A stretch of 59,256 bases of DNA. It comes from Chrysophaeum taylorii (taxonomy: Eukaryota > Sar > Pelagophyceae > Pelagomonadales > Pelagomonadaceae). A program made the position numbers and the translations under genes. The first letter of the stretch is position 1. Each line of letters opens with the position of its first letter. Shown here one piece after another: positions 1 to 59,256 of the stretch. The stretch covers positions 1 to 59,256 of the forward strand of contig JAQMWT010000472.1 of NCBI GenBank assembly GCA_029834535.1, written 5' to 3'. Below the pieces are notes generated by a model that had not been told where the DNA came from, searched no databases, and saw only the letters and a program-made list of their open reading frames with translations.

Positions 1-290
1 AATAAGCGACATCATCGTTCGGACCCAAATCGGAATAGAAATGAGCAACACGATCATTCTGGTAATCGTAAGGCTCGTAAACTTCAGCAACATAAATCTT
101 CTTGCGCCAATCAGAGCGCTTCCGGTCAGGAATCCGGAAAACAACAAACTTACCGTGCTGATAATCATCACGGAAGGTTTCTTCGGGTTTGCGGATGGTT
201 TGATCAACGATCGGAGGTACCATCACAGGCGTGATCTGACTAACATGAACACGTCGTTCTTCGGGCGGAGAGTCGAGAGACTCAATCTAT
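1..290 (-). pseudogene. Frameshifted C-terminal tail of element A pol
   Basis: After the IN core the reading frame of pol is lost near position 290. The homologous sequence continues on the minus strand in another frame to the window edge. Around 2-116 it reads a module with W-R-K-K-IYVAEVYE, a YD..ND segment and DLGP.DD. The same module follows the integrase in elements C, D and E. The function is unknown; it sits where many Ty3/gypsy elements carry a chromodomain. The frameshift is inferred from alignment by eye to the family-2 copies. Confidence 0.7.
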
Positions 291-3200
291 AGGTGACCGG
301 GGAAAGGCGTTCCTTGATAATAAACGGTCCTCGCCATTCCGGTCGAAGTTTGTTCTGAAGGAAAGGAATGTAGAGCAAAACGTGCGATCCTTCCTTGTAT
401 TCAACATCAACATGATCGGCATTGTAGGCCAATCGTTGTTTCTTCAAAGCTTTATCACGAGCCTCGCGGACGATCTTCGTATAATACTTCAATCGTTCAC
501 GAGTTTCGGCGACTGCATCAGAGCGAGTCTTCGGCAACAATCGCGTATCAAAGTCCATAAGCGTGTAGTCAGTCGGCAGCATCGGCTGACGGTTCAGGCG
601 CAGCATAAAGGGAGAAATCTGCGTGCCTGGAATAAACTTGCGGTTGTAACAAAACGCAATATAATGAGCAAAGTCGGGCCAATCCGTGATGTTCCGGCCC
701 TGAAGGCAAGCACGGAGGAAGGCCTTGATAAATCGGTTTACACGCTCAGCCGGGTTCGACTGGGCATGATAAGGAATCGTAGTTTGGTATCGTGTGTTGA
801 AGAGATGGCAAAACTCGCGCATCAACTTGTTCACGAACTCTTTACCGTTGTCGGTACGAATCATCTGGGGCAAGTAGCCCTTGAGGAGGATGTTAATGAC
901 AAAAGACTCGAGGACAGACTCAGCAGTCTTATCGTTCAAAACATCCAGAATCAAGAAATGCGAGAACGGATCAAAAAATACTATAAGATACGTCTCGGGA
1001 CCAGCGCTGGGCAAAGGTCCAAATAAATCCATGCAAAGAACAGCACCATCACCATCGTAGACGGGCTGCTGCAAGAGTCCAGCTCGTTTCGGCTCAGGCG
1101 TACGAGCTTTCTGGCAAACTAAACATTCAGCAATGAAGACTCCAACTTCGTTCGACATGTGGGGCCACCAAAATCGTTCTTGGATAGCCTGGACGGTACT
1201 GTGACGTCCCATATGACCACCGTTAACCGGAGTGTCATGGTAGAGTCGAATAATGCGCTTGCGCAACGTAGCAGGTGCAACAATCATCGGGTGCAAATCA
1301 GCAGAAATGCGGTAAAGAACGTCTTTAACGACTTCGAATCGTTCGTTCGCTCGGGAACGTCGCGGCGTCTGACCTTGGGCCATTCGGTAGCGAATATCCT
1401 CGCAAGTAGCATCAGATTCTTGCTCACGTGCGATCTCAGCGAGCGTCATATTATCGGGTATCTTATCGATATAATCTTTGTAAGCGGCTGCGTCCTTGAA
1501 GATCTGTGGCTCATCGCGCGCACGGTTCTTCCGACGTTGTCTCGTAGCGTGAGACGTAGCCAATTTCATCGGATCCTTTTCAGGATCTTCTTCCTCGTCT
1601 TCCGGCAGTTCGGTCGTAACAAACGACATTGTGAAGTGGCAGCCGGAGGCGGGAACTCCTCGGTCATCAACAGGTCGGGGAAGCTCTTGGAACACCAAAT
1701 AAGCGTGGTTCAAAGGTTCTCCAAACTCGTCAGTCTCGATGACATGATCTATCGGATTGCGGGAGAGACAGTCAGGGATACTCATTCCCGGTGACTTTCC
1801 CGGCTTGTAACCAAGTTCAGGGTCAAAATTGGCGAGGCGCATCGCCCAACGAGCAAGCTGCCCAGACGAGTGCGTCGCCTTACGTAAAAACGTCAAATTT
1901 CGGGGATCGGTCTCCAAAACAGTCCGGTGCCCTTCGATGTAGGCTCGAAAGTGCTCTAGAGAAAGTATAACTGCCAGCAGCTCTAACCGACGGGGCTCAT
2001 AATTGCGCATCTCCTTCGGCACAGCTCGGCTCCAATATTCAATCACTCGTTCTTCTCGAGTCACTCTTCCGGCATCGTCCTTGACTTCGACAATCTGGAA
2101 GAGATATGCTCCAAGTCCATCCTTGGAAGCATCGGATCGGATCTGAAAAGGCAGATCATAATCGGGGTGGTAGACTCCTCTGGAATCAACCAAAGCTTCA
2201 ATAATCGTATCCCAAGCTTTCTGACACTCGGGCGTCCACTCGAACTTTACACCTTCGAGGCATAATCGTCTCAGCGGTTCCACGATCTTCGAGTAGCCCT
2301 TCACATATCGCCGGCAGTAATTACTCATGCCGATGAAAGAGCGTATCTGGGTCTTCGGGGAAGTATTCGGTAAAGTACCTGGAATCGGCATCTTCTGCAG
2401 TGCTTCCAGCGTCTTCGGATTCGGCTTCAAGCCTTCTGGGGTAGAAATGTGTCCCAGAAATTCTATATCATCCTTGAGAAGGTGGAACTTCGCGGTTCGA
2501 CCGCTGTACCCTCTCTGTGCCAAATGACACATCACTTCGATCAAAACTTGTAAATGTCGATGAAGATCGTCGGATCCCATCATAATATCGTCAACAAACG
2601 CAACCAAGTCTCGATACATCCATTTCGAAAGGTCGCTCGCCATTTGCTTGCAGAAAAGAGCTCCGGCCGTCTTCACACCTAGAGGTAATCGCAAGAAACT
2701 ATGAGCGCCAAGTGGGCTAACCATCGTGACAGCGTCTTGCGCTGCCGGATCCAGACGAAGGTTGTGGTATCCCCATCTAATATCAATGCATGTCCGCCAT
2801 CGTCGCATAGCGAGAAAAGCTAAAGCATCATCTTGTCGAATGTTCGGCCAACTGTCATTGACCAATTGATCGTTGAGCTGACGTAAGTCAACTGCAGCAC
2901 GGAACGCGTTTGACGTTCCAATCTCAGCTCCTTTCTTCGGAAGCATCAACACAGGAAAGCCCCAAGGTGAGTTGGCCGGACGAATGACTCCATCCCGGCA
3001 CCACTCGCTGATCTGCTTGCGGAGACAATCGAGCTTCGCAGGCGTCAATCGGTAGGGCGTCATCTTAATCGGTCGCGGATTCGCGTCTTTGAATCGTAGA
3101 GACACAGGAGGCGAGTCCACAGGTCTCATAATCGGGTCGAAAAAGGCCCAAGAATATTGCACACAGTGACGGAGCATCAGTTTCGCCTCGTCATCTAAGT

Positions 3201-3486
3201 GCGGATTGTCAGGAATTCCCAACTCCTGAACAACCTTATCAACTTCTTCCTTCGTAGGAACTTGAACTTTCATGGCTCTGTTATCCTTGACATGCTCAGG
3301 AGTTTGCGGCAGCGGTGCACCCTCAGCATCGCGCGGCGCATCTTTCCATGGCACATCAAACTTCTTCTCATATTTTAGTCTCACTTCCGGGTGGCTTTTG
3401 TTGATCCTCTCGCCTTTGACACGAACACTCGGCTCGCTCTTAATCTTCGGTTCCCGATCTCGCTCAGGATCTGGCGGAACGTCCAA
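223..3486 (-). CDS. Element A pol: reverse transcriptase, RNase H, integrase
   Basis: About 1087 codons open on the minus strand. No ATG is needed: the frame overlaps the upstream methyltransferase ORF by about 105 nt and lies in its -1 frame, so entry by ribosomal frameshifting is plausible. Residues about 130-340 are the RT, with an FVDD active site near residue 298. RNase H follows, with DAS near 447 and the LETD block. The integrase has an HHCC zinc finger (YHDTP, GGHMGR, CLVCQK at about 740-790) and a DDE triad at MDLFGP (about 817), TDNGKE (about 877) and PAERVNRF (about 912). One RNase H block reads LETDPRNL where B and C have LETDHRNL. The last about 20 residues are out of frame because of the shift near 290. 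Confidence 0.93.
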   Translation of the reverse strand: MDVPPDPERDREPKIKSEPSVRVKGERINKSHPEVRLKYEKKFDVPWKDAPRDAEGAPLPQTPEHVKDNRAMKVQVPTKEEVDKVVQELGIPDNPHLDDEAKLMLRHCVQYSWAFFDPIMRPVDSPPVSLRFKDANPRPIKMTPYRLTPAKLDCLRKQISEWCRDGVIRPANSPWGFPVLMLPKKGAEIGTSNAFRAAVDLRQLNDQLVNDSWPNIRQDDALAFLAMRRWRTCIDIRWGYHNLRLDPAAQDAVTMVSPLGAHSFLRLPLGVKTAGALFCKQMASDLSKWMYRDLVAFVDDIMMGSDDLHRHLQVLIEVMCHLAQRGYSGRTAKFHLLKDDIEFLGHISTPEGLKPNPKTLEALQKMPIPGTLPNTSPKTQIRSFIGMSNYCRRYVKGYSKIVEPLRRLCLEGVKFEWTPECQKAWDTIIEALVDSRGVYHPDYDLPFQIRSDASKDGLGAYLFQIVEVKDDAGRVTREERVIEYWSRAVPKEMRNYEPRRLELLAVILSLEHFRAYIEGHRTVLETDPRNLTFLRKATHSSGQLARWAMRLANFDPELGYKPGKSPGMSIPDCLSRNPIDHVIETDEFGEPLNHAYLVFQELPRPVDDRGVPASGCHFTMSFVTTELPEDEEEDPEKDPMKLATSHATRQRRKNRARDEPQIFKDAAAYKDYIDKIPDNMTLAEIAREQESDATCEDIRYRMAQGQTPRRSRANERFEVVKDVLYRISADLHPMIVAPATLRKRIIRLYHDTPVNGGHMGRHSTVQAIQERFWWPHMSNEVGVFIAECLVCQKARTPEPKRAGLLQQPVYDGDGAVLCMDLFGPLPSAGPETYLIVFFDPFSHFLILDVLNDKTAESVLESFVINILLKGYLPQMIRTDNGKEFVNKLMREFCHLFNTRYQTTIPYHAQSNPAERVNRFIKAFLRACLQGRNITDWPDFAHYIAFCYNRKFIPGTQISPFMLRLNRQPMLPTDYTLMDFDTRLLPKTRSDAVAETRERLKYYTKIVREARDKALKKQRLAYNADHVDVEYKEGSHVLLYIPFLQNKLRPEWRGPFIIKERLSPVTYRLSLSTLRPKNDVFMLVRSRL

Positions 3487-6400
3487 ATTTGGTTGTCGGG
3501 GGCAGCAGAAGAAGCATGAGACGTCCCCGGCTCATCTGTTGCAGGCGGAATCAACGGTACCTCTGGAGGTTTCCATTTGGTGCGATCTTGGAGATCATCA
3601 GTCGATACCCATCTTACGACACGTGTGCGCGTGTTTAACAGCGGAACTTGTACGTGACGAAGGGTGGTTTCATCAATTTGCAAATAATAATCAAACGGTC
3701 GGTCTGCAGGACTCAACGCTGACGGCAAAGCTTCGCCGCTCAGGTGAAAATCCTTGGTCACAGAGTTGTGCAGATCGAGTACTAATAAGGTCATCGTGTC
3801 TGGTGGCACGACGGACGCCAAGTGTTTCAACGAGGTCGTCCTGGAGAAGCCGGCCCAATCAAAATCAAGGGGCATTGTCAGCAACTCCGAAGTCATTTTC
3901 AGATTCAAAGATCTGTAATCGGAACGGTGCGGTCCTACACGAAGCGGGACACGCGTAACGGTATAAGCTGCGTCTGTCGCGGCTCGTGATGATCCTAAAT
4001 TGTTCATCTGAAGTAAATGTCGTTCGTCGGCGTAGCCAAGCGCGGCGGCGAACTCTTGCTGCATATTCTTGCAAGTCTTTGGAACTGCGCGCAAATGGAG
4101 CGGATGGCTGGAAACCAACAATCGCACGCGACAGCTCATCAAACTGGGCGTTATGTCGTAAAAATTGACGACGTACACGTAAGGGTGCAAACGTGCAACG
4201 TAAGAAATAATCGAGGCCTCCTGCTCTATCAACCACATGAAGAAACCAGCCATCTTGCATAATTTCATCGTCCAGTGGGTAGCGGTGACTCCCTTCCCAA
4301 CATCTCTGGAAGTCAAGTTGCACAGAGCGGAGTGTACGCAGGGTGGCGACGCGACACACATCGACGACGACCATTCCGCGTAGGGTAAATAAGATTCGAT
4401 CAACCGTAAGGTTGTAACATAGCGACCACACAGTGTGTGCTGCACCACAGGAATATTCGGAAAGTTCTTGTGGTGGATCTGGTTGGCGGTGTCCGACGCA
4501 TCGAGTGCTAGCACGACTCGAAACGACGTCCCACACATTTCGTTGGCTCGTTGGAGACCTAAAGTACTGCCTCCGGCTCCACTGAACAGCATCACCACCT
4601 TGCGATAAGTGATTGGAAGCCATTGAACCTTTTCGTATCGGCGGCGGATCTCCGTTTCGGTGATCTCGCGGCACTTTCTTTCATCTTCTTCCGACCTTCG
4701 AGCAAAATCGTCGTCGCCTTCGGGTCGTTTGAGGGAGGACTTGTCCGCCATAGCGGTCGTAGCGTCCTTCTGCGCCGTGCTCAGCAACATCGGCGGGGGA
4801 GACGCGTCGCAATGCGTCAAATGACTAGCGACGGAAACGGTGAAAGAAAGGTTCCCCTTGTCGTATCCTTCTTCACATTCTTTCGTAAGTTCGTTGATCG
4901 TAGAGACGTTCAACTCATCTTCATACCTACGATATCGCCAATCGCAAGGACTTCGCCTTGAGTGACGACCGTCGGCACTTCTTCCGCGGCAGTAACCGCA
5001 ACCCGAGCAGCGGACCGGTCGAGCTCTCCGCAAGAAGAACACATTCCTTCGACAACTCCCAGCTGCTCGTTCTCCAAACGTAGCGACGAAAACCTGTCCC
5101 GTTTCCATTGGTTTCGAAAAAATAACCGGTAGATTGTAAGTTCGACCGGGCTCGATTTGGAGCGTGCGCGCAGCGTAAGCCACTACTCTTCGCGCGTCTT
5201 CTCCCGGAGCTGGGGAGAATTTGGTCGTAGCATGTCCCCGCGTAGCCAAGGCTACCGTACGTTCCGGCGGCGGGATGCGGAGATCTTTAATCGTGCTCAA
5301 ACGAGCGTAAACTCGAGTCTTGACCAGGTCGAGACTCTGCCGGAAGGCATCGTGTTGATGATTGTAAATCGGGACGGTTGTCGTGTCTCGATCGTAAATA
5401 GATCGAAAGGTCACGATGGGTGCATCGATTCGTTCATCCTTGAACTTAATCTTCTTGCGCCCGTAGACGACTTGGGTTCGATAAAAACAGATTCGATCGT
5501 GGGGGTAGTCCACGACGGCTCCTAAAACTCGTATATCGCGCCCTCCCAACAGGAACAGATAGTTCGTATCGGCCACAATAGCGACAATGGGGGCGGCGAT
5601 GTTGTCGGCGAGGGCGACCCGAATCGCGATCCAACGAAAGATCGTCGTCGTATTCAACCCTGATCCGTACAGCTTGCGCTTAATCGGAAGTTCGCCTTCA
5701 TCGAAAATCAGCTTTCTGACCATTTCTCGGCAAATATAAGAAACATCCGCCATTCCATCGACACCGATGGTCGTCGAGAATTTCGGTCCGTCACGATTCC
5801 TGTAGATGTGACAGGCCATAAACGTAAGAGTACCCGTATCTAAACAACTGAGGGTAACCAAATCATCTTCGATCGTCTTGCCATCTCGCGGCGTCAACGA
5901 AGTGTGAGCACATCGGGCTCTGACTCGCTCATCTCCGGGGTTGGGCATCGATACCGCGGCTTGAGCTCTCGTATCATCTGTTGTTGGCGTCATCGACGTA
6001 ACGCTCGCGGCAGCCTCTTTATCTGGCGGCTTCCGCTCTTCCTCCAAGACAATCTCGGAGGGAATCAGTGCTGGTAGGGGATCCCGATCTTCGCTATTCT
6101 CGGAAGCAAAGGACCTCTCCCATAACTCATTCATTTCGTCTTTCCAGAACGCATCCGTAGATTCATTCGTCGTTGGTTGATCATCACCATCATCGGCGAT
6201 CGGTTCCGTGTCGGCTGCGGCTTCGAGTCCGTAGCTGAGCGGTTGTTCTGGTGGCTTCTTTAGCAAGAAGTTCCGAGTTCTCGTCCACCAATCCTGCAGG
6301 TTCCACGTCGGCTCGTCTTCGTCCCAATCCAGAACGCTGCTAATCTTCTTCTTACGTCTATCCTTTTCTTCCGGCGGCGTATCCGTGGCTCGATCCGTAG

Positions 6401-8816
6401 TAACCGAAACCGTTTCGGGGGGGTCCGCAGGAAAAGATGGCGTCGTCCCCGACGTCAACTCTATCGTAAGATCGTCGTCTGCTTCACTCGCGATGGTCAT
6501 CGTCTCGTCCGTCGAATGAGCACACGAGCTATCACTGCAGAAATCCATGTCTGGCTCACAGCCAGTTCGGTCGCCAAGGGTCGTCCCTGGAGGGTCCAAA
6601 GATAAGCCGATGGCGTCGAGGGCTTCCTCGTCAAAAACAAACGGTGGGTCGTCCGTGGACGACTCGTCAAGTAACGTTATCGCGGACACTGGTTCACAAG
6701 GTGCAACTTCTTCATCTTCCGAATCTGAATCGCCTTCCCAGTACCGTGGAGCTTCGAGTTCATCGCTCGAATCTTCGAGTTCATCGCTCGACATCTGCTC
6801 ATAAATCTGTGCCAAAGACCGACGATCGGTCAGCACGTCGTGGGGTGGCTCGTCCATCAGCGGGCGAGCAAGATCGTCGAATGCGGCCGCGGCAAGGGCG
6901 TCGGCTGCGTCGTCGGTGCGGGTGTCCGTATGCGGGTACACCATCACTCCTAATGGTAATTGTTGACCGCAAGGGGTCGTAAACGCGAGCGTAGCGCTCA
7001 AAAAACCCAAATTATATTGGTGTCGGCCTCCGTCGTATTCGTCGTCGCGCGATCGGCGTCGTCTGTGCCGGCGCGAACTTCGACTGGGGCTCTTGTTATC
7101 TTTGTCTCTCTCTGGCGTCAGTTCGGCAGGTCCTATTACCTCTGGATCGTCCCTGTAGGCAACTGGTGCTCCCAAGCCTATCCGAACTGTCTCAATCGTC
7201 TCGTCTATCGAAACATCGACACATGCGTCGTCTTCTTGCCAAAACTCCGACCAAACGTAAATTAACTCTCCGTTGGCGAATAAATCCATGCCTCGGGGTC
7301 GGAATCGCACTTCTTTCCGCTCTGGCGGTTTCTTCCTCAGGAAACAGTGAGCTCGTATCCATACCGTCGGTACGCTCATCTTCCTCGTATCCATGCTGAT
7401 CGTCCCATCCAAATTCGATTCCGGGCGGCAGCTATACTCATCCCTCATGGTATGTTCGGGATCTTTCTTTATCACATAGCCATCATCATATGCAGGCTGA
7501 AAATCTTTGAACTCTTCGTTCGTGAGTAATACGCCAGGGCTTTCACAGAGCTCCAAAGGCAGTTCATGCGTTATAAGATTCTTCACCTCTTCCGCTTTCG
7601 TATTCATTTTCTCGGCCGTTTCACTCGGCCTATCATCCACTCCATCGCTTAGAATATCGGCAATCGCCTCGTCACTAAAAATGTCGGCACACGAAACGTC
7701 TGCCATCGTCAAAGGGAATAAAACATCTGCACAAACGTCTGCAAAAACGTCTGTAATCGGTTCGTCGGGGGGCCCTGCAAAAGAAGAAGGCGTCGTCCCC
7801 GACGTCATATCTGTCAAGAAATGGCCACCAAAGGGCACGTGACGTTCGATGGGCGTGTAAACAGGTGCGCGCTTATCACTCGAGATAATCCTCTGCGACG
7901 CATCGTCGATCGATCGTGGAGACGAAGTGTCATCCACTTGAATGTCCGGAGGTAGACTCATAGCATCGAGCGTAGCAGCGGCGGGTCCATTCCTTTGGGC
8001 GTCATCGGCTGCACGGGGCTCGTAAATCGGATTCACACATAACTCCGGCGCGTCGTCAAAACCAAGGGTTGTGTTAGCTGACGACAAATCATATCGTGCC
8101 ACCAACGGTGACACCGGGTCAGAAGCGGTTGTTGGCTTCGGCCCGTAGTTTAACGACGTTTCGGTCAGATTCTCCGATCCTGTGGGGATTTTGGTTTGGG
8201 TGAGCTCCTTCGACTTGGATTGCTCTTGCTCGTAGTTTAACGACGTTTCTGTCAACTCGGACGACTCGTCGTCGTCGTCGCGCGGCTTCCTAACTTTCGC
8301 TCGCGTTCGCGTGGGCGGCGGTACCTCCGAGGGTCGGAATTCTCCCTCAAGACTGCTCGCTCGCCTCGAGCGACTCGGCGTACGCAATTCATCCCTCTCG
8401 CGGGTCAACCATCGTACTTGCTCGTGTATTTTATCTAATCGAGCGTGTTCGTGCCGCGTTTGCTCTTGCATTATTTTTATCTTCTTCTGGTGTAGCCATT
8501 CACGCCGTATCTCTTTTTCTTCTATCAGCTGGATGAGGATTTCTTGTGCGCGCTTATTTTCTCGGCGTATCTCTCGTAACTGGGCTTTGTAAATCTTTGC
8601 AACGTTCGGTGGTTCATCATCTCGCGCACGTTCTGGATGGGCTGCCGGTTGTCTCGCCGGCGGCGCCCTCGGCGGTTCATCGCCGTTGTAGTTCAGCTCT
8701 TCTTCCTCATCATCATCATCAGTATCATCATCATCGTTCCCCTCGCTCGTCTCATCCTGACGGCTTGGCGGTTCGTCATATCGCATCTGCTCGTCGGCAG
8801 CATCATCGTCTTCCAT
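3381..8816 (-). CDS. Element A polyprotein: coiled coil, aspartic protease, C5-cytosine DNA methyltransferase
   Basis: An 1811-codon frame from ATG at 8816. Residues about 75-140 form a charged coiled coil, as at the N-terminus of Gag in element B. No capsid or zinc knuckle is visible. A long acidic linker carries two copies of a T-S-G-T-T-P-S segment (about 337 and 789) and of a K-K-P-P-E segment (about 490 and 849). An Arg/Ser-rich patch lies near 575-600. The retropepsin-like domain is at about 1000-1110, with DGMAD near 1020 and LLGGRD near 1089. The methyltransferase is at about 1400-1690: motif I LFSGAGG near 1411, motif IV SPPC with the catalytic Cys near 1493, motif VI variant IEQE near 1531, motif VIII SCRVRLL near 1560, an AYTVTR segment, and motif X SVVPPD near 1667. 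Residues about 1247-1298 are scrambled by two compensating deletions. The end overlaps pol. Confidence 0.92.
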   Translation of the reverse strand: MEDDDAADEQMRYDEPPSRQDETSEGNDDDDTDDDDEEEELNYNGDEPPRAPPARQPAAHPERARDDEPPNVAKIYKAQLREIRRENKRAQEILIQLIEEKEIRREWLHQKKIKIMQEQTRHEHARLDKIHEQVRWLTRERDELRTPSRSRRASSLEGEFRPSEVPPPTRTRAKVRKPRDDDDESSELTETSLNYEQEQSKSKELTQTKIPTGSENLTETSLNYGPKPTTASDPVSPLVARYDLSSANTTLGFDDAPELCVNPIYEPRAADDAQRNGPAAATLDAMSLPPDIQVDDTSSPRSIDDASQRIISSDKRAPVYTPIERHVPFGGHFLTDMTSGTTPSSFAGPPDEPITDVFADVCADVLFPLTMADVSCADIFSDEAIADILSDGVDDRPSETAEKMNTKAEEVKNLITHELPLELCESPGVLLTNEEFKDFQPAYDDGYVIKKDPEHTMRDEYSCRPESNLDGTISMDTRKMSVPTVWIRAHCFLRKKPPERKEVRFRPRGMDLFANGELIYVWSEFWQEDDACVDVSIDETIETVRIGLGAPVAYRDDPEVIGPAELTPERDKDNKSPSRSSRRHRRRRSRDDEYDGGRHQYNLGFLSATLAFTTPCGQQLPLGVMVYPHTDTRTDDAADALAAAAFDDLARPLMDEPPHDVLTDRRSLAQIYEQMSSDELEDSSDELEAPRYWEGDSDSEDEEVAPCEPVSAITLLDESSTDDPPFVFDEEALDAIGLSLDPPGTTLGDRTGCEPDMDFCSDSSCAHSTDETMTIASEADDDLTIELTSGTTPSFPADPPETVSVTTDRATDTPPEEKDRRKKKISSVLDWDEDEPTWNLQDWWTRTRNFLLKKPPEQPLSYGLEAAADTEPIADDGDDQPTTNESTDAFWKDEMNELWERSFASENSEDRDPLPALIPSEIVLEEERKPPDKEAAASVTSMTPTTDDTRAQAAVSMPNPGDERVRARCAHTSLTPRDGKTIEDDLVTLSCLDTGTLTFMACHIYRNRDGPKFSTTIGVDGMADVSYICREMVRKLIFDEGELPIKRKLYGSGLNTTTIFRWIAIRVALADNIAAPIVAIVADTNYLFLLGGRDIRVLGAVVDYPHDRICFYRTQVVYGRKKIKFKDERIDAPIVTFRSIYDRDTTTVPIYNHQHDAFRQSLDLVKTRVYARLSTIKDLRIPPPERTVALATRGHATTKFSPAPGEDARRVVAYAARTLQIEPGRTYNLPVIFSKPMETGQVFVATFGERAAGSCRRNVFFLRRARPVRCSGCGYCRGRSADGRHSRRSPCDWRYRRYEDELNVSTINELTKECEEGYDKGNLSFTVSVASHLTHCDASPPPMLLSTAQKDATTAMADKSSLKRPEGDDDFARRSEEDERKCREITETEIRRRYEKVQWLPITYRKVVMLFSGAGGSTLGLQRANEMCGTSFRVVLALDASDTANQIHHKNFPNIPVVQHTLCGRYVTTLRLIESYLPYAEWSSSMCVASPPCVHSALCNLTSRDVGKGVTATHWTMKLCKMAGFFMWLIEQEASIISYVARLHPYVYVVNFYDITPSLMSCRVRLLVSSHPLHLRAVPKTCKNMQQEFAAALGYADERHLLQMNNLGSSRAATDAAYTVTRVPLRVGPHRSDYRSLNLKMTSELLTMPLDFDWAGFSRTTSLKHLASVVPPDTMTLLVLDLHNSVTKDFHLSGEALPSALSPADRPFDYYLQIDETTLRHVQVPLLNTRTRVVRWVSTDDLQDRTKWKPPEVPLIPPATDEPGTSHASSAAPDNQIWTFRQILSEIGNRRLRASRVFVSKARGSTKATRK

Positions 8817-9258
8817 ATCGGCTCTGGCTCGTTCTAATCGGCCGAGATCAGAGCGGGTCCAAAATGGTTGAGTCGTCGTCGTTCTCGTGCTCCTTCGACT
8901 CTGGGACTTCTACTCGTCCACGACACGCGTAATATCGTCGTCGCGTGCGTCTTCCACCGACCGATCTATCAGTCCGGTGGGCGGCAGAATCCGTCTCTGC
9001 CCGGCAATCAATGCCCCAGTGAGTTGCGATCTCACTCCGCTCGCCTGCGGCAGCGGTACCCGGGTTGCGCGTCGGCTAGAACCGAATCGCGCGTCGTCAC
9101 CTCCGACGACTAACGTATCCGGCCGGGGAACTTTCCCACGGCAGTGGTCCTTCTGGAATTCCTTGTCGGCGCGCTTGATCAGGGCGCGCACGGCTTGTCC
9201 GGACCGTGTAGAGAATGCAAGATGCACTCGTTCGCTGCGACCGATATAGTCGCTCGAA
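8817..9258 (-). other. Element A 5' leader (untranslated region)
   Basis: This lies between the primer-binding site and the ATG at 8816. Parts resemble the leader of element B at 40472-40899, including a segment around 9175-9190 matching B around 40815-40830. Open frames cross it on both strands, but none shows recognisable protein similarity. Confidence 0.6.
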
Positions 9259-9276
9259 TCTCGTATTCCTCCACCA
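9259..9276 (-). other. Primer-binding site of element A
   Basis: Read on the minus strand this is TGGTGGAGGAATACGAGA, two nucleotides after the inner end of the LTR, and it starts with TGG as expected for pairing with a tRNA CCA end. Element B has the related TGGTGGAGTACACGAGAT in the same place. I could not assign the primer tRNA. Confidence 0.6.
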
Positions 9277-9278
9277 CC

Positions 9279-9590
9279 TGTGGCGTAAGGAGAATTTAGG
9301 CCTACCTGGCGTGCCTTCGAATCCTGGCTCGCCGCTCGCGTCCGTGCCCTTGATGGAGTCACTGGACGAGGATGGCCGTTCTCCCGCCACACAACCACAA
9401 ACAACTTCCGTGCCTGGTCCTCACAACTAGAGGATCGGCTGTGCTTTATGATTAAGAACACTCGAATCACAGAAACCAGGGAAGATGATGTCATAGAGAA
9501 AACTGACATCATCAGAACGGAGTAGGGTGCCCCTGATAAGGGGGGGGCCTAGAAGAGGGTAAGCCTTAGGAGGCGGGAGTTGCCGCCACA
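9279..9590 (-). repeat. 5' LTR of element A (family 1)
   Basis: 312 bp, beginning on the minus strand with TGTGGCGGCAACTCC and ending in CGCCACA. The outer end matches the LTRs of element B (GGTAAGCCTTAG...GTTGCCGCCACA on the plus strand). Its 3' partner is outside the window. It contains a perfect 10-bp inverted repeat at 9484-9513. Confidence 0.82.
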
Positions 9591-9620
9591 AAAATATAAA
9601 AAGAAGACGTACAGCCTTGG

Positions 9621-9953
9621 TGTGGCAGTAACGCCCATCCCCCCACTTGCCTGCCTGCCACCTGACTTACCCTGGTTGTTGCCCTGGTACTGACGTTGCA
9701 GTTATGTGGATGGGTGTCATCTTGACACCCTCACCTGCGCTTCCACTGAACCCTATGTACCAGGCATTTGTATTGCTTTCTTGCTGTCTTCTTGCTATTA
9801 CCCTCTTTTGATAGTCCGATTTTATGATGGCGTGAGTATTTACGCTGAGATCGGGCGTGTGGTGGTTTCACCCGCGGTTCGGGTTGGGAAAAAAGGTTGT
9901 TGAGGACTCTGGCCAGGCCAAGAGGGGCGGGTGTCTGAGAGAAAACCACTAGA
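9621..9953 (+). repeat. 5' LTR of element C (family 2)
   Basis: 333 bp from TGTGGCAGTAACGCC to CCACTAGA. It matches 16405-16737, 49817-50149, 59201-59256 and, inverted, 46572-46905. It holds an 8-bp perfect dyad, GGGTGTCA/TGACACCC, at 9712-9730. No promoter could be placed with confidence. Confidence 0.92.
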
Positions 9954-9954
9954 G

Positions 9955-9972
9955 TGGTCTCAGAAACGGGAA
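9955..9972 (+). other. Primer-binding site of element C with LTR-spanning dyad
   Basis: TGGTCTCAGAAACGGGAA starts one base after the LTR. Together with the LTR end it forms a dyad: TCTGAG (9934-9939) pairs with CTCAGA (9959-9964), and ACCACT (9945-9950) pairs with AGTGGT (9953-9958). This recalls the stem around the primer site of retroviruses. The primer tRNA is not assigned. Confidence 0.6.
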
Positions 9973-10422
9973 TCGATAGTCCAACTCCCGGACTATCGAT
10001 CTACTGTTATTCGGCGGCGAGTCGGTTCGTAACGGTCGAGCGAGTGCGAAGCCGACGCATTTGTGGGTGAAGATCCAGGGGATCACGGGTACCGCTGAAG
10101 GGTTCATTTTACGTGATTCGGATCGAACGGGGAGCGGAGTCACTACGACTCAACCAGGCAAAGCATCGTAAGACCTAACCAGGCAAAAAAGAGTAAGACC
10201 TAACCTAGCTCGCGCGAGGCAGACCACCTCCCTGACGGCGAGCGACAGCACCGGGAAGGCCGTCCATAGCCTTCACGCGCAAGGCAAATCCTACCGTGAG
10301 TCGAGCGCACCGGTAGAGCGCGCAGTCAGACGGCAGCCGGAAATTTGTCGTCTGACGGAAAAGAGCAAACAGGCGAGTTGTGAGCGTTCGGATTAATCCT
10401 ATTATCCGGGCAAAGCGCGGTC
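9973..10422 (+). other. Element C 5' leader
   Basis: About 450 bp between the primer site and the ATG of gag at 10423. It aligns with 50169-50610 of element D over most of its length, apart from a divergent stretch near 10155-10200. No gene is seen in it. Confidence 0.65.
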
Positions 10423-11511
10423 ATGGCAGAAAGGCCAATGACAGAACGACCGCAGTGGTCTCGGGACGCACAGGAGCGTCTGCAACGATTCAGTGCAGCG
10501 ACTCCATTTTCGTCCATTGGAAGAACACCGTTCAGCACGCCCTTTCAACGGCCGGAAGCCGAGGAAAGCGGCATAAGAAGAGAGGCAAGATCATCTGATA
10601 GCCTCGACAGCCCCCCAAGCGTGGTCATCCTTCCGGATCCACGCGCCGGCGAAGGGGGAGCTACGGTTGCGCCAGACGCAACCTCAAGACCGGGTGAGCC
10701 GACGTTCCCGTACGCACGACCCTACGAACGTGCGATGAATGCTACGGAGTCATCTCGAGCGGACCCCGGATTTTCTACGGCGATGCGTGGACCAGAGGAG
10801 AGTGCACCTCCTAGGCCACCATCCGCGAATACGAGAGCTGCGGCAGATCGTCGATTGGATACCGACCCGGAGATTTTGCAGACCATCAACGAACGGTTCG
10901 AGATGCACCAGTCGCAGATCGAGCAAGTCATCCGTAAAATTGAGCTCGCCCGCCGCGACGCGCAGCAACAACGCTCAGAAGTGGAGCGGCAGTGGATCGA
11001 CAACGATCGACTTCGACGAATGGTGGAGGAATCCACGCGGGCGCATGCTCGAGAGGCACGGCCAGCCTCTCCGATGCCACGCGTGTTACGCCCGAAGAGG
11101 ATGACGCTGTATCGGCACTGACCGATGATCAGCCACCGCGACGTCGACCGGAGCCTACCCCGCAGCATCATACGGACCCCGGTTCAGCGCGCCCTCGTAA
11201 CGAAGAAGAGCTACTTCAGATCAAGAAGGGAGCTGCTGGTATGACTCGTATCACGTTTTCGCCTCTCACCGGGCAAATCACCAAGACCCAGGATGAGGTT
11301 AACGCGTGGTTTATGCAGTTGCTGCGTAAGGTGGAAGGCGAGATCATGCCGCATGAAGGATGTGTCAACATGCAGCTAGGAGCCACTGAGGACGTTTGTC
11401 ATGCGACTCTCATGGCTGCTGTTGACGAGAATGAAGTCGAGGAGGATGTCTTGAGTGACAGACCTCCTCCTGAGCCACCTCCAGATGAAGAAGTGAAAAA
11501 AAACACCAGAA
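10423..11511 (+). pseudogene. Element C gag remnant, capsid and protease deleted
   Basis: The frame starts MAERPMTERPQW at 10423 and runs through a proline/serine-rich N-terminus to a coiled coil (about 10860-11050). A one-base deletion near 11073 moves the frame. The text then reaches the block MTRITFSPLTGQITK and joins at 11331-11341 directly to sequence that in element D lies after the protease. Element D shows that capsid, zinc knuckle and protease are missing. The junction shares GAAGGC with both breakpoints in D (near 51521-51528 and 54131-54141). Confidence 0.85.
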
Positions 11512-12440
11512 ATGGAGATGGAGGCGACTGCTAAGGAGCTGCTATCTAAGCACGCCTCCTTGGTTTGGATACCCATCACCTACACCTTTGTCGTCGTCTA
11601 TTTTGCTGGCGCTGGAGGATCAACGTTGGGTATCCGGCGATGCAATGAACTATATGGCACTTCATTTCGCATTGTCTTGGCTTTGGATGCTTGTCCACAA
11701 GCCCGAGCCACCTTTGTGCTCAATTTTCAAAGACTCCCTATGTTTTGCACGAGTTGGGGAAATCTCATCGTCGTACATACGACTTGGTGTTGTCGTATTT
11801 ACATTCAGATTTTTGGAAGCATTCTTATTTTCACGCAAGTCCGCCGTGTATCTATGGCTCGACTGCCAATTTGCACTACAGGGACGCACGCAAGGGCGCT
11901 ACTATTACTTCTTGGATCCTGCGTCATTTCCGCAACGCACCTTATGTAATTGGACGATGGACGCTCGAGCAGGAACCATCAGTGATCCCTTAGTGCATCA
12001 CACATTTTATGTGCTGCGCATTGTCGATTTTTATAGTATTACACCACAATTGCTGTGCTCGCGCACGCGCCTACTTGCTTGCAATGTTCGCTTGGAACTG
12101 CCGTTATTATCGCGTGTACCACCGAATTTACGGGACCGTTTGGGCCAGCGTTGGGATTTACGGGTGGTCACCCGCTCATTATAGTGAACAGTTTCTCATC
12201 TACGCGCCCGGCTATCGGCCCTGCCTTCACGGTGACGCGCAACAAATTACAAATGGGACCTCACTTCTCGAACACCCGTCCACTCACGTTGCAGATGCAC
12301 CAGGAAATTATGACCGTTCCTGCTACGTGGCAATGGGGTGAGAAAGTCTCAGAGACAGCAGCTATGAAGATGCTTGGCAGTATGGTGCCACCCGCGACTA
12401 TGACGCGGATCGCGCTAGCAGTGCACAATTCGTTTGATCC
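11512..12440 (+). pseudogene. Element C C5-cytosine methyltransferase, frameshifted
   Basis: Motif I reads YFAGAGGSTLG near 11600, motif IV ASPPC near 11850, the motif VI variant TLEQEPS near 11970 and motif VIII LLCSRTRLL near 12055. The VTR segment (PAFTVTR) and motif X (SMVPPAT) lie in the frame that continues into RT. A one-base deletion near 11740 and further frame changes near 11990 and 12180 break the domain. Comparison with D and A shows these are lesions, not introns. The domain is contiguous with RT, so MTase and pol belong to one polyprotein in this family. Confidence 0.86.
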
Positions 12441-14469
12441 TTCACTTCGAAATTTGGGTAAGTTGCGGAATATTGCGACGACTACGATAGCACAACCCGA
12501 TCACCATATTCTACGGTTTTCACCCTTTGCTGTCGAGTCGCGCATTCCAACGCTCGACCCTGCCACTCGAAGTGTGTCATGGATTTCGCCCGATGAACTC
12601 TACTCTCCTGCGAGTCCTGCACCATCAGCTGCTGCCCCCGCCACCCCGCCACCACCTTTGGTTACATCGCCTGGGACGGCTCAATCTTTTGCAGGGGGCA
12701 CCGTCGCCACTGCTGTTATGCAGAGCAACCAAGCCAACAACCAGCCCTCCGCAACTGCGGAAGAAGAAGGCACCGCGAAGGAGCGACCTGCGTATTTCAA
12801 TAAGTACGACGTTCCGTGGGCGGACGCGCCTCACGACGAACATGGTCAACCTTTACCGGTGATGCCTCCTCATTTAGCGGATCAGGAGAGCATGCAGGTC
12901 ATCCCTCCGACCGTCGCGCAGGTCGAAGAGGTGATGGCTGAATTGGGTATTACAGAGCATCCTGCTTTAGATGATGACGAGAAGCTGATGATGAAGCATC
13001 TAATCTCGTATTCGTGGGCATTTTTCGATGATGTGATGAGACCTGTTGATTCACCTGAAGTGACGCTCCGGTTCAAAGAAGAGAACCCGACTCCCGTCAA
13101 ACTCTCGCCATATCGGTTGTCGAAAGAAAAGATTGAATGCTTGCGGATGCAGATTGAAGAATGGACCCGAGACGGAGTTATTCGTCCCGCGAATTCTCCA
13201 TGGGGTTTCCCTATTTTGATGTTGCCTAAGAAAGGTGCTGAGCCTGGCACTTCCAATGCTTACAGGGCAGCTGTCGACCTGCGGCGCCTCAATGCATTGC
13301 TCAAGGATGATAGCTGGCCGAGTGTGAGCATGGCGGACGCGTTGATGTTTCTCATCGACAAGTTCTGTCGTTCCAGCTTGGATATTCGTTGGGGCTATCA
13401 CAATTTACGATTGTCGCTAGATGCACAAGATGTGGTAACCTTCACTAGTCCTCTGGGAGCGTACAGCTACATGCGTCTACCTTTGGGAGTCAAACCAGCC
13501 GGAAGTTTGTTTTGTAAGCAGTTAAACACTGACTTGTCGAAATGGCTATATCGTGATCTCGTGGCATATATCGACGATATTCTCGCCGGTCACGCGGATA
13601 CAAAGAATCACTTGCAGTGCCTTGTGCAAGTTATTCCCCATCTCGCCTTGAAAGGGTACAGCGCCAAGATCAAGAAGATCCACTTCATGCAAGAAGTCAT
13701 TGAGTTTTTGGGTCATTTGTCCACCCCGAACGGACTGCTTCCATCACCGAGGTCTTTAGAAGCCATCAGACACATGCCAATTCCCGGCACTTTGTCGGAT
13801 GCTGACCCTAAGAAGCAAGTGCGGTCTTTCCTTGGAATGGGGAGTTTTTGCCGGCGTTATGTAAGGAATTTTGCGAAGGTTGCAGAGCCATTAAGACAAC
13901 TGACGTTGCCGGACGTAAAATTCGAGTGGACGAAAGAGTGTCAGGAAGCTTGGGATGCCATCATCGAGGCTATTGTCACTTCGAAGGGTGTCTACCATCC
14001 TGACTACTCGTTGCCTTTCTACATTCGAACTGATGCTTCCGCGCATGGGTTGGGTGCTTACCTATTTCAAAAAGTACCAGTCGTTGACGACGATGGAAGA
14101 GAAAGAATAGAAGAGAGAGTTATTGAGTACTGGAGTCGAACCGTGCCTAAATCGATGGGGAAGTATGATCCTCGGCGCTTGGAACTCCTCGCAGTACTCT
14201 CCGCTCTTGGGAAGTTCCGATTTTATATCGAAGGACATCAGACGAAATTAGAGACGGATCATCGTAATTTGACGTTTCTTCGGGATTCGAACCATACGTC
14301 TGGACAGTTAGCGCGATGGGCTATGCGGCTTGCTGCGTTCGACCGGGAGCTCGGATACAAGCCTGGAAATTCCCCTGGCATGCGCATCCCGGATTGTCTG
14401 TCGCGCAACCCTATCGACAAGTTGATCGAGAGAGACGAAGACGGGAACCGATCAATGAAGTTTATTTGA
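12441..14469 (+). pseudogene. Element C reverse transcriptase and RNase H
   Basis: The frame is open from about 12055, so it carries the C-terminal third of the methyltransferase and then RT and RNase H without a break. A conserved linker reads SVSWISPDEL, followed by YDVPWADAP. RT blocks include SPWGFPILMLPKKGAE, LDIRWGYHNL and YIDDILAG (near 13569). RNase H has TDASAHGLGAY and RRLELLAV. The frame ends at 14469 after a one-base loss near 14450, where D keeps GEPINEV. Up to that point the RT/RNase H looks intact. Confidence 0.92.
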
Positions 14470-16369
14470 TATTCCAAGAAATCCCCACCGATGTACCTGA
14501 TACAGCCTGTTTCACCTTCTCTTCGGTGACGATGCCTATACCGACGGACAGCGGACCCACCGCAGCTATGGCAGCAGTTAGTACGCGAGAGAACGTACGA
14601 ACGCCTCAATTCTCGTACGAGTCTGAGCCAGCTGACTCCGTCGAACGTCTCCCTTTTGCGGATCAAGCTGAGGATGAGATCACTCTCGATGAGATAGCGA
14701 AAGAACAAGCTGAAGATGACACATGCAAGCGAATCAGACGAAATCTCGACTCCGAACCGAAAGATCAAGACGAGAAGTCATCCGTACCGTATGAAGTTGA
14801 TAGCAACGTGTTGTATAAGGTCGATAATTCGGATTCTCACCGTCTTATTGTGGTCCCTCAGTCGATGCGAAAGCGTGTAATCGCCATGCATCACCGAGTT
14901 TGTTCGGGGGCCATGTAGGACGAGACTCCACAGCGAATCAAATCTTAGAACGGCATTGGTGGCCAAACGTCTCATCGTCAGTTAATGAGTTCATCAATGC
15001 CTGCATTATTTGCCAGAAGATTCGATCCACCATGCCTAAGCGTCATGGCTTGCTCTGTCAACCGAATCGCGTCGGAGATTGCTATGTCCTAGGTATGGAT
15101 CTGGTTGGACCTCTGCGAGGCGCTGACCTGTTCACGTACATACTCGCGATGTACGATGCAGCGTCGCATTTCTTGAAATTGGCTCTGATCAACACCAAGC
15201 ATGATTGTTCAATTTTGAACGCGTTTGTGGACAAGATTTTACTTGAGGGATGTCTCCCACGGTGCATAGTCACGGATAATGGAAATGAGTTCGCGAACAG
15301 GTTATTTCGCACGTTTGTTCGTCAATTCAACGTACGTTATCGTACTACCCTTCCGTATCACCCTCAGAGTAACCATGCTGAACGTGTCAACCGATTTATC
15401 AAAGCCTTCTTGAGAGCTGCGATCGATGAACAGCGTCAGCCAGATTGGTCGAATTTCCTCCCATATGTTGCATTCATGTACAATAGGATGTACATTCCGG
15501 GAACGAAGATTTCACCTTTCATGATGCGTACTGGCAAGCAACCCCTGTTACCACCCGATTACAATCTTTTGAGTGAACAGCCGGATCCAACGCAATCGCG
15601 TCAGCACATTTTGATGGACTTTAAGAACATGTTTGAATTTTATAGTCGTCTCGTTACACGAGCTCACCAAAAAGCACAGGAGATCCAGAAACTCAACTAT
15701 GATGCCCACCAAATTGACATCCAGTTTCCCCCGGGTGATTATGTTCTGCGTTTCGTGCCTAAGACGCGCCACAAGCTACGGCCCATTTGGCGCGGGCCTT
15801 ATATAGTTACCAGAAAGATCTCTCCCGTCGTTTACGAAACTCAAGACGTCAACGACGATGATGCTGAATCGGTTGTAGTATCTGTACAGCAGATTGTGCC
15901 TTTGAAAGTGCCAACCATCGACACTTCTTCAGCCCCTCTGCATTTACCTTCAGACCGCGACCGTTTCAAACATGGCAAGTTCGTGATTTTAAGGGTTAAA
16001 GGACGATCCAACGCTTGGAAGAAGCGTATATACGTTGCCGAAGTCTACGAAGAATATGACCACGACAATGATACCGTTGCGCTTCACTACTATACCGATT
16101 TGGGACCGCGCGATGATCCTCGTGTTTTTGATCATACTAAGCCTCTGGCTGAGCGACGCTTAAGACCAGAATACAAGGACCCTGACGGAGGTAGCTTCAC
16201 ACGCCTACGACCAAATATGGATGGCTGTGAACCCTGTGTGACTGATTTTCGCCCGGACGAAATCGACGTCCTCGTCAGTAACTTCGGCCTCCACAGCTAC
16301 AAAGTTCCTGCCGATGTAGCTGACCGAGCTTATCGTACCATTCGTGAGCGTGACCTTCGTCACCCTTGA
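14470..16369 (+). pseudogene. Element C integrase and C-terminal module, frameshifted
   Basis: A spacer (about 14480-14880) leads into the integrase. A one-base deletion near 14900 falls inside the conserved HHRGLFGGHVGRDS, which reads on as FGGHVGRDSTANQ. The HHCC finger continues at ACIICQK. DDE residues lie in MDLVGPL, TDNGNEF and HAERVNRF. After the core comes a GPY-like block (IWRGPYIVT) and a conserved tail with KKRIYVAEVYEEYD. It ends at a TGA at 16367-16369, just before a hairpin and the polypurine tract. Confidence 0.9.
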
Positions 16370-16390
16370 AGTCGAGGACGACTTCATCTC

Positions 16391-16404
16391 AAGTAGGGGG
16401 CTCC
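16391..16404 (+). other. Polypurine tract of element C
   Basis: AAGTAGGGGGCTCC immediately before the 3' LTR. The same layout occurs in element D (59187-59200). Element B, read on its minus strand, has AGGGGAGTCC before its LTR. Confidence 0.6.
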
Positions 16405-16737
16405 TGTGGCAGTAACGCCCATCCCCCCACTTGCCTGCCTGCCACCTGACTTACCCTGATTGTTGCCCTGGTACTGACCTTGCAATTATGGGGGTGGGTG
16501 TCATCTTGACACCCTCACCTGCGCTTCCACTGAGTCCAATGTACCAGGCATTTGCATTGCTTTCTTGCTGTCTTCTTGCTATTACCCTCACTTGATTGTC
16601 CGATTTTATGATGGCGTGAGTATTTACGCGGAGATCGGGCGTGTGGTGGTTTCACCCGCGGTTCGGGTTGGGGAAAAGGGATGTTGAGGGCTCTGGCCCG
16701 GCCAAGAGGTGCGGGTGTGTGAGAGAAAACCACTACA
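16405..16737 (+). repeat. 3' LTR of element C
   Basis: 333 bp, starting TGTGGCAGTAACGCC and ending ACCACTACA. Its length equals that of the 5' copy. The dyad is kept at 16497-16515. Confidence 0.92.
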
Positions 16738-17289
16738 TCGGCATCTTCGACTGCAAGGCCAAGGTCGACAAGCCTATCGCCATGCGCACCGCGCCTCCAC
16801 TGCGACAAGTGGCTCTGAATCCCCTGCAACCTTGCTGCAAGCCTCCAACACCGCCCCCAACACCGCCCCCAGCCGCGAGACGTCATGGACTCCGCCCGCC
16901 CTACTATATCATGATGGTTGGTGGCCCAGGAGGGCCACACGGAACCCTCTTACATCTCGACCAAAGCCCCGGCGTCTGGCGGCCCGTGTGGCTTTGAGGC
17001 GCTCTTCGTAGTATTTTCCCGAAAGAAAAAGAGATGTGCCCGCGGAACCCACAAAAAAGTGCCTAATTTCGACGCAAGTCTAGCGTCTCTAAAACCTCAC
17101 GAAACGCGTTCGCGCTTTCAGGGGTGCGAGAGGGAACGATGGAGGGCCGGTTCGAGCCTTGAACGGCTAGTGGGCGTCATCGGCTCGCCGCACACCGCGG
17201 TTCGTGTAAAAAATCCCGAAAAATATCCTGTTGATGGAATCAACAGCTACGAATCGAATAATCCGTCCGTCCGTCCGGTATAGAAAAAT
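16738..17289 (+). other. Flank of element C, no gene recognised
   Basis: GC-rich sequence with open frames on the plus strand. The first frame begins IGIFDCKAKVDKP directly at the LTR end and runs into a proline-rich stretch made by a CCAACACCGCC repeat near 16847-16870. It could be the edge of a disrupted host exon, but I see no family signature. A (GTCC)n run lies near 17263-17278. Confidence 0.3.
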
Positions 17290-18408
17290 TCAATACTCAT
17301 GTTGGGTTGAAGCTTAAACTATTTAGCATATCTTGCGTGCTTGCCGCGGAGAAATGATGGCGACGCCTCCTGGGACGAGCCGCGGCGCCTCGTGCCTAAA
17401 GAGCGCCGCGACACCGCGGCTTGCGCGGCACCGCCTGAGCGAAGCTCAGAAGCAGCAGAAGCACCGCGACCTCGACGCGGACCAAGAGCGACATCGCGTG
17501 CGAGCGTGCGGCAAGACTAGGAAAAGGAGCGCGACCGAGCGCGAGAGCCTTGTGATACCGCGCGGCCGCAACGCGAGGAAGAGCAACGCGACCGAGCGCG
17601 AGAGCGTCGTGCTACCGGGCAGCCGCAACGGTAGGAAAAGGACCGCGAGCGCGCGCGACAGCGTCGTGCTACCGCGCGGCCGCAACACTATTGAAAGCTA
17701 CCGCGCGGCCGCAACACTATTGAAATGGAACGTTCCACCGTCCGTCTACTATTGTCGGAGTATGAAATGGAACGTTCCACGTTTGAGCAAAGGTTGAATA
17801 ATTAAATGTTCAATGAAGCTTGAAACCGTTCAACGGTCCAAAAATTGCAAGAATGCCGCGAAGAACTCGTCGTGACGCCTCACAAAGTACACCCGGTGGA
17901 AAGCGCCGAAGAAATGATGCCGACCCCCCCCCCCAGGCGACAGTCCGTCTGTCCGTCCGTCCGTCCGTCCGACAGCCTCGTGCTACCGCACGGCCGCAAC
18001 ACTATTGAAAGCTACCGCGCGGCCGCAACACTCTTGGAAGCTACCGCGCGGCCGCAACACTCTTGAAATGGAACGTTCCACCATCCGTCTACTATTGTCG
18101 GAGTATGAAATGGGACGTTACACGTTTGAGCGAAGGTTGAAAAAATCAAAAATTGCAAGATACTAAGCAATGCCGCGAAGAACTCGTCGTGACGCCTCAC
18201 AGAGTACAGCCGATGGAAAGCGCCGAAGAAATGATGCCGACCCCCAGGCACTCTCGTATTCCCCCGTTCGTCTATGTATGTCCATGAGTTTCTATAAGAA
18301 TAATAAAATACTCATATTTGAGGAAAGGTTCAAGAGTTCAATATGTTTGAGCAAGGGTTGAAAAATTAAATGTTCAATGAAGCTTGAAACCGTTCAACGG
18401 TCCAAAAA
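17290..18408 (+). repeat. Degenerate repeat array in front of the Helitron ORF
   Basis: Three partial copies of the start of the Helitron coding sequence occur at 17845-17930, 18152-18246 and 18409-18500; each can encode REELVVTP followed by ESAEEMM. Between them, a block with paired TGGAACGTTCCA palindromes occurs at 17721-17797 and 18064-18140. Tandem 29-bp GC-rich units (core CCGCGCGGCCGCAACACT) lie near 17670-17720 and 17980-18064. A GTCC microsatellite lies at 17943-17972. The array may be the decayed 5' region of one or more older Helitron copies. Confidence 0.6.
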
Positions 18409-18915
18409 TTGCAAGAATCGATGGAACGCCGCGAAGAACTCGTCGTGACGCCTCAGGAAGTAGAACCGATGGAAAGCGCCGAAGAAATGATGGCGACACC
18501 TCAGGAACTCGCGGATGAGCAACGGCGTGTTTCTGGGGAGAATCACCGCGACGTCGACGCGAAGCAAAAACGCGAGCGTAGTGTCGCCGCGATGGCGCAA
18601 GACAAGGAAAAAGAACGTCAACGATCGTCTTGCCGCGCTCCCGCAACACAAAGAAAAAGAACGCGACTGAGGACGACAGCGTCGCGCTGTGGCGCTCGCT
18701 GACGACAAAGATAGGGAACGCGACCGAGGACGACAGCGTCGCGCTGCGGCGCTCGCTGACGACAAAGATAGGGAACGCGACCGAGGACGACTGCGTCGCG
18801 CTGCGGCGCTCGCTGACGACAAAGATAGGGAACGCGACCGAGGACGACTGCGTCGCGCTGCGGCGCTCGCTGAAGACAAGGAAAAGAGCACGAACGAGCG
18901 CGAGACCGTCGTGAC
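18409..18915 (+). pseudogene. Helitron N-terminal charged region
   Basis: The frame reads an acidic start (REELVVTPQEVEPMESAEE), then a strongly charged helical stretch and 19-residue repeats (ADDKDRERDRGRLRRAAAL type). A one-base loss in the A-rich run near 18885 moves the frame into the next piece (HEELRDDPAGLEHLY). The start codon is uncertain because the start region is repeated upstream. Role unknown. Confidence 0.5.
18663..18871 (+). repeat. 57-bp tandem repeat, about 3.7 copies, coding
   Basis: Full units start at 18701, 18758 and 18815, with a partial copy before them. The unit is a multiple of three and encodes 19 residues rich in Asp, Arg and Ala. This is an in-frame repeat of the Helitron protein, not a CRISPR or satellite array. 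Confidence 0.88.
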
Positions 18916-21360
18916 GTGCAACGGGCGGAGCGACACGAAGAACTTCGAGATGACCCCGCGGGCCTCGAGCATCTTTACGACTGCGATGCGAGTGCCGCTC
19001 TTCGAGAAGTCGTGCGACTCCCGTACCTCGAGGCCGAGCTCGAGAAGGCCAACGACCAGAAAGCGGCGCGCGACGTTCGGGCTGCCGACGACAATCGTCC
19101 CGTCGAACGTGGCGAACACGCTGACATTTGCCAGCAATTGGTCGACGAGTGTGTTCAAGATTGCCGGCGTGACCTTCACCACTTTGGTCACGTCGACGAC
19201 GATGTCAAACTCGCGTGTTACGGCGACTTCAACACCGCGCGCGAGCAATTCGCCGAAAATCATCGCGTCTGCGGATCTTGTTTCGTTCGCGATCCCCTCG
19301 AAACATACGCGACGATCGACGTTGTTCGCGATGCCAAGGAAACTTGGCTCGAATACTCGAAAGAAGACGAGGACCTCCTCGAAAGCCGCAAACGCCGCAC
19401 TTTCGAACTCGTGAGAGAGAAGATCGTTAATGGACATCGCCAGGACGAGATCGTGCACGCCAATGCCGCCGCCTTCCACAACTCGTATGAGGCCCCAAAT
19501 GGCGAAGGCCGATTCCACCTCATCCCAGAAGCGGTCCGTGAAAATGGTACCGTCGACGTCTGCTCCAAGTGCTATCAAGCTTTAACTTCCGACTCTCCAC
19601 GAAGGCAAGTTGCGCCCAAAAACACGATCGCATCTGGTGCAGATTTCGGTCGTCTCAGAATCAACCTTGATGATGGAAGCGATCTCGACATGTCGCACCC
19701 ATCCGACGTCGAAGTTCTGCTCCTAGCTCGAGCGCGTGCCTACTTGCGCGTACTCAAAGTCGTTGCAACCGGGCGTCGTTCTCGTCTGCGCGGTCAAACC
19801 ATCACTTTCCCGCAACACGTCGTCCTGGACGAAGCCGACGAACAGTTTGGTCGTCGCATTGACCGCAAGGCCATTGATGTCGCGCTCAACGACGTCCTCA
19901 TATTCATTGTTGGTCCAGAAGGCACACACGGCCAACTCGAGCGTAAAGCTCTTCACATCTTCGACACGCGCATCCGACCGCACGTTGTCTTCAACTTGAT
20001 GCAAGTGCAATTTCACGTGCCGGATCTCGACGTGCGCAACGAAAATATCCTCGAACCTGGCGACTATGACTCCTTCCAAGAGAACTTTGGCGACTTCTTG
20101 CGAATTCGCCAAGGTCAGACGCGCAGCGACGCCGAATCTTACGTCGTCGAGGTCCTCAAACAAAAAGCGCGTCGCGTGCAAGACACGAAACTTGACGAAG
20201 TTGCGATGCCATCTGACGTCGCAAACGTCCGAGCCATTGCCCAAAGCGACCATCATCGTGCACTAGACGAAAGAAAACGACCTCGAGGCGACGCCGACCA
20301 ATTGAAGGACAACGACGACGACGTCGCGAACGAGGACGACAACTCAACCCAAACGGATGTTGGTCACGTCGGTATTTTACCCCGACCGGAGCAAACCGCG
20401 ACGGTCATCCTTGAAAGCATGGAGGCGACGGCGAAGGACATCATGCAGAACCGTGTCGACGAGTCTTCGTCAAAAGAGACCGGAATCGTCGAAGACAAAG
20501 AACGACGCTACGAGCTACGCCGAGGCATCGTCCCCCTTGATGATTATGCTGGATTTCCACAAGCGCTCTACGACGCGTTCTTCCACCTATTTGTTGCGCG
20601 TCGCGGTATCACGCTCAACAAGATCATACCACCTGACAAGTACCGTCAGCTCGCGCTCGTCTTCGATAATCGATTTGCGCATTCGATGCCACTATTGTTT
20701 ATGTGTGCCAACACGATCCGCCGTCACGAAGCGAGTCGGGCTGTTGCTGGCAGCATGTACGCCAACCCTGAGGAGTTCGACAAATTCAAAGAGCTGGTGA
20801 CACACCCCGATTTCAGGAGCAGACTCGAATTTGCAAAAAAAAAAACGAAGACGAAAGAGGCCAACCATCTCCTCAAGCAAGTTCACAACTTCATGCACTT
20901 CCCTTCCGGGAAAGTACCGTGGAGCAGTGCCGAGCGCGACGCCGAGATGAGAAATGTGATGAACGACATGAGAAACTACGGACCAGGAGCGGTCTTCATC
21001 ACCCACGCCATGGACGACGTCCATAACGACGACGTCGTCCGTCTCGCGTACGCTTTCACAAAACACGGAAACTTTCCGTGTCTCGATGATCCGAATACGC
21101 GCAAGATACTCGACCAACTCGCGTGGCCAAACGACGACCACCCCGAAGCTCGAATCGTGCTCGACGATACGAAGCTCAACCAACTGGCGAGCGACAACCC
21201 CGTTGCCACTGCGCTCGTTTTCGACTTCAACAACCGAAACATACGCCGAAATCTCCTGCGCTTAGACGAAAGCCCGCTCAAAGACGAAGAACTGCGTCGT
21301 CAACCTGCAGGTCTCTTCGGACGCGCGATTGCGATGCGCATGGTTGTCGAATCCACCAAA
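18916..21360 (+). pseudogene. Helitron Rep N-terminal region
   Basis: A long frame with no ATG needed at its left edge. It holds two CxxC pairs (CGSC near 19270, CSKC near 19563) and a HPSDVEVLLLARARAYLRV segment, then QTITFPQHVV. This resembles the cysteine-containing region that precedes the Rep in many Helitrons. Further on, GPGAVFITHAMDD and GLFGRAIAMRMVVES match the approach to the HUH motif. The frame is lost near 21360, directly before the HUH histidines. Acidic low-complexity stretches occur near 20290-20350. Confidence 0.75.
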
Positions 21361-24300
21361 GAATGGCCCAACACGGCCACTCGATTTTATATGGAGGTCT
21401 CCCTCCTCGCATGTTGGCCTTCATCGTGCATCGCGCGGATCTCCGAGACGCCATGATCGAAGCTCGCAACACTCAAATTCGAGGGCGCTTGCCCTACACA
21501 TACCACGCCGTCGACGTCGCCGAGCGCGCCCTTCGCCTACCACGAATCAAAGAACGAGGCGATTTGATGATCGCACGAAACGCCCAATCCGCCGAACTCG
21601 AACATCGAGCTCTTCGAGTTGTACACCACACGATGACGCACCAACATCAAAACACGTGCGAAAAAAATAATAACGCGGGCTGTCGACTCGGCCATCCGTG
21701 CAGCCACAACGTGCTCAAGCTCATCTTCCAACTCATGAAAAATTGCGACAAAAATTACGCGACCATGAACGATAACGCGCACCACGTCGACATACGTTGC
21801 TTCTGCTACGAGAAGCATCGTGACCGACACCACGAAGACGAGATACGGCACCTCGTCGGTGTTGAGGCAACTACCGAAATCGCGCGGATCGGTACGGAAC
21901 CCGGGCTTCACTTCGACAATCAGGACGAACGACCCATCGTCTTCGACGTGCATCGCCCTCTTTTGTCGGAATCGGCTACCCACGAAGAACGCAGCATCGA
22001 TGAGTTTTGGCAACTCCGAGCGCGCGTTCAGAACGGCTTCCGATTCGACGACTTCGATGCAAATGGCCAACCGAGCACCAACGGAGATTGGGACCGACGA
22101 ACATTGCTCGCACAAATTATCCAGAAGGAACGGCCCATCGGTGCCACTTTGCGACGTCCAGGATACGAAAAAATCTTCAAACACCTCGACGAGCTCGCGT
22201 CCGAGGCGTCCTTCGAACGACCCGACGTCCGCGCCAGCTTGCGGAAACTCTTCGATGCCTGGACATCGAAAGATTTCGAATGCCGCAACGCGCTCATTCC
22301 GGACTACAACGAAATAGCGGTTCTCGCTCAAGCTAGCAACCTCAACGCCCAGTCGATGGGAATCGGCGCCACCGCCAAGGAAGCCGCCCTCTACCTGTCG
22401 AAATACGTCTCAAAACACGTGTTGCAAATCACGTACGCAGCGTCCCTCTTCGCCGACGCTTGGGACATTGTGAAAGAATACAAGACATCCCCACACGCGG
22501 ACGACGACGCGGTCAAAAGCACGTTTGCAAAACAAGTCGCGCAGCGCATCGTCAACTCGCAGTGTGACGAACTCGAGAGCGTCGAAGCTGCAAGTATCGT
22601 TCTCGGGCTCGACTCGTCGTATTCTTCTCGCAAAGACGTCCCCTTTTCGACCGCGGACCACGTCACTTTTTTGTGGCAACAGAAAAAACGCTATCAAGAA
22701 CAAATCGGTGAAACCGAGAGCGATGACGACAACGAAAATAATTATCAACAAGAAGCTGACGAAATCCACGACGACGACGACAACGTCGAAGTTGACGATG
22801 TCGCGTTAGATGCCACGCTGCGAGAAAACGCAGACCGCCTATCTCCAGACGAAAGCCTTCGTGAAAAGTCTATGTTCTCGCGAATCTTCGTCACGATCGA
22901 AAACGGCGAACGCAACACCGTGCTCGTCACGCAACCCGAGACCTACGCCTGGCGCGACGAGCGTCTCGTCGATGTGAACGCAACCGAATTTGCACGCCTC
23001 TTTCAACTACGCCTCGCGAACGATACAGACCGTGATTGGCTCGACAGATATCGAGATTATTTCTACCACTACAGCATCGTCGACCCCATCGCCGCATCGC
23101 GAGCCGCCGCCGCCTACGCCGACGGAGCCGACGACAAGCCTGGACGTCCCGTCTATCGATTCGTCCTTCGAGAACCGCACCCTTTGCGCGCAACTCATCT
23201 CCTCGTCCGAAGAGCAAAGTCCGTCTCCCTCTCCTACGTCGGCACGCGACCAGCGACCAAAACACAATCCAAGAAACAAGCGGAACGCAACCTCGTTCTT
23301 TACGCCGCAGCCTTCGAGCCCTGGATTTTGCGCGAAGGCACACGGCCATTCGAACCAAGAGGCTCAACGTTCGCCCGCTTTTATGCTACACTCGAGACAG
23401 ACGCTTGCCTGCGCGGCCCAAAAAACGACCAAGATCCCGCACATCGCCGGAAGCGAGCCGTCGCGGTCGGGCGTCACACCGCGATCCAAAACTTCGAGCC
23501 AACTTTTAACAACGAGGTCGCAGCACTCATGATTCGTTATCGAACGCGATTCCGCGACCTTTGGATCGACACTCGCCGGCCTACTGAGACCATTCCCATT
23601 CGCGAAAGAGACGATGCGACGAAAGCGCTCGCCGTGATCCGCGTTGCCTTTTCGCCAGATGAAAGCCAAGCACGACAACTACAAACGCGACGCGACGAAA
23701 TCAAGCGACTGAAGGAAATAAAAGATTCCGTCGTGAGCGCCCTTCATCCACTACCGCCACGAGGTTGCACGGCCAATTCTGCGTCGTCGTACCACGAAAC
23801 TTTCGAGAATTTTCGAGCCGCCCTCACGGCCTCAATTTCGCCACACGTTCGACGACAATTTCGCGACACAAACCAAGCGAGACAATACCTACGACTGCCG
23901 CTCGCCCACAAAGACGACTTTGCGCGCGCTCGTCGAAAACAAAACGACATAGTCGGAACGACCGCGCATTCGACGCCACCCGGCGACGTCGAGATTCCGG
24001 AAGCGTTCGATCCCCTCACGGACGACCAATGGGAACGACAACGCGCAATGTGGATTCAGGCGAATCCTAAACCGGGTCCGCCGCCGCTTACTCCTCTGCA
24101 ACGCAAATTCGGCGCGACTCTCTATCGCGTCATTCGATACCGCGTCGAAGCTCGCGATCGCGCCGAAACCGTCGAGAACATCCAGGACACCTTAGCCGCC
24201 GCCGGCTTCGGCCCCACGCCGGTCCATCTTCTCGTCGGCCCCGGAGGCTCGGGAAAAACCGCCGTCCTCAAAATTCTCCGCAAGCAAGCGCGCGAAGAGA

Positions 24301-24945
24301 ACCTCGGCCACATCATCATGACATCCTTCGTCGGCGTCGCGTCCGCCGCCTTCCGAGAAGCAACGTTGCTCACCATGCTTCATCTCGGCAGAAACGTCAA
24401 GATTCCGACGCACCTCGAATCGTCGCGCTTGGAAACCCAGCGACGCAACTTCGAAATTCAAACCGGCGTGAAGCTCGAGGACGTCGTCGCCTTCGTCATC
24501 GACGAGGTCTCATTCATAAGCGCTGGCCTGTTGGGCAAAGTCGACTACGCTTTCCGCGCGCTCATGGAAGAAAGCAACGTGCCCTTCGGCGGCATTCCCG
24601 TCGTTCTCGCCGGCGACGTGCAGCAGAAGGACCCCGTCAAACAAGGCGATCCCTGGTGCATGCAGACCATCAACCCGGTCACCTACGTGGCCGCCGGCCT
24701 CCGCGTTCTAGAACAAGCGCGACGAAAAAAATTAGAAAAGATCATGAGATCGTTCGACGACCCGGACTTCGTGGAAACTCAGCTCCAAATGCGCCAAACG
24801 AACAATCCGACCCCCGTCACGCGCGACTTCGTCGACAGCATCAAAACGCTCAGCGCCGTCGACGTCCAAGATCCAGCGTGGCGCTTCGCGCCCATCGGCG
24901 TCTTGTCTCACGTCGAACTCGACGCCCTCAATTACGCCCAAGCGA
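21361..24945 (+). pseudogene. Helitron Rep (HUH) and Pif1-type helicase
   Basis: The frame resumes with QHGHSILYGGLPPRML. The HUH pair is encoded at 21372-21380. A second Rep motif, YLSKYVSKH, lies near 22393 and offers the two tyrosines used for nicking. After a long middle region with acidic runs, the helicase shows Walker A GPGGSGKT (near 24238-24261), Walker B VIDEVSFI (near 24495) and VVLAGDVQQKDPV. The frame is then lost by one base near 24943. Expected role: nicking, unwinding and strand transfer in rolling-circle transposition. It is inactive as it stands. Confidence 0.88.
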
Positions 24946-26011
24946 AAATTTCGCCCAATACTTCGGTCTCCCTTTCGTCACGTGGAACATCGACCCCGCC
25001 AACCCCGACGCTCTCGCCCACGTCCCTTACGACGACTTCTACGAAGCCGAGAAAGAGACCATGCGAGCCTCTTGGGTCGAAGGAGCCCCGTGCGTCATCT
25101 TCCAAAACGAAAACCCGAAACGCAACTGGGCCAACGGCACTCCCGGCCTATGCCACGACCTCCTCGACGAATTCGACGAAACCTGCGCACCGCTCGCCAG
25201 AGCACGCGAGATCGGAGGCTACCAAGAAGTCCACCTTCCGACGCCGCCCAACACCATGACCATCCGCGTCGGAAACCGAAAGCGCGAGGCGAAACAAAAC
25301 GAGACGCTACCTCCCGCCTATAAGTGGCACGGCATACCGCTCGACGACTTCGAAAACGAACTCGTCGACTTCCAACATCGCAACCCCGACGCCGACGACG
25401 ACGAGATCGACGACGGCACCCAACTCATCCCGCTCGAGAAGAAGACTATCTCAACGAGCGACACCGAAGCGAAGCGCCTCCGTAGCGCCGTCGCCGTCGA
25501 TTACAACCTCCCGCAAAAAATGGCCGTAGTCGACTTTCCAGCGCAGCTCGCGTTCTCCATCACCGACTTCAAAGTCCATGGACGCACGCTGAAAAAATTC
25601 GTCATCAACCTCGCGCACCACCCCAAGGTTCCCATGTGGAACCTCAACGGCTTCTACCTGCTCATCTCGCGAGCACTCGAACGCGACGGCCTCCGATGGT
25701 TACAAAAAGACCCGCGCTCTGTCGATGTCGTCACCAATCTCAAACACTACGACTTCTTGCCAGCGTGGGATTGCGGCTACGACCAAAAGGGCACCTGGGA
25801 CGCGCGTCGCGCCGCCAACGCATACCAACACCGCCCTCCAAAACAAACCAAAAAACGCACACGCACCGCACGCTTCCTCCCGCACGAAACCCCAAACAGA
25901 AAAGACGCCACGCCCACAACCAACACAAACTCACCAAACACCGTCGACATGGACACCGACGCAGATTCTCCCGACGATCGCGACGACAACACACACACCG
26001 AACAAACGTGA
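24946..26011 (+). pseudogene. Helitron helicase C-terminal part
   Basis: Continues the helicase in a third frame from NFAQYFGLPFVTWN. The late helicase motif QLAFSITDFKVHGRTL is clear (compare the usual A-F-A-I-T...K-S-Q-G). The protein ends after a basic and then acidic tail at a TGA at 26009-26011. Spacing to the earlier motifs fits a Pif1-type enzyme. Confidence 0.82.
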
Positions 26012-27043
26012 CGTCGCCTTCTCCGCGGCAAAAATACTACTCCTTCCCCACCATACAGTTCTCCACTCACTTCTCACAACACCTTCGCGAAACCCTTGTC
26101 CCCAAAAAACTCCTTGTCCTCGAAACTAGAACCCCGTCGCGTTCCTATTCTCGTTCACAAAGACACCTCCGAGATCATCACGCACATGCTCGCCGACCAC
26201 GAACAACCGGACCTCCCCACCGTCACTCCACCACCTCGCCCACTCCTCACCCCTTCGCCAGTCGTGTCTGTAATATATAAAGCTCGCAACTCTGCCAAGA
26301 CACACTTAGCCACCAACACGTGATATCCGAGCAGGACCAGAGACTTGAGCATTCCTCCCATTTCGCCCCGCCTTCACGAGCAACGCATATTTCGGCCAAT
26401 CCGTACCACCGAAAACCGAAACGAGAAGAACAGATCGATCTCGTCAACCATCGCATCGTCGACCCCGCGGCGTTGAAATTTTTCGGTCAATGCCTCCCCC
26501 AAATACCACCAGGCACGCGCCGAAAACGGAAACGGCATTACCAATTAGAAGACTAATGGGCCCTCACACGAACACCGATCTCGACAACACTCGACACGTA
26601 ACTCCTCCCCCATCACACGAGCACGCACCTTGAGCACTTCGACGATCACGCGTTCGACCTTATCACGCCCGACAACGACCGACCAACCACGAAGTCTCCA
26701 CCAACGACAGGCCACCCATGACGCGAAAAACCTCGGCGAGCCCTAACCAAGACCAAACAAACACCTTCGACCGCATATGTCGCCCAATATTACTGCGGTT
26801 CGACACACGATGCCTCCCATAACTCACCACTCGCGCGTCGTAGCGTCCCAAAACAAAATCATCGAGCAACGTCTCGACACCGATCGAGACATCCCCATCG
26901 ACCCGGAAGCGTCGACTCCACCGCCACCGAAATCGACCACGAGCATCACGCCCTCCTGACTTCTCACTATTAACCCCTTCCCTCAACGGTCCACAAATTC
27001 CAACACACAATACTTGTCAACAACATGCTTGAATTACCGTTGA
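26012..27043 (+). other. Helitron 3' region, degraded, no clear gene
   Basis: C-rich sequence with codon use like the Helitron. Short frames are open, the best at 26320-26556 (contains RKPKREEQIDLVNHRIVDPA) and 26777-26959. None shows a recognisable domain. The stretch ends at the LINE target duplication. Confidence 0.4.
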
Positions 27044-27052
27044 ATCTCAAAT
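27044..27052. repeat. Target site duplication of the LINE, left copy
   Basis: ATCTCAAAT, repeated exactly at 30507-30515 on the other side of the LINE. Confidence 0.8.
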
Positions 27053-27072
27053 AACTAACTAACTAACTAACT
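27053..27072 (-). repeat. (TTAG)n 3' tail of the LINE
   Basis: On the minus strand about four TTAG units follow the coding region and abut the target duplication. Simple-repeat tails are known in several LINE clades. Confidence 0.75.
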
Positions 27073-29804
27073 TCGGACCTCTCCCGGGCATGGGAGCCAG
27101 GCTGGGCCGGCAGTAGCCGGTCCAGGATCACAGAGCAAAAATCACACAGTTGGGGTAGAGGCGAGGGATGGATGGCGGACCGCCACTGCGCGCGGTCTTG
27201 TGCGAGGTCGTGCCACGAGTTGAAGGGGATGTCGCATTTCCGGAGTGCCTTGGCGAGCGACCTCCCGTACGTCATCTGCGGAGCCCCCGGTGGGCGCTTG
27301 GAGCGGACCCAAGACGAGAGCATCTTGCGAGGGAGTCGGGAGAAGGGCATGCGGGCGACGTGACCGGCCCAGCGGAGCTGGCGGCGCGTGACGTAGACGT
27401 CGATGGACTCGAGGCCGAGGCGCCGCAGCAGGATCTCCGTTGAGATGCGGTGGAACCAGGTGTGTTTCCGGGTCACACGACACATGACGCGGGCGCACTG
27501 CGCGTGGAAACACCGCAGCCGGCGGAACAGGACCTCGGTGAGGCACCACGATTCCGCACCGTGAAGGAGGATGGCCAGGACGAGCGAGACATAGACGAGG
27601 CGCTTGGCGCGAGCAGAGACGGACTTCGAGGCGAAGATGCAGTCCCGCAAGGCACCGAAGGCCTGAGACGCCTTCTTGATCCGCGCGTCGACGTCTGAGT
27701 CGTCGCGGCAGTCGCGCGAGAGGACCGAGCCGAGGTACTTAAACTGGTCGACGACCGGTATGAAGCGGCCGCGCCCGAGCTCGATGTCCGAGAGGTTCGT
27801 GTCGTCGAACGACTTTGGGTCGCCGTACAGGTGTGCCGGGCGAGCGACGAACAGCATCTCCGTTTTGGACGCCGCTTTCGTGTGTCGGTTGCCGCAATGC
27901 ACCTCCATGCCCCAGGCGTCGCAGTGTTCGATGAGGCGCGGTGTATCGCAGGCGGCGATGTGGCGGTCCCAGAAGAGAAACGCAACGTCGTCGGCGTACG
28001 CCGATTCATCGAAGGGAAACTCGTCGCCGCGAGTGGACCAACCCCGGTTCGTCATCTGAAAGTATTTCCGTGTACGGTAGACACACGGGGCGCGGCCATG
28101 GCGTCGTCGAAACGACGTCGTCAGTGCCGCCATGAACAGCACGAACAGGACGGGGCCCAGGACGTCGCCCTGCTTGACGCCGATGATCGAGTCAACCGAG
28201 GCGACGACACCGCTGACCGAGAAGTGGACCTGGATTCGGTGGAGGCCCTTGATGACTTCGACGAGCTTCGGCGGGACGCCGAAATTCAGGAGCACCTCCC
28301 AGAGAAGCTCTCGCGGGACGCGGTCGAACGCCTTAACGAAATCGATGAACAGTACCCACAAGTCCTGACCGTGCTCACGCCGCTTCTTCAGCGCTAGCTT
28401 GAGCGAGAAGGTGGCGTCGGACGTACCGCGCTCGGGTCGGAAGCCACATTGGGACTCGTGATCGAGGGCCTCGCAGATGACGTTGAGTCGCGCACGGACG
28501 ATGTTCGAAACGATCTTCTGCGCGACCTCGAGCATCGTGATCCCGCGGTAGTTGCCCGGCAGGGAGAGGTCCCCCTTCTTGGGGAGAATCCCGAGGAGGC
28601 CTACGTCCCACTCGGCCGGCTGGACTTCGGACTCCCAGAACTCGAGGACTACACGCTCCAACAGCGGGAGCGTGCGAGCGTCGGTGGCGAGCGCCTTCCA
28701 GACCTCCGCGCGCAGGCCCGATTCGCCGGGCGCGGTGCAGTTCAGCAGACCAACGGCCCGTTTTATCTCCTCCTGCATCGGTGGTTCCCCGAGTTCCGGA
28801 CGGATCGGCAACTGGTCAACGTCGTTGATCACGGTGGGGTCGTAGCGAGCTTGTCGACTGTAGAGCTGCTTGAAGTGCGCCTTGAACACGTCGGCGTTCT
28901 CCTGTGGCGATGAGCACCTGCTACCGTCGGCCTTCGTCATCTGCACCTGCCTATCCAACGTGGTCTTCGTGAGACCGCGTCGGAGCCGTCCGACCGTATT
29001 CCAGTATTTCGAGGTGCCGCCGAGCGACTCGCTTCCCGCGTTGAGTCCGGCACACAGACGAGTAATCCATCGCTCTTTCGCCCGTGCTACGGCCTTCGCG
29101 AGCCGCGACTTGATCGCCCGAAGGTCGTCGAGGATCGTGGACGCCGAGCGAAGACGGCGCCGGGCACCGAGCGAGAGCACAAACGCGTGGAGGGTGTTGC
29201 GTCGCTCGATCAGAGGCTGGAGCTCTTCCGCCGCGTCCTCAAACCATCCGGGTCGGAGGCGTCGGGTCTTCGGCAGTAAGGCGTCAGAGGCTGAGGCCGC
29301 CGCCCGCGCAAGGCGGGAGTACGGCGAGGACGGCGAGCCCTGGTCGGCGTCGGGTACCTCGTCCGTGGCGTCGGTCAGTGCGTCGTCGGTCGCGTTGTCA
29401 TGTGACCCACGGCCCAAGCCGAAGATGTCGAGCACTTTCGAGCACCACCGGCGCCGGAATCCGAAGCGCGTGCTTTCTGAGCGCAGGGGAGCGTAGTCGA
29501 GGCGCGCCAGAGAGGGCCGTGTGCCAGGAGGCCGTGCGAGGCGGACTTTGACGCGCAGGATGCACTTGAGAGCGCGGTGGTCCGAGTCCACGAGGCTGCT
29601 GGTCAAACCCACATCAGCGAACCGGTGCACGTCGCGCCGCCGTGAGGTCATGTGATCGAGCTGGTACGTTTTCCAGGAGCGCGGGTGCAGCCACGACGCG
29701 TAGGCGCGCTTGCGGAAGAACGTGCCGACCGACGCCAGACGCCGTGTTGCGAGGAACGTGTGGAGACGGCGGCCAGCGTCGTTGACGTAAGGCGCCCGTA
29801 GGGC
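27073..29804 (-). pseudogene. LINE reverse transcriptase and C-terminal region
   Basis: The frame is open down to a stop at 27063. It begins with the end of the endonuclease, including SDHRALKC. The RT follows, with GILPKKGD, NYRGITML, CGFRPERGT, FIDFVKAFDRV, GVKQGDVLGPVLF and the active site AYADDVAFLF. The C-terminal block has GAESWCLTE and RRQLRWAGHVARM, common after the RT in several LINE clades. A frame change near 29805 separates it from the rest of the endonuclease. RT blocks are complete and uninterrupted. Confidence 0.9.
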
Positions 29805-30414
29805 CACAGGGGCCGTCGACGACGTACTTGGAGCGCACGCCGAGAGCCGCGTTCCCGTCCATCCCCAGGACGAGGATGTCGTCCGGCCGTCGCGCTTGAA
29901 GCGCAAGGTCAATGTCGTCGAAGAACGCGTCCCATTTCTCGTCAGGCGCGGTTCCGACTGGAGCGTAAGCGCTCATGACAAAGAGGCCGAGGTCTCGATC
30001 GTCATCGTCCTGGACATCGAGTCGCAGCGCAATAACTCGCGCAGATGCGCGGATAACGGTGCTGCCGCTCGCGTGCCACACCTGTTGCGCCGCAGGGGAC
30101 AGCACCACGGCCACACCCTGGCTGCCGCGGGAAGACTGCTCGGAGGCTGCCAAACCGGAACAAACAGCGACGTAGCCGTGTCGCTCGAGCGACTCGTTGC
30201 CGGTGAGCCACGTCTCCTGCAACGTGGCCGCGAAGATGTCCCGCCGCCGTAAAGATGCGAACAACTCTTCCTTCTTCTCGTCGCGTCGCAGACCGCGAAC
30301 GTTTTGGTCCACGAATAATCGACCCGTCCGTCGCGTTCTACCCAACCGAGCGAACCCCATCCCAGCGCAGACTTTCCGGGTGCTAACCGGCCAGCCCGGG
30401 AGGCGGGCAGGCAC
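29805..30414 (-). pseudogene. LINE apurinic-like endonuclease
   Basis: An exonuclease-endonuclease-phosphatase domain: QNVRGL, LQETWL with the catalytic Glu, VMSAYAP and LGMDGNAALG. The last His block (SDHR) is in the other frame. The frame change lies near 29800-29810, where the two frames together cover the family without overlap. The first Met of this frame is at 30414. The domain would nick target DNA to prime reverse transcription. Confidence 0.85.
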
Positions 30415-30506
30415 CGTCTCACTCCGGGACGGCCGGGGCCGCCGCAGGGAGCAAGCGTATTAGGCGCCGTCCTCCATCGCAACCATAAGGTTAACGATCG
30501 CAAGGG

Positions 30507-30515
30507 ATCTCAAAT
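30507..30515. repeat. Target site duplication of the LINE, right copy
   Basis: ATCTCAAAT, identical to 27044-27052. Confidence 0.8.
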
Positions 30516-30567
30516 TCCAATTCACAACTCCAACAAGTATTGCACATTCCCTGACAGTGAACTTTGA

Positions 30568-31518
30568 AAAGTCACGCCACGACAAGAACGTCATGAAATT
30601 CGTCGACACCTCCCCGAACACAAACGTTATCGCGACAAAAAAGCGCAAACACAACCATACTATGCCGCAGCTGCCGAAGCACCAAAATACATCCAAAACT
30701 TCGACGCCCACATCCACATCGTCTACGTGGGCTTCGGCCAACCCCAAGACGCTACAGAATTTGCACGCCAAGTTTTCACCGTCGACTGCACGTACTTCGA
30801 CGACAACGCCACCGCCTTCAACAACGGCTACGCACGCGAAGATCCAACGATTCGAGGCGCAATGAAAACCTCCCTCTACTCGCCTCGATACATAAAAAAG
30901 TGTCCTGACGCGACAGTCCACGACGAATTCCTCCGCAACTTCGGCGAAAGGTTCAACTTGCGCAAAACCATCGAAGTCGAGGTCTCGAGTGTGCGCAAAC
31001 GCAGTCTCATCCTCAACACCTTCCGCGACTTCTGTCGCACCAACACCCTCGAGCTTCACTACCTCGGCGACACGCACGAAGACGTCCAGACGACTCCTAC
31101 CCAACTCGCCGTCGACCTCACCATCCTCACACTCAAAGACGACCCCGTCGCCCTTATCGCCGGTGGGGACACCTGGTTTTTCAGAAAAGCGATGCGCGCC
31201 TCCGTTGCCGAGGATGACGACACCACACCTTTCTCAGGCATATCGCACACGTCGGTGTACGGCTACAATCCCGACAATACGTACTGGGCCCTCAAAGCCG
31301 AAAAAGAGCCAACCATCCGCACCCTTCTCGAACACGCCGGAATCTTCCTCGAAAAAACAACATCCAGCCCATCTCCTAGCCAGCACCATCCACCATCAAT
31401 GCCCCTCTCGAACACAAACCTTCTTCCAACACCTTCCCCAAACCCTCATCGCATTCATTACAACCCCCAGCATTTGCCCTACGTCGCGTCATTCGCAACG
31501 CACTTATTAAACGGGTAG
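30568..31518 (+). CDS. Hypothetical protein in the Helitron-like region
   Basis: A 316-codon open frame bounded upstream by TGA at 30565. It has no ATG near its start; the first is at 30862, so it may be 5'-incomplete or entered from upstream. The protein reads PEHKRYRDKKAQTQPYYA, then NFDAHIHIVYVGFG, a basic/acidic middle, and a Pro/Ser-rich tail. I recognise no family. Its C-ending, CG-rich codons match the Helitron ORFs, and only the LINE separates them, so it could be an accessory Helitron gene. Confidence 0.5.
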   Translation, partial: KVTPRQERHEIRRHLPEHKRYRDKKAQTQPYYAAAAEAPKYIQNFDAHIHIVYVGFGQPQDATEFARQVFTVDCTYFDDNATAFNNGYAREDPTIRGAMKTSLYSPRYIKKCPDATVHDEFLRNFGERFNLRKTIEVEVSSVRKRSLILNTFRDFCRTNTLELHYLGDTHEDVQTTPTQLAVDLTILTLKDDPVALIAGGDTWFFRKAMRASVAEDDDTTPFSGISHTSVYGYNPDNTYWALKAEKEPTIRTLLEHAGIFLEKTTSSPSPSQHHPPSMPLSNTNLLPTPSPNPHRIHYNPQHLPYVASFATHLLNG

Positions 31519-31524
31519 CCCCCA

Positions 31525-31531
31525 TCAACAG
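31525..31531. repeat. Target site duplication of MITE, left
   Basis: TCAACAG directly before the left terminal inverted repeat; repeated at 31791-31797. Confidence 0.7.
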
Positions 31532-31790
31532 TAGGGTCGGATAAGAAAACGAGACTAGCCCGCGCCGCAACGACGGGTCCTACAACGCGTGGGCTTTTCC
31601 CTTTTTTTGCGTGAGGGGACGAAAGGATGCCGGCTTCACTATGGGGACTAGTTCCATCGCGACGATCTCGCGGCGTGGCGGCACATACTGCTTGAGTACA
31701 AATGAACATAGCTCAGCGATCCGTTGAGTATGTCTTAGTACAAACTGAAACATAGTTAACGGCTCGTACGAGCTTTCTTATCCGACCCTG
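31532..31790. mobile_element. MITE-like element with 17-bp terminal inverted repeats
   Basis: 259 bp. The left end TAGGGTCGGATAAGAAA pairs with the right end (reverse complement CAGGGTCGGATAAGAAA), one mismatch at the first base. It is flanked by a perfect 7-bp TCAACAG duplication. No coding capacity. The superfamily is unclear; ends with AGGG recall hAT, but 8 bp would be usual there. Confidence 0.75.
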
Positions 31791-31797
31791 TCAACAG
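31791..31797. repeat. Target site duplication of MITE, right
   Basis: TCAACAG, identical to 31525-31531. Confidence 0.7.
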
Positions 31798-31824
31798 CCC
31801 CAGCGTTAGTCCTTAATTGGGGTG

Positions 31825-31931
31825 CGATCCAAAAAACTTGAATCGAAAATAAGGGGCCCGATCTAAGAATAGTGGCCGGCTTGTGTTAGCCCTCTACTAT
31901 TTTCTATTCGGTCCCTTATTTTTGGATCGAT
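31825..31931. repeat. Imperfect inverted repeat (foldback)
   Basis: The left arm starts GATCCAAAAA and contains AATAAGGGGCCCGATCTAAG. The right arm, reverse complemented, starts GATCCAAAAATAAGGGACCG. The left arm has an extra segment of about 12 bp. It could be a small foldback element; no target duplication was found. Confidence 0.5.
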
Positions 31932-32646
31932 GCGGGCGAAGGTGTACGACGGGTGCGAACCGGTCGACGACAACGACGACGGCGCCGAAGAAGATGGCAT
32001 CGATGAGGTCGGCACAGAGCACTCAGAAGACGCTCGGTAAGCTGAAAGGCGTCGCATCGCCGCTCTAGAGCGCTTTCGGAGCTGCGATTGAAGTTCATTT
32101 CCGCTGTTCGTGTGCCGTGGGCGTTGAGCGCCGCTTGTCGCGCCCGTACCGCAGCTGCACGCTCGAGCCGCCGTTCCGTGTCGCTGTTCGCGCCGCTCCA
32201 GTCCTCGATCCGTAGCAGATGACCCGTCGCGCCCGGCGCTGCGCCGCTCCTGCGATACCTGCGCGGGCGTTGCTCGCCGCCCCTCGCGCCACAGGCGCAG
32301 CTCGCGCCCCCGTACCGCAGGCGCAGCTCGCCCCCCGCGCCGGAGGCGGCACTCGCGCCGGGCGTCGTTCGCGTGCTCAAAGGTGGCTGTCGCTCGCGTG
32401 CTTCGCGCGCGGTTGTTGTTGGCGACACCGCGATCCGCTCCTACTGGCACGACGAGACGCTCGACGCCCGCGGCGTAACGGTGCAAATCGTCCTCTTCGA
32501 CACGATGATCGCGTCGGGCTTCACCGAGGATACCTCGCGCGCTTCGGTCACGCCGGCCAGCAGATGCAGCTCCCGTGCGCACGATCTGCAACTCGCGCTC
32601 GAGCAGTGGGAGTGGCTGTGGCTGAGCACGACGCGCAGCGCCTCGA
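31932..32646. other. GC-rich target region of element B, coding status unclear
   Basis: Both strands are open for long stretches, as expected in very GC-rich DNA. On the plus strand a frame covering 32373-32651 continues in phase into 41272-41643 if element B and one target copy are removed. The minus strand is also open across the same join. No domain is recognised on either strand. Confidence 0.3.
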
Positions 32647-32651
32647 CCGCG
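32647..32651. repeat. Target site duplication of element B, left
   Basis: CCGCG, matching 41267-41271 on the other side of the element. Confidence 0.8.
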
Positions 32652-32973
32652 TGTGGCGGCACAGAAAAACCTTCCCGACCCCCGGGTGACAAAGGGGGTA
32701 CTCACCGACTCGTCCTAGACCTCACTTAACGAGGAAAACACGGACTCGGGGTCGGGTATGCTCGCCACACACCTTGCTCACGCTCACCAAGCCTCTCAAC
32801 AAGATGGAGAGATGGTATATGATAGCAAGGAAAATACAAGAATACAGCAAGAATGCTTCTCACAAAAGAGAGGTATGATGTCACTAAGAAGATCGGGAAA
32901 GGTGTCCCGTTGAACGGGTATCAAGCCTGGAGAGAGGGGGGGTAAGCCTTAGCGGTCAGGAGTTGCCGCCACA
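32652..32973 (-). repeat. 3' LTR of element B
   Basis: 322 bp, plus-strand ends TGTGGCGGCA and TGCCGCCACA, a perfect 10-bp inverted repeat. It is 25 bp shorter than the 5' LTR because of a shorter A run, no CCTCAAAG repeat and a missing segment near 32865. Confidence 0.92.
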
Positions 32974-32989
32974 GGACTCCCCTGGTGAG

Positions 32990-33430
32990 AACACGAGCTG
33001 CCCTCAGCGAGTCCGGCGAGAAGCACGAGCCTTGGCTGAATGAGTATCTCGATAACGAATCTTCTTGTAGGCACGTTCAACGACAGGTTCAGGAACGCGC
33101 CCACCACATTAGACATATGAGGCCACCAACAACGTTCAAGTATCGACTGAACTGTACTTTGACGACCCATATGACCACCATTGAGAGGTGTGTCATGGTA
33201 CAATCGGATGATGCGCGTCCGTGAAGTTCGGGGTGCGACTATCATCGGGTGCAAGTCGGGTGCGGCACGGTAGAGTCCTTTCGATAGCGAGTGTACCGAC
33301 GATGGCGATGCGATAACGAATGTCCTCGCAAGTAGCATCAGTGATCTGCTCTTTGGCTATCGGGAATCTTGTCGATGTACTCTTGGTAATCATCGGCATC
33401 ACGGAAAATACTAGGCTGGGTCTGCGTTGC
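32990..33430 (-). pseudogene. Element B integrase remnant
   Basis: Only the region up to the HHCC finger survives: IIRLYHDTPLNGGHMGRQS and WWPHMSN are clear. From about 33090 the homology with element A stops and the polypurine tract follows within 120 bp, so the DDE core and C-terminal module are absent. A frame change near 33300 and lost sequence before it also break the link to RNase H. Confidence 0.85.
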
Positions 33431-35297
33431 TTCTGACGTTGCGAGACGTGACGCATGGATCATCGACTCCTTCATCATCAACAGAACGAGGAAGTTCTTG
33501 GCACACTAGATACGCGTGGTTCAAGGGTTCACCAAACTCGTCCGTCTCGATCACATGATCTATAGGATTGCGAGAGAGACAGTCAGGGATACTCATTCCC
33601 GGCGACTTCCCTGACTTGTAACCCAATTCAGGATCAAAATTGGCGAGCCGCATCGCCCATCGAGCCAACTGCCCAGACGAGTGCTTCGCCTTTCGTAAAA
33701 ACGTCAAGTTGCGATGATCTGTTTCAAGGATCGTCTTGTGACCTTCAATATAAGAGCGGAAATGCTCAAGAGAAAGAATAACTGCCAGGAGCTCTAGCCG
33801 GCGAGGCTCATAGTTCCGCATCTCTTTCGGCACAGCTCGGCTCCAATACTCAATTACTCGTTCCTCTCGTGTCACCTTGCCGGTTTCGTCCTTGATTTCC
33901 ACGAGCTGAAAAAGATACGCACCCAGACCATCCTTGGAAGCACCCGAGCGGATCTGAAAAGGAAGATCGTAGTCAGGATGATAAACTCCACGAGAATCCA
34001 CCAAAGCTTCGATGATCGTGTCCCATGCCTTTTGGCACTCAGGCGTCCACTCAAACTTAACGCCTTCAAGACACAATCGCCTAAGCGGCTCCACAATCTT
34101 CGAATAATTCTTCACATATCGGCGGCAATAGTTGCTCATACCAATGAAAGATCGAATCTGGGTCTTCGGGGACGTATTGGGCAACGTACCGGGAATCGGC
34201 ATCTGCTGCAACGCTTCTAACGTCTTGGGATTCGGCTTCAAGCCTTCCGGAGTCGAAATATGTCCCGAAAACTCGATTTCATCCTTGAGGAGTTGGAACT
34301 TCGAAGCTCGTCCACTATATCCTCGCTGTGCTAAATGGCACAACACTTCGATCAAAACTTGTAAATGTCGATGGAGTTCATCCGATCCCATCATAATATC
34401 GTCGACAAACGCGACCAAGTCCTTATAGATCCATGTGGACAAATCGCTAGCCATTTGCTTACAAAAGAGAGCTCCCGCTGTTTTTACTCCTAGAGGCAAG
34501 CGCAAGAAACTATGGGCTCCAAGTGGACTAACCATGGTAACAGCGTCTTGAGCAGCGGCGTCCAAACGTAAGTTATGATAACCCCATCGAATATCAATGC
34601 ACGTCCGCCAACGGCGCATGGCAAGAAAAGCCAAAGCATCATCTTGACGAATATTCGGCCAACTGTCATTGACTAGCTGATCATTGAGCTGACGCAAGTC
34701 AACGGCAGCACGAAAAGCATTCGACGTCCCGGCCTCGGCTCCCTTCTTAGGCAGCATCAGTACAGGAAATCCCCACGGAGAGTTCGCCGGTCGGATGACT
34801 CCATCGCGACACCACTCAGTGATCTGCTTTCTGAGACACTCGAGCTTTGTTGGCGTCAACCTATAAGGCGTCATCTTGATCGGTCGTGGGTTTGCGTCTT
34901 TAATGCGTAGAGAAACCGGTGGCGAGTCCACGGGTCTCATAATCGGATCAAAGAAGGCCCACGCGTATTGCACGCAATGGCTCAACATCATCTTCGCATC
35001 ATCATCCAGATGCGGGTTGTCGGGAATTCCTAGATCTCGAACAACCTTCTCAACTTCTTCCTTCGTCGGAATTACGACTTTCATCGCATCATTGTCCTTG
35101 ACGTGCTCGGGAATCTGCGGTAACGGTACACCGCCCGCATCGCGCGGTGCATCCTTCCATGGCACATCGAACTTTTCTTCGTATTTGAACCTCACCTCAG
35201 GGTGGCTCTTATTGATCTTTTCACCTTTGACGCGCACATTCGGCTCGCTCCTTACTTTCGGCTCCTGTTCAGGTTCAGGATCCGGCGGAACGTCCAC
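33411..35297 (-). CDS. Element B reverse transcriptase and RNase H
   Basis: 628 codons beginning in the -1 frame relative to the methyltransferase, as in element A. It holds the FDVPWKDAP linker, RT blocks SPWGFPVLMLPKKGAE and CIDIRWGYHNL, the active site AFVDDIMMG, and RNase H with RSGASKDGLGAY, RRLELLAV and LETDHRNL. The catalytic Asp of the first RNase H block is changed to Gly (GAS for DAS), so RNase H is probably dead. The frame ends soon after the RNase H because of the deletion in integrase. Confidence 0.9.
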   Translation of the reverse strand: MDVPPDPEPEQEPKVRSEPNVRVKGEKINKSHPEVRFKYEEKFDVPWKDAPRDAGGVPLPQIPEHVKDNDAMKVVIPTKEEVEKVVRDLGIPDNPHLDDDAKMMLSHCVQYAWAFFDPIMRPVDSPPVSLRIKDANPRPIKMTPYRLTPTKLECLRKQITEWCRDGVIRPANSPWGFPVLMLPKKGAEAGTSNAFRAAVDLRQLNDQLVNDSWPNIRQDDALAFLAMRRWRTCIDIRWGYHNLRLDAAAQDAVTMVSPLGAHSFLRLPLGVKTAGALFCKQMASDLSTWIYKDLVAFVDDIMMGSDELHRHLQVLIEVLCHLAQRGYSGRASKFQLLKDEIEFSGHISTPEGLKPNPKTLEALQQMPIPGTLPNTSPKTQIRSFIGMSNYCRRYVKNYSKIVEPLRRLCLEGVKFEWTPECQKAWDTIIEALVDSRGVYHPDYDLPFQIRSGASKDGLGAYLFQLVEIKDETGKVTREERVIEYWSRAVPKEMRNYEPRRLELLAVILSLEHFRSYIEGHKTILETDHRNLTFLRKAKHSSGQLARWAMRLANFDPELGYKSGKSPGMSIPDCLSRNPIDHVIETDEFGEPLNHAYLVCQELPRSVDDEGVDDPCVTSRNVRSNADPA

Positions 35298-36480
35298 TTT
35301 TGATTGTCGGGGGGGGGGGCAGCAGAAAAAGCATGAGCCGTCCCCGGCGCATCAGTTGGAAGCGGAAGCATAGGAACTTCTGGCGTTTCCCATTTAGTGG
35401 GATCCTGGAGATCATCCTTGGATACCCACTTAACGACACGAGTACGCGTATTTAACAGCGGAATCTTTACGTGGCGAAAGGCGGTGTCGGAGATTCGTAA
35501 ATACTGCTCAAAGGATCGATCTGTCGGGCTCAACGCGGTCGGCAGGACTTCACCACTTTGGCGGAAACCTCTGGTCACGGAGTTGTGCAGATCGACTGCT
35601 AAAATCGCAAGAGTATCTGGAGGGACGACAGATGCTAAATGTTTGAACGAATCTGTCTTAGACAAGCTAGCCCAATCATGATCCACCGGCATCGTGAGCA
35701 ACTCGGCCGTCATCTTGAGAGTCAAAGGCTGAGTGTCCGAGCGATGCGGTCCCAAACGAAGATGAACCCGCGTAACGGTGTAAGCCGTATCTGTTGCTTC
35801 TCGGGACGAGCCAAGATTATTCAGCTGGAGAAGGTGGCGTTCATGAGCATAACCTAAAGCTGCAGCAAATTTTGTTGCATGTTCACACATGTCTTCGGAG
35901 CCTCTTGCAAGTGCAGTGGGTGACTGGAAACCAACAATCGCACGCGAGAGCTCATCAGAGTAGGTGTGATATCATGAAAATTGACGACGTACACGTAAGG
36001 GTGTAAGCGCGCTATATACGAAATAATGGACGCCTCCTGTTCAATCAGCCACATCATGAAGCCAGCCATCTTGCACAACTTCATCGTCCAGTTAGTGGCC
36101 GTAACACCCTTGCCAACATCTCTGGATGTCAAGTTGCAGAGTGCGGAATGAACGCAGGGCGGAGACGCTATACACATCGACGATGACCATTCCGCTTCAG
36201 GCAAATAAGCCTTGATCAACCGGAGGGTCGAGTCATATCGTCCACAGAGCGTGTGCTGGACCACAGGTATCTTCGGAAAATTCTTCTGATGAACCTTGTT
36301 GGCAGCTGTTGAAGAGTCAAGAGCAAGGACGACTCGAAACGACGTCCCGCACAACTCGTTCGCTCGTTGCAGTCCTAAAGTACTTCCTCCGGCGCCGCTG
36401 AAGAGCATCACAACCTTGCGATACGTGATCGGCACCCAGTGGACCTTTTCAAACCTTCGGCGAATCTCGCCTTCTGTAAC
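35252..36480 (-). pseudogene. Element B C5-cytosine methyltransferase, one frameshift
   Basis: Motif I LFSGAGGSTLG, motif IV ASPPCVHSALC, motif VI variant LIEQEAS and motif VIII SSRVRLLVS lie in one frame (to about 35870). A one-base deletion near 35870, where A has MQQEFAAALG, moves the rest (AYTVTR, ELLTMP, SVVPPD motif X) into the next frame. The domain is preceded by an in-frame TAA at 36481-36483, where A has Glu. The end overlaps the RT frame at a run of nine to ten C residues on the coding strand. Confidence 0.88.
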
Positions 36481-39400
36481 TTATCGGCATTTCTTTTCCT
36501 CCTCGTCAGTTCGTCGGTCGAAATCGTCGTTACCGAGCGATTCTTGACGAGAATTCTTCTTCTTATCGGCAGAAGGAGACGCCTTCTGCACCGAGCTCAA
36601 AAGCATCGGTTCGGGAGCCGCATCGCCTTGAGTAAGATGGCTTGCGACCGAAACAGTGAATGATAGGTTAGCCTTGTTAGATTCGGCTTCACCATCCTTC
36701 GTTAAATCGTCGACCGTCTCAGCATTCAGCTCGTCATCAAAACGAACAATATCGCCCAAAGCAAGGACTTCACCTTGAGTAATCACGGTCGGCACATCCT
36801 GGGTAGAGGATATCGCCACTCGAGCTGCGAACTTATCATGATCCTCAGGAGAAGAGCACACTCCATCGACTACCCCGAGTTGCTCGTACCCAGAGGACGT
36901 AGCAACGAAAACTTGCCCAGTTTCCACGGGCTCTGAAAGAGCGACTGGCACGCAGTAGGTGCGCCCAGGCTCGACCTTCATCGTGCGCGCAGCATAGGCT
37001 ATCACTTCATAGGCATCGCTGTTCGAACTTCGAGAAGGCGTAACTGGAGGAACTCCCCAAGTCGTCGAAGCTCCCGCTCGTTTCGGCGGTGGACGCTGGA
37101 GGTCTTCAATCTTGCACGAGCGAGCGTAGATTCGGTTCGCCACTGTGCTCAGGCTTTGTTGCATCGCATGGTGCTGTTGCCCAAAAACCTGAACTACCAC
37201 GGGATTGCTCTCGTCAGAAGTTGTTCTGAACGTCAAAATCGGAGAATCTACTCGTCGATCCTGCACCTTTAACTTCTTGCGCCCGTAAGCGACTTGTGTG
37301 CGTATAAACGCAATGCGATTCCGCGGGTAATCCACTATGGCTCCAAACACCCGAATATCGCGCGCTCCCAGCAAAAATAGATGATTAGTATCGGCCACAA
37401 TAGCAACAACTGGAACGGCAACGTCGTCCGCAAGCGCAATCCGCAATGCAACCCATTGGTGGATAGTCGTTTTGTTCAATCCTGACCCATACAAAGTGCG
37501 CTCGACTGGAAGATCGCCCCGGTCAAGGATGATGCTATCCTTTTCCAGTTTTTCGACCATCCCACGACAAATATAAGAGACATCAGCCATTCCATCCACG
37601 CCTAAAGTCGTTGCAAACTTCGGCCAGTCTCGTCGTCTATAAATATGACCCACTATAAACGTAAGGGTACCAGGGTCCAGGCAACCGATGGTGATGAGGT
37701 CTTGCTCGATCTTTTCCCCATCGCTCGGCGACAGTGCAGTGTGATGACATCGTATCTCCGGTTTCGCATCGCCCGGAATCTGCATCGTCACCGCTGCTAT
37801 ATCTGGCGTACTACATCTCGCCGCTGAATCTATATTGGCGCTCGCCGCTTCGGCTGCTTCCTCATTCCCCAGTTTCGGTGACAACAAATTCTGACACTTC
37901 TCAATCGGAGGCACATATATCTCCTCCTTTATCCCTTCTGGCAATCGTCGTTTCTCGTCCATCAAATCGGACATTCCCGTCAACTTCTCCTCCATCGGCG
38001 CCACTGTGGTCTGTTCTGCTGCAACCAAAACTGTATCGGCTAAAACACCGGCTAAAACGGTCTCGGGGGGCCCCGTAGGAAAAGAAGACGTCGTCCCCGA
38101 CGTCAACTCAAAAGGTCTAACGTCATCATCGTGAACTGCCCTGCAAGACGTGCACATTGACGAATGGGGGGACACTGGAACCTGCGGCATGGTTTCGTCA
38201 GCCTCCGAATCTGAGTCTTCCCAATAGTGCGGAGAATCCCAATTAGCATCTGACATTGTTTCCACATACGATGGAGAAGGCCACCGAACGATCCGAGCGT
38301 TGGTGGTATGTTGCTCCTGTTGCAAACGAGGGCTGCTCGTCACAGCGACATCGGCAACATCATCGGAGACTCGGGCAGGGCGCGCCGTCGGGTAAAAGAC
38401 AACCCCCGACATTGGCGGCGCGTCGCATAAAGATTGGAACGCGAAAGATGCGCTCGAATGTCCCGAACTATCCTGATATCTGCCTCCGTCATACTCGTCA
38501 TGATGTCGATGACGTCGGCGCCGGCGCGAATTGCGACTAGAGCTCCGGTGACGGCAAGGACTCGGGCTGTCTTGAGCAGTATGGGCTTTTCGATTAGGGC
38601 TCTGGCTTCGATGTCGGCGTGACGATCGTCTAGAAGGTGATCGTCCGTCTCGCTGTCGTGTAGAAAACGACGTAGTATCCTTGATGCTTCTGACCTCGCT
38701 CACCATGGTCGCCATTGTGGTTCCAAGATCGGTGAGGGCCGTTTGAATTTCATTAGAAGGCTCCGATCCGTGCGTGGCGTTCGCATTAGATGCATCATCA
38801 CGCTTTGCCCAATCGGACCGCGATATGGGCTGCGTCTTCTGCTTACGAATTCGCTTCCACATGGCACAGTAGTAACGATCCGGATCGCGGTTGCAAACTA
38901 CGCGATTTCCGTGTTCATCTTCATCATGGGTGGTCCAGAAGAACCCACAGTGCGGGCACGTTCTCTTGCCCCACAAAAAAGGATCTCGTAAAATCAGCGG
39001 ATCCGTATTCCCAGACGGTTTATCCGCATCTTGCTTGGCTTGTTGATCGGAGGCCATAGCTCGAACTCCGCGCCCTCGCGGCGGTTTATTCGATTTCGGA
39101 TTAGGTGGGCCTTGGTCCTTCTCCTCCTCCATCAACTTTCGTAAGTCGTTCTCGAGCCGCGTAATAAGCGCTACCATCGACTTTAAAGTCACGTAACTAT
39201 CAGGATGTCCGCTCCTCATAGTCCGCACACGGGTCCTCAACTCCTTGGACGTCAATCCACTGACAAGCTGGTCGAGGATATCGACATCATCCATCGTTCG
39301 GCAGGACACGGAACAAAACTCCAAGGCTTCAGATTGGAATTTGGTACAATAGGTTTGGACGTGCCGCTCCCCAGACTTCTTCGGAACTGAAACCTGGGTG

Positions 39401-39948
39401 ACCTTCCGCAGCTTGTCAAACAGCTCCTGCTGCGTGCGCGGAGGTCGGCAAGTCGATCTAAAATAATCCAAAATCTTGTCGCAATAAGTCTTGTTAAGAC
39501 GACGGATACGACGAACCGAGACTCCATGCTCTTCATCGTCAGTATCTAGTTTCAAGTAAAACGACGGACCGTGTGGTAGCTCATCGCAGAGCTCCTCGTA
39601 TTTCTGCAAGTGCTCCTCAAAAATTGGTGCAACGGTGTCCCGTAGATGCACAGGTAGTAAGTAACGTAATTTCTCGACCGAGTAATGGTCATCTGCTAAA
39701 GTATGCATCATCGCCGCCGAATCCAAATTGAATTGCCGTTGGTCTCGGCCGTCGATGACGAGTTTGAAGTTATCAGGCTTCAAACTGGAAGTGGGTCCAT
39801 GGGATCGGCTCAAGTTGCCCTTTTCGACGGCGTTGGCAACCAACCGTCTGCGATATTCCCCGCGATAATTCCCGTAAAATTTTCGTACTTTCATTCTCAA
39901 TGTCCGCCCTACCCTCATTCTCCGTATCGACTCGGGGCGGAGGTTCAT
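36481..39948 (-). CDS. Element B Gag-protease polyprotein
   Basis: 1155 codons. Residues about 40-290 are a Gag capsid-like region (LPVHLRDTVAPIFEEHLQKY, then LVSGLTSKELRTRVRTM). A zinc-binding segment starts CPHCGFFWTTHDEDEHGN near residue 329. Arg/Ser-rich and acidic linkers follow. The retropepsin-like domain has DGMAD near residue 785 and LLGARDIRVFGA. The same frame continues, after a TAA at 36481-36483, into the methyltransferase. The N-terminus overlaps the upstream coiled-coil frame; a one-base lesion probably separates them. Confidence 0.9.
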   Translation of the reverse strand: MNLRPESIRRMRVGRTLRMKVRKFYGNYRGEYRRRLVANAVEKGNLSRSHGPTSSLKPDNFKLVIDGRDQRQFNLDSAAMMHTLADDHYSVEKLRYLLPVHLRDTVAPIFEEHLQKYEELCDELPHGPSFYLKLDTDDEEHGVSVRRIRRLNKTYCDKILDYFRSTCRPPRTQQELFDKLRKVTQVSVPKKSGERHVQTYCTKFQSEALEFCSVSCRTMDDVDILDQLVSGLTSKELRTRVRTMRSGHPDSYVTLKSMVALITRLENDLRKLMEEEKDQGPPNPKSNKPPRGRGVRAMASDQQAKQDADKPSGNTDPLILRDPFLWGKRTCPHCGFFWTTHDEDEHGNRVVCNRDPDRYYCAMWKRIRKQKTQPISRSDWAKRDDASNANATHGSEPSNEIQTALTDLGTTMATMVSEVRSIKDTTSFSTRQRDGRSPSRRSSRRHRSQSPNRKAHTAQDSPSPCRHRSSSRNSRRRRRHRHHDEYDGGRYQDSSGHSSASFAFQSLCDAPPMSGVVFYPTARPARVSDDVADVAVTSSPRLQQEQHTTNARIVRWPSPSYVETMSDANWDSPHYWEDSDSEADETMPQVPVSPHSSMCTSCRAVHDDDVRPFELTSGTTSSFPTGPPETVLAGVLADTVLVAAEQTTVAPMEEKLTGMSDLMDEKRRLPEGIKEEIYVPPIEKCQNLLSPKLGNEEAAEAASANIDSAARCSTPDIAAVTMQIPGDAKPEIRCHHTALSPSDGEKIEQDLITIGCLDPGTLTFIVGHIYRRRDWPKFATTLGVDGMADVSYICRGMVEKLEKDSIILDRGDLPVERTLYGSGLNKTTIHQWVALRIALADDVAVPVVAIVADTNHLFLLGARDIRVFGAIVDYPRNRIAFIRTQVAYGRKKLKVQDRRVDSPILTFRTTSDESNPVVVQVFGQQHHAMQQSLSTVANRIYARSCKIEDLQRPPPKRAGASTTWGVPPVTPSRSSNSDAYEVIAYAARTMKVEPGRTYCVPVALSEPVETGQVFVATSSGYEQLGVVDGVCSSPEDHDKFAARVAISSTQDVPTVITQGEVLALGDIVRFDDELNAETVDDLTKDGEAESNKANLSFTVSVASHLTQGDAAPEPMLLSSVQKASPSADKKKNSRQESLGNDDFDRRTDEEEKKCR

Positions 39949-40471
39949 TCCCCGTTTCAGTGTTCCTATCCGGTTCAGGCGGCCTCACGGGCGTTTCCGG
40001 TTCGGGTCGACTCACGGGTCGTTCGCGGCTACTCTCCCGACGCGTACGTTCGGCTAACAATTTATCTCGTTCACGACGAAATCGTTCAACCTCTTCGCGT
40101 AGGGTCTTCGAGGTTTCAATCTCCTGCTGTAATGCATCATTGAGCATATCAACTTCTCGTCGAGCCGCTTCCTCTTTCGCTTCAGCTCTTTCACGAGCAA
40201 AAAGCTCAGCTAATCGTTCATTTTCGAGACGTCTCCGCTCGAGGTCTTCACGAAGTCGACTTCGGGCTGCAGATCCGCGCTCAATAGTAGCACGCTCGCC
40301 ACGATCCGGAGTCGTTGGACTCATGGCGGCATCCGGAAGCACATCAGGGGGCACGTCAGCAACGTCGACTGCCTTGGCCTCTCTTAATTCACCTTCCTCG
40401 CGGCCTATCTCAGGGGCGGCGGGAAGAACTGGAGGAGATTCTTCCTCACGCACGTCTGCGTTTATCTCCAT
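39773..40471 (-). CDS. Element B Gag N-terminal coiled-coil region
   Basis: 232 codons from ATG at 40471. Residues about 75-150 are a long Arg/Glu coiled coil (RRRLENERLAELFARERAEA), followed by a Pro/Glu-rich part. It overlaps the capsid frame by about 175 bp in another frame. Element D keeps coiled coil and capsid in one frame (apart from stops), so the split here is probably a lesion. Likely role: Gag multimerisation. Confidence 0.78.
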   Translation of the reverse strand: MEINADVREEESPPVLPAAPEIGREEGELREAKAVDVADVPPDVLPDAAMSPTTPDRGERATIERGSAARSRLREDLERRRLENERLAELFARERAEAKEEAARREVDMLNDALQQEIETSKTLREEVERFRRERDKLLAERTRRESSRERPVSRPEPETPVRPPEPDRNTETGNEPPPRVDTENEGRADIENESTKILRELSRGISQTVGCQRRRKGQLEPIPWTHFQFEA

Positions 40472-40899
40472 ACCGTATCAAATATCAAATATCGATCAAG
40501 AATCTCGAAACACGTCCGGATCCGATCACTCGAAGTAATTCACGTTGATTCCACAACGCTATCTGTCGCTGTAAAAACAGCACTCACGGAATTCCAATCC
40601 GCTGGCAATTCGGAAATGCCCGTGGGTAGCGATCCCACTCGCTAAACAGCTTCCACCGTTCAGCTATACCAAAAATTGGCAAAATCAATTCCCGGGAGAA
40701 TGCGCTTACGATTTCCAACTCGCACGCGTGTTCGTCGTCACTCGGATCGTACGAACACAAACAACGTTCGCGTATATTCTCAACGCAAACCGGTCCAATG
40801 GAACTCCGTGTGCTTGATCAGGGCGCACGTACAAATCCGGACCTCGTAATACAACACGTACGGCAGCACTCGCTCGTCGGCGACCGATGTAGTCGCACG
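40472..40899 (-). other. Element B 5' leader
   Basis: Between the primer site and the Gag ATG. Parts match the leader of element A. No gene seen. Confidence 0.6.
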
Positions 40900-40917
40900 A
40901 TCTCGTGTACTCCACCA
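40900..40917 (-). other. Primer-binding site of element B
   Basis: On the minus strand TGGTGGAGTACACGAGAT, two bases after the LTR, as in element A. Confidence 0.6.
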
Positions 40918-40919
40918 CG

Positions 40920-41266
40920 TATGGCGGCACAGAAAAAAAAAAAACTTCCCGACCCCCGGGTGACAAAGCCTCAAAGGGGGTACTCACCGACTCGTCCTAG
41001 ACCTCACTGAACGAGGAAAACACGGACGCGGGGTCGGATGAGCTCGCCACACACCTTGCTCACGCTCACCAAGCCTCTCAACAAGATTGAGAGATGGTAT
41101 ATGATAGCAAGGAAAGTACAAGAATACAGCAAGAATGCTTCTCGCAAAACTTGCCAAAAGAGAGGTATGATGTCACTAAGAAAATCGGGAAAGGTGTCCC
41201 GTTGAACGGGTATCAAGCCTCTCGAGAGGGGGGGGTAAGCCTTAGCGGTCAGGAGTTGCCGCCACA
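40920..41266 (-). repeat. 5' LTR of element B
   Basis: 347 bp, plus-strand ends TATGGCGGCA (first TG changed to TA) and TGCCGCCACA. It contains an A12 run, a CCTCAAAG repeat and the short palindrome CCCGTTGAACGGG near 41198-41210. Confidence 0.92.
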
Positions 41267-41271
41267 CCGCG
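41267..41271. repeat. Target site duplication of element B, right
   Basis: CCGCG, identical to 32647-32651. Confidence 0.8.
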
Positions 41272-42037
41272 GACTACCTCTGCGTGAGGGGCCGTTATCC
41301 CGCGTTGTCGGCGTGCTCGCAAGGCCAGGTATTCGAGCTCGAGTCGACCCTCAAGCAGAAGCTCGAAGTCTTCGGCCCTCATTACACCCAAATCAGTCCG
41401 ACGTCCTGGACAGCCACGCGCCCCAGTCGTCGCGCTCGTCAGTCCGGGACGCTTCGGCCCGTGCGGCCCGAGATTGGAGTCGTTCAGTACCACGGAACTG
41501 GCGACCACGCAGGCACTCATCGCGTGCACAAGGCAGATCGTTGGGGTGCATTTCAGCGTCTTTTGAACCAGTCCTTGGGGATTTTCGGCCCCGCGCGTGA
41601 CCCCTGCGTTTCTTATCCGACCCTACCTTGGCTGGGCAGATGACCCCTGAGTTCCTCATCTGGCCCTAGTACCGGGAGCGCTCAAAGCGCGAAATGTGGG
41701 CTTATCGCCGCAAAGTGAGTCGCGCACAATAGTTGAGTAATGACGCGAACAGGATTGGGCCAGGCTAGTCCCAGTGGCCTGAACTACATGCTCGCTCTTA
41801 TCGTCGTTAGATCATGGGATGCGGACTTACTACGGATCCCCGACATTTGCCAAACCGAGACGCTAGACTGCTGATACTGGCAGTACACTCGCAGGTATGC
41901 GATGTGACTTGCGAGTCCAACTTAAGTTTTAGCGCGCTTAAACAGGGTGCACAGACAGAAGCAAAAAATTAGATAGTGAACTTTCAATACCTTAGAGGCA
42001 GCGCCGCAGGAGAAGAGCGCTGGGGGAGCACGCTAGA
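41272..42037. other. Right flank of element B, no gene recognised
   Basis: A plus-strand frame to 41643 (contains QVFELESTLKQKLEVFGPHY) may continue a frame left of element B. At 41609-41625 lies a lone copy of the MITE end, TTTCTTATCCGACCCTA. From 41650 the sequence has no features I can name. Confidence 0.3.
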
Positions 42038-42108
42038 GTGAGGGAGAGAGAGAACACGCGAGAGAGGGAGGAAGGGAGGGAGAAAGAGAGAGAGAGAGAG
42101 AGAGAAGG
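42038..42108. repeat. GA-rich low-complexity tract
   Basis: A purine run, largely (GA)n with GGGA variants, just beyond the 3' end of the SIN3 gene. Confidence 0.8.
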
Positions 42109-42425
42109 TAGGAAATTAAACAAATAAAGATACTTGACACACTTTTCGCATGCATCGCTCCCTCGGCACCACCATTGACAAGGAGTTAACCACGAGAGAA
42201 ACTAACCTTGACATTGAGGCTATCAAACGGCTACTGTTTATGATGAGCACTACTCGGCTACATATTTCTCTTTCACCTGACTCTTTCACCTGACGGATGA
42301 GCATGTACAACAAGTTAAGTGCTTTCAACCAAAGAAGAAGACTCCCCAAAACGTAAATAATTGACAACTATGAATGCATGTCCATGATCAATGTAACACT
42401 ACGAGCGAAATCCACTAAGGTAGGG

Positions 42426-45400
42426 CTATGCATCGATAACAGCACGCACCTGAAACCTGAAAAGTTCTTCACGAAATGGATGATCGCCACAAACATCTGC
42501 GGTAGTTGCAGCAGTGGATTGTGAAGTACTCGACAACGGAAGCGCAACAACATCCGCGGCTGCCACTCCAGGCAAAATCAGTTCTTTGCTCTGTGTGGTC
42601 TGAACACCGGAAGCAGTGTTAACGGCGCGCTTCGTAGGACAGGTTGGAGTTGAGCCAGTCCTACGCACTCCTTCCCATGCGGAAAAGATTGTAGAAAAAG
42701 ACTCATCGTTCGACATGGCATGCAGTTGCTTGACAACTTGCATGACAATACAATCTACAGCAGTGAGCGGATATGCCTTCACTCCGAGCAATTGACGACA
42801 ATTGTGCTCATAACATGAATTGTCGATAGAGCCAGCGAGAAGTCCATGAAGGATGGATAAGTACAGCTGAAAGACATCTTCCTTAACGTCCTGCTCCTGG
42901 GAAATGACATACCTACTTTCAGTTCACAGTCACTGAGTTGTTTGGATGCCAATGTCAAACGTTTGCACACCGTCAGCCACGATTCTCGAGACAGCGCAGT
43001 ATTATCCCCAACCCACGACGGTGTGTGGACTAATGAGACATCAGTGTATTCACCCGCAGCACTTGAAAGCTCATGTGCAAGCTCAATTCGCTCGTAGATT
43101 TGATGATAGAGGCGAAACAGCACATATGCAGGTTGCCTTGCAACGAATTGATGACAAGGTCTTAGAGTTTCAGCAGATGGACAAGACGACCCTGCACACA
43201 ATTCACGCTGGAACACAGGAATGTCGCGATTTCTCACTGATTTCACAACTCGTGCCAGGATCTTCACCGATCTCAGGTGCTTCGGCAACTGTGAACTCGG
43301 CGCAAAACGGCTTGGTCAGTGCACGATCTTCAACGCTATTCTCCTTCATGATGCAGCCATCAGCCTGAAACGTGTCCCAGGAAAAACCAATGAATGCCGT
43401 GGAAAGTGTTCTCCACAGGACAAGCATCCGCTGCTTGTCGCATGCAACAATCGATCCTTGTTCGATGACACAGCAAACAAGCTTGTACACAACTGGAAGC
43501 AGATTTGGTTTCTTGATTGAAAGGAGCATATCAGCGCAATACTCGCGAGATGGAGGCATTATCACTAATGAGTTCATGTCTCTCGGAGAGAGCCCGAAAA
43601 CGGGAGCAACCCTGCCTGCGTCAGATGAAGTTGATTGTATCTTGGTACTTGCAAATGGATTCTTATTCAAGTCGCAACTTCGTTCAGTATTCACTCTGAT
43701 ATCATATTCTTCAATCCGAGCCTCATGGAGTTGAATTATTTCAGCGACAAGATTGCGCGGCATAATACATTGCTTTTCACGTTGTCTGAAATAGAATGAG
43801 CACTGGTCCAATGAACGATGAAAGTTTCGCTCAATGAGACCTCTCCAATGCCCCGACAATTCCACTCGCGCTCTGCACCACTCAACGTCTTTCTGCCTCA
43901 GTCGGCGGAGGACAATCGGTATTGTACTATCAGGATGCTTGCAGAGAACCTCCAGAATTTCGTGGTAGTGGTCACCATAGACGCGGGATATGGCATTCAC
44001 CTGGAGAATTGACAGAGCATGATTTTCAAATCTGAGCTTTACAGCATCATTATGATGCACTTCAGCTCTCACTGAGTCACGTACAAGCGCTTCCAGAGCT
44101 CGGATAGCAGACAAGTTCGACTCAATTATCATGTCCATCTCAAAGCGATCGTCTTCACAGCGGAAGAGTATATCTTCAAACTGATTTTTGCGCAGAAGCT
44201 TAAATGAGTGCGAAGTTTCGGATCCGACGGGTTGGGAAACTAAACTGCAATTGAGGCACGCACGATCTTCAGGTGTACACCCTGAATACTCAGGTAGTGG
44301 ATAACCCGGAGGCAAGCAACGATATGAGGGTGTGCAACGGCGACAATCAGAAAAATCCTGCTCAGACAGCGGCTTCGATGCTTCGAGATGGTCTTCGTTT
44401 ACCCTGAAAGAGTCCATCAAACTATGGGACAATCCATGGGACACTATCATGCGCTTAAAATCTTCAAGCAGCTCCGTACGATCGCCAATCACGTGAGTAG
44501 CAAGCTCTATCATTTCCGTGTGACGTATCAAATGTTGCGTGTACAGATCGAGACACTTCAAGAATTCAGACCATTGATCTCTCCCAGCCCCTAGAAGAAC
44601 GGCGTCTTTAAGTCTGCCGAACACATGGCGTTCCAGCACACAATGCTGAGAAGAGAACAGGGTTGCTGCAGCTGAGGTAGAGGGAGACACGTGAGGCACA
44701 CGTGACACGCTGTTTTCTCCACTGATAGAGGTACTTGCGCTCGGCAGTGGACTGCGTGGGCTGTGGTTCCTTGCAGTATTGGCGGCATGGCGCCCTGAAA
44801 ACGTATGATGAGACATTAGACGCTGAGATGCACCTCTGCTACCACAACTGCCCTGGGCTTTACTACCAGTACCCGTGTGGCCAACTACGCGCCTAGCACG
44901 CTCCGATATCACAGGCTTGGCACGTGGAGCGGTACTACCTTCCTCACACATCTGAGCGCCGTGTGAGTTGCTGACACGTGTCTCTGCAGCCATTCTTTCC
45001 CTCCGCATCTCACTTTCTTGAGCTGCCCGTGACAGACGCTCTTTGGCTTGTTCCTGCACTGCATCTGGCAAAAAATATGTGAACTCCTTAAGCAAATCGG
45101 CGTGGTCAGCAAACAACTGTGAGACCTGCTCAAGAACATCTTTGATGCTCCTCTGTTCTTTTTGATATGTATGCAGGATTTCAAGGAAAGCTTTATAGGT
45201 CTCCGGTTCGTGTGCGAAGCGCTTTTTGATTGTGGTCACCTGATACCAGAAGAATGTCATGGCACTGCTTCAGCAGGAAGTCGTCTAGTCACAAATTGCA
45301 ATGAAGACAAAACAACACCGCAGTACCACGTAGGTTATAGCATGATCGAATTCAACTGGAGCGTTAACACCAGTGGCGTTCTGCCGCGATACTTCTGGTT

Positions 45401-46243
45401 TGTAGAGTATGTCATCAGATGTAAAAACTGGATTCCTTGTGTCTTGCAACCGCTGTGGCATGTTGGTCGTATGCGACTCGCCTTGCACAGAGGGCTCACT
45501 GCAGATATTCCCTGACGTACAAACCATTAAGCCAGTAGAGATGCTACGATGTGCAGTCTCTTCGCACAGACAGCAGCATGTGTTGGTTGCATACCTGAAC
45601 ATGCTCTCGGCTGATAGGACTCACACCTCGAGATTGCACAACCATCGCTAGAGCCGTGGACACCCGTGGGCATGTGTACCGTCATCATGGCATTATCGCT
45701 CTCGTCAATCGGTAGTTCAATTTTGTAGCCATCAGGGAGAAAAGTGTTGAATCCGAGTATGAGCTTGTTGTACCTGACCACATGATAAAGCATGTAACAT
45801 GTTCGACGCACCCCTTGAACAAATGCGACACCTGTTGGATCACACCGGGAGTGTCAATCTCCTGGGCTTTGAAATTCTGCAGCGTGAAAAGTGATTGGCG
45901 GTGAGTAACTATGCTGCTACTGGCCTTCATGATGTCCAAAAATTCATTGTATATTTCAGGTTTGTCGCCAAAAGCCTGCAACAGAAATGAAAAGTGAGTG
46001 ACAGCGCCTTAATCCATTCAATGCATCCACCGTGCATAATCAAAAATCACATACACGCGACCTGCTCTAACATATAGACTTCGTTTTTATTGAGGAAAGC
46101 GTAAGACTTTCATCAGTAATTACAAAGCATTTTTCTGAGAAACGAGTTGAAACAACACAGCAACGCACCATTTTAACTTGATCCAAGTAGAGTAGAGCGT
46201 CTTCAACCTTGAGTTCTCTCAGAACCTTGGCAAGTGTCGGCAT
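42426..46243 (-). CDS. SIN3: SIN3-like transcriptional co-repressor (spliced)
   Basis: A host gene on the minus strand. SIN3 scaffolds histone deacetylase complexes in the nucleus. PAH1 reads [30 protein letters not shown] and [22 protein letters not shown]2 reads [16 protein letters not shown] with [14 protein letters not shown]3-like helix pair ([20 protein letters not shown]) and the SIN3 co-repressor domain follow ([38 protein letters not shown]). The C-terminal domain includes [19 protein letters not shown]. Introns chosen by GT-AG and frame: 45976-46168, 45877-45920, 45774-45811, 45560-45594, 45240-45329, 43192-43237, 42891-42916 (193, 44, 38, 35, 90, 46, 26 nt). The start at 46243 is the first in-frame ATG; more N-terminal exons are possible. 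The end is either the TAG at 42426 or, if GTGCGT at 42449 is a donor, further on. Confidence 0.9.
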
Positions 46244-46571
46244 GGCCTTGGTGACCTCGACCCTAAAAGAACCTCTTAGATTTTTTCCCTGTCCGTAACC
46301 TCCACACGATGCATCTTTACCCTTCCTTGACGTGTGCTGATCAAAGCACCCTATATCGCAGGGTTAGGGTTTTAGCCAAGAATCAACAGATTCCAAGAAA
46401 ATGCAAGCAAGACAATATTTGTGCTAAGATCGGCAAGAGCAATACAAATCTCCGCCACATGGAAATCCGAAAAAAAGCAGGCGGAGATGTTAGGGCGACA
46501 TCTCCAAGAGCAAGGCAACAAGAGGGTAAGTGGAGTGAAGGGCGCTACCGCCACACGGGCTCACGCGCGTC
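46244..46571 (-). other. SIN3 upstream region with LTR-like remnant
   Basis: From 46555 leftward the minus strand begins TGTGGCGGTAGCGCCC, related to the family-2 LTR start (TGTGGCAGTAACGCCC), and then CACTTACCCTCTTGTTGCC, also LTR-like. It fades within about 60 bp. A short G-rich string at 46360-46375 resembles telomere repeats but is too short to mean much. The frame upstream of the SIN3 ATG stays open to about 46370. Confidence 0.4.
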
Positions 46572-46905
46572 TGTAGTGGTTTTCTCTGATACCCGCCCCT
46601 CTTGGCCGGGCCAGTGGTCACGACAAGCCCTTCTCACCCAGCCCAGACCACGGGGGAAAACACCGCACGCCCGTCCTCAGCGTAAACGCTCACGCCATCA
46701 CGAGATCGGACAATTAAAATGAGGGTACTAGCAAGAAAACAGCAAGAAAACAATACAAATGCCTGGCACATTGGGTTCAGTGGAGTAGCAGGTGAGGGTG
46801 TCAAGGTGACACCCCCCCCACAATTGCAAGGTCAGTACCAGGGCAACAATCAGGGTAAGTGGCAAGTAACAGACAGCAAGCAGGGGTGCGGGCGTTACTG
46901 CCACA
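46572..46905 (-). repeat. 3' LTR of element E
   Basis: 334 bp, minus strand TGTGGCAGTAACGCCC to ACCACTACA. The 8-bp dyad is kept at 46796-46814 with a changed loop. Confidence 0.9.
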
Positions 46906-46955
46906 GGAGCCCCCCACTTGAGATGAAGTCGTCCTCGACTTCAAGGGTGACGAAG

Positions 46956-48910
46956 GTCACGCTCACGAATGGCATGATAGGCTCGTTCAGCAACATCAGC
47001 AGGGACCTTGTTGCTGTGAAGACCAAAGTTACTGGCAAGAACATCAATCTCCTCGGGATGAAAGTCAGTTACACAAGGCTCGCAACCATCCATATTCGTC
47101 CGTTGACGAGTGAAACTGCCCCCGTCAGGGTCCTTGTATTCTGAAGCGTCGTTCGGTCAGAGCCTTAGTAGGATCAAAAACACGAGGATCATCGCGCGGT
47201 CCCAAATCGGTATAGTAGTGGAGCGCAACAGTATCATTGTCGTGGTCATATTCTTCGTGGACTTCGGCAACGTATATACGCTTCTTCCACGCGTTGGATC
47301 GCCCTTTAGCCCTAAAAATCGCGAACTTGCCATGCTTGAAACGGTCGCGGTCGGAAGGTAAATGCAGAGGGGCTGAGGAAGTGTCACTGGTTGGCACTTT
47401 CAAAGGCACAATCTGCTGCACAGACACTACAACCGGGTCAGCATCATCGTCGTTGGCGTCTTTAATTTCGTAAACGACTGGAGAGATCTTTGTGGTAGCT
47501 ATGTAAGGTCCGCGCCAAATAGACCGTAACTTGTGGCGCGTCTTAGGCACGAAACGCAAAACATAATCACCTGGAGAAAACTGGATGTCAATTTGGTGAG
47601 CATCGTAGTTGATTTTCTGGCTCTCCTGGGCCTTTCGGTGAGCTCGTGTAACGAGTCGACTATGAATTTCAAACTTATTCTTGAAGTTCATCAGGATCTG
47701 CTGACGCGATTGCGGCAAACCGCGCTGTTCCCTCGAGATATTGTAATCGGGTGGTAACAAGGGTTGCTTGCCGGTACGCATCATGAAAGGTGAAATCTTC
47801 TTTCCTGGAATGTACATCCGGTTGTACATAAATGCAACGTACGGGAGGAAACTTGGCCAATCTGGTTGGCGTTGTTCCTCAATCGCGGCTCTCAATAAGG
47901 CTTTGATGAATCGGTTGACACGCTCAGTGTGGTTACTCTGAGGATGATACGGGAGGGTAGTCCGATAACGTACATTGAATTGACGAACGAACGTTCGAAA
48001 TAACTTGTTCGCAGACTCATTTCCATTATCCGTGACTATACACCGTGGGAGACATCCCTCGAGCAAAATCTTGTCCACAGACGCGTCCAAAATCTAGTAA
48101 TCATGCTTGGTGTTTATCTGAGCCAATTTCAAACAATGCGAAGCTGCATCGTACATCGCAAGTATATACGTATGCAGGTCAGCACCTCGCAATGGCCCAA
48201 TAAGATCCATGCCTAGGACATAGCAGTCTCCGCGCGATTCGGTTGACTGAGCAAGCCATGGCGCTACGGTGGATCGAACCTTCTGACAAATAATGCAGGC
48301 ATTAACAAACTCGTTAACTGACGATGAGCCGTTGGCCACCAATACGGTTCCAAGATTTGATTCGCTGTGGAATCTCGTCCTACATGGCCACCAAACAACC
48401 CTCGGTGATGCACGGCGATTATGCGCCTTCGCATCGATTGAGGAACCACAATAAGACGTTGAGAGTCCGAATCATCGACCTTATACAACACGTCGCTGTC
48501 AACCTCATACGGTACAGGTGACTGCTCGTCTTGATCTTTCTGTTCAGAATCGAGGTTTTGCCTGATTCGCTTGCAGGTTTCGTCTTCAGCCTGCTCTTTT
48601 GCTATCTCATCAAGAGTGATCTCATCCTCAGCTTGATCCTCAGAAGGGAGACGTTCGACGGGGTCAACTGGCTCAGATTCGTACGAGAGTTGAAGCGGCT
48701 GCACGTTCTGTCGCGTACTAAGTGCTGCCATGGCTGCGGTAGGCTCGCTGTCCATCGGTATAGGCATCGTCACCGAAGAGAAGGTGAAGCAAGCTGCACC
48801 AGGAACATCGGTGGGAATCTCCTGGGAGATCAAATAAGCTTCATTGATCGGTTCCCCGTCTTCGTCTTTCTCGATCAACTTATCGAGAGGGCTGCGCGAC
48901 AAACAAGAAA
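46956..48910 (-). pseudogene. Element E integrase and C-terminal module, broken
   Basis: The upper part reads DKLIEKDEDGEPINEAYLI, then HHRGLFGGHVGRDS. A one-base loss near 48325 follows (C reads WWPNVSSSVNEF). Five or six bases are missing near 48255. A TAG at about 48091-48093 replaces a Ser codon in HDCSILNAF of C. The rest is open to 47125: TDNGNES, HTERVNRF and the tail KKRIYVAEVHEEYD. Compared with C the second catalytic block reads TDNGNESANK. Confidence 0.85.
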
Positions 48911-48984
48911 GACTAACACCAGTGTAATATGTATTTACCATCACAATAATACATTTATACAAGGAGACAAAGGGGGGATTCTAA

Positions 48985-49086
48985 AATGCTGTGAATGCAA
49001 TTGCTGCCAACAAACCAGTCTATCCGTCGTGCGTCAATGCTGTGAATGCAATTGCTGCCAGTAAACCTGTCTATCAGTCGTGCGTC
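48985..49086 (+). repeat. 51-bp tandem duplication
   Basis: Units 48985-49035 and 49036-49086 differ at a few positions. The unit is 17 codons long and open on the plus strand (NAVNAIAANKPVYPSCV type). Confidence 0.9.
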
Positions 49087-49802
49087 ATGTATGGCCGCTG
49101 CTTCAACCGTTGCTTCAACCGCTGCTTCACCCGTTGTTTCACGCTGTTTGCGAGAGCCTGGGCGCGAGCATGGAACGCAAGCTGCGACCCTTGCCGGAGT
49201 GTTTCCGCGCGGCTCTCCAAGCGATGAGGGAAAATGAGGTCGCTGGGTCTGTGCAGAAAATGGCCCGCGAGGCGTGCGCGCTCATGGGGTGGAACTACGA
49301 AGGAATTATGAAAACAGTAAATTCTCCGGCATTGCGCAGGCGCTTGCGGACGAGCTCGGACTCGACGTCTACGAGGCGGAGAGCAAGCCGTTGCGCAGGG
49401 AGCGCGAGAAGCCGGCTCTAAAGACGACGCCGAATCCGCGTCCCGCCCGTTGGCGACGCGGCGAGAAGGATGACGCCGATGAAGACCTGCGCGCCCTCAC
49501 CGACGCTGCTCGCCGCAGGCTGCACTTGGTCGCGAACGGTGTTGAGGACGACTACGGCAAGGAGGAGCGGCTTGACTGCGCCCAGCTGAAGAACTCCGGC
49601 AGTATGGACGAGGTGGACGAAGACGACGATTGGTCGGAACCGATCGAGTCGCAGTCGCCAGAGTCACCCCACACGGCGCCAGCGCCACCCCGCTGCAGGG
49701 CAAAACCTCGACGACGCCCTCGCCATCGTCGGAGTGGGCTACCACTTGCGCAAGCTCAATTATGTCTATCTGGCCAAGTCCCCGGTTATCTTCACGTGCA
49801 GC
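49080..49802 (+). CDS. Possible host gene fragment with a 23-nt intron
   Basis: A frame with MERKLRPLPECFRAALQAM, then MAREACALMGWNYEGIMKT, ends shortly after 49316. If 49317-49339 (GTAAATTCTCCGGCATTGCGCAG) is removed as an intron, the reading continues as ALADELGLDVYEAES and on through an acidic region (about 49590-49640). I know no family for it. Element D starts 15 bp after its last codons and may have disrupted it. Alternatively this is a decayed fragment with a frameshift. Confidence 0.4.
49096..49143 (+). repeat. 12-bp tandem repeat, four copies
   Basis: Units of the form CGYTGYTTCAMC at 49096, 49108, 49120 and 49132. Length is a multiple of three. Confidence 0.85.
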
Positions 49803-49816
49803 TGTGGCAGTAGCGC

Positions 49817-50149
49817 TGTGGCAGTAACGCCCATTTCCCCCACTTGCCTGCCTGCCACCTGACTTACCCTGGTTGTTGCCCTGGTATTGACCTTGCATTT
49901 ATGGAGGGGGGTGTCATCTCGACACCTTCACCTGCGCTTCCACTGGACCCAATGTACCGGGCATTTGTATTGCTTTCTTGCTGTCTTCTTGATATTACCC
50001 TCATTTTGATTGTCCGATTTCGTGATGGCGTGAGGTATTACGCTGAGATCGGGCGTGTGGTGGTTTCACCCGCGGTTCGGGTTGGGAGGAAGGGTTGTTG
50101 AGGCCCCCGGTCCGGCCAGGAGGGGCGGGTATCTGAGAAAACCACTACG
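49817..50149 (+). repeat. 5' LTR of element D
   Basis: 333 bp, TGTGGCAGTAACGCC to ACCACTACG, the same length as both LTRs of C. The internal dyad at 49909-49927 has one arm base changed. Confidence 0.92.
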
Positions 50150-50150
50150 G

Positions 50151-50168
50151 TGGTCTCGGAAACGGGAG
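50151..50168 (+). other. Primer-binding site of element D
   Basis: TGGTCTCGGAAACGGGAG, one base after the LTR, two changes from element C. Confidence 0.6.
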
Positions 50169-50610
50169 TCGATAGTCCAACTCCCGGACTATCGATCTCC
50201 TGTTTTTCGGCGGCGAGTCGGTTCGTGACGGTCGAGTGAGTGCGAAGCCGACGCATTTGTGGGTGAAGATCCAGAGGATCACGGGTACCGCCGCGGGGTT
50301 CATTTTACGTGATTCGGATCAAACGGGGAGCGGAGTCACTACAACTCGTTTTGAATACTTTTGCATATCGTAAGGCATACAAGACCTAACCTAGCTCGCG
50401 CGAGGCAGACCACCTCCCTGACGGCGAGCGACAACACCGGGAAGGCCGTCCATAGTCTTCACGCGCAAGGCAAGTGCTTCCGTAAGACCAGCGCACCGGT
50501 ACAGCGCGCAGTAGTCAGACGGCTGCCGGCAATTGTCGTCTGACGAAAAGAATACAACAAGTGAGTTGTGAACGTCCGGAACAAACCTATTATCCGGGCA
50601 AATCGCGGTC
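50169..50610 (+). other. Element D 5' leader
   Basis: Corresponds to 9973-10422 of element C. No gene seen. Confidence 0.65.
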
Positions 50611-51204
50611 ATGGCAGAGAGGCCAATGACATAACGATCGCAGTGGTTTCGGGACGCACAGGAGCGTCTGCAACGATTCAGTGCCGGGACTGCATTTGCG
50701 TCTATTGGAAGAACACCGTTCAGTACGCCCTTTCAACGGCCGGAAGCCGATGAAAGTGGCATCGGAAGAGAGGCAAGATCATCTGATAGCCTCGACAGCC
50801 CCCCAAGCGTGGTCATCCTTCCGGATCCACGCGGCGGCGAAGGGGGAGCTACGGTTGCGCCAGACGCAACTTCAAGACAAGGTGAGCCGACGTTCCCGTA
50901 CGCACGACCCTACGAACGTGCGATGAATATTACGGAGTCATCTCGAGCGGAACACGGGCCTTTTACGGCGATGCGTGGACCAGAGGAGAGTGCACCTCCT
51001 AGGTCACCATCTGCGAATACGAGAGCGACAGATTTTCGCGTGGATGTCGACACCGAGGTTCTGCAGACCATCAACGAGCGATTCGAGATGTACCAGTCGC
51101 AGATGGAGCAAGTCGTACGTGAACTTGAGAACACCCGCCGCGACGCTCAACAACAACGCTCAGAAGTGGGGCGACAGCGGATCGACAACGATTGACTTCG
51201 GCGA
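50611..51204 (+). pseudogene. Element D gag N-terminal region
   Basis: Starts ATG at 50611 like element C, but a TAA replaces Glu after seven codons. The region then reads SVVILPDPRGGEGGAT and a coiled coil around 51050-51190. A TGA at 51193-51195 replaces the CGA codon of element C (a CpG to TpG change) and closes the frame; the next codons continue in the same frame into capsid. Confidence 0.85.
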
Positions 51205-53544
51205 ATGATGGAGGAATCCATGCGGGCGCATGCTCGAGAGGCACGGCCAACCTCTCCGAATGCTACGCGTGTTACGCCCGACGACGATGATGACGCTGTA
51301 TCGGCATTGACCGACGATCAGCCACCGCGAAGTCGACCGGAGCCTACCCCGCACCATCATACTGACCCCGGTTCGGCGCGTCCTCGTGACGAAGAAGAGA
51401 TACTTCGTGTCAAGAAGGGAGCTGCTGCTATGACACGTATCACATTTTCGAATCTCACGGGGCAAATTACCAAGGACCGTGATGAGGTGGACGCGTGGTG
51501 GATGCAATTGCGGCGTATGATGGAAGGCAATATTGATAAACCCTCAATAGCGAGGAATGTGATTGGAGGCGAGTATCAACTCGCCCCTATGGAAGCTTAT
51601 CGCAAGTGGGAAGTTCAACGGCCGCAGATGTGGAAACAATACAAGGATGGGACCATCACAATGAAAGAGTTGCGCCAGCATGATGAGGACTGTCTTGATG
51701 CTATGCAAGAGGCGACGAAGCTCCCTTTTCCACCTCGGGCTACGGTTGAGGAGCTTGAACGTGAATGGTTCAATTTACGGCAGGGGGATTTGTCATTGAA
51801 TAAGTATGTCGCGCGATGGGTGCAGAAATTCGGTCAGTGGAGAGCAATGACAGGTCGCGATACTGATCCGGCTGCGTTCCGTTCGCACTTCATTGCTGGT
51901 CTCAATTCTGAGCGCTTGCGGACGAGCGTCGAACTTGCTCCGGCCTCACCGCATATGAAAGCATCTACTCTCACCCTCAACGATGTCATTCAATTGACCA
52001 TCCAGACTTCCAAGATTCTGGAAGCCAACCCTACTGCCAACATCGAAGAGGCGATTAAGAAGGATAATGGCAAGGAGCTCGCACCACGGATGAGGAGAGA
52101 GCAGCAACAGCAGAGGCAGCAGTTGCAGCCAGATCAACGGGTTGGTTATGTTACTGACTCGGGAGTTGGAACCTGGCTACCACAGGGAATAGATAACCAT
52201 ACGCGTCAAGCAATTACGACGTGCCTCAGTTGCGGCCGGCATGGTAGTTTTAACCACGACAACGGTGTGTGTCCTGTGCCGGACAATCCCTCGAGGAAGA
52301 GGCGTGCTGCTCAGACGTTGACGAATGCGGGTTTTCCAGCAACGCCAGAGGGACAGGAGCAATACCGACGGACGCTTTTAGCTGCAGCAGGACAGGCTTC
52401 AGTGACTCAGCTGGCGCCGCGCGTTGTGCAACAGCCGCATGTGGTCTACACAGCAGCACAGTTGCCAGGTGCAGGTCAACAGCAGCTGGCTGCAGGCACT
52501 CAGCAGCGTTTGGTTGCAGGCTCTCAACAACAGGTGGTCCGACGGCAGCCCGCAGTGCAGCGGACCGCTCAGACCTCGGTGCGCCTGGATGATCTGACTA
52601 CGGCTCTCAACACGATGAACTTGATTCGTCAGGCACAGCAGACGGCTCCGCCGGGTAGAGGGCGACAGTCTCAGAGAGCGAACCCTAGCCAGCACAATGA
52701 TGGTGTCGCCGCTCAGTGGCTTGAAGTGCTTGGCGAAGATCATGATGACACTAAGCGAGCGGACTACTGCACTGTGCAGTATTCTGAGCTCATGGAGGGC
52801 AACGTGTATGACGATGACGAGGTTGGGGGCGATGATGATAGCTTCTCTGCAGAAGGCTATTCCCCTGGTGACCCCATGGAACCTCCTTCCTTTTTGGTCA
52901 TCACGGAAGATGCATGGGTGGAGGAGCAGGAGCAAAGTACCGAAGTGACTGGAGTTGCATCTAGAGTTCTCTCGGAGGACGAAGATAATCGTGACGAATT
53001 GGGGTATACGATTGCTCGTGCGGGACAAAATACCTTGGTTGCCATGGATATGGTGCCACCGAGGGACGACTGTGCCGAGCGTTACGTTGCTCACCCTTCC
53101 ATCTCTTCGGATTTCGATAATTTCTGCCCTCAGACTGCGTTGAATATCACTCAGGATCCCGACCATCGTCAAAATAAAGCCGTAAGGTACGATGGCACGA
53201 GATCCGCCTCTTTGACGTATGTGCCTGTGGCTATCTCTTCGCTAGATGGTTCGAAATATTCCATCATCGCTGCCGGTTTGGATGGCATGGCTGATTCCCC
53301 CTACATCGATCACCGCTTGTATCGCAAGCTTGATCGTGACGGCAAAATCATATATCGTCAGCCACTCCCTACTATTCGTACTCTAAATGGATCAGGAGGT
53401 TCGGGAGCTGCTATTCGAGAGTGGGTCATTCTCCGGATCTCCTTGGTGCCGACGACATCCATGCTGCTCATGTTCTTCGTTGGTCAAACGAATGGGCAGT
53501 TACTATTAGGAGCACGAGAATTACGACTCTTGGGTGCGATTTAG
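51205..53544 (+). CDS. Element D Gag capsid, zinc knuckle and protease
   Basis: 779 codons from ATG at 51205. A retrotransposon Gag domain spans about residues 95-260 (LNKYVARWVQKFGQWRAM, HFIAGLNSERLRTSVELA). A knuckle of the form C-x2-C-x7-H-x4-C (CLSCGRHGSFNHDNGVC) lies near residue 338. A Gln/Ala-rich stretch follows. The retropepsin-like domain has DGMAD near residue 692, NGSGGSG and LLGARELRLLGA. A TAG at 53542-53544 ends it immediately after the protease; the same frame is open beyond. Confidence 0.9.
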   Translation: MMEESMRAHAREARPTSPNATRVTPDDDDDAVSALTDDQPPRSRPEPTPHHHTDPGSARPRDEEEILRVKKGAAAMTRITFSNLTGQITKDRDEVDAWWMQLRRMMEGNIDKPSIARNVIGGEYQLAPMEAYRKWEVQRPQMWKQYKDGTITMKELRQHDEDCLDAMQEATKLPFPPRATVEELEREWFNLRQGDLSLNKYVARWVQKFGQWRAMTGRDTDPAAFRSHFIAGLNSERLRTSVELAPASPHMKASTLTLNDVIQLTIQTSKILEANPTANIEEAIKKDNGKELAPRMRREQQQQRQQLQPDQRVGYVTDSGVGTWLPQGIDNHTRQAITTCLSCGRHGSFNHDNGVCPVPDNPSRKRRAAQTLTNAGFPATPEGQEQYRRTLLAAAGQASVTQLAPRVVQQPHVVYTAAQLPGAGQQQLAAGTQQRLVAGSQQQVVRRQPAVQRTAQTSVRLDDLTTALNTMNLIRQAQQTAPPGRGRQSQRANPSQHNDGVAAQWLEVLGEDHDDTKRADYCTVQYSELMEGNVYDDDEVGGDDDSFSAEGYSPGDPMEPPSFLVITEDAWVEEQEQSTEVTGVASRVLSEDEDNRDELGYTIARAGQNTLVAMDMVPPRDDCAERYVAHPSISSDFDNFCPQTALNITQDPDHRQNKAVRYDGTRSASLTYVPVAISSLDGSKYSIIAAGLDGMADSPYIDHRLYRKLDRDGKIIYRQPLPTIRTLNGSGGSGAAIREWVILRISLVPTTSMLLMFFVGQTNGQLLLGARELRLLGAI

Positions 53545-55230
53545 GATCATGCGACAGAGAGAGCTAGTTTTCGGCGTTCTGAAGTGACCATTGGAGTCCT
53601 CGAGAATCGGACTTCCGCCTCGCCACAAGACCAGCATGGAATTGTCCTTTACAATGATGCATTCGATGCGACCCCGCAGGTAGTGCACATGTCCCCGACA
53701 GCTAAGCTTGCTGTGCAATACGGAAATATCCAAACTTGGACGCCAGTTGGTAAACCGTGGAGTTATGACAGTCTGCTGCGCTCTATTCGTATTATAGCGA
53801 GTCACCATCACGCTCCTCCCGGTGATCAGACTGCTGAAAAAGCTGAAGACCAACTTGAATGCCCTGCAGACGAGGAATATATCATCCCTCATTTCGCGTA
53901 CGTGACGAGGACTCGATTTCTTCTTCCAAGCCAACCGTACTTATTGGAGATGGAGTGCGATGTGCCGCTGGAAAAGAGTCACGTATTCCGACCTTATCGG
54001 TTACTCCTCCGAGATCTCCGCCTTGTACCTGGTTCCTATTCATCGTATTGCGCTGATGAGCCCAACGAAGTTCATGTGGCTGTGGAGCACATTGGTGACC
54101 AACCCATTGGTATCGACCCCGAAGTCCCGGTGGTCGAAGGCGAGATCATGCCGCATGAAGGATGTGTCAACATGCTGCCAGAACCCACTGATGACGTGAG
54201 TCATGCCACTCTTACGGCTGCTGTTGACGACGATGGAGTCGAGGAGGATGTCTTGAGTGACAGACCTCCTCCTCAGCCACCTCCAGATGAAGAAGTGAAA
54301 AAAACACCAGAAATGGAGATGGAGGCGACTGCTAAGGACCTGCTATCTAAGCACGCCTCCTTGGTTTGGATACCCATCACCTACACCTTTGTGGTCGTCT
54401 ACTTTGCTGGCGCTGGAGGATCAACGTTGGGTATCCGGCGATGCAATGAGCTATATGGCAGTTCATTTCGCATGGTCCTGGCTTTGGATGCTTGTCCTCA
54501 AGCCCGAGCCACCTTTGAGCTCAATTTTCCGAGGATTCCCTATGTTTTGCATGAGTTGGGGGAATCTCATCGTCGTACATACGACCTGGTGTTGTCGTAT
54601 TTACACTCAGATTTTTGGAAGCATTCTTATTTTCACGCCAGTCCGCCGTGTATCTATGGATCGACTGCCAATTTGCACTACAGAGACGCACGCAAGGGCG
54701 CTACTATTACTTCTTGGGTCCTGCGTCACTTCCGCAACGCACCTTATGTGATTGGACGATGGACGCTCGAGCAGGAACCATCCGTGATCCCTTTTGTGCA
54801 TCACCAATTTTATGTGCCGCGTATTGTTGATTTTTATAGTATTACACGCTAATTGCTGTGCTCGCGCACACGCCTACTTGCTTGCAATGTTCGCTTGGAA
54901 CTGCCGTTATTGTCGCGTGTACCACCGAATTTACGGGACCGTTTTGGCCCACAGGTGGTCACCCGCTCATTATAGTGAACAGTTTCTCATCTACGCGTCC
55001 GGCTATCGGCCCTGCCTTCACGGTGACGCGCAATAAGCTCCACCTATGACCTCATTTCTCGAACACCCGTCCACTCACGTTGCAGATGCACCAGGATATT
55101 ATGACCGTTCCTGCTACATGGCAATGGGGTGCGACAGTTTCCGAGACAGTAGTTATGAAGATGCTTGGCAGTATGGTGCCACCCGCGACTATGACGCGGA
55201 TTGCGCTAGCAGTGCACAATTCGTTTGACC
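53545..55230 (+). pseudogene. Element D linker and C5-cytosine methyltransferase
   Basis: In frame with the protease beyond the TAG. After a linker of about 270 codons the methyltransferase starts: YFAGAGGSTLG motif I (near 54400), ASPPCIYGS motif IV (near 54645), TLEQEPS motif VI variant (near 54770). A TAA at 54850-54852 falls in the conserved block that C reads as ITPQLLCSRTRLL. Motif VIII and the next segment are then out of frame, and motif X (SMVPPAT) is in the frame that leads to RT. Confidence 0.87.
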
Positions 55231-57300
55231 CTTCACTTCGAAATTTGGGTAAGTTGCGGAATATTGCGACGACTACGCTAGCCCAACCTGATCACCATAT
55301 TCTACGGTTTTCACCTTTTGCTGTAGAGTCGCGCATTCCAACGCTCGACCCTGCCACTCGAAGTGTATCATGGATTGCGCCCGATGAACTCTATTCTCCT
55401 GCGAGTCCTGCACCATCAGCTGCTGCCCCCACCACCCCGCCACCACCTTCAGTTACATCGCCTGGGGCGGCTTCATCTATTGCAGGGGGCACCGTCGCCA
55501 CTGCTGTTATGCAGAGCAACCAAGTTGATAACCAGCCCTCCGCAACTGCTGAAGAAGAAGGCACCGCGAAAGAGCGACCAGCGTATTTCAATACGTACGA
55601 CGCTCCGTGGGCGGACGCGCCTCACGATGAACATGGTCAACCTTCACCGGTGATGCCTCCTTATTTAGCGGATCAGGAGAGCATGCAGGTCATCCCTCCG
55701 ACCGTCGCGCAGGTCGAAGAGGTGATGACTGAATTGGGTATTACAGAGCATCCTGCTTTAGATGATGACGAGAAGCTGATGATGAAGCATTTAATCTCGT
55801 ATTCGTGGGCATTTTTCGATGATGTGATGAGACCTGTTGATTCACCCGAAGTGACGCTCCGGTTCAAAGAAGAGAACCCGACTCCCGTCAAACTCTCGCC
55901 ATATCGGTTGTCGAAAGAAAAGATTGAATGTTTGCGGATGCAGATTGAAGCATGGACCCGAGACGGAGTTATTCGTCCCGCGAATTCTCCCTGGGGTTTC
56001 CCTATTTTGATGTTGCCTAAGAAAGGTGCTGAGCCTGGTACTTCCAATGCTTACAGAGCAGCTGTCGACCTACGGCGCCTCAATGCATTGCTCAAGGATG
56101 ATAGCTGGCCGAGTGTGAGCATGGCTGACGCGTTGATGTTTCTCATTGACAAGTTTTGTCGTTCCAGTTTGGATATTCGTTGGGGCTATCACAATTTACG
56201 ATTGTCGCTAGATGCACAAGATGTGGTCACCTTCACTAGTCCTCTGGGAGCGTACAGCTACATGCGTCTACCTTTGGGAGTCAAACCAGCCGGAAGTTTG
56301 TTTTGCAAGCAGTTGAACATTGACTTGTCGCAATGGCTATATCGTGATCTTGTGGCATATATCGACGATATTCTCGCCGGTCACGCAGATACAAAGAATC
56401 ACTTGCAGTGCCTTGTGCAAGTTATTCCCCATCTCGCTTTGAAGGGGTACAGCGCCAAGATCAAGAAGATTCATTTTATGCAAGAAGTCATTGTGTTTTT
56501 GGGTCATTTATCTACCCCGAACGGACTTCTTCCATCACCAAGGTCTTTAGAAGCTATCAGACACATGCCAATTCCTGGCACTTTGTCGGATGCTGACCCT
56601 AAGAAACAAGTGCGATCTTTCCTTGGAATGGGGAGCTTTTGCCGGCGTTATGTAAGGAATTTTGCGGAAGTTGCAGAGCCATTAAGACAACGGACGTTGC
56701 CGAACGTGAAATTCAAGTGGACGAAAGAATGTCAGGAAGCTTGGGGTGCCATCGTCGAGGCTATTGTCACGTCGAAGGGCGTCTATCATCCTGATTACTC
56801 ATTACCTTTTTACATTCGAACTGATGCTTCCGCGCATGGGTTGGGTGCTTACCTATTTCAAAAAGTGCCAATCGTTGACGACGATGGAAGAGAAAGAATC
56901 GAAGAGAGAGTTATCGAGTACTGGAGTCGAACCGTGCCTAAGTCGATGAGGAAGTATGATCCTCGGCGCTTGGAACTCCTCGCAGTACTCTCTGCCCTCG
57001 AAAATTTCCGATTTTATATCGAAGGTCATCAGACGAAGTAAGAGACGGATCATCGTAGTTTAACGTTTCTGCGGGATTCGAATAATACGTCTGGACAGTT
57101 AGCACGATGGGCTATGCGGCTTGCTGCGTTCGACCGGGAGCTCGGATACAAACCTGGAAGCTCCCCTGGCATGCGTATTCCGGATTGTCTGTCGCGCAAC
57201 CCTATCGACAAATTGATCGAGAAAGATGAAGACGGGGAGCCGATCAATGAAGTTTTTTGATTTTCCAAGAAATCCCCACCGATGTCCCTGGCACAGCTTG
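55231..57300 (+). pseudogene. Element D reverse transcriptase and RNase H
   Basis: Open from 55080 to 57041, more than 650 codons, so the end of the methyltransferase and RT form one frame. RT active site YIDDILAG near 56365; RNase H TDASAHGLGAY near 56820. A TAA at 57039-57041 replaces the Leu codon after HQTK that element C keeps. The RNase H end (HRSLTFLRDSN, DCLSRNPID) follows in frame, and a frame loss occurs near 57256. Confidence 0.9.
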
Positions 57301-59110
57301 CTTCACCTTCTCTTCGGTGACGATGCCTATGCTGACGGACAGCGGACCCACCGCAGCTATGGTAGCAGTTAGTACGCGACAGAACGTACAACCGCCTCAA
57401 TTCTCGCACGAATCTGCGCCAGTTGACTCCGTCTAACGTCTCCCTTTTGCGGATCAAGCGGAGGATGAGATCACTCTCGATGAGATAGCGAAAGAACAAG
57501 CCGAGGATGAAACATGCAAGCGCATCAGACGAAAGCTCGACTCTGAACAGGAAGATCAAGACGAGCAGTCATCCGTACCATATGAGATTGATGACAACGT
57601 GTTGTATAAGGTCGATGATTCAGCTTCTCAACGTCGTATTGTGGTCCCTCAGTCTATGCAGAAGCGTGTGATCGCCATGCATCACCGAGGCTTGTTCGGA
57701 GGCCATGTAGGACGAGATTCCACAGCGAATCAAATCTTAGAACGGTATTGGTTGCCAAACGTCTCATCATCCGTTAATGAGTTCGCCGATGCCTGCATTA
57801 TTTGCCATAAGATTCGATCCGCCATGCCTAGGCGCCATGGCTTGCTCTGTCAACCGAATCGCGTCGGAGACTGCTACGTCCGAGGTATGGATTTGATTGG
57901 ACCTCTGCGAGGCGCTGACCTGTACACGTACATACTCGCAATGTACGATGCAGCATCACATTTCTCGAAATTAGCTCTGATCAACACGAAGCATGATTAT
58001 TCGATTTTGAACGCGTTTGTGGACAAGATTTTACTTGAGGGATGTCTCCCACAGTGCATAGTAACGGATAATGGAAATGAGTTCGCGAACAGGTTATTTC
58101 GCACGTTTGTTCGTCAATTCGACGTACGTTATCGTACTACCCTTCCGTATCACCCTCAGAGTAATCATACCGAGCGTGTCAATCGATTCATCAAAGCCTT
58201 CTTGCGAGCTGCGATCGATGAACAGCGTCAGCCAGATTGGTCGAATTTCCTCCCATATGTGTCATTCATGTACAATAGGATGTACATTCCGGGAACGAGG
58301 ATTTCACCTTTCATGCTGCGTACTGGCAAGCAACCCCTGTTACCACCCGATTACAATCTTTTGAGTGTACAGCGTGATCTACCGCAATCACGTCATCAGA
58401 TTTTGATGGACTTTAAGGACAAGTTTGAATTTCATAGTCGATTCGTTACACGAGCTCATCAGAAAGCACAGGAGAGTCAAAAACTCAACTATGATGCCCA
58501 CCAAATTGACATCCAGTTTTCCCCATGTGATTATGTTCTGCGTTTCGTACCTAAGACACGCCACAAGCTACGGCCCATTTGGCGCGGACCTTACATGGTT
58601 ACTATAAAGATCTCTCCCGTCGTTTGTGAAATTCAAGACGTTAACGACGATGATGCTGAATCGGTTGTAGTATCTGTACGACAGATGGTGCCTTTGGAAG
58701 TGCCAATCATCGACACTTCTTCAGCCCCTCTGCATTTACCCTCGGACCGTGACTGTTCAAACATGGTAAGTTCGCGATTTTCAGGGTGAAAGGACGATCC
58801 AACGCGTGGAAGAAGCGTATCTATGTTGCCGAAGTCTACGAAGAATATGACCGCGACAATGATACAGTTGCGCTTCACTACTATATACCGATTTGGGACC
58901 ACGCGATGATCCTCGCGTCTTTGATCCTACTAAGCCTCTGGCTGAGCGACGCTTAAGACCAGAATACAAAGATCCTGACGGAGGTAGCTTCACACGCCTA
59001 CGACCAAACATGGAGGGCTGTGAACCCTGTGTGACTGATTTTCACCCGGATGAAATCGATGTCCTCGTCACTAACTTCGGTCCCCCACAGCAACAAAGTT
59101 CCTGCTGATG
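57301..59110 (+). pseudogene. Element D integrase and C-terminal module
   Basis: The spacer has a TAA near 57434. The integrase proper is open from 57599: HHRGLFGGHVGRDS, CIICHK (Gln to His), MDLIGPL, TDNGNEF, HTERVNRF. It is shifted near 58755, where C reads DRDRFKHGKF. The tail module KKRIYVAEVYEEYD is in another frame. Another indel near 59083 spoils the natural end. Confidence 0.9.
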
Positions 59111-59186
59111 TAGCTGAACAGCTTATCGTACCATTTCGTGAGCGTGACCTTCGTCAACCCCTTGAATTCGAGGGACGACTTCATCT

Positions 59187-59200
59187 CAAGTAGGGGCTCC
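59187..59200 (+). other. Polypurine tract of element D
   Basis: CAAGTAGGGGCTCC directly before the 3' LTR, nearly as in element C. Confidence 0.6.
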
Positions 59201-59256
59201 TGTGGCAGTAACGCCCATCCCCCCACTTGCCAGCCCTGCCCCCTGCTTACCCTGGG
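59201..59256 (+). repeat. 3' LTR of element D, cut by the window end
   Basis: Starts TGTGGCAGTAACGCCCATCC like the other family-2 LTRs; only 56 bp are visible. Confidence 0.88.

Follow-up and report, generated by a model that had tools for sequence, protein, structure and literature searches.

Methyltransferase-bearing LTR elements in the window

Four LTR elements in the window (the whole analysed stretch of DNA, 59,256 nt), termed A to D, are by their sequence Ty3/Gypsy retrotransposons with a predicted C5-cytosine methyltransferase (MTase) inside the polyprotein. These domains are almost certainly element-borne C5-MTases. The elements form two related families, A/C and B/D, and were annotated as follows.

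223..3486, minus strand: element A pol with RT, RNase H, H2C2 and integrase core (Pfam)
3381..8816, minus strand: element A ORF, 1811 aa, with gag-like region, protease-like stretch, MTase and linker
3762..4634 (matched segment 3762-4700), minus strand: element A MTase domain, unbroken (PF00145, E 4.4e-6; tblastn)
3801..3809, minus strand: element A motif X, VPP
4122..4130, minus strand: element A motif VIII, R-x-R
4218..4226, minus strand: element A motif VI, EQE, Glu kept (alignment)
4338..4352, minus strand: element A motif IV, ASPPC, putative catalytic Cys (translation)
4557..4586, minus strand: element A motif I, FSGAGGSTLG, putative SAM-binding loop (translation)
5745-5759, minus strand: element A protease-like stretch, DGMAD (by eye)
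9621..16735, plus strand: element B; LTRs 9621-9951 and 16405-16735, 94% identical
11533..12432, plus strand: element B MTase domain, broken into four frame pieces (tblastn)
32642..41266, minus strand: element C; LTRs 32642-32973 and 40910-41266, 89% identical; duplication CGCGG (5 bp)
35579..36516, minus strand: element C MTase domain, broken into two frame pieces, stop before motif I (tblastn)
46573..48906, minus strand: E, a B-family fragment with integrase end and LTR, without MTase
49817..59256, plus strand: element D; 5' LTR 49817-50148, 3' LTR truncated where the window ends
54334..55223, plus strand: element D MTase domain, broken into two frame pieces, stop in the first (tblastn)

Pfam recovered RT, RNase H, H2C2 and rve from element A in the Ty3/Gypsy order, the RT being RVT_1. 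Elements B and C are bounded by ordinary direct LTRs (TG..CA); a clean target duplication was looked for at the ends of B and not found, and no LTRs of A were found within the window. Integrase is absent from C, and about 2.6 kb, protease included, is absent from B relative to D. The protease was called by eye and is not recognised by Pfam.

The ORF proposed in the earlier note at 3381-8816 on the minus strand was present, with the C5-MTase domain at residues 1395-1685. The same note had placed a full MTase core between protease and RT in all four elements. Searching with the MTase domain (tblastn) gave four places in the window, one in each element, but on translation the domain was intact in A only; the two pieces in C were 83% and 76% like A. 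The position between protease and RT held for A, C and D and failed for the window copy of B, where the protease is lost. The RT of A lies outside the 1811-aa ORF, in an overlapping frame (223-3486) that differs from the MTase frame. MTase-RT spacing was assessed on 80 of 121 A-type MTase matches and 57 of 110 RT matches, yielding 54 pairs, of which 22 were in frame; the commonest spacing was 1341 nt, in frame (14 pairs), and that of element A was 1337 nt.

The two families do share this arrangement, as had been claimed, but compared protein by protein they are related to each other: identities between A and B were 38% for protease (the protease-like stretch of A against a B-type copy), 43% for MTase, 56% for IN, 62% for RT and 75% for RNase H. 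Since the domain occupies the same polyprotein place in both, the MTase was most simply acquired once, in the common ancestor of A and B, and has since changed along with the element, constrained by purifying selection.

Identity of the MTase domain

Profile search of the element A region, named in the earlier note as a check on its C5-MTase assignment, returned PF00145 (E 4.4e-6, 26.8 bits, cut-off 22). Pfam DNA_methylase was matched by 6/6 members (best E 9.3e-10), and no second Pfam family matched any of the six at E <= 0.1, which rules out another enzyme family; chance or misread motifs are ruled out by the six Pfam matches together with the selection described below. A B-type copy scored 30.7 bits, and a B-type polyprotein matched PF00145 at E 2.9e-7 in two stretches, the best covering profile positions 260-321 (motif IX-X end). 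Taken alone, the frame pieces of the broken window copies B and D scored 18.6 and 16.3 bits, below the PF00145 cut-off. A point against the assignment is that the genome-wide PF00145 search, with 123 of 474 candidates scored, listed only stronger matches and no A- or B-type copy. All three matches of a PDB profile search (E <= 10) were C5-MTases, none significant alone: two named as cytosine-specific MTases and one as a tRNA C38 MTase, with no chain named DNMT3 among them. With the element D piece alone, the PDB search gave no C5-MTase.

The motif order claimed for element A was read in the translation: FSGAGGSTLG (I), ASPPC (IV), EQE (VI), SCRVR (VIII) and VPP (X), where the numbers are those we take to apply to this domain. 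Most C5-MTases have ENV in motif VI; here EQE replaces it with the Glu kept, and in motif VIII (QxRxR) the first Gln is changed and both Arg are kept. Conservation was scored on 60 copies picked by MTase similarity (30 A, 30 B). The catalytic Cys was kept in 30/30 A and 30/30 B copies, the motif VI Glu in 59/60 and both motif VIII Arg in 60/60; FSGAGG / FAG[AS]GG (motif I) and SPPC (motif IV) were near-invariant, and VPP was invariant in 6/6 members. That the enzyme is catalytically dead and retained in Pol for DNA/RNA binding or a structural role is unlikely: the EQE variant and the divergent sequence (18.7 and 19.9 bits with the NCBIfam dcm model, cut-off 100.65) would fit such a loss, whereas the near-complete retention of these residues among the MTase-selected copies speaks against it.

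Aligned by hhalign, the Gypsy MTase and host DNMT2 were colinear (E 7.5e-4) from motif I to VIII only, while profile comparison with host DNMT5 gave no alignment. CFT, the DNMT2 motif in the target region, was visible by eye in host DNMT2 and not seen in the Gypsy MTase. Two AlphaFold models reached pLDDT 36.6 and 37.1, too low for use as evidence; Foldseek with the Gypsy model, the one at 36.6, gave weak, mixed Rossmann matches, none at E <= 0.001, the top ones not being C5-MTases (DNMT2 ranked 8, DRM 9). The assignment as a retrotransposon-borne C5-MTase draws on Pfam, motif order, DNMT2 colinearity and selection.

Copy number and selection

Genome-wide, at least 121 A-type and at least 154 B-type MTase matches were counted. 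Among A-type RT matches that lacked a listed MTase, 7/8 picked had MTase DNA upstream on the same strand, some of it broken or truncated. Between subfamilies, with partners picked for divergence and an open frame, dN/dS of the MTase was 0.054 (0.034-0.085) for A1-A2 and 0.058 (0.033-0.086) for B1-B2. The window pair A-C, which was not picked by MTase, gave 0.053 for MTase, 0.33-0.36 for linkers and 0.032 for RT; the pair B-D, with few differences, is a point against, its MTase values of 0.22 and 0.27 lying near that of the linker (0.29) and above that of RT (0.095). A comparison of A1 with L082 (0.72) was set aside because of an inverted piece in L082, and L081 and L085, which lack the full MTase domain, were left out. 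On these substitution patterns the MTase domain is under purifying selection. The argument was built on the subfamily and window pairs and not on pN/pS, which was taken from the 30 best matches per family, biased by their choice for MTase similarity (A: MTase 0.18, RT 0.28, upstream 0.52; B: MTase 0.22, linker 0.57, RT 0.50, upstream 0.69).

Copia MTase and host methylation genes

A third C5-MTase family was found outside the window, in Ty1/Copia elements, with 118 matches in the genome; it cannot be aligned with the Gypsy C5-MTase. Gypsy and Copia matches together number more than 300. The 71-Mb host genome contains DNMT5, DNMT2, and SRA (1 match) and MBD (5 matches) reader domains. DNMT5 is of the maintenance type. 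The host protein matched PDB 7r76 at E 3e-143, an entry named 'Rad8' that we take to be DNMT5, and also carries an SNF2 domain. C5-MTase plus SNF2 is the described composition of DNMT5 (PMC3145265). In a search blind to introns, no ordinary host C5-MTase besides DNMT5 and DNMT2 was found; a DNMT1-specific domain search gave no match, its control likewise matching nowhere.

CpG footprint and proposed function

Elements A-D were not depleted in CpG (o/e 1.07-1.34). Singleton C>T changes at CpG were not in excess in the A family (0.0044 vs 0.0042, p 0.83) and were raised 1.4-fold in the B family (p 0.012). No mark of strong CpG methylation was seen in the sequence, which counts against simple self-methylation. 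An RNA substrate, either the tRNA primer or the genomic RNA of the element, methylated in DNMT2-like manner in aid of priming, packaging or RNA stability, would agree with the missing deamination footprint of A, with alignment to host DNMT2 and not DNMT5, with the tRNA C38 enzyme among the PDB matches and with the RNA methylation suggested for SymbioLINE in de Mendoza et al. (PMC5890265). We regard it as rather unlikely, given that the other two PDB matches are named as cytosine-specific MTases and that CFT was not seen.

On balance we favour methylation of new cDNA by the Gypsy MTase, with host machinery keeping and reading the mark; whether this is also the function for which the enzyme was selected is an even call. 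The MTase would be synthesised together with Pol, packaged into the virus-like particle and would methylate new cDNA at cytosines, either before it integrates or at that step. Host DNMT5 could then maintain the mark and SRA/MBD proteins could recognise it, giving new copies the look of resident silenced DNA from the moment they arrive in the genome. The roles raised in the earlier note, marking of cDNA or host DNA, an effect on silencing and protection of cDNA, may all be conceived for such an enzyme. Its short target-recognition region, judged by eye, suggests little sequence specificity.

Action in trans on host chromatin, by which the MTase would mark or silence the host or curb rival elements or viruses to the indirect benefit of the element, is very unlikely. 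The abundance of copies (over 300 matches with Copia counted) and the host's 5mC reader domains would suit it, but selection on elements works mainly via cis benefit, and two host loci (L001, L002) showed no CpG depletion (o/e 1.26 and 1.46). It also seems improbable, albeit conceivable, that this alga owes most of its de novo cytosine methylation to retrotransposons, which would set the first mark on their own cDNA, with DNMT5 propagating a methylome authored by parasites; this idea builds on DNMT5 and DNMT2 being the sole ordinary C5-MTases found, and supposes that Gypsy and Copia each captured an unrelated C5-MTase at a corresponding polyprotein place where selection kept it.

Cytosine methylation is usually a host weapon against retroelements; elements with their own MTase could themselves set the marks by which they are normally silenced. 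Retention of such an enzyme under strong selection, in an apparently further algal lineage, by two LTR superfamilies and with non-aligning enzymes, suggests a repeated, general advantage, and element-borne C5-MTases may be more than a Symbiodinium or Klebsormidium curiosity. With DNMT5, DNMT2 and SRA/MBD in a 71-Mb genome, whether the element methylase seeds its own silencing becomes testable.

Comparison with known systems

Retroelement C5-MTases have been described in Klebsormidium Gypsy and in Symbiodinium DIRS and LINE elements (de Mendoza 2018, PMC5890265). That study describes both the Gypsy enzyme of K. nitens and the DIRS enzymes of Symbiodinium as Dnmt3. In its yeast assays CpG methylation was obtained with two MTases from Symbiodinium DIRS elements; none was seen with SymbioLINE or with the MTase of K. 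nitens Gypsy, a result called inconclusive by the authors (PMC5890265). KnitGypsy-Dnmt3 resembles the present elements in being Ty3/Gypsy with a C5-MTase in Pol, a host with 5mC machinery and purifying selection (Ka/Ks < 0.2 in K. nitens) (PMC5890265). It differs in its DIRS-like repeats (PMC5890265), where B and C have ordinary direct LTRs; in copies fewer than in Symbiodinium (PMC5890265), against at least 275 A+B matches here; and in its enzyme, described as Dnmt3 (PMC5890265), no sign of Dnmt3 kinship having appeared here in the PDB profile search, a weak test. The present host, with many LHC genes, is moreover presumably an alga of red-lineage type. As the enzymes described there are Dnmt3 and the PDB matches here include no chain so named, the Gypsy MTase is probably a separate acquisition from that of Klebsormidium and Symbiodinium.

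SymbioDIRS-Dnmt3 and SymbioLINE-Dnmt likewise comprise hundreds of element-borne C5-MTases per genome under purifying selection, in DIRS and LINE elements instead of LTR Gypsy and Copia; SymbioLINE is CpG-depleted, unlike the elements here, and SymbioDIRS is not (PMC5890265). DIRS elements with a Dam-type N6-adenine methyltransferase also place a DNA methyltransferase in a retroelement polyprotein, of another enzyme family and element class (PMC5890265, PMC6338049). DNMT2 (TRDMT1) shares the C5-MTase core and matched the Gypsy profile better than did DNMT5, the other host enzyme compared; the Gypsy MTase differs from it by its place in a polyprotein, besides the features given above. What is new relative to de Mendoza 2018 is C5-MTase capture by Copia; MTase class and host lineage probably differ as well.

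Relatives of the Gypsy MTase were found neither among 4066 and 7998 candidates from a set of 5.8 billion proteins nor in viral_contigs, where a scan with host DNMT5 also gave no match. Among relatives of the Copia MTase, one protein carried PF00145 (E 7e-4).

Methyltransferase-bearing LTR elements of the window

Four C5-cytosine methyltransferase (C5-MTase)-bearing LTR elements and one fragment, from two related Ty3/Gypsy families (A/C and B/D), were delimited in the window; the Chrysophaeum taylorii genome searched comprises 70.8 Mb on 697 contigs.

223–8816, minus strand: element A; LTRs not found within the window
9621–16735, plus strand: element B
32642–41266, minus strand: element C
49817 to window end, plus strand: element D
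46573–48906: fragment E, a piece of the B family
5745–5759, minus strand: DGMAD, protease-like active site of A
37582–37596, minus strand: DGMAD, protease-like active site of C
53281–53295, plus strand: DGMAD, protease-like active site of D

Pol of element A has the Gypsy order (RVT_1, RNase H, H2C2, rve; Pfam). The LTRs of B and C start with TGTGGC and end with CA, with an LTR–LTR identity of 94% and 89%, respectively; C is flanked by the 5-bp duplication CGCGG, and no clean target duplication was found at B. Element C lacks the integrase, and B lacks approximately 2.6 kb present in D, including the protease. Both families use DGMAD as protease-like active site, present in three of the four window elements (A, C and D) and missing from B; the usual pattern is D[ST]GA.

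Identity and integrity of the Gypsy methyltransferase domain

The C5-MTase domain (METHYLTRANSFERASE) was located by tblastn at four window positions, each ahead of RT. The earlier note had described a full core between protease and RT in all four elements; the position ahead of RT holds throughout, but B is without protease, and the domain is unbroken in A only, with four frame pieces in B and two pieces plus a stop in each of C and D. Its assignment of the domain to C5-MTases within an LTR polyprotein was right in substance, as all 6 family-alignment members matched PF00145 (best E 9.3e-10), with no second Pfam family at E ≤ 0.1 in any of the 6, and the motifs occur in correct order (FSGAGG/FAGAGG, SPPC, EQE, R-x-R, VPP). 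Profile search against the C5-MTase family likewise bore this out for A (domain alone, E 4.4e-6; whole ORF, E 5.2e-5), and lone pieces of B (E 0.0014) and D (E 0.007) stayed under the cut-off. A B-type copy matched PF00145 in two stretches (best: profile positions 260–321, E 2.9e-7), and NCBIfam dcm gave weak matches (E 0.0011 and 0.00046) far under its cut-off. The domain departs from canon twice, with EQE for ENV and an altered first residue of QxRxR. Profile search of the PDB at E ≤ 10 returned three C5-MTases (E 0.26, 0.45 and 2), none significant alone; profile comparison with host DNMT2 gave a colinear alignment spanning motifs I–VIII (E 7.5e-4), and that with host DNMT5 was not significant.

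Order and place of the MTase are common to both families, with A–B identities of 38% (protease), 43% (MTase), 56% (IN), 62% (RT), 75% (RNase H) and 20% (MTase–RT linker). On these sequences, the simplest reading would be one MTase capture predating the A/B split.

Selection and copy number

For the window pair A–C, dN/dS of the MTase was 0.053 (0.044–0.068), a comparison saturated at dS ~2, next to 0.090 for protease, 0.032 for RT, 0.035 for RNase H, and 0.36 and 0.33 for the linkers on both MTase flanks. MTase values were 0.054 between the A1 and A2 copies and 0.058 between B1 and B2, and five copies chosen by RT gave 0.12–0.23 against A. In the young pair B–D, the MTase (0.22 and 0.27) lies near the linker (0.29; RT 0.095) with wide intervals, so that this pair alone does not demonstrate selection. 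Among 60 copies picked by MTase similarity, including window A and D, the catalytic Cys was kept in 60, the motif VI Glu, which the earlier note had reported for the four window elements, in 59, and the motif VIII Arg in 60.

The A-type domain has at least 121 matches in its own genome (best 121 of 1054 candidates; 96 of the 121 without stop), the B-type at least 154 (best 150 of 724 candidates; some copies appear as two rows). The DNA upstream of the first eight A-type RT matches that had no MTase row contains MTase sequence in the same orientation in seven cases, several broken or truncated, and none in the eighth; the domain is thus part of the A-type family. Pairing of 80 of the 121 MTase rows with 57 of 110 RT rows yielded 54 pairs, 22 in frame and 12 in one open frame. 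The modal spacing of 1341 nt (14 pairs) is in frame; that of window A, 1337, is frame-shifted. Such frameshifts may reflect decay or assembly error.

A Copia family with another methyltransferase

PF00145 has at least 57 matches genome-wide. Host genes account for two of them and a different repeated ORF for the other 55, of which 47 overlap rows of the Copia-family search; the remaining 8 were verified by sequence. The family (118 matches in the genome) includes L069, a Ty1/Copia copy with C5-MTase (G000:C314:151000-157500), and loci L003–L008 and L087–L094. The L069 ORF contains DNA_methylase (E 4.6e-7, residues 355–492) and RVT_2 (E 1.7e-12, residues 1686–1768), separated by an integrase-like region (by eye; last D to E, 34 residues), with a protease-like stretch ahead of the MTase (by eye); this predicted domain order is that of Ty1/Copia.

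MTase dN/dS was 0.12–0.17 in five pairs with a single common reference copy. Upstream flanks gave 0.17, 0.16 and one saturated value, much like the MTase, which is therefore not distinct from the preceding stretch; downstream flanks gave 0.23–1.06. All 12 PDB matches at E ≤ 10 were C5-MTases (best E 0.032). Motifs IV (PCQHLS) and VI (ENV) follow the canonical pattern but motif I is degenerate, opposite to what is seen in the Gypsy type. The Copia and Gypsy profiles did not align (E 0.47), and comparison of the Copia profile with host DNMT2 (E 0.13) and DNMT5 (E 0.064) was not significant. From such shallow profiles, an independent capture is our tentative reading.

Host methylation machinery and methylation footprint

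Host locus L001 is DNMT2 (PDB 1g55, E 3.9e-39). L002/L086 matched PDB 7r76 (E 3e-143; entry named Rad8), which we take to be DNMT5, and SNF2 (E 9e-14). It is provisionally read as DNMT5, the SNF2 match corresponding to the C-terminal helicase that PMC3145265 describes for this enzyme. Passages of PMC3145265 make no mention of a C5-MTase in a retroelement. Further host DNMTs may be missed, since the search was intron-blind and scored the best candidates only. 5mC reader domains comprise one SRA match (G000:C594:64137-64520) and five MBD matches. LHC has 80 matches in the genome, one adjoining DNMT2 with an apparent red-lineage look; judged by its genes, the host is a photosynthetic alga.

CpG o/e ranged from 1.07 to 1.34 across A–D; the Copia stretch had 1.01, and two host loci had 1.26 and 1.46. 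Singleton C>T frequencies at CpG versus other C were 0.0044 vs 0.0042 in family A (p 0.83) and 0.0083 vs 0.0057 in family B (p 0.012). No strong deamination signal was seen in CpG o/e and singleton C>T of the copies, which weakens the case for their lasting CpG methylation.

Relation to known elements

According to PMC5890265, C5-MTases occur under selection in Gypsy (K. nitens, Dnmt3) and in DIRS and LINE elements (Symbiodinium), and in a yeast assay two DIRS enzymes were active, whereas the Gypsy and LINE enzymes showed no activity, a result deemed inconclusive; Symbiodinium Copia is without C5-MTase. Passages of PMC6338049 propose antiviral roles and name Gypsy and DIRS for C5-MTases; retrotransposons of either clade with an adenine or cytosine methylase are said there to occur in stramenopiles, red and green algae and others, the two enzyme kinds being pooled, which may already imply a stramenopile case. 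Passages of PMC9998398 list DNMT5 for diatoms, haptophytes and pelagophytes, and describe most stramenopiles, diatoms excepted, as lacking DNMT3. In titles and passages of the literature, outside preprints and most subscription papers, neither further C5-MTase LTR elements from another algal lineage nor a Copia element with C5-MTase described in detail was found. The phenomenon is known; new are a Gypsy MTase that, unlike that of K. nitens, is not recognisably Dnmt3, and a separate Copia family with another. The function of the element-borne MTases is one that we infer.

Other features of the window

A SIN3-like gene (43203–45260, minus strand; Sin3_corepress E 3e-24, two PAH stretches) with a CpG o/e under that of its surroundings lies between C and E, either as host gene or as captured fragment. 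A non-LTR element occupies 27063–30414, minus strand (RVT_1 E 3e-25; Exo_endo_phos E 3e-4, under cut-off). A Helitron occupies 18916–26011, plus strand (Helitron_like_N E 1e-8, PIF1 helicase E 7e-13), adjoined at 17475–18915 by repeats of approximately 57 nt and longer repeated blocks.
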